A stretch of DNA of 64,000 nucleotides from Viola odorata. Lineage: Eukaryota; Streptophyta; Magnoliopsida; Malpighiales; Violaceae. Of this stretch, positions 1 to 64,000 are shown in pieces (positions within the stretch are counted from its first letter, which is position 1; every line of letters begins with the position of its first letter). The stretch is taken from assembly GCA_963691705.1 (NCBI GenBank), contig OY829539.1, positions 60,796,327 to 60,860,326 of the forward strand. The letters run 5' to 3'. Both the position numbers and the translations under genes were made by a program. The notes under the pieces were generated by a model that had not been told where the DNA came from, searched no databases, and saw only the letters and a program-made list of their open reading frames with translations.

Positions 1-349
1 CCCATCACCGCCACAACCTCACCCTCCTCCATCGCCGCCGACACACCCACCTCTCCTCTCAAACCCATCGCCATCGATACACCCACTTCTCCTCTCAAAC
101 CCATCGCCACCGTCACCAACCATCACTGTCAATCTCACTCCCATCCTCCTCCATAGCCGCCGACAGAAGCTCACTATCTCCCTCTCCCTCAACTCATCTC
201 ATCCGTCATTAATCACCGCCGACAACACATGGTACTTTTCTGTTTTGATTTATGTCGTGAATTTCATTTTTAGGATATTTGTATTGGGCTAGGTTTTGTA
301 TGGGTCAAAGTTGCAAATGTGTTGAACTAGGATGAATGCATTTTTTATG
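1..349. other. Left flank, C-rich then AT-rich, no gene recognised
   Basis: The first 230 bases are rich in CCATCGCC and CACCC words and include two adjacent ~36-bp units (about 41-76 and 77-111). A possible splice donor follows an ATG near 229-233 (ATG|GTACTT), so this could be a 5' leader exon, but I cannot tie it to a gene. The last five bases, TTATG at 345-349, are the left target-site duplication of the Athila element that follows. Confidence 0.4.
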
Positions 350-1806
350 TGATTGACGTTATATTTCACTCGTTTCTACCACTTCAAAGTTCCTTGTTCG
401 TGGCAGAAACTCCCATTTTTCACGTCAATTTGGCTTCTTTTGAAGAATCTTGGGCAAGACCGGTTCTGGATGGATCTAATGCTGGAGCGAAGACTAGCAG
501 TCTTAACCGCTTGTCTTGGCTAAGACTGCGCGGTGGAAGCGTGCTGGGCATGGACTCATGGAAGCAGGATCACATATTGAGGACCAGCTGGCTGCTACAT
601 CCACTTGAAGACTTTTTTTGGATGTAATCCTATTTGAATAAAAACGCATTATTATTATCTCTTTAGTATTTAAAAACAATTGGGATCATTATCCCTACTT
701 TCTAGTTAATTTGAAGTAAGGAGTTTGGTAAGAGACGTGATGGGCGGGGACCCTAACCTTATTTAAGGTAAGGGAAGACTGTCAATTACGCATCTTCTTC
801 CATCTTCCTTTCTTCTATTTTGTAAACAACTACTGTGATTTTCCTTCAGAAATATCGCATCTTAATTATATTTCATGTTCTTCAATTATTCCCTTTATTT
901 CTTTAATTAATATGTTTAGTAGCTAAAGCACCTAATTCTTGGTAAGGGCCGAGTGAGCATGCTTGTAAATCGTGAGGCTGAGTTGTTCTGAATCATCCTC
1001 TCATTCGTATTCAGTTGAAGTTCCGTTTTAACAAACCGGTTCCCGTCTAGGCTAAGACTTGATCGATCTCAGCCAAGACGACGAATTTGCAACCAGTCAC
1101 TAAGGGGACGAGCGAAACCGAAGTGACGAAGTAGGTAGCTAACCTCGCGGGGGTTAGTGAACTTGAATTGATCTAGGCCTAACCAGATTGACGACCTAGG
1201 GCTCCGAGTTTGGAGTAGCTTGGCCTAGACTTTGTCTTTCCCTGCGCCATTGGGATAACGCATGTGCCTCAAGCCAGCAGCCAATTGGATAAACCCTTTA
1301 ACCAGCAAGGTGTCCACTAGCCAGGATCACTAGAAAGGGGGTACCCTCCTAGTGATTTGAATAGGAGGAAAGTAGGATTGGAAAGGGGTTCCTCCCAATC
1401 CATAGCAGAGTTATGAGAAAGAAGGAGAAAATCTAGAGTCGATGATCGATGAAACAAGCCTAGTGCTCACGAATTCGCCTTTGCCAGGAGTTTGCCTCAA
1501 GAAAGTTCCACCCAAATCTCAACCAGCAATCTTAGCTAAGATTCACTTCTGCCCAAGATTGCTTCCTTACTTTGTTTTAGCTTATTCTCTTTTTACGTTT
1601 TGTCTATCTTAATCATCAGGAACAAAAATACCCTCAACTCCAGTGACGAGGAAGTCGAGTCAAGTCTACAATACACCACCAAGATCTCTGCGGACGAACC
1701 TCTTATCGCAATCTACAAGTCCCTTGTGGACGAGTGATAAGTTGTATTCCTACCCCATTTTCTATATCTTCTTACAACTAAATTTGATGCCCTCGACACG
1801 CAATCA
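350..1806 (+). repeat. 5' LTR of Athila-1
   Basis: This 1457-bp repeat matches 11032-12486 almost base for base. It has TGATTG/CAATCA inverted ends. A TATA-like stretch (TTATTTAAGG near 759) is the best candidate promoter. Several copies of the palindromic word TCTTRGCYAAGA or near variants lie in it (514-525, 1047-1058, 1068-1079, 1530-1541). The 92-codon frame at 349-627 is present in both LTRs but shows no recognisable protein and is not called. Confidence 0.97.
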
Positions 1807-1811
1807 AATTT

Positions 1812-1829
1812 TGGCGCCGTTGCCGGGGA
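1812..1829 (+). promoter_or_regulatory. Primer binding site, tRNA-Asp type
   Basis: TGGCGCCGTTGCCGGGGA begins five bases after the 5' LTR. It is the complement of the CCA-bearing 3' end of plant tRNA-Asp, the primer typical of Athila elements. It marks the start of minus-strand DNA synthesis and fixes the element's orientation. Confidence 0.9.
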
Positions 1830-1882
1830 TCTTCTGACGGTGTATTTTATAGTTTTGTTATTTTTATTTTTGTCTTTCGCAG

Positions 1883-3328
1883 TTGATGACCAGGTCCTCA
1901 AAGGAAGAACTACTACCTTTGAATCCAGAACTTACAAGGACCGAAACCCAAATCAGAAAGAAATCTAAGAGGAAATTCGTTGGTGAATTTTTGGGAACTC
2001 AATCAGAAACTGATTCCAGCAACAGTCTAGGCCAAGATCAGGACCCAGCTGAGAATTTAATACCAAACATGGAAGAAAACCAAGAAGAACAGACGATGAG
2101 AGAACAAAATAGGGGGGCAAAACGAGTGACCTACTCCTGTATTAATCTACCCCCGATGGCTAATGATTGGTCTATCAAGACGAACATCATTGCCAACTTA
2201 ACCAAGTTTCATGGCCACTCAAATGAGAATCCATATAACCATTTGAGGAACCTTCACCTCCAATGCGATACCCTCAAGCTAGTGGGAGTAACAATCGAGA
2301 GAGCCAAACTGAAGGCATTTCTGTGGTCTCTCGAAGACTCAGCTAAGAATTGGTTCTATAGCTTACCCCATAACACAATAACAACATGGGGAGACATGTC
2401 CGCTGCCTTCCTAAATAAATATTGGAACGCGACTAAGGCAGGGGCAGCACGAAAAAGCTTAGTTTCCATTCAGCAGAGGGGAGGAGAAAGTTTGAGCGAG
2501 TATCATCAAAGGTTTAGAGACCTTGAAGACATTTGCCCTACCCATGGGGTAGCAGATCATCTCTTAATTCAATACTTCTATGATGGAATGTGTATAAAGG
2601 ATAGGGAAAGGCTAGACTCAGCCGCTGGAGGAGCACTTCAAGATCTTACACCAACAAGAGCAAAATTACTTCTCCAAACAATGGCTGACAACAGCCAAAA
2701 CAACACCTCATCCGAGAGAAATTCTACACCTTCTTCTTTGAATGCTATAAATATGGAGAACAAACTTGATAAAATTACTGACATCTTGATGAATCTCTCT
2801 ACAGGTACCCAATCTCAGGCACAAACTACAGTAGCTGCAGCCAATCCCATGCCCTCGGTTTGCGGGATTTACCAACAGCTAGATCATCCAACCCATAGTT
2901 ATTATGTGGTGGAACAGCCGGGAGATCCACCCCCAATGCCAGTAAATGCAGCATATGGCTACAATCAAGGACAATCTAATGGACAACCTAGATTCCCACA
3001 CGAGAGCAACCAATACTCATGGAGACAACATCCCAATCTAAGGTGGAGACAAGATACGCCTCATCCTAGCCAACCAAATCTCCAACAATACCAATCTCAG
3101 CCTAGCCAACCATCTCAACAACAATACCAACAGCAGCCACCACAATCGCCCATAAATTTCCAACACTTCGTACCCAGACCACCAGGAGCAAACCAATCCA
3201 ATGCCCCTCTCCCACTTCCTACACCTCAACCGCTTAAGATTACCGGAGTACCTATCGAGGACACTATGCAAAAATTCATGCAAGCGACTCAATCCAGCCT
3301 TGTTGAAATGCAAAAGCAAATAGGTTAG
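1883..3328 (+). CDS. gag: Athila-1 Gag (481 codons to an in-frame TAG)
   Basis: This is the capsid/nucleocapsid part of the polyprotein, which forms the cytoplasmic virus-like particle. Residues about 100-220 carry the retrotransposon gag fold (tryptophans in the AKNWF and TWGDM segments, then a SLSEYHQRF segment). The C-terminal half is rich in Gln, Pro and Asn, and I see no CCHC zinc knuckle. The frame starts at ATG 1886 (or the preceding ATG 1883), 54 bases after the primer site. It ends at TAG 3326-3328, but the same frame is open on both sides of that codon. The expected codon there is Gln, so TAG is probably a CAG-to-TAG mutation in a single gag-pol frame. The bases after it do not match the known plant CARYYA read-through context. 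Confidence 0.9.
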   Translation: MMTRSSKEELLPLNPELTRTETQIRKKSKRKFVGEFLGTQSETDSSNSLGQDQDPAENLIPNMEENQEEQTMREQNRGAKRVTYSCINLPPMANDWSIKTNIIANLTKFHGHSNENPYNHLRNLHLQCDTLKLVGVTIERAKLKAFLWSLEDSAKNWFYSLPHNTITTWGDMSAAFLNKYWNATKAGAARKSLVSIQQRGGESLSEYHQRFRDLEDICPTHGVADHLLIQYFYDGMCIKDRERLDSAAGGALQDLTPTRAKLLLQTMADNSQNNTSSERNSTPSSLNAINMENKLDKITDILMNLSTGTQSQAQTTVAAANPMPSVCGIYQQLDHPTHSYYVVEQPGDPPPMPVNAAYGYNQGQSNGQPRFPHESNQYSWRQHPNLRWRQDTPHPSQPNLQQYQSQPSQPSQQQYQQQPPQSPINFQHFVPRPPGANQSNAPLPLPTPQPLKITGVPIEDTMQKFMQATQSSLVEMQKQIG

Positions 3329-6292
3329 CTCACCCAACAGATCCAGCAAACGGGAACAAGTGGAAAATTACCTTCCACCACCGAGAATAACCCAAAGCAC
3401 AATGTAAGTGCCATCCATCTAAGGAGTGGAAGTGTTCTACCTGAACGAAAGGGCGCGAAATCGGATCAAGAGATTCACAACCAATCGTATGAAGACGAGG
3501 ATGTGGACGTAGATGAGGAAGTACAAGAAGAAACCCAAGCAGAAGTTCAGTCGAAACCAATCTTGGCCAAGACTGGAACTCAGAGTGAAGCCGAGCTTGA
3601 TATTCCAGTTCAAAAGGAACAGCCGATCTTAGCTAAGACTGAGGCCAAGGCTGATGAGCAGGTTATGAAACCTCTGGAGACAACAGATATTCCACCTCCC
3701 TATCCTCCCAAGTCCTCTAAACAGAAGAAATTAGACGAAGCTAAAGAGTTCATGAACATTTTTGGCAAAGTGGCCGTGAACATTCCCATGCTAGATTTAA
3801 TTTCTAAAGTACCTTCTTACGCAAGATTTTTGAAAGAACTCTGTACTAACAAAAGGAAACTTGCAGGTATTGAGAGAGTGAATCTTATGCAGAGTGTTTC
3901 TTCAGTACTTCAGAGTAAACTACCGGAGAAGTGTGGAGATCAAGGAACCTTCACCATCCCTTGCAAGATTGGGAACAAAATGGTGGAGAAAGCTCTTTGT
4001 GACTTAGGGGCTGGGATCAACGTGATGTCCTTAAGGGAATATGAAGTATTGCAAATAGGACCCATGAAGGAGACACAGGTGGTGATTCAACTGGCTGACC
4101 GAACGGTCATCCATCCTAAAGGTTTGGTAGAAGACGTTCTCGTCCAAGTCAATAACTTTATATACCCTGTGGACTTTTATATTGTTGAAATGGATGCTGA
4201 TTTACCTTCCTTTACCACTGATGTGCTCTTAGGTAGACCTTTTCTTAGGTCTGCTAGAGCAAAGATAGACGTTTATGAAGGTAGTATTATTTTGGAATTC
4301 TTTGGAAGCACGATTAAGTTCTACATGAAGGAGGGGTTGAATTATCATAATGAGACACATAGTGTTAGTTTTATTGATATCTTATACCCTATTGAGGAAG
4401 AAACTGCAGATTTAAATGCTACTGACCCACTTGATTTTATCTTAAGCAGAAGTATCTCAGCTAAGACGCTGGAGGAAATGGAAGACCGAGTAGGGAACCG
4501 AGAGGATCTTAGGGAGATCTTAACGGATCTTCATGAGACAGAACCAGTGAAGGAAACCACGCCTTGTCCATTGTTTAGCATGACTAACCCTGAGATGTTA
4601 CCATCTATTGTGCAGCCACCCGAGCTGGATCTTAAGGAGTTACCAAAACACCTTAAGTATGCCTATCTAGGCCAAGACAAAACCCTCCCGGTAATAATCT
4701 CAGCTAAGCTTTCTAGCGAAGAAGAGACAAGATTGACAAGCATTTTGAAGAAACATAAAGAGGCTATTGGATGGACCTTAGCAGACATCAAGGGCATATC
4801 CTCCACCATTTGTACCCACAAAATTCATGTGGAAGAGGATAAGAAAACTATTAGACAACCCCAAAGGAGGCTTAACCCTTCGATGATGGAGGTTGTCAAG
4901 AAAGAAATCATTAAATTACTTGATGCTGGAATTATATACCCAATCTCTGATAGTTCATGGGTTTCCCCTGTACAGGTTGTACCAAAAAAGACAGGTACCA
5001 CCGTGACCGAAGGTGAGGATGGGATAAAGAGAACGACAAGAATTCAGAATAGATGGAGAGTCTGCATAGACTACCGCAGACTTAACCAAGTCACGAGGAA
5101 AGATCACTTTCCATTACCATTCATCGACCAAATGGTGGAAAGATTGACTGGGAAGTCCCATTACTGTTTCTTAGACGGTTATTCAGGATTTCATCAAATC
5201 CCAGTGGCATTAGAAGACCAAGAGAAGACGACATTTACATGTCCCTTCAGAACTTTTGCATATAGGAGGATGTCATTCGGATTGTGCAATGCGCCGGCCA
5301 CCTTTCAAAGATGTATGGTTAGTATCTTTTCAGACTATGTGGAAAAGGGTATTGAAGTGTTTATGGATGATTTCACCGTCTATGGTGATGATTTTGATAA
5401 ATGCTTAACGACACTGAAACATATTTTAAAAAGGTGTATGGCTACTGATCTTGTTCTTAACTATGAAAAATGTCATTTCATGGTTGAACAAGGTATTGTC
5501 TTAGGTCATGTAGTTTCTAAGAAAGGTATAGAAGTTGACCAGGCTAAGATTGATGTTATCAAAACCTTGCCTTACCCCTCATGCGTGCGCGAGGTTAGGA
5601 GTTTTTTGGGCCATGCAGGGTTTTATCGCAGGTTCATCAAAGATTTCTCGAAGATAGCAGAACCAATGTGCAAACTATTGCAAAAAGAAGTGGACTTCGA
5701 TTTAGACAAGTCTTGCCAAGAAGCGTTCGACAAGGTCAAGGAGAAACTCATTTCATCCCCAATCATCCAAGCCCCAGATTGGAACCTACCATTCGAATTA
5801 ATGTGTGATGCTAGTAACTCAGCTGTTGGTGCGGTTCTAGGGCAGAGTAATGGTAGAGATCCACACGTAATCTACTACGCCTCAAAGATGCTTGACGATG
5901 CGCAAAAGAACTATACCACAACGGAGAAGGAATTGTTCGCAATAATCTTCGCTTTAGACAAATTCAGATCGTATTTGATGGGAACAAAAGTCATAGTTTT
6001 TTCTGACCATGCAGCCCTAAGGTATCTCCTGACAAAAGCCGAATCTAAGCCAAGACTGATCCGCTGGGTTTTATTTTTGCAGGAACATAATTTGGAGATT
6101 AAGGACAAAGCAGGAAAGAAGAACTTAGTTGCAGACCACCTCAGTAGATGTTTTGTCAAGGACGATTCAGAACCAATCAAGGATGATTTTCCAGACGAAC
6201 ATCTATTTGCCGTCAAGATAATCAGACCATGGTTTGCCGACCTAGTAAACTTCTTAGCCACGGGTAAACACCATGGAGACCTAACGGCTTAA
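3329..6292 (+). pseudogene. pol: Athila-1 protease, reverse transcriptase, RNase H
   Basis: Open in the gag phase from 3329; the first ATG is at 3503. The aspartic-protease centre appears as CDLGAGINV near 3999-4025. Reverse transcriptase follows, with YRRLNQVTRKDHFPLPF, LDGYSGFHQIP and the catalytic FMDD (FMDDFTVYGD, about 5361-5390). RNase H follows (ELMCDASNSAVGAVLGQ, about 5800). The frame stops at TAA 6290-6292 just before the integrase region and continues in the same phase beyond it. A Gln codon (CAA) is the likely ancestor. The N-terminal linker contains the peptide ILAKT twice because two copies of the dispersed palindrome lie in coding DNA. Confidence 0.9.
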
Positions 6293-7483
6293 GAAAAGGT
6301 TAAGATTAAGCATGACAGTAAGTTTTTCGTTTGGGATGATCCATATCTTTGGAAAATTGGATCTGATCAGTTGATTAGAAGATACATTCCTGAAACTGAA
6401 ATTCCATCGGTCTTAAGATTTTGTCATTCTTATGCATATGGTGGACATTTTGGAGCTAAGAGGACAGCCTTAAAAGTCCTAGAATCAGGATTTTATTGGC
6501 CCACCCTATTCCATGATAGTTATACATTTTGTAAGACATGTCCTGAGTGCCAAAAGATAGGAAACATAAGCGCTAGAAATCAAATGCCCATGAATGTTAT
6601 ATTAAATTGTGAAATTTTTGATCTATGGGGCATTGATTTCATAGGGCCATTTCCTATGTCAGATGGAAAACAATATATACTGCTTGTTGTGGATTATGTG
6701 TCTAAATGGATAGAAGCTAAGGTAACTAGGACCAATGATGCTAGAACTGTTGTTTCATTCTTAAAAACTAACATTTTGAACAGATTTGGCGTGCCTAGGG
6801 GGATCATTAGCGACCGAGGCACACATTTTTGCAATAGTATTATTGTTTCCCTTTTCAGGAAGTATGGAGTAACCCACAAAGTCTCCACTGCATACCACCC
6901 TCAGTCAAATGGCCAAGCGGAGGTATCAAACAGAGAAGTCAAATCGATCTTAGCTAAGACTGTTGGCTTAGATCGACGAGATTGGAGCCAAAGGTTAGAT
7001 GATGCACTATGGGCGTATAGGACAGGCTACAAATCCCCCACAGGAATGACTCCTTACAAACTGGTGTACGAAAAAGCTTGTCATCTACTAGTAGGTATGC
7101 AACACAGAGCTTATTGGGCAATTCGGAAATGCAATCTAAGGTACGACCAAGCAGGTGAGGAAAGGAAACTCCAAATCCACGAAATTGAAGAGTTGAGGAA
7201 TCAAGCATATGATAACCAGCTTTTAGCCAAGATCAGGATGAAAACATATCACGACAGTAAGATTGTTGAGAAGAATCTCCAACTTGGGGGAAAAGTCCTT
7301 CTGTACAATTCACGATTTAAGCTCTTCCCAAGTAAGCTCAAAACCAAATGGGAAGGTCCATATGTTATCACTAATATCTACCCTCATGGTGCAGTGGATA
7401 TTAAGAATGAAAAGACAGAGATTGAGTTCAAGGTCAATGGACAGCGACTAAAACCATTCCTAGAAGGATTTCCTACGTTTTAG
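6293..7483 (+). pseudogene. pol: Athila-1 integrase
   Basis: This is the last domain of the polyprotein, in the same phase as RT-RNase H but separated by TAA 6290. A zinc-binding region is visible ([11 protein letters not shown], then CKTCPECQK), followed by the catalytic core: Asp in [10 protein letters not shown], Asp in [11 protein letters not shown], Glu in [14 protein letters not shown]. The C-terminal DNA-binding part ends [15 protein letters not shown]. The integrase inserts the cDNA into the genome. No other stop is seen until TAG 7481-7483, the normal end of pol. Confidence 0.9.
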
Positions 7484-8056
7484 GAAAATCAGGCGATCGA
7501 AGCCCCACCTGAGATTCATTAAAAGAACAGCGAAGTCATGCCTAGGACTATAACTAGGGCGCTACATGGGAGGCAACCCATGCATTTTAATTTTAGTTAT
7601 CTTAAATAAACTTATCATTCAAATTTCGCCAGTGCAGTCAATTAATTTTCCTTTGCTAAATTTTTCAGGGAGTAGATGAAAAATAATTTTCAGGAGTGAT
7701 TTTGAGGATTTAAGTGTGGTGAGGAGAATATTTGATCTTAGCCACATTTTATTCAGCCTTGGGCTGATTGACACGCGGAGATAGAGGCAGGAAAAGCAAG
7801 GAAGCGTGTTCTAGGGAGGAGAAAAAAAAGGAAGGGATAACGGTCACATTTTTTGTAATTATTAATCATGATTTGGAAATTAATTTTCAAATCTTAATTA
7901 ATAATTATCTACCAAGTTTCAGTCTCCTTACCACCCACAAACACAAAATCACTAAAATTTTGCCCTCTCTCTCTTATCTTCCACGATCACCTCAGCTAAA
8001 ATCTCTCCACTCTTCCACTCTCCTACTTCAAACCCACGATTATTCAGCATTAAAAC
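7484..8056 (+). other. pol to env-like spacer with a polypurine-tract-like copy
   Basis: This region is non-coding. It contains TTTAAGTGTGGTGAGG (about 7709-7724), the same core as the true polypurine tract at 11014-11031. The 155-codon frame that overlaps it (7768-8235) is in another phase from the env-like gene and has no recognisable features. Confidence 0.6.
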
Positions 8057-9913
8057 ATAGGAAAATCAAAGCGATCATCCGCCAAGAAAGCAAAATCCAC
8101 CCCAATCAGGCAAGAATCTCCTACCACTCCGCAATCTCCTTCTTTAACGAATCCAGAGGAGGATTTGCCACAAAACCTCAACGAAGCGCTAGATATCGCA
8201 AGGACAATCATGTCCATGGAAGCAGCCACCTCTGATTCTTCGAAGCAACTTCTCTCTACTCCTACTTCAATCCTCGAGCCCAAGACCCAGTCTAGGGTTA
8301 GCAAGACGGCTAGCTCCGAGGTTCAAGAGATTTCAGATTCCGAGCCTAAGTGTGAAGAAGGCTCGGCCAAATCAAAGAAATCTGGAAAGAGAAAGGCAGG
8401 CCTAAGTGTTGAATCTGCCCCAGCCAAGAGGACACGATCTACGGCTGCCAAGGGCAAGAATAAAGTAGATGAGGGTAATCTTGGCTCAGACTCTGATGCT
8501 GATGCGGTTGCAGTCTTGGTCAAGCCTGCGGCCAAGACTGCCAAGGTAATCACCCTTCCACCCTTGAACTCTTTGAAAGGCTGTTTGAGGCCTAATACTC
8601 CTGATTTTAGGGCTAAGTTGACTGAAAAGCATGCCTGTGAGATAACTCAGTTTGTTGTCCTTGATTTTTCCTTTCTTGATGAGTTGGGGATAGGAAATAG
8701 AATTAGGCGGTTTATTTCTAATCTTGGGTGGGATTGCTTCTTCTATCTATGCATGCCTGCTTATGCTGAATTATGTTTAGAGTTTCATTCCTCTTTCTGG
8801 TTAGATCAGGATAGATTGTATGCTAATGGTAGGGCTTTTCCTGATCTGAGTGTTGCTGATGTTGTGCACTTCCGTTTGCTTGATAAGTGGTGTCACTTTT
8901 CCATTGATGATTTTAATCTATTGCTTGGCTTTGCGACTGAGGATGGCCTCAAGTCTGTGCGGCCAAACTAAATAAAAAATTCTAAGGCTTACCAGATCCG
9001 AGATCCTACTTTAAGGATTCTCCAAAGGATCCTTTCAATCAATCTCTCGGCCAAGACCACAGTCTCGGGTAATATTTCAAAACTTGAGACATTTTTGCTT
9101 TGGTGCATGCTGCATGAGAAAAGAGTTAATCTTGGCTATTGGATTGCTAGACAGATAAAAGCATGTGATTCTCTTCCTAGAATGATTTTAGGAACTCTGA
9201 TTTCCCATTTGACTGTTACTGCTAGGGGTATAGATCTATCTGCTTTGAATTTGTTTAAATCCTGTGTCATTAAGATCATGGATCTTAGGGCTTTTGACCA
9301 AATGGGCCATGTCCACGAGGAAAAAGGCTATCTCTGTTTTAATACAGGATTCACCCCAGTAGCAGATCATCTCTATGGGAAGAGGATCAACGGGAACTTC
9401 AAGATTAAGCCAATTCAGATTGACGGTGCAGCAGAGTAGCCCAATCTTGGCCAAGATGACCAGATGCCTGAGCATACCAATAGCCTCGGTGTTGATCCTG
9501 ACCACCCTGGACTTCCAGCATGGGCCAACAAATTCCTTGAGCTTGTGCAGATCCAGCTCGATGCCTTCACAACAAATCAGAAGTTGTTCTACGACTTCCA
9601 AGACTCGTCTCGCAAACAGATGCAGCAGATTGTGGATCAACAACAATCTCTGTTTGCAAGTGTTGAGTTGGCACAGAAGGAGCGGCTGGATAAGTTCATG
9701 AAGCAGCAGGATGCCAAGTATAAACACATCCAAGCGCACTTAGAAGGGTCTTTCACCTACATCAGAGCCATAGATAGAGTTGTTGCGCACATTCGTAACA
9801 AGGTGAATGACCACTTTAGCTCCACTAGCGACTCCAGCGATGCCTCTGATGAAGAAGAAGCACCAGCACCTTCTGTGCAAGATCCGAAGCCTCCACCTTC
9901 CACATCTCAGTGA
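8057..9913 (+). pseudogene. Athila-1 ATHILA/env-like accessory protein, broken
   Basis: One phase is open from about 8054 to 9913 apart from TAA 8969-8971 and TAG 9437-9439. Three parts are visible. First is a basic, Ser/Lys-rich N-terminus with a KKSGKRKAG nuclear-signal-like stretch. Next is the plant ATHILA domain (LGIGNRIRRFISNLGW, then FRLLDKWCHFSIDDFNLLLGF) continuing to LHEKRVNLGYWIA. Last is a Gln-rich coiled-coil-like C-terminus with an acidic tail. At the expected start stands ATA (8057-8059) rather than ATG; the first in-frame ATG is 8210. The homologous frame lies in Athila-2 at 61999-58404 on the other strand. I see no convincing signal peptide or membrane segment, so an envelope role is unsupported. 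A DNA- or chromatin-binding role is only a guess. Confidence 0.8.
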
Positions 9914-11013
9914 TTACCCCCAGGTCGTGTCTTTCTTTCTTTCTTTTTCAAATTTTTGTGTCTTTTTACCTTTTTTTCTTCTCTCATTTACACATTGAGG
10001 ACAATGTGTTCTCTAAGTGTGGTGAGGGTGTTTTTAGGATGTCTTTCTGTATATACATGTTTCTGAAGTGTTTTTGGTGTGATTTCTTTGATCGCATGAA
10101 ATTTTTCATTTTTTTTATGAATCTAGGCTAAGTTAGTTGGCCTAGATCATCTGAAATAGAGTCCGATGCATGTTTTCTCTTTGTCAATATGTGTGTTTTT
10201 TAGGATTGTGTGTTCTCTGTTTTGTTTGTGTGTCGGCAAATTTCCTGGACCATGCCTAAGGCCTGTTTTCTCAAGTATCTTAGCCTTGACCTTTAGCATC
10301 CTTCACCTTGTGACCCCATAACTTATGAACACAACGTGATCAGCCTAGAGACATCCTTATTGTACATGATCATAGGGTCTAGCATTGCGTAACTGACTTG
10401 ACACATAGGCAAACTTCCACCAAAAATACCTAATACCCCTTAAGGAAAATTGCTAGTGGACAATGGAGTCTAACGCCTTGTAATTATGCTGAATAGCTCT
10501 AATATAGAGAACTACTGCTATGCCTAGTAAATTGCAGCTCTAGAAAAAAATAGATGAAAAGAAACTAATAAAGAGCAGAGAAAAAAAAAATATACATAAG
10601 CAAATGTCTTGATGTTTCTGCCTCACTAAACATTAACAATCAAGAAACTTTTAGCAATTTTGGGCATAGTAAAATAAAACTTCAGGCAAGGTAATTAGAT
10701 GATGATGTTGAGCAATCGAATTAAATGGGGAAAATCCAAGTAGGTGGATGTTTTGCTTTGTTGAGTCTGTTATGGAATGCGAAGATGTTATGATCATGTG
10801 GAATTCGGATGTCTAGGGTGCTGATTAAGCTGTATTCATAAGGGTTGGGACCCATTGAGAAGTATGCTAACTGTCATAGGCCAAAGATATTAAAGGAAAT
10901 GGGCTAAGGGTAGTCTGTCCAGGAAATTTTGCCACAGTCTATTTTGAGTCTGTTTTGAGTCTTCCCCTTTTTTGTCTTAGTTAAGAGTCTAGTATGCTTG
11001 GGGGCAAGCATTG
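9914..11013 (+). other. Athila-1 3' untranslated region with hairpins
   Basis: No gene is recognised. At 9991-10008 there is a perfect stem (CACATTG and CAATGTG around an AGGA loop), followed by a polypurine-like TAAGTGTGGTGAGGG (about 10013-10027). At 10994-11011 a second perfect stem (ATGCTTG and CAAGCAT around GGGG) lies just before the true polypurine tract. A T-rich stretch lies at 9931-9985. Confidence 0.7.
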
Positions 11014-11031
11014 TTTAAGTGTGGTGAGGTT
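11014..11031 (+). promoter_or_regulatory. Polypurine tract of Athila-1
   Basis: TTTAAGTGTGGTGAGGTT abuts the 3' LTR, where the primer for plus-strand DNA synthesis must lie. The core recurs near 7710 and 10013. Confidence 0.85.
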
Positions 11032-12486
11032 TGATTGACGTTATATTTCACTCGTTTCTACCACTTCAAAGTTCCTTGTTCGTGGCAGAAACTCCCCTTT
11101 TTCACGTCAATTTGGCTTCTTTTGAAGAATCTTGGGCAAGACCGGTTCTGGATGGATCTAGTGCTGGAGCGAAGACTGGCAGTCTTAACCGCTTGTCTTG
11201 GCTAAGACTGCGCGGTGGAAGCGTGCTGGGCATGGACTCATGGAAGCGGGATCACATATTGAGGACCAGCTGGCTGCTACATCCATTTGAAGACTTTTTT
11301 TGGATGTAATCCTATTTGAATAAAAACGCATTATTATTATCTCTTTAGTATTTAAAAACAATTGGGATCCTTATCCCTACTTTCTAGTTAATTTGAAGTA
11401 AGGAGTTTGGTAAGAGACGTGATGGGCGGGGACCCTAACCTTATTTAAGGTAAGGGAAGGCTGTCAATTACGCATCTTCTTCCATCTTCCTTTCTTCTGT
11501 TTTGTAAACAACTACTGTGATTTTCCTTCAGAAATATCGCATCTTAATTATATTTCATGTTCTTCAATTATTCCCTTTATTTCTTTAATTAATATGTTTA
11601 GTAGCTAAAGCACCTAATTCTTGGTAAGGGTCGAGTGAGCATGCTTGTAAATCGTGAGGCTGAGTTGTTCTGAATCATCCTCTCATTCGTATTCAGTTGA
11701 AGTTCCGTTTTAACAAACCGGTTCCCATCTAGGCTAAGACTTGATCGATCTCAGCCAAGACGACGAATTTACAACCAGTCACTAAGGGGACGAGCGAAAC
11801 CGAAGTGACGAAGTAGGTAGCTAACCTCGCGGGGGTTAGTGAACTTGAATTGATCTAGGCCTAACCAGATTGACGACCTAGGGCTCCGAGTTTGGAGTAG
11901 CTTGGCCTAGACTTTGTCTTTCCCTGCGCCATTGGGATAACGCATGTGCCTCAAGCCAGCAGCCAATTGGATAAACCCTTTAACCAGCAAGGTGTCCACT
12001 GGCCAGGATCACTAGAAAGGGGGTACCCTCCTAGTGATTTGAATAGGAGGAAAGTAGGATTGGGAAGGGGTTCCTCCCAATCCATAGCAGAGTTATGAGA
12101 AAGAAGGAGAAAATCTAGAGTCGATGATCGATGAAACAAGCCTAGTGCTCACGAATTCGCCCTTGCTAGGAGTTTGCCTCAAGAAAGTTCCACCCAAATC
12201 TCAACCAGCAATCTTAGCTAAGATTCACTTCTGCCCAAGATTGCTTCCTTACTTTGTTTTAGCTTATTCTCTTTTTACGTTGTCTATCTTAATCATCAGG
12301 AACAAAAATACCCTCAACTCCAGTGACGAGGAAGTCGAGTCAAGACTACAATACACCACCAAGATCTCTGCGGATGAACCTCTTATCGCAATCTACAAGT
12401 CCCTTGTGGATGAGTGATAAGTTGTATTCCTACCCCATTTTCTATATCTTTTTACAACTAAATTTGATGCCCTCGACACACAATCA
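11032..12486 (+). repeat. 3' LTR of Athila-1
   Basis: 1455 bp, the partner of 350-1806. It starts TGATTG after the polypurine tract and ends CAATCA, followed at once by the target duplication TTATG (12487-12491). Confidence 0.97.
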
Positions 12487-12491
12487 TTATG

Positions 12492-13680
12492 GAAGAGATT
12501 TTATCTTATCTGTAGATGCAGGTTACTCTGCTACTTATTGCCTTTCCACTTTCCAGTTCCTGTTTCTGTTCTTCCATTTCTGTTCTTATGTTTCTGTTCT
12601 ATGCAACTTCTTTTTGGGTTATGGAAATTGGAAAGCAACTTCTATGCAACTTCTTGTTGTTCAATTGACTGTCAAGATTAGGAGTCAAAGTATGCCATGT
12701 ATGCCATGTATCTTTCATCAAAGTATATATATATATTGAAGAAGGGGAAGAAGGGTTAGTGCCCCATAAAGTATAGACAATCGCCAATCAGTCTTGGTGT
12801 CTTATTAATTCATGTATGCCATGTATTATTAATTCATCAAAGTATGCCATGTATCTTTCAAGTCAGTCCGCTGCTGTGTTTCTACTGTGTTTTCACTCAG
12901 GAGACTTATTAATTCATTGTTATTGCCAATCGGTCTTGGTGTTTCTGCTGTGTTTGTACTGTGTTTCTAATATTCAATATTTGTATGTCAGTCTCCTACT
13001 GTGTTTCTAATATTCAATATTCCATCTGTCACATGTGTTTTGATGATTTATATATATATATATATAATCATGTGCATACTTTTCACTTCTAATTTTCCTT
13101 TCCTTTTCTAATTTTCAATATTGTTTGGGGAATTATTAATTATTATTATATTAGTTGAAGAAGGAAGATTTTTTTAGCAAAATTAGAAGAGAGCATGTGT
13201 GAATTGATGTATAGTTTGTGCTTGAATGATGGCAGTAAAAAGCCACTAAAGGAAGTCTATATACACCATGTATATTCTTTATATCCTTGGAGGTAGCTTT
13301 CATAGCATTTACATCTCAAAAAGTGACAAGAATTTGTTTTTTTGCACGGCAATTACAAAATAGGGCATGTTAATGTCGATTATCATTATATATGTCATAA
13401 GTTATCACCTTCCATTTTTTGCTTAACTTGATGCTGATATGCTTGACTGAACTGTTATTAGAGGAAGGAATCAAAGCTAATTTTATCTTAGAACATTTTA
13501 CTCAATTTCCAAAGCTTTCTTTCTCTGAGGATTTCTTGTTTTCTTTACCTTGTATTCGAAGATATTGTTTCGTGCTAATGTTAGTGCGGATGATAAGGCG
13601 TCATCTCTTTCAATGAGCCATCTGTTTCAATCTGAAGTTAACTAGGCATTATTCCCTAAACTGTGCTCTTTGTGGTGCAG
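12492..13680. other. AT-rich non-coding stretch, probably intron of the KUP/HAK gene
   Basis: No exon is recognised. Short words such as TATGCCATGTAT and TGTTTCTACTGTGTTT recur between 12690 and 13020, and there is a (TA)n run at about 13050-13065. It ends in a good splice acceptor (GTGCAG at 13675-13680) before the KUP/HAK exon. Confidence 0.5.
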
Positions 13681-13926
13681 GTGGAACATTTGCTCTTTAT
13701 TCACTACTGTGCCGCCATGCAGATGTGAAGATTATTCCTGACCAAGACCACACAGATGAGGAGCTAACAACGTATACTCGTTCATGGTTTCATGAACTAT
13801 CATTTGCTGCCAAGACCAAAAGGTGGCTTGAGGGAAGTGCATTTAGAAAGAAGTCACTTCTTGTTCTTGTTCTTATTGGCTCGTCGATGGTGATAGGAGA
13901 TGGTATTCTCACTCCAGCTATATTAG
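13681..13926 (+). CDS. KUP/HAK potassium transporter, single exon
   Basis: The 246-nt exon lies between a CAG acceptor (13680) and a GT donor (13927). It encodes the segment [17 protein letters not shown], then [25 protein letters not shown] and [12 protein letters not shown]. These match the second coding exon of plant KUP/HAK/KT potassium transporters (plasma-membrane or tonoplast K+ uptake). It begins in phase 1, as this family's exon does. The residue after ILTPAI is Leu where Ser is usual. No first exon or downstream exon is visible in the window. A 12-kb Athila element lies upstream and more than 25 kb of transposons downstream. It is either part of a gene with very large introns extending left of the window or a stranded fragment. 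Confidence 0.8.
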
Positions 13927-14282
13927 GTCTTGTTCTTTTTTATTATATTTCTTTATTGCTTTAGAAGCAGTAGCCAGTTTCAGTCCTTTTTTTCCTGTTG
14001 TTTTATAGAGTGGTTCATGCAAGCATTTCAGGAAATGAATATAGTCATGTAATTAGTTTTCCAGATACAATAATTGATTGAATGTGAATGTAGCACGAAG
14101 ATGATAGATGAAAGTTTTTTTATCTTTTACTATATTGCATCAATTGGTAGAGAATGCTGATGAGTGCATGGTTCTTGACAATGAAGCACTTTATGACATC
14201 TCCTGTTATGTTATTGGAATTAATTATTTGTTATGTTATTGGAATTAATTATTTGTTATGTTGGAAACTGAAAATTGTCATT

Positions 14283-14449
14283 GCTTAAAAAACTATACCA
14301 AAATACCGTACCGAACTAATTATGGTATTTCGGTATGGTACCGAAATATAATTTGGTACGGTATGGTAATTTTTTTGGGCGGTTCGGTATACCGAATACC
14401 GAAATATTTCGGACGGTATACCGATCTACCGTCCGATGGACACCCCTAA
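14283..14449. mobile_element. Palindromic MITE-like repeat, hAT type suspected
   Basis: The stretch is built of overlapping GGTATACCGAA/ACCGTACCGAA words that can fold on themselves. Its right end, read on the minus strand, is TAGGGGTGTCCATCGGACGG, which resembles terminal repeats of plant hAT elements. The left terminal repeat and an 8-bp duplication are not clear, so it may be a truncated copy. Confidence 0.5.
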
Positions 14450-16842
14450 CCAAGCCTATTCCGCGTTAACAAGCCTATTTGGGGGTGTAAATTGTCGAAG
14501 CTTTTTCTCTCCATCCGCCTCCTCGGAAAATTCCACCATCAAGACACTACCGTTGCCAGGTGCCTTTTATAAGCGGAACCCTTGACCTTACAAAAACATG
14601 ACGAATAGGTGTTCCCCTAGGGTCCCGATCAACATGCTTAAATCAGCCCTGTTCTGTGGCATATGGACATTCACGCCCCGCCATGCTCCAAACTACAGAC
14701 TCGAATTCGATCATGGTCAAATCATTCATGGGTCGAATTTGATCTTGTCACCAGCATCTCTCCTCCCAAGCAGTTGATCATGATCGAACGAGTATTGATC
14801 CTTTCAGGAGTGGGTGGCTTCTCAGGGATGACTATTACCCATTGATCAAATGACCTTCTCTCCATCATCACTTTGTGGGAATGAATAAAAACTTCCCATC
14901 GTATCTCAGTCAAGTTCACCAGCCTAGTGGTTCCAAGGGGTTGTCATCTCTTCAGCCATCATGATTCTAAGAAGAGATGTCTAGCAAAATTCCAGCGACG
15001 ACCAAACGAGCAGAAGCCTCAAGATAACATGTTGATCTCGTCATGATCATCACTAAAGAAGGCACCACCAAGTTGAAACTTCAAAGCCAAACAAGATCGT
15101 GGGTATCAAAAATCATCATGAGTAGAATCAGAAGGCCTTGGGTCATTAACACTGCATCACATTTTCAATCCTCTATAATTGGGGGCAAGCAAATTGGATG
15201 AGGGAGCCTTCGGAGAAGCCATCTCGTTTGTCCACCTCGCACCTTGATCATGGCATGTACTAAATGGGTATCATTCAAAGTATGTCATTATGGCATTGAT
15301 CCACACAAAGGCCCGACTCAAGTGCTGAATCTTCAAAAGAGCATTCTCCGAAATGTGGTGCATGGACTTCATTTTCTAGATCCACCACAACAGTCGCGAA
15401 CCCTCATCAAAGGAGTTTCCCATTCCCTTCGAGAGGTGAAGCAATGTCTTTCCCCGAGGATGACATTGAAGTTAGGCCTGAACCAGTGCATTCCCAAAAG
15501 CAACCCACTCAATTAGATCGGCTATGAAAAGATCGGTCACACTAAGTCCGGAACACCAAAATGCATGTCCGCAAGGTGGTCGACTAAAGCCATCAACGTT
15601 CTTCTGCTTGTCTTATCCAGGACTGCGAGTGCTACTCTTGTCCGGATATGAAATTCAGCACCAACATCCTAGTGGGTAGTAGCGCCCGAGGGGATCCTTC
15701 ATTCTCAGTCCAGCACCAACATCCCAGTGGGCAGCAGCGCCTGAGTGGATTCTTCATCCTAGGGGGAAACGGTGCCCGAATGGATTTTTCTTTCCGCATC
15801 AACCTTCCTGCGGCCAGCAACGCCCAAATAGAACTCTCATTTTTGTTCCCTATCAGAATCTCAATGGTCGGTAACATCTAAACATAATTCCGCAAAGCAT
15901 GAATGGGTCTCGACATCCGATCAGAATCAGGACGTGCTTGCCAATAAGCCTCACTAGAAAAGGGAGAGTTTAAAACCTATTGATTACATTGTCCATTTTC
16001 CTAAATCGCCCTTCAGTCCTACCCATTGTTTCTCCCTTATTTTTGCAGGAACTCGAATCGTGTCATGGTTACTTGCATAGTGCTCAGCGAGACTGAGGAA
16101 TTCTCCTCTTATCAACTCTTGAATGACCATCTTGTGTACCTTCACAGCCCTGCCGCGCGTATTAGGGAGTCCATTATGCATTCTACGCTGGGGGCAACCT
16201 TTTGGAAATGCCTCACTCTCATCCATTTGTGGCGGCTCAGTTCCCCCTATTTTTATCCTTTGCGGCGGCCACACCCTGTTGTCCGCTTTACATCAGCATC
16301 CGAACTTTACGGGGTCTTTGCCCTGGTTTCAATCTACATTCCTACAAGAACATCGCAGTGGGCATCAACATCAGAGTGAGGTCTACACTTACTTCTCCGC
16401 GGTAACATCCTTGCTCCGACCTCGCGGCCCCGCCGCACACATCCAGAGAAGTGCATTCATCTATCTACCTCTTTAATTTTTGTGCAATCATTCATTCCCG
16501 CATTGGGGGCATTTCTTTTTATTTATTCATAAATTTTCGTGAGTGGTCATACCCTCACATTTTTTGTAAAAAAATTTCTAAAACTGTTAAGATTTGTTAC
16601 AAAATGTGCATAAAATTCTTTGAATAAAATCCACATTACCTTTAAAATTTTCAAACCTTCCTTAAATTGAGCATGTTCAACATGTTACTGCATCATGGAT
16701 AACTTGTGCATCCATTTGAAATTGTATGACATGCATGATCTCGCCTATTAGCTCTTATATTTGTGGCATGTTTAGACGTAAGCAGTCACAAATACATCCC
16801 TGTGAGCATTTTGGGCCTTCACGCCTTATTTCCTTTATGAGT
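14450..16842 (+). mobile_element. Left part of the outer Tat/Ogre-like element, non-coding
   Basis: No conserved frame is seen. Words of the form TGGGGGCAA (near 15180, 16188, 16503) and a degenerate three-unit repeat of ~55-80 bp (about 15656-15850, units starting CAGCACCAACATCC or similar) resemble the untranslated 3' region continuing at 32680. The two parts rejoin across the nested element's duplication TGAGT (16838-16842 and 32675-32679). Its left limit next to the MITE-like repeat is uncertain. Confidence 0.5.
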
Positions 16843-17368
16843 TGATAAGATCCGAGACCTCTTCTGAGCGGAACGGCAGCCACCGGTGGTCGTACGGGAG
16901 GCGGTCGACGTCGGAGGTACCTGCAAAGCGCCGGAGGGGGACTCCGGCGTAGACACTCCGATGCTTAAGTCAGTTCAAGTTTTCAAAGTAGTAGAGTTTC
17001 TCCAAAATGATCTCGATCCTCCTTTCTGCTTGGTAAGGTGGGGGTATTTATAGACCGAAATTAGCGATACCTGACAGCGATAGGGGTAGACACCGTTTGA
17101 AGATATCGCTTCGAGCGATATCAGGTACGTCATCGCGGGCGATAATCGAGTAAGGCCTATCCGAGCGATATCTTCTCCAGTCTCCTAGGATGGGATGACA
17201 CCGTGCGTGTAAAGACGCATGAGATCCCCCCCCGCTGAAGTCGACCATCCTAGGAAACTTCCGCTGGCTTAGGCGATAGGTTGGCATTTCAGGGAAGCGT
17301 ATAGAAACTTGTCCAGGATAGATGCCGTAGCCCCAATGTTGCCGTCAGGAGCATTCCAATTGTTATCA
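16843..17368 (-). repeat. 3' LTR of the nested Tat element
   Basis: Starts TGATAAG and ends TTATCA on the plus strand, so it has inverted ends. A TATA box reads on the minus strand (CTATAAATAC, about 17044-17053). Fifty bp upstream of it lies a perfect dyad: GATATCGCT and AGCGATATC around TCG (17102-17122). Five more GCGATA words surround it. It contains a run of 8 C near 17226. Confidence 0.95.
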
Positions 17369-17385
17369 TAAGCCCAACTGAAAAC
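17369..17385 (-). promoter_or_regulatory. Position of the nested Tat polypurine tract
   Basis: The sequence just inside the 3' LTR reads GTTTTCAGTTGGGCTTA on the minus strand, only moderately purine-rich. Nearly the same words recur at about 18667-18681, so the tract may have been duplicated. Called mainly from position. Confidence 0.45.
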
Positions 17386-18074
17386 TAGCCCGAGTGTTCA
17401 CCAAGGGCTATCCACGTCTGATATCTTAAAATAGGGATCTGCTCGGTCATGAGGCGATATTGATCTTCTTGGCCTCTCAATAGGGCTTATGAAGTCTCCT
17501 CTTCGTTCAAGTCATGGAAGGACCATTGTTGGGTCACCTGCGGTGTCGTCACGGCTACTCAACCAGGCCGTGCCCTAGGCTGGCATATATTCGGGGCTAT
17601 CGTCCTTTCGAGTGTACTGCAAAGACACAGAGGAGATAGATACTTATACAGAGGTTAGCGAACCTTATACTTACAGAGGTCAGAGGTCACACGAGCCCCA
17701 ATTTATTCTTTACGCCCGAGAGAGTAGCGGTATCAACGCGGCTTTACGCCATCAGCTACCTTATGGTTATCGCGGCTTCATACCACTAGACGCCTGTGAT
17801 GCCAATGCGGTTTTACGCATCTAGGGCTACCGGTGACATCAACGCGGCCTTACACTGTGGATACCGGTAACCTTATGGTTTTAGCGTCAGGGCTACCAGT
17901 GATATCGTGTCTTTCGGCGTTTTTCCAGACTCTGCCTCGTACTCCTTCCAGTATCTATATCGCGACCGTTACCCCTTCCTTCCGTTCTAGGCTTATCAAT
18001 CCTTGAGGATATCGGGGCGGCTCGTCTTTTGAGGATCTCAATTTCTTTTCCCAAGGCCTCCCTTCAGTGGAGCC

Positions 18075-18080
18075 TATAAA
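18075..18080 (+). promoter_or_regulatory. TATA box of antisense gene 1
   Basis: TATAAA 51 bp before the ATG at 18131, a spacing that allows a short leader. A poly(A) signal-like AATAAATAAAG lies after the frame at about 18582. Confidence 0.6.
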
Positions 18081-18130
18081 TCGGTGAGTTTTCCCAACCC
18101 ACGTTCTCCTCATCTCTATCAGTCAGCATC

Positions 18131-18508
18131 ATGGATCATTTGACTAAGAATTTTCTTCTCTCCAAGGGTCATTCACTCAGGAACCTCAATGACGGTGACG
18201 TCGGTTTCCTGGAGAACATGCTGGTCAAGACTTCTGAGGATAGTCTGGAGCTGCAGGGGATGCTGACTCCGCTCCATTCCCGGCTGGGAGTCGTCTCTCT
18301 GGAGGACTTCAGTCCTTTGGAGAGCGTTTCAAAGCTGTCTGCCTCCATTGCTCGGATTCAAGTGGTGATCGCCATGCTGCAGCAGCGTAAGGACATGTTG
18401 GGGTGCTGCCTGAAGGGGATGAGAGCCACTTCCCACGATCTAGTTCTGGTTATGGATTCCCTGAGGGATCTTCCTGAAGTGCCCGAGGACACTGGCTCTG
18501 ACGCCTGA
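18131..18508 (+). CDS. Antisense gene 1 of the nested Tat element, 125 aa
   Basis: An intact small frame on the strand opposite to gag-pol. I do not recognise the protein. It is Leu- and Met-rich with helical stretches (residues about 60-115 look like paired helices or a coiled coil) and an acidic C-terminus ending TGSDA. It has its own TATAAA (18075) and AATAAA (about 18582), which support a real transcription unit. It is the gene nearest the 3' LTR. No zinc finger, catalytic motif or membrane segment is visible. Confidence 0.6.
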   Translation: MDHLTKNFLLSKGHSLRNLNDGDVGFLENMLVKTSEDSLELQGMLTPLHSRLGVVSLEDFSPLESVSKLSASIARIQVVIAMLQQRKDMLGCCLKGMRATSHDLVLVMDSLRDLPEVPEDTGSDA

Positions 18509-18984
18509 TAGCGGTGGCTCCCTTTGGGCCTTTTCTCTTTTTCCCTTGTCTTGTAAATGTATCTTCCGGCCACTAGGCCATAATAAATAAAGTGTTTTCA
18601 TCATTCCCTCTCGCAACTGTTCTTCTTTTTTACTGCGCTCTTTGTCGTTTTCCAAGGAATATTCTTAGCCCAACTGAAAACAGTCTTGCTATTGGGCGGT
18701 TTTTCTGCTGATCGTTCTGCCTTAACTCCGCGCCGTCCTCATTATAACAACTGATCGGCAGATATTACGATTATTCTTGATTTGCACGAGATTTCAACAG
18801 GCGTGACTGCAAATCCACATTTATACTTCAGACTGTACACGTGCCAATCTTAACGAGTTGGGTTGGATGATCGAAGAGTCTCTTTTCTTCTTTTCCCCGG
18901 CTATTTAATGAGGCTTTTCCTCCTTCATTCTTATCCATTTCTTTCTCATTCATTTTTCTTCGTTACAGATCCTCTGCGAGTCTC

Positions 18985-19440
18985 ATGGCTGATTCTTATT
19001 TGCTAGGTACGGCTTCGAGGGATTCACCGCCAACTCCCCCGACTACCCCTGACACAGATAATCCTCCCCCATCGCCTCCTTGGAGACTGGTTGTCCGCCG
19101 GCGAGGTCGCAAGAGGCGGAGGAAGGAAGTTGAACAACGAAGGAAGGAGGCTGCCAAGGCCTCTAAGTCATTTTTCGACTCTCTGGCTTCTCTGGCTAGG
19201 GAGGAGAAAAAGTCGTTTTCTCCTTTGAGTGATTCGCCTCCGAGGGTTCCTTCTGCTGGTTCAGCCGTTGAGGCAGTATCGCCAGGCGTTAAGGAGGAAA
19301 CAACCGGGTCGACTACTGCCGCTAGAAAGAGGGTCGGTGAGCCTTCTCCTCCTGCCGATGTGGATTCACTATTCTGGGGTGGCGATGACGAAGAGGACGT
19401 AGTCTATTGCTACGACGTTACTTGGTCCGTCAGCGACTAA
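18985..19440 (+). CDS. Antisense gene 2 of the nested Tat element, 151 aa basic/acidic protein
   Basis: Intact frame with a Pro/Ser/Thr-rich N-terminus and a strongly basic block at residues about 35-55 (RRRGRKRRRKEVEQRRKEA) that looks like a nuclear localisation signal. A Ser/Pro-rich linker and a very acidic C-terminus (GGDDEEDVVYCYD) follow. A TATA-like TATTTAA lies near 18902, 80 bp upstream, and AATAAATG near 19483 follows. The layout (basic nuclear signal plus acidic tail) would suit a nuclear regulatory or chromatin protein, but I recognise no family, so function is unknown. Confidence 0.6.
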   Translation: MADSYLLGTASRDSPPTPPTTPDTDNPPPSPPWRLVVRRRGRKRRRKEVEQRRKEAAKASKSFFDSLASLAREEKKSFSPLSDSPPRVPSAGSAVEAVSPGVKEETTGSTTAARKRVGEPSPPADVDSLFWGGDDEEDVVYCYDVTWSVSD

Positions 19441-19710
19441 GGGGCATAGCCCGTCTTTTGTAGATGCCGTATGGCGTTTCCTATAATAAATGATGTTTTT
19501 TATTTCCCTTTCGTCTCTCATCGCTTACTTGTCTTTTTCTTTGTGGGCATTCCGGGCTATCGCGGAAGCGTTTCTTTCGCTGCGAGTAACTGCCTTCGAC
19601 TCTTAATCAGTAACTGTCTTCTTTCAGAAGGCATAGATGACTATCCACGTGTCTCCTTCGGTTCTGCACGTGTTTTGTTTTTACAGGCTGTCTCTTCTTA
19701 GGTTTTCTCC

Positions 19711-19719
19711 TTTATAAGG
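19711..19719 (+). promoter_or_regulatory. TATA box upstream of antisense gene A
   Basis: TTTATAAGG about 190 bp before the ATG at 19907, leaving a long leader. Confidence 0.5.
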
Positions 19720-19906
19720 AAATCATCTCTCCTTTACTGTTTTTGCTAATACTTCTGAGTTTCTGCACATTTTCTCTCTCTTCTGCGTTTCCTTTTCTTT
19801 GAGTGGTTTTACTGCAACCGCTCACTGGTGCCGGCAACCGGCCTACTGGCTTTTCGTTCCAGGTATTTACTCCTTCTATCGTCATAGATTTACTTTCCTG
19901 CTCCTC

Positions 19907-22140
19907 ATGTCTTCAACCGTTGAAAATCCTATAGATCCCGAGGCTAGGAGAGCTCGTAGTATTTTTAATTGCAATGAAGTTTTGAGGGTCGAATTAGAGG
20001 AGAATGGTATTACTTTTCCCACGGGCTATCGCCCTTTTGTCTCTTTGGAAGATACCCGGCTGCCTGACGCCATGTGGGGAACCTTCCGGTTGGTTTATTT
20101 CAAGATGTTCACTTACGGGTTTCGTTTCCCACTCCACACTTCTCTGTTAAAATTGCCAGATCATTATGACCTCAATCCGGTCCAGATTACTCCACCCTCC
20201 TGGTGTGGTATTTATGCTTTCCTTCGTTCGTGCGAGATGAAGCGTATATTTGCTCCCTCGCTTGATCTATTCCGCACATTCTTTGTCTTGAATAGCCACA
20301 ACTGTCTGGTAGATATTACCCCTAGGTGGGACGATGTCCTTGTGCAACTGTTCTGGCGGAACTTTCAAGGTTTTGAAGAAAACGTAAACGACTGGAAGTC
20401 TGGGTTTTTCACCCTTCGTTTGCCGTCACGACTCTGGCGCGGGGGTTTCAATCGAAGAATCCATGGCGGCGTTTGGAAAAATCCAGACACGCTGTCAAGC
20501 CAGGATGTTTCCAACGTTAGTGCCTTGTTAGAGATAGAAGGGTCTTTCAGCATCCGGGAGTTTGCTCGGTTCAGGCCTTTGCCAGAGTGCGTTGTGGGTG
20601 AGTTCCCTTTTTCCGCTTTATCGCTTCAAATTTCTTACTTTGATAATATGCTTTGTTGGCAGGTAACGCTGAGAGTAGTTCCTCGGGGAAAGGTGACGCC
20701 CCCTTGAACGTAATACCTCTCCAGTCGCTGCCCCCTTCTCCTCCACCCGAGAATTCTCATCGCCCACCTATTCCACCTAGGAGGAGAAGGAATAAGACCA
20801 TCGCTACTCGCAGGACCTCTGCTCGACCTTCTCGTTTTCTTGAAGATTGGCTTCCTCCTCGCGGCAAGAAAGTAGCTCAAAGCGATCCTGTACCTGAGAA
20901 AATCGATAGTGATAGCGAGAGCATGGACCCTGGTCCCGAGTTACGTCATGCTACTCTTGCTCAACGGATGAAACTTAGGTCGAGGAGGAACGACAATACG
21001 GTGGAATCCACTGAGGACGATAGCGAAGAGATTGCAAAAGAGACGGAACGTCTCGTGAAGAGGGTTCGCAAAGAGAGGACCGACCCGCCGGTTTCCCCTT
21101 CAAAGGAAGCTAACGTGGTCCCCACTGAGGAAGTTAGCGCTTCTCATGCCGCGAGCATTTCACAAGTGGCAGAGGTTGTCGAAGTGTTTTCCAGCGTTCC
21201 TTCTGAAGATAAAGAAACCCCAGCGGCAGCGGCCTCTTCTTTGTCATCGGACCCTCCTACTTCCCCGAAAGGTTCCTTTATCCCAGAAGTCGCGTTACCA
21301 GTTTCAGAGTCAAGTGCTCCTTCTAATTCTTCTCCACGGAATCCTCACCTTTTATTTCTGTCTTCGATTTCGGGCATTGGCGATTCCGCAAAAAGTTGTT
21401 CCCCTCCTTATATCGCCAACCTCTCTCCTCAGAGTCCTCAAGGCCCTACTGGATATCAGCTGGATTTGTCCTCTTTCGGCACCGACGGACTCCGCGCCTT
21501 GGGGATATCGGATCCGTCATCACGGGAAGAGCCTGTGGGTCCAATAGTGGGCCAGATGTTTACTTCCTCCAAGGACAAGGAGGAGTTTTTACGGCATGCC
21601 CCCGAGACACGACAATCACATATTATGAACGACATGCTGGCTAGCTTTCGGGAACTTCATTACTTCCTTGAAGATCAGCGTAGCAAAACTCGGCCCTCTT
21701 CCGATCTGCAGGAACAGTTAGATACGGCTCAGGCGAAGGCGAAAGAGCTATCGCAGTTGCAAGAGCGAACCCAGGCAGAGTTAGCTGATTGTCGTGCGGA
21801 GCTATCACGAGAAAAGTCAAAAGGGAAGGCGAAAGCAGAGCTACTGGAGGCGGAACTAGTGGTGGCTGATAAAAAGAACATCTTCCTCCGCGAAGAGTTA
21901 TCATCTCGTGATGCCGATTTGGCCAAAGTTCCTTCAAGGATAGCCTGGTGGAAGAATAAGACCATCGAGGTCTGTATCGCAGGATTTATGGATCTCCATA
22001 TCCGCGGGGCCGTCAGTTCATCCATGCTGGCCGATTATGCTTCCCAAAAGATAAAAGATCTTGGCGAAAGCGAAAAGGATTTTCCTTCTTCTGGGGGGAA
22101 GCAAGGGGACGATCACGGCGAGGCACATGATGACTCTTGA
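19907..22140 (+). CDS. Antisense gene A: spliced Transposase_28-like (putative gypsy-type) protein
   Basis: Two exons, 19907-20597 and 20663-22140, joined by a 65-bp intron with good borders (GG|GTGAGT ... TTGGCAG|GT). The join keeps the frame and gives about 722 residues without a stop. Exon 1 holds a globular domain (FPTGYRPFVSLED, then FRFPLHTSLLKL, CGIYAFLRSCE, LDLFRTFFVLN) matching the plant 'putative gypsy type transposon' family (Pfam PF04195, from memory). Exon 2 has a Pro-rich linker, basic stretches, a long Ser-rich region and a C-terminal coiled coil (Gln/Glu/Ala-rich, about 21700-21900). It reads opposite to gag-pol and is intact although gag-pol is dead. It is a paralogue of gene B. 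Molecular function is unknown; DNA binding and dimerisation through the coiled coil are possibilities. Confidence 0.75.
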
Positions 22141-22578
22141 TTGATCCATTAAAGGACCTTACTATTTGTTTTTCATGTCTTGTAATAATGCCATATCGCA
22201 CGGTGATATCAGTACTTTGCCGTTTGGGCGATATCTTGTTTATTTCGCTTTCTCGCGTTGTCTTGAAGGCTACCTTTTAATTAACGTCGTCTTTCGTCAT
22301 TTCCTTTCTTGTAATATCGCCTTTGTTTTTCAGAAAGTCGCATCTGCTTTTCAGAGCATTTATTGCTCGCGACCCTTCCGTCAGTGCACGGGAAAAGTCA
22401 TGATGGTCTAGGCACACGTGTCCATTTCTTCTGCCTCTTCACCTTTGTTTAGAACTTTTGACAAAATCGAAACGTTTGTTGCGTTTCTCTAGAGTTGTAC
22501 TCATTGCTTGAGTCTTATCCCTCATTCCGCTCCAACACAACGACTGTAGCATTTGCCGTTTCCTTTTAATTACTAGGG

Positions 22579-22586
22579 TTATAAAC
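22579..22586 (+). promoter_or_regulatory. TATA box upstream of antisense gene B
   Basis: TTATAAAC 160-170 bp before the ATG at 22750, in pyrimidine-rich leader sequence. Confidence 0.5.
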
Positions 22587-22749
22587 CGTCTTTATTTCTT
22601 CCCTTTTCTTTTTCACTCCCCTTTCTGATATTATTTCCCCGCCGTCTTGTTCTTCTTACCTCTACTCAGGCTTTCGAAGTTCTTTCCTCTTAAAGGTACT
22701 TTCTTCCCCTTTCCTTCATCTTCTCGATTTCTATTTCTTTGCTTCTGCC

Positions 22750-25085
22750 ATGGCAAAGACTCGTCGTTCTGAGTCAAAATCCATAGATGAGAAGAAAATA
22801 GATACCACAGTTAGTGTTATTACTACCGAGGCCATTCTCCGGGAGCACTTGGCCACTCACGGTGCCGTTATTCCTGATGGCTACCAAGCCATAGTCGCCC
22901 CTGGGTCAGCACGTTTGAACAACGTTCTGGCCGGCAATCGTAGGGTTTTATACGCCCAGATGTTTTGCTATGGTTTCCGGCTTCCTATCGATCCTTTCAT
23001 CAAAGATTTGCTTATTGTTGGCGATTTTAATCCTGCCCAGTTAGCCCCAAATGCATATTGCTGTGTTTATGCCTTCTTGGAACTTTGTAGATATAAGGGG
23101 ATTACTTCCCCTTCTCTTTTGTTGCTTAGATCCCTTTTCAAATTGATGAAGTGTCGGGGTGTGATAACCATATCGCCCCGCTTTGACGATGATTCTCTCA
23201 AGTCTTTTACTTGGAAATTACTCCATATCGAGTCTTCTGTCGAGGCTTGGAAAAAGGAGTTCTTTCTGGTGGATCTTCCTGACGCTCCTGGTCCCGAGTG
23301 GCGCTCTGGGTTTAACCAGGACGTCCAAGATGGAATTTGGAGTCGGCCAGGGACACTTCCCGCTCGTGAACAAGGATGGTTGGACACCTTACTCCAACTG
23401 GAGATTAGCGTTCACATTCGACTTACGGCCTGTAGAACGGCCATTCAAGATTGTGTTAGGCGTGAGTATCACGTTACTCTTTTTCCTTTCCTCGCTGATA
23501 CTAACGCTGACATCATTTTGCGGTTTTGCAGCGACGGATCCTGCTTACAGACCATAGAGTGTAAGAAGGCGTTTAAAGAGAGCTCAGGACAGGGAAGATA
23601 GGGAGAGAGCTGCTTCGGAAGCCACTGATACTCCTTCTGAGTTACCGGCTACTTCTGCGAATCTCGCTCAAGTATCCTTTTCTTCTGTGGGTGAAGGGAA
23701 TACTGACATTCCTGAAGGCGTGCCTATCGTGACCGTTGCTGCTCCTTCGTCTTCTCAGGCCCCTAAGGCCATTGCCAGAGGAAAAAAGAAGAAAAGAACG
23801 CGGAGTATCGCCACTCTTACTCCTTCTCCCGACGCTGCGGGTTCTTCGGAGGCACCTTCTCCTTCCAACACTGCTACCGTAAGCGTGTTTTTAATCGCGA
23901 TATGTTGCGCATCGATATTTATCACTATTTGATTTATCTTCCTTTCCTTTATAGGAAACTGTTGTAGTTACTGCTCCCCTTCCCTCAGGCGATATGGATC
24001 TGACCTATGTGCTGACGGGCGCCTCGAAGAGGGCCCGGATAGAGGGCGAGGGTGAAAACATATCCTCTTCTAACGTCGCGAGAGAGGATGACCCTGTCAC
24101 TGCTCTTGATTCTGCCATGGTTCCTCCACGTGGACATTCTACGGAAATTTTGGGGAATCTGGGTGGTGCTGACCCCTTTGGCTCTTCGCCCAATTCCTTT
24201 GGCGGGCCTATCCATTCATTTCCCCCTCATTTGGGCTATCAGGACGTCCTGCAGGATTTCGCGGGCTATCAGCCTCATGGTGTTTTCCTGGCTCCGGGCA
24301 GTTCTTCCTCACAGGTTCGCGCTCCCGCCCCCCTGGCTTTCACTCCTTCGAGCGTTCCTTGGCGGCAACGCTATGGTGAAGGCGGAAGTACTTTTAATTT
24401 TGCGGCAGATCTTTGCCCGCTAAATGGGGTTGGCGAAGTGACCTATCAAGTTGAATTATTTGATTTCCGTGCCCGTGGCTTGGCAGCTATCGGGGGCGAT
24501 GGTTCAGATGAGGTTTCTGCCCTGCTGGCTTCTCAGATTCTGGCGTCATCTGCGGAACGGGAGACCTTTCTTTCTTTGGCTGATGACGACAAGGCGAACT
24601 CCCTCCGCACTGGCCTCTTCTCCAGTATGATGAAATTCCATTATTGGGCTGGGGAGGTGAAGCATCAACTTGCTACCCTTCGTTCCGTCTCAGTGGAGCT
24701 ATCCCAAGAGCGGAATGATAAGAAAAAGGTGCTGGATGAGCGTTCCAGAGTTATACTAGATCATCAGGATCTACAGAAACGGCATTCCGCGCTGGAAAAA
24801 ACTTTGGCAGAGGAGCAGGCCAAAGTGACTGCTTTGGAAAATGAGAAGTCAGCTTTGGAGAAGGAGAAGGCGGCTTTGGCGGAAGAGTCAGCCGATATGA
24901 GCTGGTGGCATGCCGAACAGACTGCCAGTATTCTGGTTAAGTGTTTCGAGGAAATCCACGGGGTAGATGCCTACAAGGGCGAAGAGGTTGCGAAAGCCTT
25001 TCTACAGAAATCTACCCATATCCATGAGGCAGGCTATCGCCAAGCCAAGGCCGCGGGTTGGAAACGAAGAATCCCCGAGAGCTGA
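22750..25085 (+). pseudogene. Antisense gene B: spliced paralogue of gene A with one nonsense codon
   Basis: Three exons, 22750-23461, 23532-23878 and 23955-25085. The introns have GTGAGT...TTGCAG and GTAAGC...TATAG borders and the phases agree across both joins. Exon 1 carries the same Transposase_28-like domain as gene A (IPDGYQAIVAPG, FRLPIDPFIKDL, CVYAFLELCRYKG, LLLRSLFKL). Exon 3 ends in a long Glu/Lys/Ala coiled coil (about 24640-24900). The only break is TAG at 23555-23557 in exon 2, where CAG is the simplest ancestor. An acceptor at 23558 would skip it but would be out of phase with exon 1. Genes A and B probably arose by tandem duplication within the element. Confidence 0.7.
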
Positions 25086-26184
25086 CATGTCATGGCACTT
25101 TGCCGTTCCTTCTAGCGATAAGCATCGCCTAGTTTTTGTCTTTTATGCCTACAGCATAATCATTTTGAACACTGGATCTTTGTAAATCCTTGAGATGCCT
25201 TTAATATATCTAAGCAATCTCTTATCACTGTTCTTCCTTTGTATTTGTCTCCTCGCGAGACTTCTTTTATCACTGGGGTTGACTTATCCTCATAGTGTGC
25301 TTACTTTGTCGAACAAACCCTTAGTATTTCCACCAAAATGACTAAGGTCTATATCGGGTAGGCCTTTCGATAAGCTTATCGGTATCATGACCACCACTCC
25401 TTCCGCTGTTCGGGAGTATTCTGCACATTTCTAATTGTAGATCATCAGTAACAAAATGAGTTTTGAGAGAGAGTGATTTACCCGTAGGAGCCTTTCCGCT
25501 GCCGTCACAGGGCTTTATCACGGAACCCGTTTCGAATCGCGTTTCCCCTCAGTTCTATACTTCGCCAGGGATTACTCATCCGGTTACTAACTGGAATTAC
25601 GCGATTCTCCACGTTTCCCTTATCTCTCGATCGGCCTCAAAAGTGCCTCATCTCATGAGCAGTCGGATCAAGACTCTCACAAGGCTAGGAATTTTCACTT
25701 TTAGGCGTTGACCTCTTGTTTAGAACCGTGTCCTTTCTTAATGGTTTAGCTATACTAGCCCGACCGTTAAGATAGGATTCTTGTTTCTAAACAGAGTTTC
25801 TATTTCTTTGGGACGTGTCTTGTCTTGATGTACCGTCTCCACGAGAACGGCCAGCACAAGAAAAGAACTTTTCACTCCCAAAGATTCCGGGCGGTGCCCT
25901 CACTTAGTGAGCCATCTGATCAAGATCGGTCATCACAAGGATAGGACTTTTCACCCCCGGGAGCGTCAAGGATTTTTCGATCCGACGCTAATTAAGGATA
26001 CACTGGGTCGTGCCCTCACTTAGTGGGCCATCTGATCAAGACCGACCATCACAAGGATAGGACTTTTCACTCCCAGGGTATCCCCCTTTTTATCTGCACA
26101 AAAGCAACCACAAACCCACGAAAACTCTCATATCGAGCGTTAGCCACAGTTAGGGTTGTCATAATCCAAATAGTGCAGATAAAA
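25086..26184. repeat. Convergent 3' region between antisense gene B and pol, with short repeats
   Basis: Gene B and gag-pol end facing each other here. A ~65-bp unit starting near GTGCCCTCACTTAGTG and running through ATCACAAGGATAGGACTTTTC occurs twice (about 25893-25956 and 26011-26072), with decayed relatives near 25650-25690 and 25850-25880. No frame is recognised. Confidence 0.6.
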
Positions 26185-29100
26185 TTAAACTCTAGAGTAA
26201 TATAATTTCAAACGAGCGATATTCCAAGAGTTGGATAGGGGTGTACCGTCAAGTGTCTCCAGGCGATAGGCTCCTCTCCCCACAACGTGGGTGACGCGAT
26301 ATGGTCCTTCCCAGTTAGGGCTAAGTTTCCCCATTCGCTGTCCAGCCGCTCGCCGGTCTCGGAGCACCAGGTCACCAATTTTCAGCAATCGCTCTTTCAC
26401 ATGCCTGTTATGATAACGGGCCATTTTTCGTTTATAATACTGCGTTTTCAGAAGGACTTCTTCTCGAACCTCTGGTAACGCGTCCAGGTTAGCACGTAAC
26501 CGTTCCTCATTTAGTTCCTCACGAAAGTGAGCCACCCGTAAGCTCATGGCCCCGATTTCCACTGGCGTTACGGCTTCAGTTCCGAAAGCCAACTGTGAAA
26601 GGCGTTTCTCCAGTGCTAGTTTTCACAGTCATGCGGTATGCCCACATCACATATGGCAGCTCGTCAGCCCACTTCTTTTTAGACCCCTCCAGGTTTTTCT
26701 TGATACCACTGAGGATGCTCCTATTAGTTACTTCTGCCTGTCCGTTAGTTTGTGGGTGAGCCACGGAAGAAAATCGCTGCTCAATCCCAAATTCCGAGCA
26801 TTGGTCTTTGAAGAATTGGCTAGTGAACTGGGTCCCGTTATCGCTGACAAGGATACGAGGCACCCCGAATCTCATGATGACTTGGTGTTTGAAAAAACGC
26901 CATGTTTTTTCTGCTGTGATCGTGGCAACCGCTTCAGCTTCCGCCCATTTCGTAAAATAGTCCACAACCACTATTACAAATTTCAGTTGGGATCTCGCCT
27001 TTGGAAATGGACCCAGGATATCAATCCCCCATTTGGCGAAAGGACAAGGGGCGATAATTTCAGATATTTCAGTGGCTGGACGTCGAGGAATTTTGGTGAA
27101 TTCCTGACACTTGGGACAAGTTTGCACGTAATTGTGGCAATCCCTTCGTATGGTGGGCCAGTAGAATCCTGATCTGAAAACTTGTGCCGCCATGGTGCCG
27201 CCCGACACGTGCATTCCGCATATCCCTTCATGGATTTCTCGCAGGGTGTGAAGACCCTCTTGTTCAGTTATACATTTGGCGGTGGGGTGAGAAAAACATC
27301 TCCGAATAAGCTCCCCGTCATAGTACGTGCAGCGAGCAGCCTGTTTCAGCACTTTCATCTTTTCAGCGTTACCTTCAGGTAGCTCTTCGTGATTTAAGTA
27401 CTTTATTACTGGAATTCGCCAATCATTCTCAAGCTCATTCACACATAAGGAGGCTTGTTCCTCCATGAAGGACGGCACCGATAGCTCACGATAATAAATA
27501 CCCTTTGGTATTGATGCTTCCGGGTTTGCGGCCAGCTTGGCAAGGTAATCGGCTTCAGCGTTTTCCTCTCTAGGAACGTGCTCGAAGCTGATTTGCATGC
27601 CCTCTTTCTTTATCTCCGTTAACTCTCGCGTTACCTTAGCGAGGTACTGCACCATGATAGGTTCTCGGGCCTGAGAGTGTCCTGAGACTTGGTCAATTAT
27701 TAATTTGGAGTCCCCACAAATTTTCAGACGCAGGTCTCCTGTCTGGCCAGTATCGCGCCTCCCTTTAGAAGAAAACTCTCGCCCTATTCTGAGTCCAGCT
27801 AGCAACGCCTCATATTCGGCTGCGTTATTGGACAAAGGCTGTAAGATTCGGATAGCATACCGTATCCGCATATCCTGCGGCCCGTTTATGAAGATTCCGG
27901 CCCCCGCCAATTCTTAGTTTTTGGCTCCGTCCACATGAACGATCCAAAGGTCCGTATATGTTTTAGGGAATGGGAGATCCATATCGTTCCATTCCGCTTC
28001 AGGTACACCACTCAGAGGGTCCTCCGTGAAGGTACATTCCGCTATGAAGTCAGCCAGGACCTGGGCCTTTATGGATGGTCGGGACTAGTACCTTAAACCA
28101 TACTGCTCGAGTTCTAGTGCCCAGATCAGCATTCTGCCTGAAGATTCAGGCTTTTGAAATATCCTCTTCAAGGGCTGGTCTGTAAGCACAATGATAGGAT
28201 AAGACTGGAAGTATCGGTCCATCTTACGGGCGGCCTGTATGAGGGCGAACGCTATTTTTTCAATGCGGGCGTATCGCAATTCCGCGTCCTTTAGGACATG
28301 ACTCACAAAATACACTGGGCGATGAGAGTGGTTATCGTCTCGAACGAGGACGGCACTGACCACTTCTTCCGCTGCGCCCAAGTACAAGTATAAGGTATCG
28401 CCTGCCTCAGGCCTTGTCAATAATAAATCAGATGATAAATATTCTTTCAAGTCCATGAACGCTTGTTCACATTCCGGGGTCCACCCAAACGTGGCTTTCT
28501 GGCGTATGACTTTAAAGAAGGGGAGGCACTTTTCTCCTTGTTTGGAGATGAACCGTCCTAGGGCGATGACGCGCCCTGTCAGTCTTTGTACTTCCTTAAC
28601 GGTTCTTGGCGATATCATGTCATGTATGGCTTTAACCTTGGAAGGATTAGGCTGGATACCTTTCTGGCTAACCACGTAGCCCAAGAATTTACCCGTCTGA
28701 AATGCAAACATGCACTTTCGGGGGTTTAGCTTCATGCGATATTTTTTCATCACATCCAGAACTTCCTTTAGATCCCGTAGGTGATTCTAAAAATTAGCGC
28801 TCTTCACCAGTATGTCATCAACGTATGCTTCCACGTTTCTCCCTATTTGTTCCTCAAAAATTTTATTGGCCAATCGTTGAAATGTGGCTCCCGCGTTCTT
28901 CAGCCCAAATGGCATCGCTGTATAACAGTACGTGGCTTTAGGAGTAAGGAAAGCAGTCTTCTCCTCATCCTCTAGAGCCATAGGGATTTGATGATATCCG
29001 GAGTTGGCGTCCAACGAGCTTAGATATGCGTACCCGGCAGTTTGGTCAACCAACTGATCTATGCGAGGGAGCGGGTAGCAATCCTTAGGACCAGCGTCGT

Positions 29101-32100
29101 TCAAATCAGTGAAGTCGATACACATGCGCCAATCTCCATTGGGCTTAGGAACAAGAACCGGGTTGGCTAACCAAGTGGGATACTGTACTTCGCGAATGAA
29201 ACCCGCGTTAAAGAGCTTGGCAACTTCCTTTTCTACGGCTGACGCCTTTTCAGTAGAGAACGCCCGTCATTTCTGTTGGACTGGCCTAGCGTTAGGGTCA
29301 ACGTTAAGCCTATGCTCGGCTATTTCTCGCGATATACCTAGCATATCGGAGTGTTTCCACGCGAAATTTCCTTGGCATTTGTTCAACAACCGTGCCAGTT
29401 GAAGGCTTTCCGCCGGGCTGAGCTTTTCGCTTACCAGGAAACTGGTCTCCTCTTTGCCTATCACCGGCACAGATATCATCTTGTCAAGGGGCTGAGCGTG
29501 CTTTTCATCACCCTGCTCATAGGGGTCAGCCGCTACACACACATATTTATCATAACTCTTCTGAGTCATGAGCGAATAGCATTCCGCGGCTAATTTCTGA
29601 TCGCCTTTTATCGACACCACCCCGTCCCAGGAAGGGTATTTCATCTTTAAATGTTTTTGTGATATCGCCGCTCCGAAGCGGTTGAGGAAAGGTCGTCCGA
29701 GTATGACGTTATAAGGCAGATTCAAGTCCACAACAAGGAACAGCAGATTCTCTGATCGTTTGAAGGTGTCTTCTCAGAAGTATACGGGTAAGGTGATTAT
29801 CCCCGTGACCGGGATAGGAGTCCCATCCACCCCGACTATGGGTCTCTTACTAGGCGTTAGCTCATTATTGGGGCGTTTCAGGAGATTGTAAGCTTCCAGC
29901 GAAAAGAGGTTGACAGCACTCCCGTTGTCAACAAGAGTCCTTCTTATCCCATGACTGGCAATAATAGGTGTGACTACCAGGGCGTCATTATGAGGATAGA
30001 TAACACCTTTTTCGTCCTCTTCTGAAAAGGATAAGATCATGCGATCAAGTAAGCCTATCGCTCCACCTTTCTTTGTCATACCCTCTCGCGTGCGCTTTTC
30101 TCCTTTCGCCACCATCGACTGTTCTGATTCATCTGTATAGGGGATCCCTCCCGCTATGATGTTAATCATCGGGATGTCATCGCCATCTATCGCGAAAGTT
30201 TCCTCACCCTTTCCTTCCGGAGCACTATCGGGCTGTGGGGCCCGAGGGGGTCTTGGTCGTTCGTCTGTCGCTCTTCTTACAGGATTATTTCGGGCATCTT
30301 CCCTCACTTGAGTCGCGAATTCTCCCAAATATCCTTCTTCCACCAAGCGTTCTATCGCCCACTTCAATTCTCTACAAACCTCGGTGGAATGTCCCCTAGC
30401 TTTATGGAATTTACAGTAGGCATTTTCTCTTTTGCCCAAGAGCACTCCAGGTTTCGTGGGTGCTGGATAACGGATAGGAAGATTTCAGTGCTCTGCTATC
30501 GCCAGGATCTCGGCTCTTGGTACGTTCAGGGAAGGAAAGTCTGGATCATACGCCCGATTTTTATGAGCGTTCCCTTGACGATGATGAGGGGAATCACCTT
30601 GTTTTCCTTTCGAAGAATTTCCTTTCTGCCTATCCGAGGTTTTTGGAATATGATCTTTTCGTCGGGCGTAATCGTCAATGTAGCGATCATCGATCAGAGG
30701 ATTCGCAGGAGCGGCGGGGATGTGAGGTGCCCCAAGTGGCATATTAAATGTTCTATCTCTGTTCTCTTCTTCTTCTATTTTTGCGTAGTTGTAGGCCTTG
30801 AGTCTTAATGCGTCCAGAGATATTGGAGGATCCACCATTAAAGCCTCTTTCAGCTTCCCGTAATGGCAATTTCTTTTCAGAGCTTCTATGGCGAAATCGA
30901 TGGTGACACCCGGCGTTAACGACATTTCCAGATCGAATCGGCTGAGAAATTCTTTTAAAGTCTCTTGAGGCTTCCGTTGTATGTCGAATAACGCCGCGGC
31001 AGATTTCCGAATGGGAATTGCCGTACTAAATCTGCTCCGAAATTTAGATTCTAGCTGTGTAAAATTACCAATGGATCCACTAGGAAGACCTTCAAATCAG
31101 AGTCGTGCCACTCCTGATAAGGTCATAACGAATATCTGACACAAAGCTGCATCACTGTGGGTCTGAAACTGAACGAAGTCCTTCACTTTATTAATGTGCG
31201 AAATAGGATCTTTAGTACCATCGTAAGTATCAGCGGGAAGCTTCACTCGCCTGCTGACCCTATGTCGCCTTACGCGACGACTGAAAGGATGTCCAGAGGT
31301 ATCATCAAGAATCTCACGCGCATGACGTGGGGGAGATATGTCCCCTTGTCACCCCCTTTCTCGAGGTTCAAGTGTATGACGTCGCCTGGGAGACCGACTG
31401 CGACTTCTGGGCGAACGACTTCGATACCTCCTGCTACTGGATCTTTCACTGTATTCGGGAGATAAACTCCTGTTTGTTCCTTCCCTCCGTCCGGCCCAAC
31501 GGTTCCTTAACGCCTCAAGCTGCCTGTCTTTCTGGGGATAGAGTCCTTGCAGCATTTGTGGTACATAAGCCTCTACTCTTCCCTGAGTGAGCTGTACAAG
31601 ACTAACCGGGGGATCTCCCACTGACAGAGGCATTTGGGAGTTTTCTGGAAACAACGGGGGCAAAAGTCGATCAGCAATAATAGATGGTGTAAACGTGATG
31701 CGAGGAGGAACATTAGATCCAGAAGCGCCAGGCGTGATTCGTGTGACCATGTCCGTCAAATATTCCAAGCGGGAACGAAGAGCCGCTATTTCCATAGCAA
31801 AAGGATTATTATTATTAGGCACAAATCCTCCTGAAAGAGGGGTATAAAGATCAGATCCCACAGTCTGTGATGAAGAAGTAACCGTCTGCGAAGAGACAGA
31901 TCCTCCGGCGATCCCGACCGAAAGGTCCAGAGATCCCGAAATAGTCGGTTGCGACGCCATAGAGAGATCAGCAGTAGCAAAGGGGAACAACCGCCTGCGT
32001 GTTGAGAAAGGAATATTAGAGAATGTTGATCGGACCGGCTCCGATCCGGCTGTCATAACCGTTCCACTCTTCCGACCGAACAGAGCTTGGCTATTAAGGA

Positions 32101-32107
32101 CGCTCAC
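26185..32107 (-). pseudogene. gag-pol: gag-pol polyprotein of the nested Tat element, multiply interrupted
   Basis: A single minus-strand phase spans the region, with a probable ATG at 32056. In order: an Arg/Ser-rich gag; protease (VDNGSAVNLF, near 29940-29910); RT with PLPRIDQLVD, LDANSGYHQIP and the catalytic YVDD (AYVDDILVKS, about 28820); a first RNase H (EEVVSAVLV); a second archaeal-type RNase H (HVDGA, NAAEYEALLAGL, CGDSKLIID, NAEADYLAKLA) typical of Tat elements; integrase with an HHCC finger (TCPKCQEF) and Asp, Asp, Glu (GIDILGPFP, SDNGTQFTS, TNGQAEVTN). Stops stand at 31349, 31097, 30485, 29774, 29267 (TGA), 28787, 28085 (TAG) and 27914 (TAA). A one-base frameshift lies near 26590, after which the integrase tail reads in another phase to 26185. 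Confidence 0.93.
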
Positions 32108-32121
32108 TTAATACACCAAGA

Positions 32122-32139
32122 CTCTCAATGAAAGCACCA
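32122..32139 (-). promoter_or_regulatory. Primer binding site of the nested Tat element
   Basis: On the minus strand, TGGTGCTTTCATTGAGAG lies two bases inside the 5' LTR, the expected place for the tRNA primer site. The implied tRNA 3' end (…AATGAAAGCACCA) suggests tRNA-Thr from memory of acceptor stems; this identity is unverified. Confidence 0.7.
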
Positions 32140-32141
32140 TT

Positions 32142-32674
32142 TGATAAGATCCGAGACCTCTTCTGAGCGGAACGGCAGCCACCGGTGGTCGTACGGGAGG
32201 CGGTCGACGTCGGAGGTACCTGCAAAGCGCTGGAGGGGGACTCCGGCGTAGACACTCCGATGCTTAAGTCAGTTCAAGTTTTCAAAGTAGTAGAGTTTCT
32301 CCAAAATGATCTCGATCCTCCTTTCTGCTTGGTAAGGTGGGGGTATTTATAGACCGAAATTAGCGATACCTGACAGCGATAGGGGTAGACACCATTTGAA
32401 GATATCGCTTCGAGCGATATCAGGTACGTCATCGCGGGCGATAATCGAGTAAGGCCTATCCGGGCGATATCTTCTCCAGTCTCCTAGGATGGGATGACGC
32501 CGTGCGTGTAAAGACGCATGAGATCCCCCCCCCCCCCCCGCTGAAGTCGACCATCCTAGGAAACTTCCGCTGGCTCAGGCGATAGGTTGGCATTTCAGGG
32601 AAGCGTATAGAAACTTGTCCAGGATAGATGCCGTAGCCCCAATGTTGCCGTCAGGAGCATTCCAATTGTTATCA
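32142..32674 (-). repeat. 5' LTR of the nested Tat element
   Basis: 533 bp, the partner of 16843-17368, with the same TATA box and the same dyad (32401-32421). The length difference is explained by a run of 15 C (about 32525-32539) against 8 C in the other copy. Confidence 0.95.
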
Positions 32675-32679
32675 TGAGT

Positions 32680-33262
32680 GCGAATGCCGAACTAAGTGCT
32701 AGTTGGATTTACATAATATCCAGGGTACATGCACATTTAGACATGGGATAGCTGTAAGATGACTGGGGACTTTGTTTCTTTGCTTCCACCTTTCTTTGGT
32801 CTTCTCACTCTTTTGTCTTCAGACACTTGCTCTTTCTCTCTATTCAATTCATTTCTCTTCTAAGCCGCTTGTAAAATTTCTTGCTTCCACTTGAATTCCC
32901 TAAATAATGAGCAGTGCCCAACTGAGGTTGTTAACCGGAGGTAAGGTGCACATCGAACTTAGTTTGCGCAAGAGGGAATGCGAAAACTCTAACGATTGTT
33001 GATGGTCAACGCTGGAAGGAGGCAAAACAAAAATCAAAAATCAAGACTTGAAGGCCTCTGCTAAAGACGAAAATGATGACATACCAGACAAAAGACCGTA
33101 CTTGCTTTGCTTACTGTTCGCATTTACAATTGGCTCAAAAAAAATTAAAAAAAATTAAAAAAAATCAAAATCAAAATAAATAAAAAAAATCAAAAATGTG
33201 ATTCAAGGAACACGAGTCAATAAAAGCGGAAGCAAGTACTGAAAATTCTGAAATCAACAAAA
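32680..33262 (+). other. Outer Tat/Ogre-like element, non-coding, with A-rich tract
   Basis: Continuation of the outer element after the nested insertion. No frame is seen. An A-rich stretch of AAAATT and AAAATC words lies at about 33138-33200. Confidence 0.5.
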
Positions 33263-33525
33263 GGTGATCTCAGGAAAGATCATCCCCAGTCAAGATCAAA
33301 GAACTTGGGCAGTTCGCCCTCAAAATGATCAAGAAAGAGTGATCTCGAAAAGGATAGATCATCCCCGACGAAGATCAAAGAATTTGAGCATTTCGCCCTC
33401 AAAATGACCAAGAAGGAGTGATCTAAAAAAAAAAGAAAAAAAAAAGAAGATCATCCCCGACGAAGATCAAAGAACTTGGGCGCTTCACCAACAGAAGATG
33501 ATCTCGGGATAAATCATCCCCAGAG
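33263..33525 (+). repeat. Tandem repeat array, ~75-95-bp unit, three copies
   Basis: Units contain TGATCTC, GATCATCCCC, AAGATCAAAGAA and TTCGCCCTCAAAATGA in fixed order. A fourth partial unit ends near 33525. This is typical of the repeat-rich 3' untranslated region of Tat/Ogre elements. Confidence 0.8.
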
Positions 33526-34222
33526 AACTTGTGCACTTTGCCCTCATCGCGGCCAATCAACAAGCATTGCTCATTAAACCCTTTTTCTTTTTGCTAAAAG
33601 GCACCTTGCTAAACATACTTTCTCTTCCTTCTTTCAAAAACTACACACCACATTTCTTTTCTCTTGCAAAGTCCTCTCGATTATATGAATGCCCATGCAT
33701 GTGCATCTTCATCTGAAGTTTATTCACTCGGATTGACATTGCAAATCTGACTTTGTGCTATGTTTGTTTCATTTTTTATGAGTGTAAACACCTAGCCTAA
33801 TTTCTGAGTGGGAGCGCAAACACTAATATCCGGTGAGGATTGCTTACGTCTACATGATGTGGGAAAGTCTTGTCCTTGAGGTCGTTATCTCCTGGGCAAG
33901 ATGCAGATGCTTTTCTAGGCTTGTGTCAAGCATGCTTGTACGATGAAAACTGGATGACATGTTCTCTAGAAATGCATGAACTTGTTGAACCTTCTCCTGG
34001 TAGGGAAGTTGTTTTTATCAAATACTGGGGGCAAACCTTAGGGTAGTGTGGGAATACTTGCATATACAACATACATGATTTAATCTCATTGTTTCCATTT
34101 ATCAATTGCTTTCTCTTTTTCCACCCATTGCTGCTTCGTGTTTGTTTCCTCCCTATTTGCAGGATACAGATATGCATCAGTGAAATCTCACATTGCTGCG
34201 AATCTCTGCCAATAAATCAGAA
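33526..34222. other. Non-repetitive part of the outer element 3' region
   Basis: No gene is recognised. TACTGGGGGCAAACC near 34023 is another of the polypurine-like words scattered in this element. Confidence 0.4.
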
Positions 34223-34440
34223 ACCGAATGGAGTACGTTACCACTCCACAATCAACTTCGTGCGGCGGATCAATTTCCCCCACCATCCAACAAGCATGTG
34301 AATGGAGCACCTTACCACTCCACAATCAACTTTGTGCGGCAGATCAATTTCCCCCACCATCCAACAAGCATCTGAATGGAGCACGTTATCACTCCACCAT
34401 CAACTTCGTACGGCGGGCCATGCTCACGCACCACCCAAAT
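34223..34440 (+). repeat. Tandem repeat array, ~75-bp unit, three copies
   Basis: Units start GAATGGAGYACSTTA and include CACTCCACAATCAACTT and CCACCATCCAACAAGCAT. The frames that cross them translate the same peptide in several phases and are not genes. Confidence 0.85.
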
Positions 34441-34485
34441 CAATATCCAAATAAAGGTACATTACTACTCCACCCTTCCAAACTT

Positions 34486-35560
34486 TCGTGTGGAGGTTCA
34501 AAACCCCACCTTTCAAACTTTTGTGTGGCAGTTCAAACCCCACTCTTCAAACTTTCAAGTGGCAGTTCAAAACCCCACCTTTCAAACTTTTGTGTGGTGG
34601 TTCAAAACCCCACATATCAAAATTTTGTGTGGAGGTTCAAAACCCCACATTTCAAAAATTTGTGTGGCGGTTCAAACCCCACTCTTTAAACTTTGTGTGG
34701 TGGTTCAAAACCCCACATATCAAAACTTTCTGTGGCGGTTCAAACCCCACTCTTCAAACTTTGTGTGGTGGTTCAAAACCCCACATATCAAAACTTTGTG
34801 TGGTGGTTCAAAACCCCACCTGTCAAATTTTGCGTGGCGGTCCAAAACCCCACCTTTCAATAAACTTTGTGTAGCGGTTCAAAACCCCACATGTCAAAAC
34901 TTCGTGTGGCGGTTCAAAACCCCACCTGTCAAATTTTGCGTGGTGGTCCAAAACCCCACCTTTCAATAAACTTTGTGTGGCGGTTCAAAACCCCACCTGT
35001 CAAATTTTGCGTGGCGGTCCAAAACCCCACCTTTCAATAAACTTTGTGTGGCGGTTCATAACCCCACATGTCAAAACTTTGTGTGGCGGTTCAAAACCCC
35101 ACCTGTCAAATTTTGCGTGGAGGTCCAAAACCCCACCTTTCAATAAATTTGTGTGGCGGTTCAAAACCCCACATATCAAAACTTTGTGTGGCGGTTCAAA
35201 ACCCCACCTGTCAAATTTTGTGTGGCGGTTCAAAACCCCACATGTCAATAAACTTTGTGTGGCGGTTCAAAACTCCACCTTTCGAACCTTTGTGTGGCGG
35301 TTCAAAACCCCACCTTTCGAACCTTCGTGTGGTGGTTAAAAACCCCACCTTTCAAAATTTAGTGTGGTGGTTCAAAACCCCACCTTTCAGAATTTCGTGT
35401 GGCGGTTCAAAACCCTACCTTTCAAAATTTAGTGTGGCGGTTCAAGACCCCACCTTTCAAAATTTAGTGTGGCGGTTCAAGACCCCACCTTTCAAACTTT
35501 AGTGTGGCGGTTCAAAACCCCACATTTTAAAATTCCAAAACCCCACCTTCCAGAATTTTG
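34486..35560 (+). repeat. Tandem repeat array, ~34-37-bp unit, about 30 copies
   Basis: The unit is GTGTGGCGGTTCAAAACC followed by CCACMTNTCAAAACTTT with small length changes. Each unit can form a short imperfect hairpin (GTGTGG with CCCCAC). Several long open frames (up to 197 codons) run through it only because the unit lacks stops; they encode repeats of the same peptide and are rejected as genes. Confidence 0.95.
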
Positions 35561-35579
35561 TATGGTGGTTCAAAATCTA

Positions 35580-35765
35580 CTTTTTTTGTCGTGTTGTGTA
35601 GTGACATGGTCACTCACATCTAGTTGTGTTGTGTGACGACGTGGTCGTCCACTTCTCAGTTGTGTCGCGGTGACTTGGTCACCCATTTCTCATTCATTGT
35701 GTCGTGGTGACTTGGTCACCCGTGATGGTGTGACGCCTTGGTCGTCCACTTTTCATTTCTATTGC
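35580..35765 (+). repeat. Degenerate repeat with GTGACTTGGTCACCC words
   Basis: About four copies of a unit with GTGACTTGGTCACCC (GTGAC/GTCAC inverted) alternating with CGACGTGGTCGTCCAC. The same family returns at about 37021-37115. Confidence 0.75.
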
Positions 35766-35869
35766 AACATGCCTTTTCAGACATTTAAATTCGCACAGGT
35801 AAGCCAAAGGTACGTTCCATTTCCTGCAATTTACTTTTCTGTAATTTACTTTCCCGCAATTTACTTTCC

Positions 35870-36262
35870 TGCATTGAATGTTGACGCGGCTCAGTCCCGC
35901 AACATGCGTCTGTTATGCTTTTGTTTGAATGTTGACGCGGCTCAGTCCCGCAACATGCGTCCGTTTGGATGTTGACGGGGCTCAATCCCGCAACATGCAT
36001 CTGTTATGCTTTTGTTTGAATGTTCACGCGGCTCAGTCCCACAACATGCGTCTGTTATGCTTTTGTTTGAATGTTGACGCGGCTCAGTCCCGCAACATGC
36101 ATCTGTTTGGATGTTGACGCGGCTCAGTCCCGCAACATGCGTTTGTTTGAATGTGGACGCGACTCAGTCCCGCAACATGCACCTGTTTGGATGTTAACGA
36201 GGCTCAGTCTCGCAACATGCGTCTGCTTGAGTGTTGATGTGGCTCAGTCCCATAACACGCGT
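35870..36262 (+). repeat. Tandem repeat array, ~40-52-bp unit, about nine copies
   Basis: The unit GAATGTTGACGCGGCTCAGT plus CCCGCAACATGCGTCTG occurs in two lengths, one with an extra TTATGCTTTTG. A relative (GAATGTTGTAAGCGGTTCGT) occurs twice at about 37130-37205. Confidence 0.9.
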
Positions 36263-36274
36263 CTTTACATTTTT

Positions 36275-36350
36275 CGCACTTTACTTTTCTGCACAAGGTA
36301 TGGACTGCGAGTGCTACCCTCGCCCTACCTGATTTACTTTTCCGCATTTA
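36275..36350 (+). repeat. Single unit of a ~50-bp family shared with 37290-37470
   Basis: AAGGTATGGACTGCGAGTGC plus TACCCTCGCCCTACCTGATT occurs once here and three times at 37290-37470. Confidence 0.8.
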
Positions 36351-36354
36351 CATT

Positions 36355-36880
36355 TTTCGCATCCATCAGCTACGGCCTACGAGTACGATCCTTGACGTAG
36401 CTGAAGTTTACTTTTCTGTATTTACTTTTTCTGCATCAATCAGCGACGGCCTACGAGTGCGACCCTCGACGTAGCTGATGTTTATCTTTCTGCATTTAAT
36501 TTTCTGCATCATCAGCGACGGCCTACGAGTGCGACCCTCGACGTAGCTGATGTTTACTTTTCTGTACTTACTTTTCTGCATCAATCAGCGACGGCCTACG
36601 AGTGCGACCCTCGACGTAGCTGATGTTTACTTTTTCTGCATCAATCAGCGACGGCCTACGAGTGCGACCCTCGACGGCGCTGAAGTTTATTTCCCTGCAT
36701 CATCAGCTACGGCCTACGAGTGCGACCCTCGACGTAGTTGAAGTTTACTTTTCTGCATCATCAGCGACGGCCTACGAGTGCGACCCTCAACGGTGCTGAA
36801 GTTTACTTTTCTGCATCATTAGCTACGGCCTACGAGTGCGACCCTCGATGTAGTTGAAGTTTACTTTTCTGCATCGACGT
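36355..36880 (+). repeat. Tandem repeat array, ~57-76-bp unit, eight copies
   Basis: The unit CATCAGCKACGGCCTACGAG plus TGCGACCCTCGACGTAGCTG is followed by a variable TTTACTTTTCTGCATT spacer. The spacer word TTTACTTTTCTGCA is shared by the neighbouring families. Confidence 0.92.
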
Positions 36881-37289
36881 CTGAGACTTGCGGTGTCCCC
36901 GTTCAGATGTCAATTTCATTTCCTGCACAGAGGTCTGACAATTGCGGTGTCCCCGCTCGGATCTCAAGTTATATTTCTGCAATCTACCCAGGTCAAAATT
37001 CTCCAATCACCCATTTCACTTTTCAGTTGTGCCGTGGTGACTTAGTCACCCGTGTTGTTGTGACGACTTGGTCATCCACTTTTCAGTCATATCGTGCGGT
37101 GACTTGGTCACCCACTTGCCAACAGGTCTGTTGAATGTTGTAAGCGGTTCGTCCCCACAACATGCGTCTTTTGAATATTGTAAGTGGTTCGTCCCCACAC
37201 CCTGTCTGTTACGCTTATCTCTCAAGATAGTTTTTATTTCGATGATTCATCCCCTTCAATAATTTTCCCCAACATATCATGCACGCATC

Positions 37290-37470
37290 TACTTTTCTGC
37301 ACGAAGGTATGGACTGCGAGTGCTACCCTCGCCCTGCCTGATTTACTTTTCTGCACAAGGTACGGACTGCGAGTGCTACCCTCGCCCTGCCTAATTTACT
37401 TTTCTGCACAAGGTACGGACTGCGAGTGCTACCCTCGCCCTACTTGATTTACATTTCTGCATTTACTTTT
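37290..37470 (+). repeat. Tandem repeat array, ~50-bp unit, three copies
   Basis: The unit CTGCACAAGGTACGGACTGC plus GAGTGCTACCCTCGCCCT has the same spacer word as above. It lies 180 bp before the polypurine tract. Confidence 0.9.
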
Positions 37471-37635
37471 CATCCCATTATCAGGGACAAGTCACTTACA
37501 TTTCTGCATCCACTTTTCATCCCATTATCAGGGAGTGCATTTACATTTTGTATCTTTTCAAACCATTGCTGGTTCGGGAGCAACCATCTTTACTGCTCAT
37601 CAAAAATCTCGGTTACACCGAATTTTTGATAGGAC

Positions 37636-37652
37636 AGTAAAGAGGGGGCGAC
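37636..37652 (+). promoter_or_regulatory. Polypurine tract of the outer Tat/Ogre-like element
   Basis: AGTAAAGAGGGGGCGAC stands directly before an LTR starting TGTTGCTACCC, the classical arrangement in Tat/Ogre elements, and gives plus orientation. Confidence 0.85.
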
Positions 37653-39174
37653 TGTTGCTACCCGATTTTGGATTTTAAACCTTTCGTCACCTCATATTCA
37701 TTTTTTTCTCTTCATTCGTCATATTATTAACCTTATTTATATTTATTATTGACGTTTATTTACTATTTATCATTTTCATCGCATTTCCCGTCATTTCATA
37801 TTTTTGTCGCATTTTAATGTTTTTTTTCGCTTGTATCCTAGAGTGAGCATTCCCGCCCATTTTTCATGTTTTACATCTTTTACTCGCATCATCTTGTCTG
37901 TTGATTTTTATTTCATATTTTGGTATTTTTTATTCGAATTATTCATCAGTTTTGAGCAAGCTTTCCCGTACCATCTGCTCGAACCGAATAAAATAAACAT
38001 TCATCATCTTTCCCTCACACCCGCTCCCATCACCAATTAATTCACTGCACCCTCGCCTCTCTGCCTAAAAACATAGCCATCTCCATTTTTCTTCACCTCC
38101 CTCGTCCAACTCCCATCACTCGTCATCTCTCCCTCTCCATTTTTCAAAAAGCCTACTTCCTCTCAACTCATCCATCCTCTCTCAGCAAATCTCCTCGAGC
38201 CTCACCCTCTCCATTTTCTAAGCCTACTATCTAACCATCATCATCATCATCTCTACTCCCTGATCCATCACTCAATCTCCATTTCTCCCTCTATAAATAG
38301 CCAAGAATTCCAACATGAAAGGGGGGATGGAGGCACCAATTCACACACACGCTGCAAAATTAAAACCAAGTACCCAACAAATTCCATTCAACCCATTGCA
38401 AAATTAAAATCAAGACACCCAATTTGAAAATTCCATCCTCCGTAAGACCAATACCGATTTAAAATTACCAACCAGCCATCACCGCAGCCACGCCACAGCC
38501 ACCGCTGCTGCCCAACCAGCCACGCCAAATCACCACCGCGGCTGACCCATCACAACCATCGCTGTTGCCACCACTCAATCGGCCACCCAATCAATCCCAA
38601 CACCTCGCCACATCCCGCAGCCACCACCGCATCACCCACCGCTGCATCCCGCAGCCACCACCGCATCACACACTGAAACAAATCCTGACCACACACAGCC
38701 GTTTCCACCAAAAATCAATCCAAAACCAATTACCTAACCAATCAATCCAAACAAGAAAAGAAAGAAGAAGAAAGAACAGGGGAGTAAAAGGAAGGACATC
38801 ATAGCTATCAGGAAAAGAAAAGAAAAATAAAGAAAAGAGAAAGGAAAAAGGAGAGGAGTGTGCGTTTGAGAAAAGGGAAAGGAATAAAAGAAAAGGGAAA
38901 GAAAGCAACAGAGGGAGAGCTGGGCCGTGTCTGGCCCAGCTGGAGGAGAAGAGTGGGCTACCTAGCAGCCCACGCGGTGAAGGAAAGGCCAGCCCAGCCG
39001 GGCCTTTTGGCCCACAACTATAGGCCTTGGCCCACAACTATAGGTCTGGCCCAAGGTACGCTTATGGGTCATACACACAGGCCCGTGAAGTAGAGAGAAG
39101 ACACGTCTAGGGCTAGACACTGAGAAGTCTGCCCTAACCGGTTTCTTGCCCTAGCCAGATTGGACCAAACGACA
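37653..39174 (+). repeat. LTR of the outer Tat/Ogre-like element
   Basis: 1522 bp from TGTTGCTACCC to CGACA. A TATA box (CTATAAATAG, about 38291-38300) lies 640 bp in. C-rich CCACCGC/CCGCAGCC sequence at 38470-38680 and purine-rich sequence at 38750-38930 follow. It has a polypurine tract on its left and a primer-site-like sequence on its right. The 79- and 77-codon frames here are not recognised. Confidence 0.85.
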
Positions 39175-39187
39175 TGGTGACTCTGTA
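39175..39187 (+). promoter_or_regulatory. Degenerate primer binding site after the outer LTR
   Basis: TGGTGACTCTG follows the LTR immediately. It equals the tRNA-Arg-type site of Ogre elements (TGGCGACTCCG) with two C-to-T changes. Confidence 0.6.
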
Positions 39188-40053
39188 CCAGGTGCCTACT
39201 CTATTCCATGGCCTCACGTTAGTTATTACCATGGAAATGACAATATTCATGAGAACACATGCAAATAGGTGATCAAACTACCAACAAATCTCACACGAAA
39301 TGACAATAAAATGGCAAGAAAGCGGATACAACAATGAACACGTTTTAAGAACACTTTGACCTCCCAACTATCCTCTTGCAATCCTTAAAACACCCCAGTC
39401 AAGACTAAGAGATTTAGCCACTCATGCTGGAAATCATGCACAAGATAGATGGAGAAAGCAACATAAACAGAGAAGAGGTGCAGATGAAAACGAAAATCTG
39501 GATTAAAAACTAATTGGAGCTTGGGGCTCCAATTTCTGGAAAAATAAAGGAAGAACAGATCCCAATGTTAGAGAGGTGGCTACAATGATTGAAAACCCTA
39601 AAAAGATAGAAAATGTACTAAAGAGTAGCCTCCCTCTTTTAACCTAAAGTTAAGGTTCTATATATAGCCTAACAACCCCACTAGGGGACAAAAATGGCAG
39701 GGAGGAATATTCTATGCTGAGCTGGACGATTTGCACATGGAATCCTGCTAGAATCTTTTTAGCATCTTTGGTCAAGCGTCATCCGAAAAGAAACATCCAC
39801 GTGCTTCGTCTAGGCCTAGACATAAGATCTCGTCTAGGTCCCGACGGTAGGTCTCGACAACAAAACGGCATCTAGGGTTCGACGATGAAGAAATGGCAAA
39901 AATGCATCCAAATGGCACGCTTTTCATTAAGTTTCTCCCTTTAGTCCAAATCTACAAAGTGGTTGGAAAACAAGCCAAATTAGTAGTATCAAGTGTGAAA
40001 TTAGACCTAAAAGAGAGGGGAAAATATGCATAAAAAGGCATCATATTAATAGT
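39188..40053 (-). mobile_element. Truncated Athila-type LTR, minus strand
   Basis: On the minus strand it begins TGATGCC at 40053 and runs through U3 text and a TATA box (TATATATAG, about 39658) with the same order of landmarks as the Athila-2 LTR (GTGCCTACT..., CAATCCTTAAAA..., ACTAAGAGATTTAGCC). The part equivalent to the last ~700 bp of that LTR is missing at the 39187 junction. No polypurine tract lies at its right, so it is a solo or broken LTR. Confidence 0.65.
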
Positions 40054-42833
40054 CGTAATAGGTGTTAGTCATGAAACTATTATCACTATTATAAATAAAT
40101 AAACTATTCTAATTTTAAAATATTTTTTTATTAGATTAGGATAATATTTTTTCATACTTTTATATATGACTCATGTGCACATTTTTTTTGATAGATAGGT
40201 AGGATCCAGACTTGTGTCATTTAATTTTTATATTTAATTTAAAGATTCAAAAGGTTACTTATTGTAATGATATCTTATCTCAAGGTTAATTTAACTTTAA
40301 CGTTCTAATGACTTTAATTTTACAATAAATATTTATTTAATATATTTTATGTATCTATTATATGTTATCTTGATTACGTAGATCATGTGTTCCATCCATG
40401 ATATAACCAATTTTGTTTTTAAAATTTTTTTATTACTTTACCTAGCACATATTTTAGGGTAAACTACATAATTTTTTTATAGTTTTAAAAATCTTTCACT
40501 TCAGACACAGTAGTTTTAAGACTTACATTAGAAACCCTATAATATCCTAAAAAGTTTTAATATAAACATTACACGTTGTTAAAAAATAAAAAGAAATGGT
40601 AAAAAGTTTAAAAAAACTTATAAATATTGGAGGAAAATGTATAACCATAACTATTTGATAATTAAATTATAAAATATTAATTTTCAGTATCCCTTTTTAA
40701 TTATCTAACTTAATCCTTTTATATTGTTAAAACTCATTAATCAACTTTTTTCATTGAATTAATTTTAGGAAAAGTTATAAATTCTTTTTTTATTTATCAC
40801 TTATAGTTATTTTATGATTTTCTTAACTTTAAAAATAATTTTATTTCTGAAAAAATAAACCATGTACTACCTTCAAATTATAGTTAAATAATTAAAATAA
40901 AATAAATACTATTTACCCATGTAGAAAATATTTTACGTACAATATATAATATTTCTTTCATAAAAATAAAAAATGTAAATTATTTTGATAATATATGGAT
41001 AATATTGTCAATACTTGTAAATAACTTCTCAATTATTCTCATAAATATTGTTCTATATTTTACAATATAATTTATGTTAGAAAAAATATAAATACTTCCA
41101 TTTATTTGTCACTTTTATCTAGTTTATATTTCTTTAACATTCTTAAAATCAATCTCTTTACTAAATTAAAATAATAAAATAAAATAAAATAAAAAATATT
41201 AACTTGAATAAAAAATATTATTTTTAAAATAATATAATAATACTTACAATAATTTACATTTAAAAATAGATCAAGATATTTTTTTTATATTTAACATATA
41301 ATTTACATTTACAAATAGATTAACTTATATTTTACTCATTGTAACTGTTTTCGAATTCCATATTTTTAAGGATATTTCTCACATTGTAGCCCCACCAGTA
41401 CATTACATATATTGATCTCCCGCAACCTCTTTGAATATAGTCAGGAACATGTTGGTAATCAACCAAAAAAATATTTTTCTCTCATGCCAATTTCACAAAA
41501 AATGATAAATTTTAAAAATATATAAAAGTAAAAGTTCACAAAAATAATTTCATAAGAAGATAGTTTCGGTATTTAACATATTTGGGTTATTCAATAAATT
41601 ATCTTTCTCTTTTGTATTTTAGCATTTCAATTATTAAGTTATTTAATTAAATATTTTTGTTAATTATAATTTAATATTATGATGTGAATATTTCATAATA
41701 GAAAATCACCTTCTTTCATTTTTCATACTATAAAAAAAATTAAAATAAATTTAAAGTCTAAAGAATTAATTTAATATACACTCATTATTTATAACTTTAA
41801 TATTAAGTCATTTAAAAAAAAAGATATAGTTTATACAAATATAATTTATTTTTGCTAACTTTCTTAACTCACAATACTGAGTATATTTTTCTATGATAAA
41901 TTATTTACTAATTTCAAATTCTTACTAAAAGTAACTTATATAATAATACTTTATTAATTGAAAAATAAAAGTGCATTACTTAATTGAAAAAATAATTTAT
42001 AAGTTTACTATTATTATTATTAGTGTTATTTTAAAATATTATTATAAGCTACTCCCATGTAATTTTTTAAGAGATTAACGAATGCAGCAAACTCGATTTT
42101 ATTTCCACTTTTACCATATAGAAAATATATAATATTTTTTATTTTAAAGTTTGTGTTGTTGTTTAGCTTGAAATTGAAAACATCATTTAGTTTTTATCTA
42201 AAAAAAATATAAAAATCTCAAAAAAAATGCATTTACATAATTATTAAAAATATATTCAAAATTTTTATTTTGTAACATTATCTTTATTTATTATATAATA
42301 ATAATAATTTATTAAGCTTATTGATTAAAACATTAAATATATTTTTAGGTAAACTATATAAAGAAACCCTAAAGTTTACAAAATCTCCCACTTTGAACCC
42401 AATAGTCTTGAAATTTGCAATATAAGCATGCAAATGAGTTGCAATTTTGGTTGAACCATCATATCATTTTTCTGATTTACCTTATAACAAAGGTGGAACC
42501 TGCCATCTAACTTAAATTAGTTATTTGCTATTTTCATGCTTTGAACATCTTTCGTTAAATGATAACATCATTCTACCAGATTTCTAGGTTATTGTTTCCT
42601 GGTTTCTTTTCGAATAATCCTGAATATCATGTAATGAAAAATATCCTAAGCAAGAAACGATTTATTTCCAAACCTTTTATTTTAGATCCAAATGTAGTTT
42701 TTAGCCACGAGAACATGTGGAGTCAAACAAGGACTAAAAGTTATAATCAATTCACTTATAAATTAAATATTTAAAACTACATCAATTTGTGGATCCAGCT
42801 TTGACTCAATAACAATTGTTTTAATTCTATGGT
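40054..42833. other. AT-rich intergenic DNA, no gene seen
   Basis: About 2.8 kb of very AT-rich sequence with many short A and T runs. No conserved frame, terminal repeat or RNA gene is recognised. The 71-codon frame at 42559-42774 has no family features. Confidence 0.7.
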
Positions 42834-43010
42834 TGATATGGTGTTTAAATGCATGTTTTCCTTATTGATTTTAGTCCCATTTTGAGCATGATACTTCTCA
42901 TTTGCTCCTGTTTTCACCTTATTTGCAGAATTAGACTAAAGATGAGGAATTCGTGGAATTGTTAGCTTTTTGGAGGATTTTCTGCACATTTCCATCGTCG
43001 AGACCTATTT
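42834..43010 (+). mobile_element. Athila-type LTR fragment (U3 start), plus strand
   Basis: Starts TGATATGG and follows the same text plan as the first ~180 bases of the Athila-2 LTR (…GCATGTTTTCC…, TTTGCTCCTGTTTTCACC, TTGCAGAATTAG). The rest of the LTR is absent. Confidence 0.5.
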
Positions 43011-43542
43011 ATTTACTAAAAAAAAAATATTTTGTCATATAATTGTTTAAAAATTTCTAATATTTTCCTTACACTTTTAGATTTTATGTAAAAAAATTAT
43101 ATTTATCCCTCAAAATTTAATTAAACTTTAGTAATTAATAATTTAAAATTTAAGTTAACTATCTTATACTAATGACTTATAAGGAAAAATTTCCTAAACT
43201 TGTTTTATTAACTTTTATAATTTTTTAACAATATTTTGTAAATATTCTATATATGTCAATTCTTATATTAGAAAATAAAATAATAAATAAAAATATAATT
43301 CAATTATTCTATATAGCACCATGTAGCTTTAAAAAATTAGCTTAATTTCCCCTTTAACTTCGTCCCCTACCATGGCTCCGACCCTGAGCGTATAGTATAT
43401 AGAGTATTGGTAATATTTATTCCAAAACTATAATTTCCAACTATGGTCAGGCCCGGAAAATTGCAATATTACCTCCCACAGTACCTTATCAATTAAAGGT
43501 CCAAAACTAATAAAAGGGAGCAGAGACTATCTAGATTCCAAT

Positions 43543-43851
43543 ACCTAATCAATCAGACCAAAAACAAGAACCCGAAATTACTATATGTTTCAAAAGATAA
43601 AAAAAAATGGGATAAAGTTCTCTCCTTTTGTTGATTACTGAAATTTAATTCGTTTTAGTTTTTGCACACCTTTGAAGTTGGGCTCAGCAGCTGCGTTCTT
43701 GTGCATCTTGGCCTCACATTCCAATTTGCCAAACACATTTGGCAGCCGAGCCCCGCGTCACACTTCCTGTTTGCTATACATGTTTGTCCCACCTGATCAC
43801 AACAATTCCATCAGTAACATTGAGATGGATGAGTACGAAAAATGTATAAAA
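43543..43851 (-). repeat. Inverted copy of PI-PLC-like exon 2 and flanking introns (arm 1)
   Basis: 309 bp that is the reverse complement of 44527-44835, with only a handful of differences. It contains all of exon 2 (as 43669-43791, antisense) with pieces of introns 1 and 2. It lies about 470 bp upstream of the gene's TATA box. The 66-codon plus-strand frame here is the antisense of exon 2 and not a gene. Confidence 0.97.
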
Positions 43852-44320
43852 GAGACCTTTTTTGATAATTAAATACGGAGAGTATTTCTCAAATTGTTCA
43901 CGAGTGAACCTTGTCTTTAATTGAGTTAGAATATTCGATTAAAATCACAAGTAAAACTAGAAAGTTCAACCCCACTTGTTTGTCACTTGTTCGTTTGCCC
44001 TAGATTGATATCCATAAGGAATATAGGTCTATTGACTCGACCAAGGAACCTCCATTGCTCGAACTAGGTTGGCTAGTGCTAAACGACTAGCAAGTCTACG
44101 TTGTCAAGGTGAGTCCTATCTTATATCCGCATCGAAAACTAGATCAGAATTACATGCTACGACCCCTAGGCAACTAGGATCGTATCACAACTCCATGTAA
44201 ACCATGCGCACTGTTCATGCACCATCCATCCATCCATGAGATCCATGTGCATTGTCCATGTGCCCATCCACCATGTGGGAATTTTGACATTTTGGTATTA
44301 ATTCATACCAAACATTCATC

Positions 44321-44330
44321 TATAAATAGA
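44321..44330 (+). promoter_or_regulatory. TATA box of the PI-PLC-like gene
   Basis: TATAAATAGA lies 113 bp before the ATG at 44434 with no competing ATG in the short leader. Confidence 0.75.
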
Positions 44331-44433
44331 AGGCTTGGAAGCCATCCGAGAGCAATTCAATTGCAACCAAGGCAATTGAGAGAGTGCAAAGAATTGTAAT
44401 TTTTTGGTGAGTAGAAAATAATTACAACCTAAA

Positions 44434-46919
44434 ATGACAACCATCTCTTTCTTCATCTTCATCTTTATTTCAACTTTCCTCCTCAGTTCCTCCTCTGCTC
44501 TAAAGGTGGGTCCTTTTTCTTTTCTGTTTTTATACATTTTTCTTACTCATCCATCTCAATGTTACTGATGGAATTGTTGTGATCAGGTGGGACAAACATG
44601 TATAGCAAACAGGAAGTGTGACGCGGGGCTCGGCTGCCAAATGTGTTTGGCAAATTGGAATGTGAGGCCAAGATGCACAAGAACGCAGCTGCTGAGCCCA
44701 ACTTCAAAGGTGTGCAAAAACTAAAACGAATTAAATTTCAGTAATCAACAAAAGGAGAGAACTTTATCCCATTTTTTTAATGTTTTGAAACATATAGTAA
44801 TTTCGGGTTCTTGTTTTTGGTCTGATTGATTAGGTAAAGGGGTTGCCTTTCAATAGGTACTCATGGCTCACAACCCATAATTCATATGCGAAAATTGGTG
44901 CCATATCAAAAAGGTACAAATGGTTCTTTGTTATTGCTCCCACTAATCAGGAGGATTCGGTTGCAAGCCAGCTAAATGTATGTTCTCTAGTCCATTCTCT
45001 TTCTTTTCTTTTGTTTTTACTTTTTTACAGCAAACAGAAAAGCGTGTAATTCTAAACAAATAAGCTAAAAAGTGAGATCTGAAAGTGAAAAGTTTCGCAA
45101 TTGAAACAGGAAAGTTGAAACTTTTTGATAACATTTTGTGTGCAGCAAGCACAGTAGTGTATAGTTTTCTTGTAAGCAACCAAAAGTTTCATTAAATTAA
45201 CCAATAACCTAGAACAAACTTTTTGATGTCTTTGTCTAAAATTTTAATGTAGATAATCGCCAACATGATTATAGAAAAAAGGGGGGAATTTAATGTTTGG
45301 CCTAAAGTAATTACAGATTATTTTCCTACTTTATTCGGTCTTCCATGGCATGCTTAGGTGTGTTTGGGAGTTGGACACTGATCATTATTTCTGTTACTAT
45401 TTTAAAATGTGTGATTTTGTTTGCATGATATCCACATTTATACTTGAATAATTAAGTTGGTAAGTGATTGGAAAATTCCCAACCACGCTTAATCTATTGT
45501 AGCTAAAATCAGTGACATACATGTTAGATAATTTAAAACAAGTGGATACAAAAAAAAGATTGAAGATGTGAATTCGTAAGAAAATGAGACAACAAGTTCA
45601 TATCTCTTATCTGTTCATATCTGTTTTACTTCATTAGATCATTTGTTTAAGTAATGCATGTTTGCTGTTTGGCCTTTTTACTAACTTGTTTATCAATTTT
45701 GGTATTTAATTAGTTCTTTAGTTGTCATTCTTTTTGTTTGTCTCTTTCTTGTTAGGCTTTATTCAGAAAATGGTTTTGTATTGCAGAATGGTGTCAGAGG
45801 TTTGATGCTAGACATGTATGACTATCTGAATGACATTTGGTTGTGTCACTCTTACGGAGGAAAATGTCACGAGTTCACAGCTTTCGTAAGTTTAGATCCA
45901 ACGTTTGTCTTGTTTCCTTAAAAAGAATCTTATGCACGCAGACTATAACTAATTTGTTTATCTGGTTTTGAATGGTAGACACCAGCAGTCAATGTTCTGA
46001 AACAGGTTAGTGTGTTTCTAGAAGAAAATCCATCAGAAATCGTCACCATTCTCATCGAGGACTATGTTTCGTCCCCAAATGGCCTAACTAATGTGTTTGA
46101 TGTTGCTGGCCTGAGAAAATTCTGGTTTCCTGCATCGAGGATGCCGAAAAACGGTGGAGATTGGCCAACAGTTGATGATATGGTTCAGAAAAACCAGAGG
46201 TTGGTGGTGTTTACTTCAAAGTCATCTAAGGAGGCTTCTGAAGGAATTGCTCATCAGTGGAGATATGTTGTAGAAAATCAACGTGAGTGGACTGTGGAGA
46301 TTTTTATTTTTTTTCCTGAATAATGAGAAATTATTTTATTGATGAATGTTGGAAATTTTCCAGATGGGAATGGTGGAATGGAAAAGGGTTCGTGTCCGAA
46401 TCGCGGAGAATCATTTGCCATGACTACAACAAGTAGGTCACTGGTTTTGGTGAACCATTTTCCTAACGCTCCAAATATCCTTGGAGCTTGCAAGGACAAT
46501 TCTGCTCAATTGATCGACGCGATGAATACGTGTTATCAAGCATCCGGTAATCGATGGCCTAATTTCATCGCTGTTGATTTTTACAAGGTATAGAATGACA
46601 CCCTTATGCCATTTTAAGTAGTTCCATAAAAGTTCTCTATAACAAATCAAATTCAGAACATGAATGACCAATTTACGAACATTGCAGAGGAGCGATGGCG
46701 GGGGAGCACCAGCTGCAGTGGATATTGCAAATGGCCATCTTGTTTGCGGGTGCGGAGATATCGCATTGTGCAAGGTATTATTCTTCAACATCCACTTCAA
46801 TCTAGAGGGATGCATTTTAACGTTAAATGAGAGGAAATGGTCATTATTAACATTTTTATCTTCTTTGTTTCTTATTTGTGTAGTCTAATATGACCTTTGG
46901 AGCATGCAACATACCTTAG
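44434..46919 (+). CDS. PI-PLC X-domain-containing secreted protein, eight exons, 362 aa
   Basis: Exons 44434-44505, 44587-44709, 44834-44977, 45787-45885, 45979-46282, 46364-46587, 46688-46774 and 46884-46919, all with GT-AG borders and matching phases. Exon 1 is a signal peptide ([20 protein letters not shown]). Exon 2 is a small Cys-rich module ([20 protein letters not shown]). The phosphatidylinositol-PLC X-like fold follows, with the two active-site His segments ([16 protein letters not shown]), [19 protein letters not shown] and [15 protein letters not shown]. It ends [21 protein letters not shown]. The family is plant-specific and related to bacterial PI-PLC; substrate and role are poorly known. 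It lacks the hydrophobic tail of GPI-anchored relatives, so it is probably secreted. It appears intact. Exon 2 with its intron edges is duplicated in inverted form upstream. Confidence 0.93.
44527..44835 (+). repeat. Inverted repeat arm 2 (contains exon 2 of the PI-PLC-like gene)
   Basis: Partner of 43543-43851. The 675-bp spacer between the arms holds the promoter and exon 1. Confidence 0.97.
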
Positions 46920-48527
46920 CTTGGTAATGCACCAGGCCTTGGTGGCTCTTCTGCTCGCGAATCGAACTCTGCGTATTCGAGTAAAAGATCAATTCAACTG
47001 AAGTGGCTTCTTGGAGCAACATTGCTGTCATTTTTACTGTGTATTAGAACATAAAATTCAGAATAAGAAAAAAAGTATATTTTTAACACAAAAACAGCTC
47101 ACTTGTAATACTTCTCATTAATAAATTACCATAGTCAATAAAATGAAACGGTAAGTTTTTCTTTGCTTAAGGCATAACAGTCATTTTCACTCCAATATTG
47201 GTCCATTTTTCTCAATTGAGTCCCTGTAAGCAAAGTGCCTCTATGGCAAACATGTTCAAGTTAATTATAAAAACTCCGGTAGGAATAGTTTGGATGGGTT
47301 GGGCTAACTGAGCTGGGTCTGGTCTTTAGATTAGTGGGCCCAATTCGCTTTCAATCTAACAAATTCGAGGCCATGTGTGACGCATTGTTCGACCAGAAAA
47401 CGACAGGTCGTTTGAGGGTAATTTTGACAAAACATAAATAAAGTGGACACAGATGCTAATGGCGTCAATTGAAAAAGGACAGCGTTTTTTAGCTAAAACG
47501 TCAAATATTTATGGACGGAGAGAGTACAAAATTTGGTTATAAAACTTTGAAGAAATAAATAAAAAATAATTTCAATTTCCAATTCTAAAATTAGATCAAA
47601 AATTGGTTATATTATTAATTAGTTACGAACTCATAATTTACTATTCTTTTTTTCTTTTCCAATATTATTTCAACATTATTATCCTGATAATAATAAAATT
47701 AAAAATAAAAATTTATTCTAAAAAACAAGTATGAAAAAAATAGAAATTGACACATGGAAATATTGGAAACTGGCCACAGGCTCCAAAACTAAAATAATTG
47801 GATATTGGGATCCCTTCCACTATTAAGGAAGCTGAAATGGTTGTTTGAGGTACCTTTTTTCCTATCAAAGTGTCTATGAAAATGTAAAGTGTGTATGTTC
47901 GAAAGGAAGGCCAGTGTTTTTTTTATGTTTTTTAGGAAATTGTAAAACTTTGAGGGTTTAGGCAAATTGGTGTTGTTTTGTTGTTAAAAATATTATGGGT
48001 TAATAGAAAAACATTTATTCCATTCCAACTTGGTGGTGTTCTTTTTTTTCAATGATTTAAAAGATATCATGTCATTGCAATCGCCATTGTTTATTAGTAT
48101 ATTTTAGAGATATGCCAACCACTATACTGCTGTGAATTTTGAGCTCCTTTGATTTACAGAGAGGTATTTGGCAGTTGGTAACGAACCGTTGACATGATGA
48201 TGATGCAATGGAAGCTTTCTAGGACCAACTCTTCCAGCTCTTCAGAACATCCAACCTGCAGCCCTAACAAAAGATGGTCTGGACACTCGAGTCGATGTCA
48301 AATCCTGATTTCCCAAAGGATTTGCTTTCTTCAACAATTCAGTCGCTATAAGAGATGGCAGCCGGCAAGTTTTTCCCACGTACATTGCCTACTTCAGAGC
48401 GGTACTGCAGACTTCGATCTCTCCATGCGTCAGAGTATCCTATAATTGATTTTCACAAGTTGATATTCCACACACTGACAAAACATACCGAAAAAAACAT
48501 TGTACCAATTCTATGACATAAAGCTAC
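46920..48527. other. Intergenic region between convergent genes
   Basis: No gene is recognised. GGACGGAGAGAGTA near 47512-47525 resembles the end of a Stowaway-type MITE, but the opposite end is not found. The 83-codon frame at 48194-48445 shows no family features. Confidence 0.5.
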
Positions 48528-50764
48528 TTACACTACAAAACAAAAAAAGAAGTCGCTTACCAGATTCAAGCAACTGCACTGTTTCAGCATTCTTGTTTCA
48601 TGCATCCGTAGGTGAGCCCTTGATTGTATGTCAGCCTGCAGTTAATATAGAACACCCAATGCAACGATCCAAAAGTTCAATATCATAGCTCCACACTCCA
48701 CAGCATGAAGCGAAACAAAATAAAGTGAAACAAGTCAACAAGCACTTGCAGTTCCAAGTCAAAAACATCATTTTGGCAGTAAAACACTTCACCTGTCGGA
48801 TAGGCTCTGGCACACGATACTTGCATGTCATTCTGGCGATTTTGGTGGCAGTGTCGAGAGATACTCGGTGACCAACTGAAACGAATATAGGCTTCTCTGA
48901 ACCACTGGTTGATCTCATTGCCTGTAGCAGAGAACAAAGAAAGAAAGAAATTGATTTCATGCAGACTGCTGAGAAAAAGCATCCAGAAGAGAACTGGATG
49001 GCTTGTTAACATTCATCCACTCTAGTTAAAGTTCTGCGTGATATCTAAGGAAATACTGATTCTTATCAGCACAGAAAGATGAATATCAATGGTTAATTTA
49101 TTTTCCAGTGTCCCATGTACATGAAATGCAGATTCTTCGCTTACCACTCCCCACAAATGCCCAGAAGCACCCACCCAAGCAACAAAATCTTCACCTTCAT
49201 TTTCTTTGGCTTGAAGAAGGTGTCTCACTCTGAATTGAGTAAGACCATCAACGTTATGCAACTGAGACATGAAAATTGAAACTTGTTCAAAGACAGCTGA
49301 AAGAACATCCAATAAAGGGAAGAGAACTGGTACGGAAGTTAATTATAACAGCACTTGCTAAATTAGCACCACAAAGGAAGAAATAATAAGTAACAAATCC
49401 CAATTGGCAGGAAATTAGGAGAATGTACATTCTTTCCAATCCCAATGGTGGGAAGTTGAGCCAGAACACCAACATGACAAGACAAGCCGAAACCTAAACA
49501 AAAACGGCATGTAGGAAGTGTGACGAGGAGAAAGTGAATTTCATGAGATAATAACAAAAGACGAAGTAAAAGAGACTTTTACCTCTGGGATGGAGCAATC
49601 CATTGCCATCAACCATGAGTACCTGTAAATCAAAAAGAGATTAAGATTGGTGTGGAGTACATACAAACATACTTACATACACATACGCACGCGCACACAC
49701 CTGGGGGTAGAAAGGATTGGAGTTGGTTTTCATCTTGTGCAGAAGGTGTAAAAGGATAGGAGCCTACAACAAGGAGGAAAGAGCACACCCAAAAGAAGGA
49801 GAAAAACAGCAGAATGAGAGTGCAATTAATTTCACAAGAAAATGAATGAAAGAACATAAAGATTGGAAATTTAGCATTAAGAGTATACATGGTCTATCAA
49901 AAACAAAAGAAAAAACAAGAAGAAAATATTTCAGAACCCCACGGAAGGCTAGGAAGGAAGGAACATAAGGGACATTGAGTTTCACACGAGAAAGTGAAAC
50001 TTGTTAGTTAGAATGAAAACTTTCTCAAGAAAATGTGTTTCCTCGATCCTAGTTTGCTTGATGACAGATGAAAATGATCAGCCATTGTAGTAATTTACAG
50101 CTGGAAACCAAGTGAGGGGACAGAAGATTACGTCAATTAAGTAGGGAAAATTTTCATTCTAACTAACAAGTTCCTATCTGAGCATAATTCAAAATTAGGT
50201 TCACACGAGAAATGAATGCAGGAACATAAGATTAATACATCTAAAACCAAAGAAAATAATCAAAGGACAAGAAGAAAAGATTTTGGAACCTCGCGAAAGG
50301 CTAGGAAGGAAGGAACATAAGGGACATTGAGTTTGACAAGAGCGTGGTCCTGATACACAAGTTGGAGGGTGTGGAGCTCCAACACTACAAGCGTCGCACA
50401 AGCAAAGGATGGGTCTTCCTTTGAGTAGCTGATATCAACTCCACCAATATACTTGAGCTGGCATGCAGCTCCCGCTTCTTCTTCGACCTCTTCTTCAATC
50501 TTATGACAAGTGGTTCTGGGAATTGGAAGCTTCCACGCAAAATCATCCTCTATGATTAGTTGCTTCTTGAGCGAATCTTGAACCCTGGGTGCATCACAAA
50601 GTACTATTAAGATCATTCATCCATCACCAGTAATCAGTTAAGTGTGATTTGAGTTCAAATACTTGTCATAATAAACACACTATCCACTTGCCCGTTTCTA
50701 ATGCAGTTGATGATGCCGCTTCGCAACCTTCTTGTTCTTCTCCGCCTCCTCCTCTGCCAAACAT
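48528..50764 (-). CDS. Endonuclease V, eight exons, about 298 aa
   Basis: Exons on the minus strand: 50764-50688, 50584-50290, 49763-49701, 49622-49583, 49493-49429, 49261-49145, 48921-48793, 48635-48528. All joins keep phase. Endonuclease V cleaves next to deaminated bases (inosine) in nucleic acids; eukaryotic forms act mainly on RNA. The catalytic acids are present: Asp in IGGVDISYS (about residue 76), Glu in FLAFRE (124), Asp in LMVDGNG (150). The PYVP wedge motif and GFGLSCHVGV are also intact, as are HNVDGLTQ, VSVGHRVSLDTA and RVPEPIRQ. The first exon is short and Gly/Glu-rich. The last exon is read through to TAA 48528; a donor-like CTG|GTAAGC at 48561 could instead lead to an unseen exon. 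Confidence 0.9.
49838..49990 (-). repeat. Partial duplicate of endonuclease V exon 2 end plus intron start
   Basis: Matches about 50200-50345 (the last ~50 bases of exon 2, its donor and following intron) in the same orientation, displaced ~355 bp into the intron. It still encodes LNVPYVPSFLAFR, but the final Glu of FRE is replaced by Gly. It has no acceptor of its own that I can see, so it is probably silent. Confidence 0.75.
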
Positions 50765-51319
50765 CTTTTGTCTCCTGCGCATTGGGCCAGTCATTATGGG
50801 AAGGAAGCCATTTATTAAGTGAAAACTAAAAAGTAGTGCTTATCTAGCCATGGAGAAGATTACCTTGAAATCCCTTAGCAGATAACTCCCGATGGCCAAA
50901 ACAATAAAAACAGAAGATAAATGACAATGCAAAACTAAATTAAAGAGACCAAACCATTTTTGGGCATTGAATTGATGAATTTACTCACTAAATTAGATGA
51001 AGCAACCAAGAGATTAGAAGGCAGCACTATCACAGATGATGGAGTGATGAAGGAAACAAACCCTAATTAACTATAAGAGAGAAATGCTAGATTGAATTGG
51101 AAAGGACCCAAATTAACAATAAGGAGAATCAGCAGGACAAAAAAGTTAGTAAATCGAAAGGACCCAATACTTCTCTCTCATGAATAGAAGCGGAAACAAA
51201 CAGTAAAGGACTTAAATTGCAAGTTCCAACAAGAACAAAGTTAAGAACACGAAGCAGAGAAGTTTTTTCTTTACCAGATTGAGGAATGAAGAGGAACATG
51301 TCTGTTCCGCAGACCGCAG

Positions 51320-51694
51320 TTGGTGACGACCCGACGTCGTTTACGCTCAAACGCCCAATTAACCCATAAACGGAGAAAAAACACCTTAAAGCCGTTTAGG
51401 GTAAGCCATGTCAAGACGAGACATCACCATTCCCGGATTCGGGCTATGGGACAGGTTCACCATAAAAAAAGAAAGGAATGTAATAGAATAGGCGCGTTGG
51501 CATTAATTGACGAATTCATTGAACTGTATGATTCTTCAGAAAAGGCCATAATAACCACTTTTTTAAACACTCCTAAAAGCCCTTCGAAAGGAGAAATGAA
51601 GAAGACTACTTATCGGTTTGTAGCAAGGAAAAGGTTGAAATTTTTTAATGTTGTTTGGGCGATATTTTCTGTTGTCTTCGCACAGGTACGCTAG
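51320..51694 (+). other. Unrecognised basic frame upstream of endonuclease V
   Basis: A 124-codon frame beginning at TTG, with the first ATG near residue 43 (ATGGGACAG). It is rich in Arg/Lys/His at first, then LIDEFIELYDSSEKAI and a hydrophobic end. It finishes just after a donor-like CACAG|GTACGC. I recognise no family. It could be an exon of an unannotated gene divergent from endonuclease V, or chance. Confidence 0.25.
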
Positions 51695-52075
51695 TTGGAT
51701 TGGATTCACTACTATTATGAATTTCTTATAATTTATTTTCCTGATAGATTTCGGTTTTCTGGGTCAGGCTAGTACATACACCACTGTTCCTACGTTACAA
51801 GAATCTGATTTCGACACAAATTCTAAACTAAAAGTTGGCTGTTCAGTCACCCAATCGTGATTTTTGAGGCTTTTACATCTTGAAACGCAGGAACATGATT
51901 CTCTGGCAATGTTAAGATTTTCAGACTAGATTTTCCAGGTAAGTCTTACAGCTTGTACAAATTCAAACTTTTGTTGAATTAGTGGTATCATTACTTTTTG
52001 CAGTTAAATACATGATTGCAGTTCGTGTAAAAATCAAGTGCATGGAAACACATTAGATCTAAACTTATTCTTCAA

Positions 52076-52400
52076 TCATCCAGCGAATGTGGAAAAGCAG
52101 AGGATGCTCATCCAATTTCTCTCCCACAGGAACAAGGAGGCACACGAACTGCCAAAACTAGTATCATAAGAAACATCCACATGAATAGTCGCAGAAGTTC
52201 GGTGCGATGGCCTAATCCCCTCTAACAGCATTGCCAATGATTTCATAGTTGGACTCTTCCTTTGCCTCAAAACTTGGAGTCATGTAACATCCTTTCCCCA
52301 TTCCGAAAGGATAGGGGATTTGGACATTCCACATTGGTCTGTAAAATTCGACAAAGCAAGCCCACTGATTAAAGCTACTGCTTTGCACAGCGATAACATC
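52076..52400 (-). pseudogene. WAK-like receptor kinase pseudogene, N-terminus fused to C-terminus
   Basis: Two pieces of the neighbouring receptor family lie directly next to each other. One is an N-terminal galacturonan-binding piece (NVQIPYPFGMGKGCYMTPSFEA). The other is the end of the kinase (SPTMKSLAMLLEGIRPSHR, and further on the GATGAGCATCCTCT end shared with the active gene). They are in different phases and everything between is deleted. It is a remnant of a tandem paralogue of 52888-55090. Confidence 0.75.
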
Positions 52401-52887
52401 AAAATGACATGAAACATTACCCACAAAACTCCCATCATCTCCCCTTGCTTGATATACCCCGCTATCTAGTGATAAGGTCTGCTTAACCTCCTAATCCCGC
52501 AGCTTTTATAGCTCGATACGAACATATTTGTTAACTTACATTGTATTCATCTTGTAATTGTTTTGTTGCATGCTCTCTCTTTTGTAGAAACAACTTGAAC
52601 ATAGTAAAATAAAGATAATAAAAGAATTGGAACATATCTAGATTCTCTTTTAAACCCATTCTTTGTCTGTAGTAATTTGTTGGAAGTGTGTCTTGAAGTT
52701 ACCGGTAATCATTTCTTTCATCTTCAATAGAAATCTGCACCCATCATGTTGGCAGACCTAATGTTTAAAATCAAAATCCATAAAGTAATTTTTGATAATC
52801 ATACAAAATAGTTCTCAAGAAAAAATGAGAATCAGTTTAATAATATGAATTTTTCCTGTCATTTCGACATCTTTTCTAAACTTCATG

Positions 52888-55090
52888 TCAACGAGTGTGG
52901 AAAAGTAGAGGATGCTCATCAAGAACATGGATAGAGACATTGCTATTCAGCATGCTACAACTTGCAGAAGTAGAATCCCATGACCCTTCCATGTCAACCA
53001 TACCATACTCGACCTCTTCATTCTCTTCGTAAATCGTGGAATATGCTCCTTGCGATGATCGAATCCCTTCTAACTCCATTGCCACAACTTTCATGGTTGG
53101 TCTCTTCTTCCCGTTCAAGTTCAGACATCGTTTTGCCAAGTTAGCTACCATCGTGATCTCTTCTTTCGCACCCTCTTTAAGCACACGAGCATCAAGAATC
53201 TTGAACAAGCCTTCCTGCTCCATTGTATCAAGAAAATATGTTGCTAGACTCCTTCCTTCAACAGTTCGAGTTGCAGAGATAGCTCTTTGTCCTGTTAAGA
53301 GCTCCACAAGTACCACACCGAAACTATAAACATCGCTCTCCTCTGTAAATTGACTTGATTGGAAGTACTCTGGATCCAAGCACCCGAATGTTCCCAATAC
53401 CCGAGTGGTCAAATGAGTCTGATCAATGCTGATAGATCTCGAGGTACCGAAGTCAGATACTTTTGCTCTATATTTATCATCCAGAAGTATGTTTGTAGAC
53501 TTGATGTCGCGATGATAAATAGGTATAGAGGCTGCTGAATGCAAATAAGACACAGCTGCTGAAACCTCTGAGGCAATGCGTAAACGCATTTCCCATGTGA
53601 TTGGGAACTCTTCATTTGGATCATGTAAATGCTGGAACAATGTCCCATTAGGAACGAATTCGTAGACTAGCATAGGTACCTCAGTTTCTAAGCAACATCC
53701 GAGGAGTTTAACCACATTTCTATGGTTAATTTGTGTCAGAATAACGACCTCATTTATAAACTCAAGCCTGCCTTCATCTTCAACTTTGGACTTCTTGATA
53801 GCTACAATTCTTCCGTCTGTCAGCATTCCTTTGTAAACAGTTCCTTGGCCTCCTTGACCCAAGATTCGATTTTCATGGTACTGATCAGTCGCCTTCCCCA
53901 ATTCCTTAGAATCAAACAAATTCATCTGCTCAACATTGTTTCCTCCTCCAGACATTTGCTGTTCTAATAGTAGTCCACCATTCTTTTTGAAATATTGTTG
54001 TCTGAGCTTTGCTGCATTTCTTCTTTTCATCACCTTGTACAGCCACCAGGAACCAAAAAGGGATAATAGGAACCCGAAACCTGATAAACAACCTGCACAC
54101 CAGTACCAAGTTCCCATGTAAACATCATAGTATATTCCAACGAGTTTCCCATGTAAATATCATACTAGAAAGGAGTTGGTTACCTATAAAGATAGCTTTA
54201 GAAGGAGGAGATGGGTCTATTATATATGGGCCTCTTCTGATGCATGTAGTGCCATTGTTTTGACTATCGTACCCTTCTGGACAGGGGCAGTTGGAGCCTG
54301 AAGTGCAGATCCTAGAACAACTAGCGGTATTGTATATGCAATCCTTCACGGTACCTGAACAAAAGGGTATTATTAGCCTTTCCGGAAATTTCCAACCGAA
54401 CCATTTCAACGAACAATTTTCAATTTCTTATTTTGCTATGTTTTATGTATTCCTCTATCTGTAAAGCACATTGAATGACCATAAATGGGTATAACAGAGA
54501 TTCTCGTATTCGTATTGGAGCTTGAAACTAATTGAAGGATGACAAGAAATGAATAACTTTGTTACCTGGACAATGTCCGATTGTGTAATTGATGTTACTA
54601 CGAGGCAATAGAGGGTTAGATGGGGAGCAAACACAGAATTGATCTTGGCCAAGTTGTGACCAGCAAAAACCATTGTTGCTACAAAATGTGGAGGGTGACT
54701 TTCCATTAACGACGTCACATGCTTCTCGCTGCGATGCCCATCGTAGCACAGCTGGAACAGATTCCATTGTCGGCACACCATCCAGTGTGTTTAAAGAATC
54801 GAGCCAAGATTGATCAACCATGAACGCGGAGTTACAGTTTCCACCGGAAATATTCAGATTTTCAATTGGTGACATGGTTACTTTAAAAGAATCCATGCGA
54901 TCAGGAATAGTAGTTTGGCAGCACTTGATGCCATAGCAACCTTTCCCTTGCATTGTTCCATTACAAATAGATAGGCACCCACCAATAGGTGCACCACTTC
55001 GCCAATCAAACGTCGCCATATTGTTGCAACCCGTAGCGGTGATTCGATTGTGCTCGTTGGAGAAGTAGAATGGAGTTCCTGACAGGTCAA
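52888..55090 (-). CDS. Wall-associated-kinase-like receptor kinase, 5' end cut off by Athila-2
   Basis: Exons 55090-54566 (truncated at its 5' side), 54354-54184 and 54092-52888, with phases agreeing. Exon 1 is the end of the cell-wall-binding region ([23 protein letters not shown], then [12 protein letters not shown] and [13 protein letters not shown]). Exon 2 is an EGF-like Cys module ([18 protein letters not shown]). Exon 3 has a membrane helix ([17 protein letters not shown]) and a complete Ser/Thr kinase: [57 protein letters not shown]. The kinase part is intact. The signal peptide and the N-terminal IPYPFG part are absent and must lie beyond the window or be lost. Such receptors sense wall pectin and defence signals at the plasma membrane; this allele probably makes no normal receptor. 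Confidence 0.88.
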
Positions 55091-56777
55091 TGATCGTCAG
55101 TCAAATAGAGATTTATAGTGCCTGAAAACGTGTGTGCACAAGAGATATAGTGTACAGTGGTAGTTAGGGTCGAACACACGGATTGTGAGAGACTGATCTA
55201 AGGTCTTGAATGAATTCGGGGGAGAAAAGCACGAAAAGTAACAATTAGGGGGGGTTTTACTTGGCTAAACAAGTTAGCCAAGGAAGATTTGGGAGCTAAC
55301 AATTGTTATCTAGGAAATCAGTATTCGGGACCTTGAGGTGTCAGTTCGGGGTCCTGAATGATAAAATAAAGCAAGTCAGTACACAAATTCAGAATTAATA
55401 AAACAGAAAGTGGAATAAGCACAAATAATCAGATAAAGAAGGATTCTTAGCAAAGGCATTCTTGGGTTGCATTCGGGGGCCCGATCGTCATCAGCACAAA
55501 GATATTCTATTCAAGACATCATAGAAATGACATAGGGACCAGATTCCTCGGATATCCCCTACTTTTCTATTAAGAGAAACTACCCCCGTTTCTACATATG
55601 AGGTAGTCTTGACAGTTCGCCATCCCTCCAGGCACGAATGCGGGAGGGCCATACTCAAACTGCCCATGAAGCTAAGAAAAGACAGATCTATAGCTAAAAG
55701 TCCCTCAGTTTGTCAGGCTCGTGACCCCGCTCTAATCAATTACACACCCTATCTATTCGAGACCACTTTGACATAGTCAAGACTAAACAAATGCCTACTT
55801 GGTTCATGCAATTTTCCTTCCGTATTCACCACACGAATGGCAGCATTCACATAAGATAATTATCAGTTGATCAAGCCTCAAATTATATCATGCAAAGATG
55901 TAGTTAAAACGATGGATAATTGAATGTGGCATCAAGAATGTATTAAGCACATGAAGGCCTCGAATCTGCCCTTGCAACCCTCGAATCACCCTTGCTAAGA
56001 ACTAATGATTTAGCTACTCATACTTGGAGATGAACAAATAATAATTGACGAAATCATAATAGATAAGTAAATAGATTAAGGGAAGAAAACTTTGTTACTA
56101 AATTCCGTTTGAAGCCCGGCGGCAAATTTGGAGATGAGCTAATAAGAACTAGAGAGAGAAACTAGAGAGAAGTCTAAGAAAACTAGAACTAAATAAATTA
56201 TGCTAAGTGATAAGAGATGTAAGATATGTCCTAAACTACTCTTAGATGCCCTTTATATACTAGAGCTCTAAGCACAAAATATCTTCAGCCTAAAACTAGG
56301 GACAAAATGCATTAATTGAAAGCCTAAGAAAGTGGATTCATGCTCCTTAAAGCACAAAGCTGAAAAAGCATAAAGCTGTCTGATTTTCCCAGCTTTGGCA
56401 GGTCTGGATTGGGCTCAAGGGCTGACTTGGTTAGAGCGGTAGGTATTTGGTTGTCAGTGCAGAGCGTCAGAACAGTGTCAGGAGGATCACGTGGAAGCTT
56501 TGGCGAGAGGACACGTGGAAATGTCGTTCTTTGCCCTTCGGGGGCCCGAATGGAGAATCCGATTCGGGACCTTGAACGCTGATTTGGACTCGGGACCTCA
56601 ACTTTTGGTCTTGAAGCTCGAATTCGCTCAAAATGCACCAAAAACGCTTGTTTTTGCCTAAACTCCCTTTTTAGGCCTTGATCTGCAATAGTAATGAAAA
56701 CAAGGGTAAATTAGCAGAATCATGCCCTGAATTGATGAGAAAATGGGGAGAAAATCACGCATAAAAACATGCTATCA
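55091..56777 (-). repeat. 3' LTR of Athila-2
   Basis: 1687 bp. On the minus strand it begins TGATAGCATG and ends CGATCA, the TGAT…ATCA ends shared with the other Athila LTRs here. A TATA box (GTATATAAAGG) lies near 56249-56259. Segment 55983-56208 is repeated at 63208-63434. Words such as TTCGGGACCTTGA recur through it (55323, 56562). Confidence 0.85.
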
Positions 56778-56796
56778 AATAATCCCCACACTGCCC
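56778..56796 (-). promoter_or_regulatory. Polypurine tract of Athila-2 with upstream hairpin
   Basis: On the minus strand GGGCAGTGTGGGGATTATT abuts the 3' LTR. Immediately upstream (56797-56816) is a perfect 8-bp stem, AATGCTCG and CGAGCATT, around a four-base loop. Confidence 0.8.
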
Positions 56797-56816
56797 AATG
56801 CTCGCCCTCGAGCATT

Positions 56817-58403
56817 CACAAAATTTAAAACAGCCCCAAAATAGAACAGACACACCAAACCATAGCACAGAGAATAGGCATGCTACTTTGAAGATTCGGG
56901 ACCCCGAATGAAAACAGACTTCGCCTAGATACACCTGCATCAAATCAGAAGGATAACGACCCTTGAGAAGAGACTTTTTCACATCAGCCTATTCACCAGC
57001 AATCCTCACATGGATCGGTGTTTGCACTCACGCTCGTGAACAAGGTTAGGTGTTTAAACACTCAAGTATGCAAAAAACGTAGCACAAAACCAAGTTTGCA
57101 TATCAATCCGAGTACATTAGACACATGCATAGGCAATCTAGCAATTAAAAGACTTCGCATCGGGGGTAAGAAGGGGAAGCAAAGAAAATAAGGGAGTGTA
57201 ATGAGAAGGTGGTGAAGCCAACTCAAACCTGGAACGCTCCCTTGGCAGGAAAGAATCAAAATGGTGAGACAATGTTGCTGGGGGAGAAAGCTAGACTAGG
57301 CTTTTCTTCTTCGAGGGGGATCCTTGCCTTCTTCATTCGGGACCTAGGCTCGGGACCTTGAATGGATGCTGGCTGCTGATTTTCCTCTTCTTGGCTTTCA
57401 AGGTTTGGTCTTGCTCTCTTCTCTCTCTCTTTTATTTATATTTCTGTTTGTCTTCTTTTTTCAAGAGAGGAAGAGAGCTGGAATGCTTGAGGAATGAGAC
57501 CTTTTCTTCGGGGGCAAGATATTCTGATTTCACTTCCCCACACTTGTGTTTTACTGTGGATGGGAAGTGATTTTTTGTTCTGGTCTGCCCTTGAATTCAG
57601 CTTTGAGGTCTTGAATTTGCGCCAGCATTCAGGGTCTTGAATTTTTGCGGGATCCCCACACTTTGCCTTTGCTGCTTCGTTTGTCTAGTCTAGCCCTCGA
57701 TAGTGCTCCCAACAACATCGCTCACCTGCCAAGAGAAAGATCAAAGAAAATTCAAGTGGTTAGAATAGAGGAAAAAGAAGGGATTCGGGGGCAGGAAGGA
57801 AAAACAGAACAGAAAAAAATGAGAGAGAACAATTTGATGCGAAGACTTGATCTTTTTGCTACTTTCCTATGTCTAATCGTGTCTATACCCATGGATATCA
57901 TGCAAACTTAGCCAGTACCTAGTCATGCATTCGCTCAAACAATAAAATAGGCATGAAGGCTCAAGTGCTCACAAGGTGCTGATTCATGACTACTGGTGTC
58001 TAGGTCTTGAAGCGGATATAAGGCATAACAGGCAAAGAATATCGCATTCGGGACCTTGACTATAGACAGTATTTTTATTCTATGTGCATAAGTCAGGTGT
58101 GTGGCCTTGGGGCATTTTTCAAAATCTAGGCAAAAATCCGAAAAATAAAAAGAATAACTAAAAGTATCATGCATAAACTTAGGAAAGAATAAACTAAGAG
58201 ATAAATATAGCATGCATAATAAATACTAGCAGTTCAAACTCCTCCCCACACTTAGGCAGCGCATTGTCCTCAATGCGGGAAGGAGACAAAAAGATAGCAG
58301 TTTTTAAACTAAAACAGAAATGTAAATTGTTTAAGCAGGAGATAAATTGTTGCAACATCAGCCCACGCAGGGGCAAAGGGCGAGGGTTTGAAATTGTTCG
58401 GGA
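56817..58403 (-). other. Athila-2 3' untranslated region
   Basis: No gene is recognised. At 58260-58277 a perfect 7-bp stem (CGCATTG and CAATGCG around TCCT) is followed on the minus strand by TAAGTGTGGGGAGGAG (58239-58254), a copy of the polypurine tract. Further AAGTGTGGGG-like words occur near 57535 and 57655. Confidence 0.65.
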
Positions 58404-61400
58404 TCAAGAGGTAGGGGGGTCGAATTGCTCGATTGCAACGGTGAGGGCTCGGATTGCTTGCAGGATGGCGCGATTGGAGTCCCTGGTATCAGTGAGTAAG
58501 CTGAGGACAGTGTTGTCATTCGGTATCTGCTCGGGACCTGGGGCATGCTCTTCGGGGGCAGTTGGCGCGGCTGTGTTGGCAGAAGGTGGCTCGGGAGCAG
58601 TAGACTTGCCTCGGGGCCTTGATAGGTCCGGGTACTCAAACTTACCTTCTATCTTGCCTTTGTTATCTGCATGAAAGCTCAAGATGCCATTAGTAACACA
58701 AAAGAATCCCATCGTGTCCAAGGTCTTGAGACCAAGGAGCTTGAAGGAACTCGGGTGCTTGTATAAGTTCAGCTCTTGGAGCTTCCATGTGTACAATTGC
58801 GAGGCCAAGCTGGTGACGAGGGACCCAAGAATAGGAGAGCGACCCTGGGGGGCATTTGCAACATTGTGAGCAGAGGTAGCGATCCAATATCCAAGGTTGA
58901 CCCGCTTCTTGTGGTACATGACCCATAGGAAAAATAGCTCGGATTGAGCAAGCTGTCCTGAGGTCCCGAATTTACCCGCGAGGGCAATGGACAGGAAGCG
59001 TTGCAGAATCCGGAGTGCAGGGTCTCGAATGCCATGAGCCTTAGTGTTGCGGGAGTTGAACTTGACCTTGGGATGTCCAGTGAGCTCCCGGAGGGCTTGG
59101 TGGTTGTTGAAGTCGGCCGGGACAGTGGTCAAGGCGTTCTGATATGCGTCCCCCTGAATGTCCTCACGACTGGCGAAACCGAGGTAGACATTGAAGTCGT
59201 TGAGGGACATAGGGTGCCACTTGCTAGCCAGCCTAAAATTGACGCATCCCCTAGCAGAGAGATCGGGACCTATCCCACCATTGGGCTTGAACAGATCTGC
59301 CTTGTACCAAAAACTCGCAAAGAACTCAAGGCTGAGCTCTAGATATGTAGGCTGATCCATGAAAAATAAGCTTTCCCATCCTATGCCACTAACCAACTCC
59401 CGAATTCGGGACCCAATACCCAGCTTATCATACAAGTCCATATCTAGCTTAGCGCAAGGGGCCACCCCCTTGTTATTCATCAAAGTGACCTTATCCAGAG
59501 ACGGTTTATCATTAAAAATGAACAATTCATTAAAAGTATCAAGGTCAGCCGTTACCAGGTAACTGGGTCTGGATCCCGAAGCAGGCGATGAGGTCTCGAG
59601 ATCGTCGTCCTCCTCTGCAGTGCGCTGGGATTTGCGGGGGGTCTCGACTGCCGCTACCTTGCCCTTGGGAGTTGCCTGGAGCTTTCTTTTCTTGCTGGCC
59701 GGGGTCTTGGAGGCTGGGGCCTTGGATGCAGGGGCTTTGGGGGCACTCTTCTCCGCTTGGGCCGGCGCTTTAGAGGTCGATTGGGCTTTGGCCTTGCCCT
59801 TGGTCTTCTGCGGGGGCGGGCTGGGGGGTTTAGGTTGGTCAATCTCACCCTCTCTTTCGTTGGTGGCTTCTGCTGCCGTGTCCTCTCGAACATCCTCAGG
59901 ACCTTGAGCGGTATACTCAGGGTCTTGAGTTTCTTGCTCGTTTATTGATGGTTTATTTTGGATGTTTTATCTTTTCTTTTATTATTAATTGAGATGATAA
60001 TTATGCTACTTTAAGCCCTTTTGCTTCCTTTCCCTATAAACAGCCTTTGGAGCATCAATCTGAAGGAAAGGAGCAGAAAGCTTGAAGATTAGAGCTTAAA
60101 TCAATCATTTGGTGATGGAGTCCCGTTTTCAGCTTTGCTGCCTTGAATTTGGTCCATTCGTCCCTAGGCCTCGACAAGAAGCAACCTTCCGGAATCCCAG
60201 CTGGACTTGCACTGACCATGTTTTTCCGTGCTTCAATTAATTATTCTCTAGTGCATTTCCTGTCTTCTTGGGACTCATTTTTATCAGACACTAGACTTCT
60301 TGGGCCACTCCTTGGTATTCTCTTGAGCTTGCAAACGTCCTTGGAAGAATGCATCAAACATTCTTCCTTATTTTAAGGGAATGTTCCCACTAGTTTACAA
60401 GCATTTTGAAGACAAGATTTTGGGAGCTTGTGAGCTAGTGTTGACTGACCTTGGAGAGGAGCATGAGGACAGAGGGAGGACCATTTAAGATAGCATTTTC
60501 GGACTGAAGAGAGCATACGGGAAGAGAGAGGACAGTAGAGAGTTGAGGAGGAGAAAATCAGCATTTCTCCCATTTTCCAGATTTTTCAGCTTTTCTTTGT
60601 ATTTTCGGATTTGAATTCCTTTTGCTGTTTTGATTGGTTGTAATTAAATCCTCCAATTCCTGGTAGGGATTGAGAGGTTTACAAGTCCAGTATGTTTTGA
60701 GACTTTGTTTGAACTTAATTAAATTCGGTTTTGTATTTCTTTCTTCTTATTTAAACTCCAATTTGTTCATGTTTGGTTTGAGTTTGGCCAACTTGGATTT
60801 TGACTTGAATGAATATTGTCAGTTCCTCTGAAATTGAGTATTATCCATGATTGGGGGAACACAAGTAGACAATTCTCTAGTGACTACGATTGGTCCGGCA
60901 TTAAGAGAAAGGAGGAAAGAATTAGACCATGAGATGACGATCTCACCCCAAGGCCTAGGAGAAGGGGCTTCCTGTGTGACAATTGGTAGGAATGTTACCA
61001 CCGGACCAGGTTGGCGCTTGGGAGATTGACGAACTCATCCATTGGTCTAGGGAAGGATTTCTTTGACTTCCCTATGAAATCGTTTTGAATATATATTTGT
61101 CAATGATTAACAGCTTGGAATTGTTACCTCAAGAGATCTCTACTGGGAACAACATTTCCCTCATCCTTTCACTCTCTTTGTCTTTACTATTTTCGTTTCT
61201 TTATTTTCTGTTTGTATTTTTGTGCATGGTCGACTCGTCTCAAGGCCTCGGGATGAAGCGACCATGTCTCGTGTTTTATTTATTTTCTTGTTCTTTATTT
61301 TCTTGTACTGTTTTCACCTCCCCCCTTCGTTTCCTTCAGTTTGGTTTGGTTGTGTGCAGGAGAATAAGCATTAGGCCGATAGTCCCTGTGTTCGATCCTC

Positions 61401-61999
61401 TTACCGCTATGCACAATCCTTTTTGTTGCTAAGTGATAAGTTGTAATTTATTTATGAGGGGATTCGACACCCCATCACTCGTCAGGCTGCTCCTGCTGCT
61501 CTACCTCTTCTTCCCCTTCTTCTCCTCTGTCTTCTTCCTCAGCCGCCCGCTGGTCGTCGAAATCCCAAGGGAACTGCTCCTCGTTCTCCTTCTCGACCCT
61601 CCTGGCCTCTCGGAGGCTGGAGCTGGTCTGTGCCCCATCCTCTTCCTCGGTATCAGAGGGAATAACGTAGCCAATGGGTTTTACATCGAGGGGGATGGAG
61701 TTCACGGGGCTGCCAAGAGGGGTCGGCGTCGCCGTTGGCATTTTCGGTTTGCTGCCGGTGGTCGTGGTTGGAGGAATGCGGTGCACTTTGCCAGATCTGG
61801 TCATTTTTGGGAGGGCGGTGGTGAAGGTTATCTCGTCGAGGTCTATAGTGTCTTCAGAGGAGGTTGATCCGAGTGGTTCAGTGGCGGTGGGCGACTGATC
61901 GGTGGTGGTGTTTTTTGGCTAGGGTTGAGTGGAGAGAGGAGTAGGAGTAGATGAGTGAGAGGTGGTGGGTTTGTTTAGGTTGAGGCTTGTGCGTGCCAT
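58404..61999 (-). pseudogene. Athila-2 ATHILA/env-like accessory protein, interrupted
   Basis: Starts at ATG 61999 and runs in one phase to the solo LTR at 61477. Discounting that insertion and one copy of its duplication, the same phase continues from 59941 to the stop at 58404. One earlier in-frame TAG (61919-61921) is present. The N-terminus is Ser/Thr/Pro-rich, the middle acidic, then a Lys/Ala/Pro-rich basic block. The ATHILA domain follows (LGIGSRIRELVSGIGWESL, then FRLASKWHPMSLNDFNVYLGF and HKKRVNLGYWIA), with a short C-terminus. It is the counterpart of the Athila-1 frame at 8057-9913, with the same order of domains. Function unknown. Confidence 0.8.
59946..61477 (+). mobile_element. 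Solo LTR of a different Athila-like family
   Basis: Runs from TGATGG to CCATCA (inverted ends). CTCGT occurs on both sides (59937-59941 and 61478-61482), with four extra bases TTAT between the left copy and the TG. A TATA box (TATAAA, 60035-60040) gives plus orientation. No primer site or polypurine tract is attached, so the interior was lost by LTR-LTR recombination. Confidence 0.85.
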
Positions 62000-62706
62000 G
62001 AGGAGGAAGAAGGGTTTTGTGTTTTGAAAGAAGGGAAAGAAATGTTGTGTTTTGATTTGATTGGGAGAGATGAGGGGGTTTTGGTTGGGTAACGGATGGG
62101 ATCTGACGGTTAAGTGGCGTGGGTGAGTGGGTTGGAGGATGTGGAAAGGTGGAGAGAGAGATGGGAGCTGATCTCCTTGGGCTTCGTCCGCCACATGTCG
62201 CGCCGGAAGAGGACGTGCAGTGCCAAGGGCAGCGTGCGCCTGCACCTGCACGGGAAACGAAAAAAGCACATCAGCTTTAAGGATTTGAAAATAGGAGAGA
62301 GGGGAATAAAACCAAAAGAATTAAATGGGGGTTAATAAAGTAGGGGATATAGCATTTAATTGGAGAGAGGGAGAGACAAAGGAATTAAATGAAAGGGAGA
62401 GAGAACAAAGAAATTTGGAAATTTACCTAGGTAACATAAAAAGTGTGTATAGAGAATTTGAAAAGCTAGAGTTGACTAAAAATTAAAAAAAAAGGAAAGA
62501 AAGGAATAAAAGGTTTAAAAGGAGAATAAGAAGGGACAAATTAATTAAGATCACCTAGGGAAAAGAAGAAATGTGCGTGGGAAAGAGAGAAAAAGACGGT
62601 TAGACTCGGAATTTAGAGACAAGGGAATTGAAGAGAGAGGGTTAGGAATTCGAGGGTTGTCCCCACACTTGGCCTTGATTATCGTCTAGGCCCAGACGTT
62701 GTTTCT
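62000..62706 (-). other. Athila-2 spacer between pol and env-like frame
   Basis: Purine-rich on the plus strand. AAGTGTGGGGAC on the minus strand (62659-62670) is another polypurine-tract-like copy at the same relative place as 7709 in Athila-1. Confidence 0.55.
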
Positions 62707-63210
62707 TCATTCGGGGGCGTGGACTACTGGGTCCTCGACCCTTGCTTCTTCGGCAGTCGAGGGCTTGAATCCCTCATAGAAGGGTTTCAGCCTATGACCG
62801 TTAACTTTGAATGGCTCCCCGTTGTCCAGATTCTGAATCTCAATAGCACCGTGATCAAATACCGCGGTGATTTTATACGGTCCTGTCCACTTGGATTTCA
62901 GCTTCCCCAAAAAAATTCGCAGTCTTGAGTTGTATAGCAACACTTTCTGCCCAGCAGTGAAGGTCTTGACTACGAGATGCTTGTCATGCTGGGCCTTGGT
63001 CTTGCCCTTGTAGATTAGTGAATTTTCATAGGCATCCCCTCGAAGTTCTTCGAGCTCTTGAATTTGCAAACAGCGATCCTTGCCTGCCAAGTTCAAATCC
63101 ATGTTAACCTTCTTGATTGCCCAAAATGCCTTATGCTCTATCTCGACCGGGAGGTGACACGGCTTGCCGTAGACCAACCGATATGGCGTCATGCCGATCG
63201 GGGTCCTCAA
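62707..63210 (-). pseudogene. pol: Athila-2 integrase C-terminal fragment
   Basis: About 165 codons beginning inside the integrase ([20 protein letters not shown]) and ending [15 protein letters not shown] plus a short tail, aligned with the end of Athila-1 integrase. The catalytic core is missing because the sequence joins LTR DNA at about 63205. Confidence 0.88.
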
Positions 63211-63436
63211 ATCACCCTTGCTAAGAACTAATGATTTAGCTAGTCATACTTGGAGATGAACAAATAATAATTGAAGAAAGCATAATAGATAAGTAAATAG
63301 ATTAAGGGAAGAAAACTTTGTTACTAAATTCCGTTTGAAGCTCGGCGGCAAATTTGGAGATGAGCTAACAAGAACTAGAGAGAGAAACTAGAGAGAAGTC
63401 TAAGAAAACTAGAACTAAATAAATTATGCTAAGTGA
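63208..63436 (-). repeat. Fragment of the Athila-2 5' LTR
   Basis: About 229 bp nearly identical to 55983-56211. Fused to integrase on the left and cut at the right by a new TG-starting sequence. Confidence 0.9.
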
Positions 63437-64000
63437 TGCGATCACGGCCTAGGGTAAGTAAGCCGGATAACATATGGAGCTTAAGGAGGATCTAGCCAAG
63501 CGAATCATCGAGCACACACATGACCACAAAGAGGGAAATAACAAGATTTACGAGTTGCAGCGGAGAAAGAGACACAAAAGAGCGATGGAAAGATGGGAGT
63601 TACCGAGATTTAGAAGAAGGATGGAAATGATGGAGATGAGCACACACGAGGTAGTGAAAATCACACAACGTTTGCTTGATCAAGATATACTCCGAGGGCC
63701 AAGATTGAGACTCGTTTCTATGGATGATCAACCAAATAAATATATATTTCATTCACATAAATCGTCAATACGATTACAAACTTTGATTTCCCGGGGAGAG
63801 ATCGGGAGGAGTAATCTCAAACTCAAACGATCCCTCTCAAGGAATTAAAGTGATGAGCTCAAGGCTTAGGTGATAAGAGAAGGAGTAAACTCACTTTACA
63901 AATATCACACAAATGTCTAAAGCTCCCTCAAGAAAGAAAGAAAAACCCTATTTATAGTTCGTACACAAATTGGGCTTGAAAAGCCCAAAATTCGTCCCAA
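63437..64000 (-). mobile_element. Edge of another LTR element (family undetermined)
   Basis: The Athila-2 LTR match stops at AAGTGA and new sequence starts TGCGATCACGG. Read on the minus strand, it has a TATA box (CTATAAATAGGG, near 63948-63959) followed by leader-like sequence and ends …GATCGCA, as an LTR would. The other end lies outside the window. The 124-codon plus-strand frame (63474-63848) is not recognised. Confidence 0.45.

Follow-up and report, generated by a model that had tools for sequence, protein, structure and literature searches.

Scattered, family-specific motifs in violet Athila and Tat retrotransposons suggest that each family tags its own DNA for a probably element-encoded protein

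Spm/En, a DNA transposon, encodes a protein, TnpA, that binds a repeated short motif (12-bp sites) and counteracts methylation; its sites are subterminal rather than scattered over coding DNA. In Arabidopsis, the VANDAL elements carry short motifs that are highly enriched in one family, differ between relatives and are paired with a variable element protein. VANC21 binds a family-specific 9-base motif, high motif density matters, and binding and demethylation have been demonstrated for VANC, which has DUF1985/DUF287; the VANC21 motifs are mainly non-coding and are frequently found as tandem repeats and in a single orientation (available part of PMC5735166). In Sireviruses, a Copia lineage of plant LTR retrotransposons, short dyad-symmetric motifs are likewise repeated and vary between elements. 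They lie upstream of the LTR TATA box and in some elements at the 5′ side of env, most have a CGG-CCG core, and the available part of the source does not describe a scatter through gag-pol (PMC2829016). The Retand protein TRP28 is predicted to bind DNA, and the available part of that paper mentions tandem-repeat arrays but not a scattered motif (PMC11963269). Athila elements of sunflower resemble those described here in having Transposase_32 in the 3′ extra ORF, with a predicted nuclear signal, and also have a second, antisense ORF with a predicted transmembrane helix; the function of the extra ORF is given as unknown and no motif is mentioned in the available part of the source (PMC11728184).

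We analysed 64,000 nt of Viola odorata DNA (the window) together with related copies elsewhere in the genome. Whereas VANDALs are Mu-like DNA transposons (available part of PMC5735166), the Athila and Tat elements compared here are LTR retrotransposons. Unlike those of VANC21, their motifs are scattered, coding DNA included, and are palindromic or occur in both orientations. The candidate proteins carry Transposase_32 or Transposase_28 in place of the VANC domains, and their pairing with motifs is predicted from sequence. The first element, Athila-1, has the following parts.

350..12486, +, Athila-1, an Athila-type LTR retrotransposon (blastn self-comparison)
350-1806 and 11032-12486, LTRs of Athila-1, 98.5% identical (blastn self-comparison)
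1883..3328, +, gag ORF (Pfam Retrotrans_gag, 8e-18)
3503..6292, +, pol ORF with RT and RNase H (Pfam RVT_1, RT_RNaseH)
6371..7483, +, integrase ORF (Pfam rve, Integrase_H2C2)
8054..9913, +, env-like frame, broken in the window copy (pieces 8054-8971, 8972-9439 and 9440-9913)

A Ty3/gypsy gag-pol and a sense ORF (ATHILA ORF-1/Transposase_32) between the integrase and the 3′ LTR mark the Athila lineage; this call, like that of Tat/Retand below, rests on domains and ORF layout, with several Athila domain scores under or at the Pfam cut-offs. The RVT_1 and RNase H domains are of gypsy type and the motifs stand throughout the element, rather than in the LTR and 5′ of env of a Copia element as in Sireviruses.

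A sequence-only reading had reported a 12-bp palindrome, TCTTRGCYAAGA, throughout Athila-1 at a density far above chance. Its exact coordinates were all right (514, 1530, 3561, 3627, 6948 and 9445, with 11196 and 12212 in the 3′ LTR), and the excess was borne out: the window holds 8 exact matches, all inside Athila-1, against a mean of 0.07 in 100 dinucleotide shuffles. The degenerate form TCTNRGCYNAGA occurs at 20 places in the window, where 0.32 were expected; 18 of these lie inside 350-12486, and the other two are at 39809 and 62685. Allowing at most one mismatch, we found 17 sites in the 10.7 kb of Athila-1 (one LTR counted once) and 1 in the remaining 51.5 kb, and the excess was smaller for exactly two mismatches (10 sites in each of these stretches). 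The two most over-represented 7-mers of Athila-1 are GCCAAGA and GCTAAGA. Genome-wide, the exact palindrome occurs at 8435 places, against 197 for a control palindrome with two letters exchanged and 215 for the reversed pattern, and the Athila-2 form at 16748 against 144 for its reversal, both reversed patterns containing CG, which biases their counts low. Among the reported variants, 2026, 4666 and 4455 stood as given, whereas those placed at 1068 and 9046 start at 1067 and 9045; further variant sites lie at 1046, 6044, 8479, 11728 and 11749. The sites are as follows.

514..525, 5′ LTR (3′ LTR copy 11196-11207), exact TCTTGGCTAAGA; identical in the LTR copies of L009, L010 and L019, with A at position 5 in L007
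1046..1057, 5′ LTR (3′ copy 11728-11739), variant TCTAGGCTAAGA; identical in 4 of 5 LTR copies
1067..1078, 5′ LTR (3′ copy 11749-11760), variant TCTCAGCCAAGA; altered in 4 of 5 LTR copies
1530..1541, 5′ LTR (3′ copy 12212-12223), exact TCTTAGCTAAGA; kept in 5 of 6 LTR copies and aligned with an Athila-2 site of L014
2026..2037, gag, phase 2 (LGQD), variant TCTAGGCCAAGA
3561..3572, start of the pol ORF, phase 1 (ILAKT), exact TCTTGGCCAAGA; altered in copy L009
3627..3638, pol ORF, phase 1 (ILAKT), exact TCTTAGCTAAGA; altered in copy L009
4455..4466, pol ORF, phase 1 (ISAKT), variant TCTCAGCTAAGA
4666..4677, pol ORF, phase 2 (LGQD), variant TCTAGGCCAAGA; Athila-2 has a site at the same place
6044..6055, RNase H, phase 0 (ESKPRL), variant TCTAAGCCAAGA
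6948..6959, integrase (ILAKT), exact TCTTAGCTAAGA; Athila-2 has TCTTGGCCAAGA there
8479..8490, env-like frame, variant TCTTGGCTCAGA
9045..9056, env-like frame (LSAKT), variant TCTCGGCCAAGA
9445..9456, env-like frame (LGQD), exact TCTTGGCCAAGA; altered in copies L010 and L023

That selection on the Athila-1 palindrome acts at the DNA level is well supported. The sites lie in the LTRs and in the gag, pol, integrase and env-like frames, with 10 of the 14 (one LTR counted) in coding frames. Under synonymous codon shuffling, which preserved the protein sequence and codon use, none of 2000 shuffles reached the 4 exact coding sites observed (mean 0.17) or the 10 degenerate ones (mean 0.35); neither shuffled nor codon-shuffled controls match the palindrome density. 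At 6948 the integrase reads ILAKT where homologs of other plants have ILEKT or ILQKT, and at 6044 the RNase H reads ESKPRL where 97 of 120 homologs have EAKPRL. The shortfall of the codon shuffles, the use of all three coding phases and the replacement of conserved residues support a pressure on DNA rather than on protein, as the sequence-only reading had proposed. The peptides that it saw recreated, ILAKT and ISAKT, are indeed present, but LSAKT, LGQD/LGSD and SKPR occur as well. We rejected a peptide-level cause since the sites use every phase. Among aligned Athila-1 copies, the expected conservation was found: compared with the identity of other 12-mers, sites were more often identical in nearly every piece, although numbers are small. 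In this comparison of copies and in that of Tat-2 below, the advantage is partly built in wherever a site was scored as kept on still matching the degenerate pattern.

The dyad of Athila-1 and Athila-2 would fit a site bound by a dimer. The statement that variants mostly keep this dyad held only in part. Among the 14 degenerate sites (one LTR), 8 are asymmetric at positions 4/9, with position 4 changed in 7 and position 9 in 1, and 5 have an asymmetric centre.

The palindrome is common to Athila-1 and the related family Athila-2; in Athila-2 coding DNA, the half-site alone was reached by 44 of 1000 synonymous shuffles and is not extreme. A third, Athila-like element lies in the same window.

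55001..63437, −, part of Athila-3 (boundaries approximate)
58407..59966, −, Athila-3 env-like ORF, 520 aa (Pfam ATHILA 2.8e-4, 20.3 bits with the cut-off at 20.2; Transposase_32 9.1e-4, under the cut-off)

This diverged family, which served as the comparison with another Athila, has just 1 palindrome in 8.4 kb. It is enriched for TTCRRGACC (15 sites), and the half-site GCYAAGA is slightly raised (0.83/kb). A search by similarity to Athila-1 proteins found no Athila-3 gag-pol in the adjoining 8 kb past the window (L032). No word rose above the null in L016, a stretch with a further Athila relative whose env-like frame of 739 aa is open (its best z, 6.1, lies below the null maximum of 6.6), or in L028, where an env-like match is present (5.3, null maximum 7.5). 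A cross-table of five families in one genome gave four different motifs; its Athila-2 row comprises L002 and L014 only, as whole 10-kb stretches including some flanking DNA, and its random-DNA row excludes the satellite array L029. By this table and the genome-wide counts, each motif is enriched in its own family and rare elsewhere, with GCGTTA in Tat-1 and GCYAAGA in Athila-3 as exceptions. The motifs are scattered, strongly over-represented and family-specific, and in this enrichment they resemble those of VANC.

The Tat elements add a second kind of motif and of candidate protein.

16842..32675, −, Tat-1, a Tat/Retand-like element, with LTRs at 16842-17369 and 32141-32675 (97.8%)
19718..20704, +, Transposase_28 ORF antisense to Tat-1, proposed binder of RGCGATA (Pfam 1.6e-10)
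22585..23598, +, second antisense Transposase_28 ORF of Tat-1 (Pfam 2.2e-7)

Tat-1 has the long pol-to-3′ LTR region of the Tat/Retand lineage, and antisense Transposase_28 ORFs stand between integrase and 3′ LTR in both Tat-1 and its relative Tat-2, as in Retand (available part of PMC11963269). RGCGATA is scattered over 17370-32675 at 29 sites (15 sense, 14 antisense), 14 of them in ORFs. As in Athila-1, motifs are not mainly non-coding tandem repeats of the VANC type. A 12-bp palindrome considered for Tat-1, GGCGATATCGCC, was dropped, having no exact match and 3 places at up to two mismatches; the word is the non-palindromic RGCGATA. Its near-equal orientations point to double-stranded DNA. 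They also speak against a motif that works in RNA, by making genomic transcripts dimerise, by aiding their packaging or as a target of small RNAs, as does the lack of a palindrome. A self-complementary word such as that of Athila-1 could pair between two RNAs, and the majority of sites stand in presumably transcribed sequence; even so, we consider this the least probable of the readings.

Tat-2 carries CGTTAGC where Tat-1 carries RGCGATA. Their integrase pieces are 87.6% identical over 161 aa and their Transposase_28 ORFs 55.3% and 44.1%; the motifs differ, and divergence is much greater in the extra ORFs than in the integrase, a combination also seen in VANC. Part of the Tat-2 word, GCGTTA, is raised in Tat-1 as well (16 sites). 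The Tat-2 word is not top-ranking in L008 and scores 5.8 in L023, below the null maximum of 6.9. Between copies, its sites were kept in 1 of 3, 4 of 6 and 3 of 6 cases, no better than other 7-mers (45-51%).

This absence of special conservation would suit words that no factor binds, which would have arisen through biased mutation, drift in composition or local duplication and multiplied along with the families, as would the closeness of some site pairs and the position of one Athila-2 site within an insertion (L002). However, the flanks of the Tat-1 sites are featureless, the synonymous shuffles fall short, and neutral drift does not explain the replacements at conserved residues. Family words also exceed order-2 Markov nulls; in the scan that gave the z scores above, low-complexity words were removed from the observed lists and retained in the null. 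We judge such an origin highly improbable. Host transcription or chromatin factors might instead bind the motifs, which the element would accumulate in order to be activated or insulated, much as gypsy in flies gathers Su(Hw) sites. Palindromic sites, several of them in the LTR, would suit a dimeric host factor, and the repeated palindromic motifs of Sirevirus LTRs have been interpreted as possible host-factor sites (available part of PMC2829016). Yet the five families in one nucleus show four distinct motifs between them, Tat-1 and Tat-2 differ in motif although their integrase pieces are 88% identical, and so many Athila-1 sites in coding frames would be unusual for a promoter code. The difference between motifs, which the sequence-only reading had overlooked in the window's other elements, therefore demotes one host factor serving every family, and host binding in general seems unlikely, if far from negligible.

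Taken together, the data suggest that every family tags its DNA as the target of a protein, probably one encoded by the element itself. In the account we prefer, to which we give an even chance, the palindrome serves for recognition, selection has given the element its many scattered copies, the binder is its own extra protein, and anti-silencing is the most plausible role. A sequence-specific DNA-binding protein would recognise the motif copies in LTRs and coding DNA. For Athila, it would most likely be the env-like (Transposase_32/ATHILA ORF-1) protein, acting as a dimer, and for the Tat/Retand-like elements the antisense Transposase_28 protein. Each of the six env-like members examined has some match to Transposase_32, in the middle piece of the Athila-1 frame at 24.6 bits, below the cut-off of 45. 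DUF1985/DUF287 was absent from the 10 families matched by these six at E up to 10, and from the Pfam matches of the Tat-1 and Tat-2 Transposase_28 ORFs. Protein searches with env-like sequences gave no matches, in one of them among the 7992 candidates listed; a PDB sequence search with the env-like alignment gave weak matches alone (best E 0.42), and a structure model was too poor to be of use (pLDDT 38.5). Viral contigs, scanned once using the integrase, gave nothing.

Family-specific binding would let an element recognise its own copies, and would most plausibly relieve them of chromatin silencing, the effect that VANC has on VANDAL transposons. An element-encoded binder could also serve self-targeted integration, control of its own transcription or copy-number control, for which the sequence evidence is identical. 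Targeting is imaginable because an Athila-1 copy on C1 holds a nested Tat-1 copy (L009, L021, L022, L010), but a single nested case is no pattern, and sites spread over the entire element, also in its coding DNA, are more in keeping with an action across the chromatin than with a promoter switch; we regard these other roles as improbable.

It has long been asked what the extra ORFs of plant retrotransposons do, the env-like ones among them. Whether Athila and Tork encode proteins of this kind, and whether these modulate the epigenetic state of the elements, was still to be investigated according to the available part of a 2026 paper (PMC12844716). As candidate proteins are now paired with candidate binding sites, the extra-ORF question becomes one of simple binding assays. 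More tentatively than the account above, we propose that plant LTR lineages that have an extra ORF, env-like in Athila and Transposase_28 in Tat/Retand, may each run a self-recognition system, in which a nuclear DNA-binding protein that evolves fast, together with a scattered motif written even over conserved codons, frees the copies from silencing; the "envelope-like" genes would then be anti-silencing factors and not envelopes, convergent with VANC. If true, sequence-specific anti-silencing, so far a matter of Mu-like DNA transposons, would reach LTR retrotransposons as well, and a motif-protein pairing that switches quickly between close relatives would become available.

The palindrome TCTTRGCYAAGA, which the sequence-only reading had described as scattered through the Athila-type LTR retrotransposon Athila-1, occurs eight times in the window, with 0.07 expected from 100 shuffles, and every occurrence lies within Athila-1 (350-12486, plus strand). 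The degenerate form TCTNRGCYNAGA has 20 matches, 18 in Athila-1 and 2 outside. The following features of the window enter the analysis.

350-1806 and 11032-12486, plus strand: Athila-1 LTRs, 98.5% identical to each other
16842-32675, minus strand: Tat-1, Tat/Retand-like; LTRs 97.8% identical; two antisense Transposase_28 ORFs
about 55-63.4 kb, minus strand: Athila-3, Athila-like; 520-aa env-like ORF

With at most one mismatch allowed and one LTR counted, 17 sites were found in the 10.7 kb of Athila-1 versus 1 in the other 51.5 kb. The top two 7-mers of Athila-1, obtained without a prior motif, were GCCAAGA (17, 1.75 expected) and GCTAAGA (15, 1.55 expected), and the top word reached a z of 8.3 compared with a null maximum of 6.0 (order-2 Markov, 40 simulations). 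A second over-represented word, CTTCCAC/GTGGAAG, was present 9 times in 350-11031 (1.1 expected).

Coding DNA of Athila-1 contains 4 exact and 10 degenerate sites, compared with means of 0.17 and 0.35 in shuffles that kept protein and codon usage constant; neither count was matched in any of 2,000 such synonymous shuffles, so that the element exceeds both shuffled and codon-shuffled controls. All three phases are represented among the 10 coding sites, and therefore no single peptide is favoured. We then compared the sites with homologs (best 120 of 4,974 proteins). At the integrase site, where Athila-1 reads ILAKT, 74 homologs were counted, one of them all gap, and the 67 with listed residues carried E (64), Q (3) or A (0). 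At the RNase H site, ESKPRL of Athila-1 stands against EAKPRL in 97 of 120 homologs, with S in at least 4, and at site 4666 Athila-1 has LGQD, with LG followed by E or D in 87 listed homologs of 120. Homologs were variable or poorly aligned at the remaining coding sites, and the peptides LAKT, SAKT, LGQ[DE] or LSQ[DE] appeared in 7 of the 120 best homologs, one each. Because none of these homologs exceeds 70% identity to the query, the ancestral state at the sites is inferred rather than shown. The shuffles, the three phases and the differing homolog residues together support the earlier proposal of pressure on DNA or RNA, not protein.

We searched the 699-Mb assembly (26 contigs; the window is C3:60796327-60860326) and found the exact palindrome at 8,435 places versus 215 for the reversed pattern. 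CG is depleted by methylation in plants. As the reversed control contains CG, we added a second control that exchanges two letters of the palindrome, and this occurred at 197 places. Of 44 exact sites in 20 stretches picked for holding or adjoining listed sites, 40 fell inside Athila-homologous sequence or no more than 1.5 kb from it; the other four were in L013 (2, inside a duplicated segment), L020 (1) and L016 (1). The L013 stretch carries TCTTGGCTAAGA at 4537 and 8561, within a duplicated segment without Athila similarity. The exact palindrome was absent from five random 5-kb stretches of C1.

Many sites are kept in other copies of Athila-1, albeit with small numbers. For example, in stretch L009, 8 of 11 aligned sites were identical, compared with 36.5% of other 12-mers, and 3 were broken; substitutions amounted to 6.1% within sites versus 8.9% outside, again in small numbers. 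In one L023 piece, they were slightly higher within sites (8.3% versus 7.4%). L009 and L010 belong to a single Athila-1 copy that a nested element interrupts; this copy (L009/L021/L022/L010, C1:2512001-2547000) contains a nested Tat-1 with about 97% identity to that of the window. Athila-2, a related family whose pol and integrase DNA is about 72% identical to that of the window, carries mostly TCTWGGCCWAGA, which was found at 16,748 places genome-wide versus 144 for its reversal, also CG-containing. Its integrase site occupies the same position and differs in the two centre letters, GGCC replacing AGCT, and further sites are private to Athila-2, one of them within an insertion. Of the few sites aligned between Athila-1 and Athila-2, 2/3, 2/4 and 3/5 matched in both families, compared with identity in 1.4-2.6% of other 12-mers; between Athila-2 stretches, 10/10, 4/10 and 1/5 sites matched, compared with 58%, 16% and 8% of other 12-mers.

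Over-represented words were also sought across all sequence collected, and other elements proved to behave alike. Tat-1 contains RGCGATA 29 times in 15.3 kb (15 sense, 14 antisense; 14 of 29 in ORFs) with featureless flanks, and its top word reached a z of 11.3 versus a null maximum of 5.6. The count in its ORF pieces was matched by none of 1,000 synonymous shuffles, in gag-pol and antisense ORFs alike. The related family Tat-2 (L033, L034, L008 and L023; 67-75% DNA identity to Tat-1 in aligned gag-pol pieces) had 19 CGTTAGC and 4 RGCGATA sites over 18 kb in L033 plus L034, with top z of 7.2 and 8.8 versus null maxima of 6.6 and 7.2 (100 simulations each); in L008 and L023, CGTTAGC occurred 8 times in 11 kb, below the null threshold. 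Judged from the alignments, motif sites turn over between the Tat families: Tat-1 sites were kept at 1/7, 0/4 and 2/6 aligned Tat-2 places, and Tat-2 sites at 0/4 and 0/1 aligned Tat-1 places. The picture is not clean: among Tat-2 copies, sites were kept no better than other 7-mers, and Tat-1 has an excess of GCGTTA, a portion of the Tat-2 word (16 sites in 17370-32675), which may be left over from an older motif or form a second site. Tandem-repeat arrays adjoin Tat-1 at 34226-36875.

In the 8.4 kb of Athila-3, TTCRRGACC occurs 15 times and the Athila-1 palindrome once. The three TTCRRGACC sites of its env-like ORF were matched in count by 1 of 1,000 synonymous shuffles. In L016, a stretch that holds a 739-aa open env-like frame from a further Athila relative and a nested Copia piece, no word exceeded its null. 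Top words in the window stretches 12487-16841, 37001-43000 and 43001-54000 lay at or near the null (z of 5.7, 5.8 and 5.3 versus null maxima of 6.0, 5.3 and 5.4), as did those of four of the five random stretches; the remaining one, L029, consists of a satellite array. In L003 (C1:1366001-1376000), TTCCGAA/AATTCCG was over-represented (top z 7.0, null maximum 6.1), possibly another family's motif. The window also holds a very AT-rich segment (40001-42000, GC 18%), a 310-bp inverted repeat (43542-43851/44528-44836, 98.7% identical) and a protein kinase domain in an open frame (52891-54159, minus strand, 8.6e-49).

These results cover one genome, five families and two lineages, with families labelled by Pfam domains and pairwise identity; loci beyond the window and the five random stretches were picked for the motif or for position beside known copies or the window, and any intact elements available for comparison all have an extra ORF. 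In the titles and abstract openings listed by searches of open-licence PMC papers, we found no report of scattered family-specific motifs across coding and non-coding LTR-retrotransposon DNA. A 2026 sunflower paper raises element-encoded factors for Athila as a possibility and leaves it open (PMC12844716).

A protein reading both orientations would account for the strand balance in Tat-1, and a dimer would account for the Athila dyad. Since the binder is expected to differ between families, an element product would be the natural candidate. In both lineages the extra ORFs, env-like in Athila and antisense Transposase_28 in Tat, have diverged far more than integrase. For Tat-1 and Tat-2, identity was 55.3% and 44.1% in the Transposase_28 ORFs and 87.6% in overlapping integrase pieces. 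Between Athila-1 and Athila-2, identity was about 45-54% in the extra ORF, 70-81% in integrase and mostly 51-64% in gag; by this measure, gag is nearly as diverged as the extra ORF. Athila env-like members matched Transposase_32 in 6 of 6 cases and ATHILA ORF-1 in 3 of 6, some weakly. The env-like frame of the window misses about 80 bp near 8958 relative to compared copies and families; longer open frames are present elsewhere in the genome. Sunflower proteins similar to the Athila env-like product are reported as predicted nuclear (PMC11728184), and a Tat protein as predicted DNA-binding (PMC11963269).

VANC, encoded by VANDAL elements, is reported to bind a short family-specific motif and to induce methylation loss over the element, and a related VANC protein to use other motifs (PMC5735166). 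We looked here for the VANC hallmarks DUF1985/DUF287 and non-coding tandem repeats and did not find them; VANC is cited as a known system working in the proposed way, with no claim of VANC-family membership. From the sequences, we read these motifs as DNA recognition sites that are scattered through the elements and specific to each family, and we infer that an element-encoded protein may bind them, dimerise and counteract silencing.
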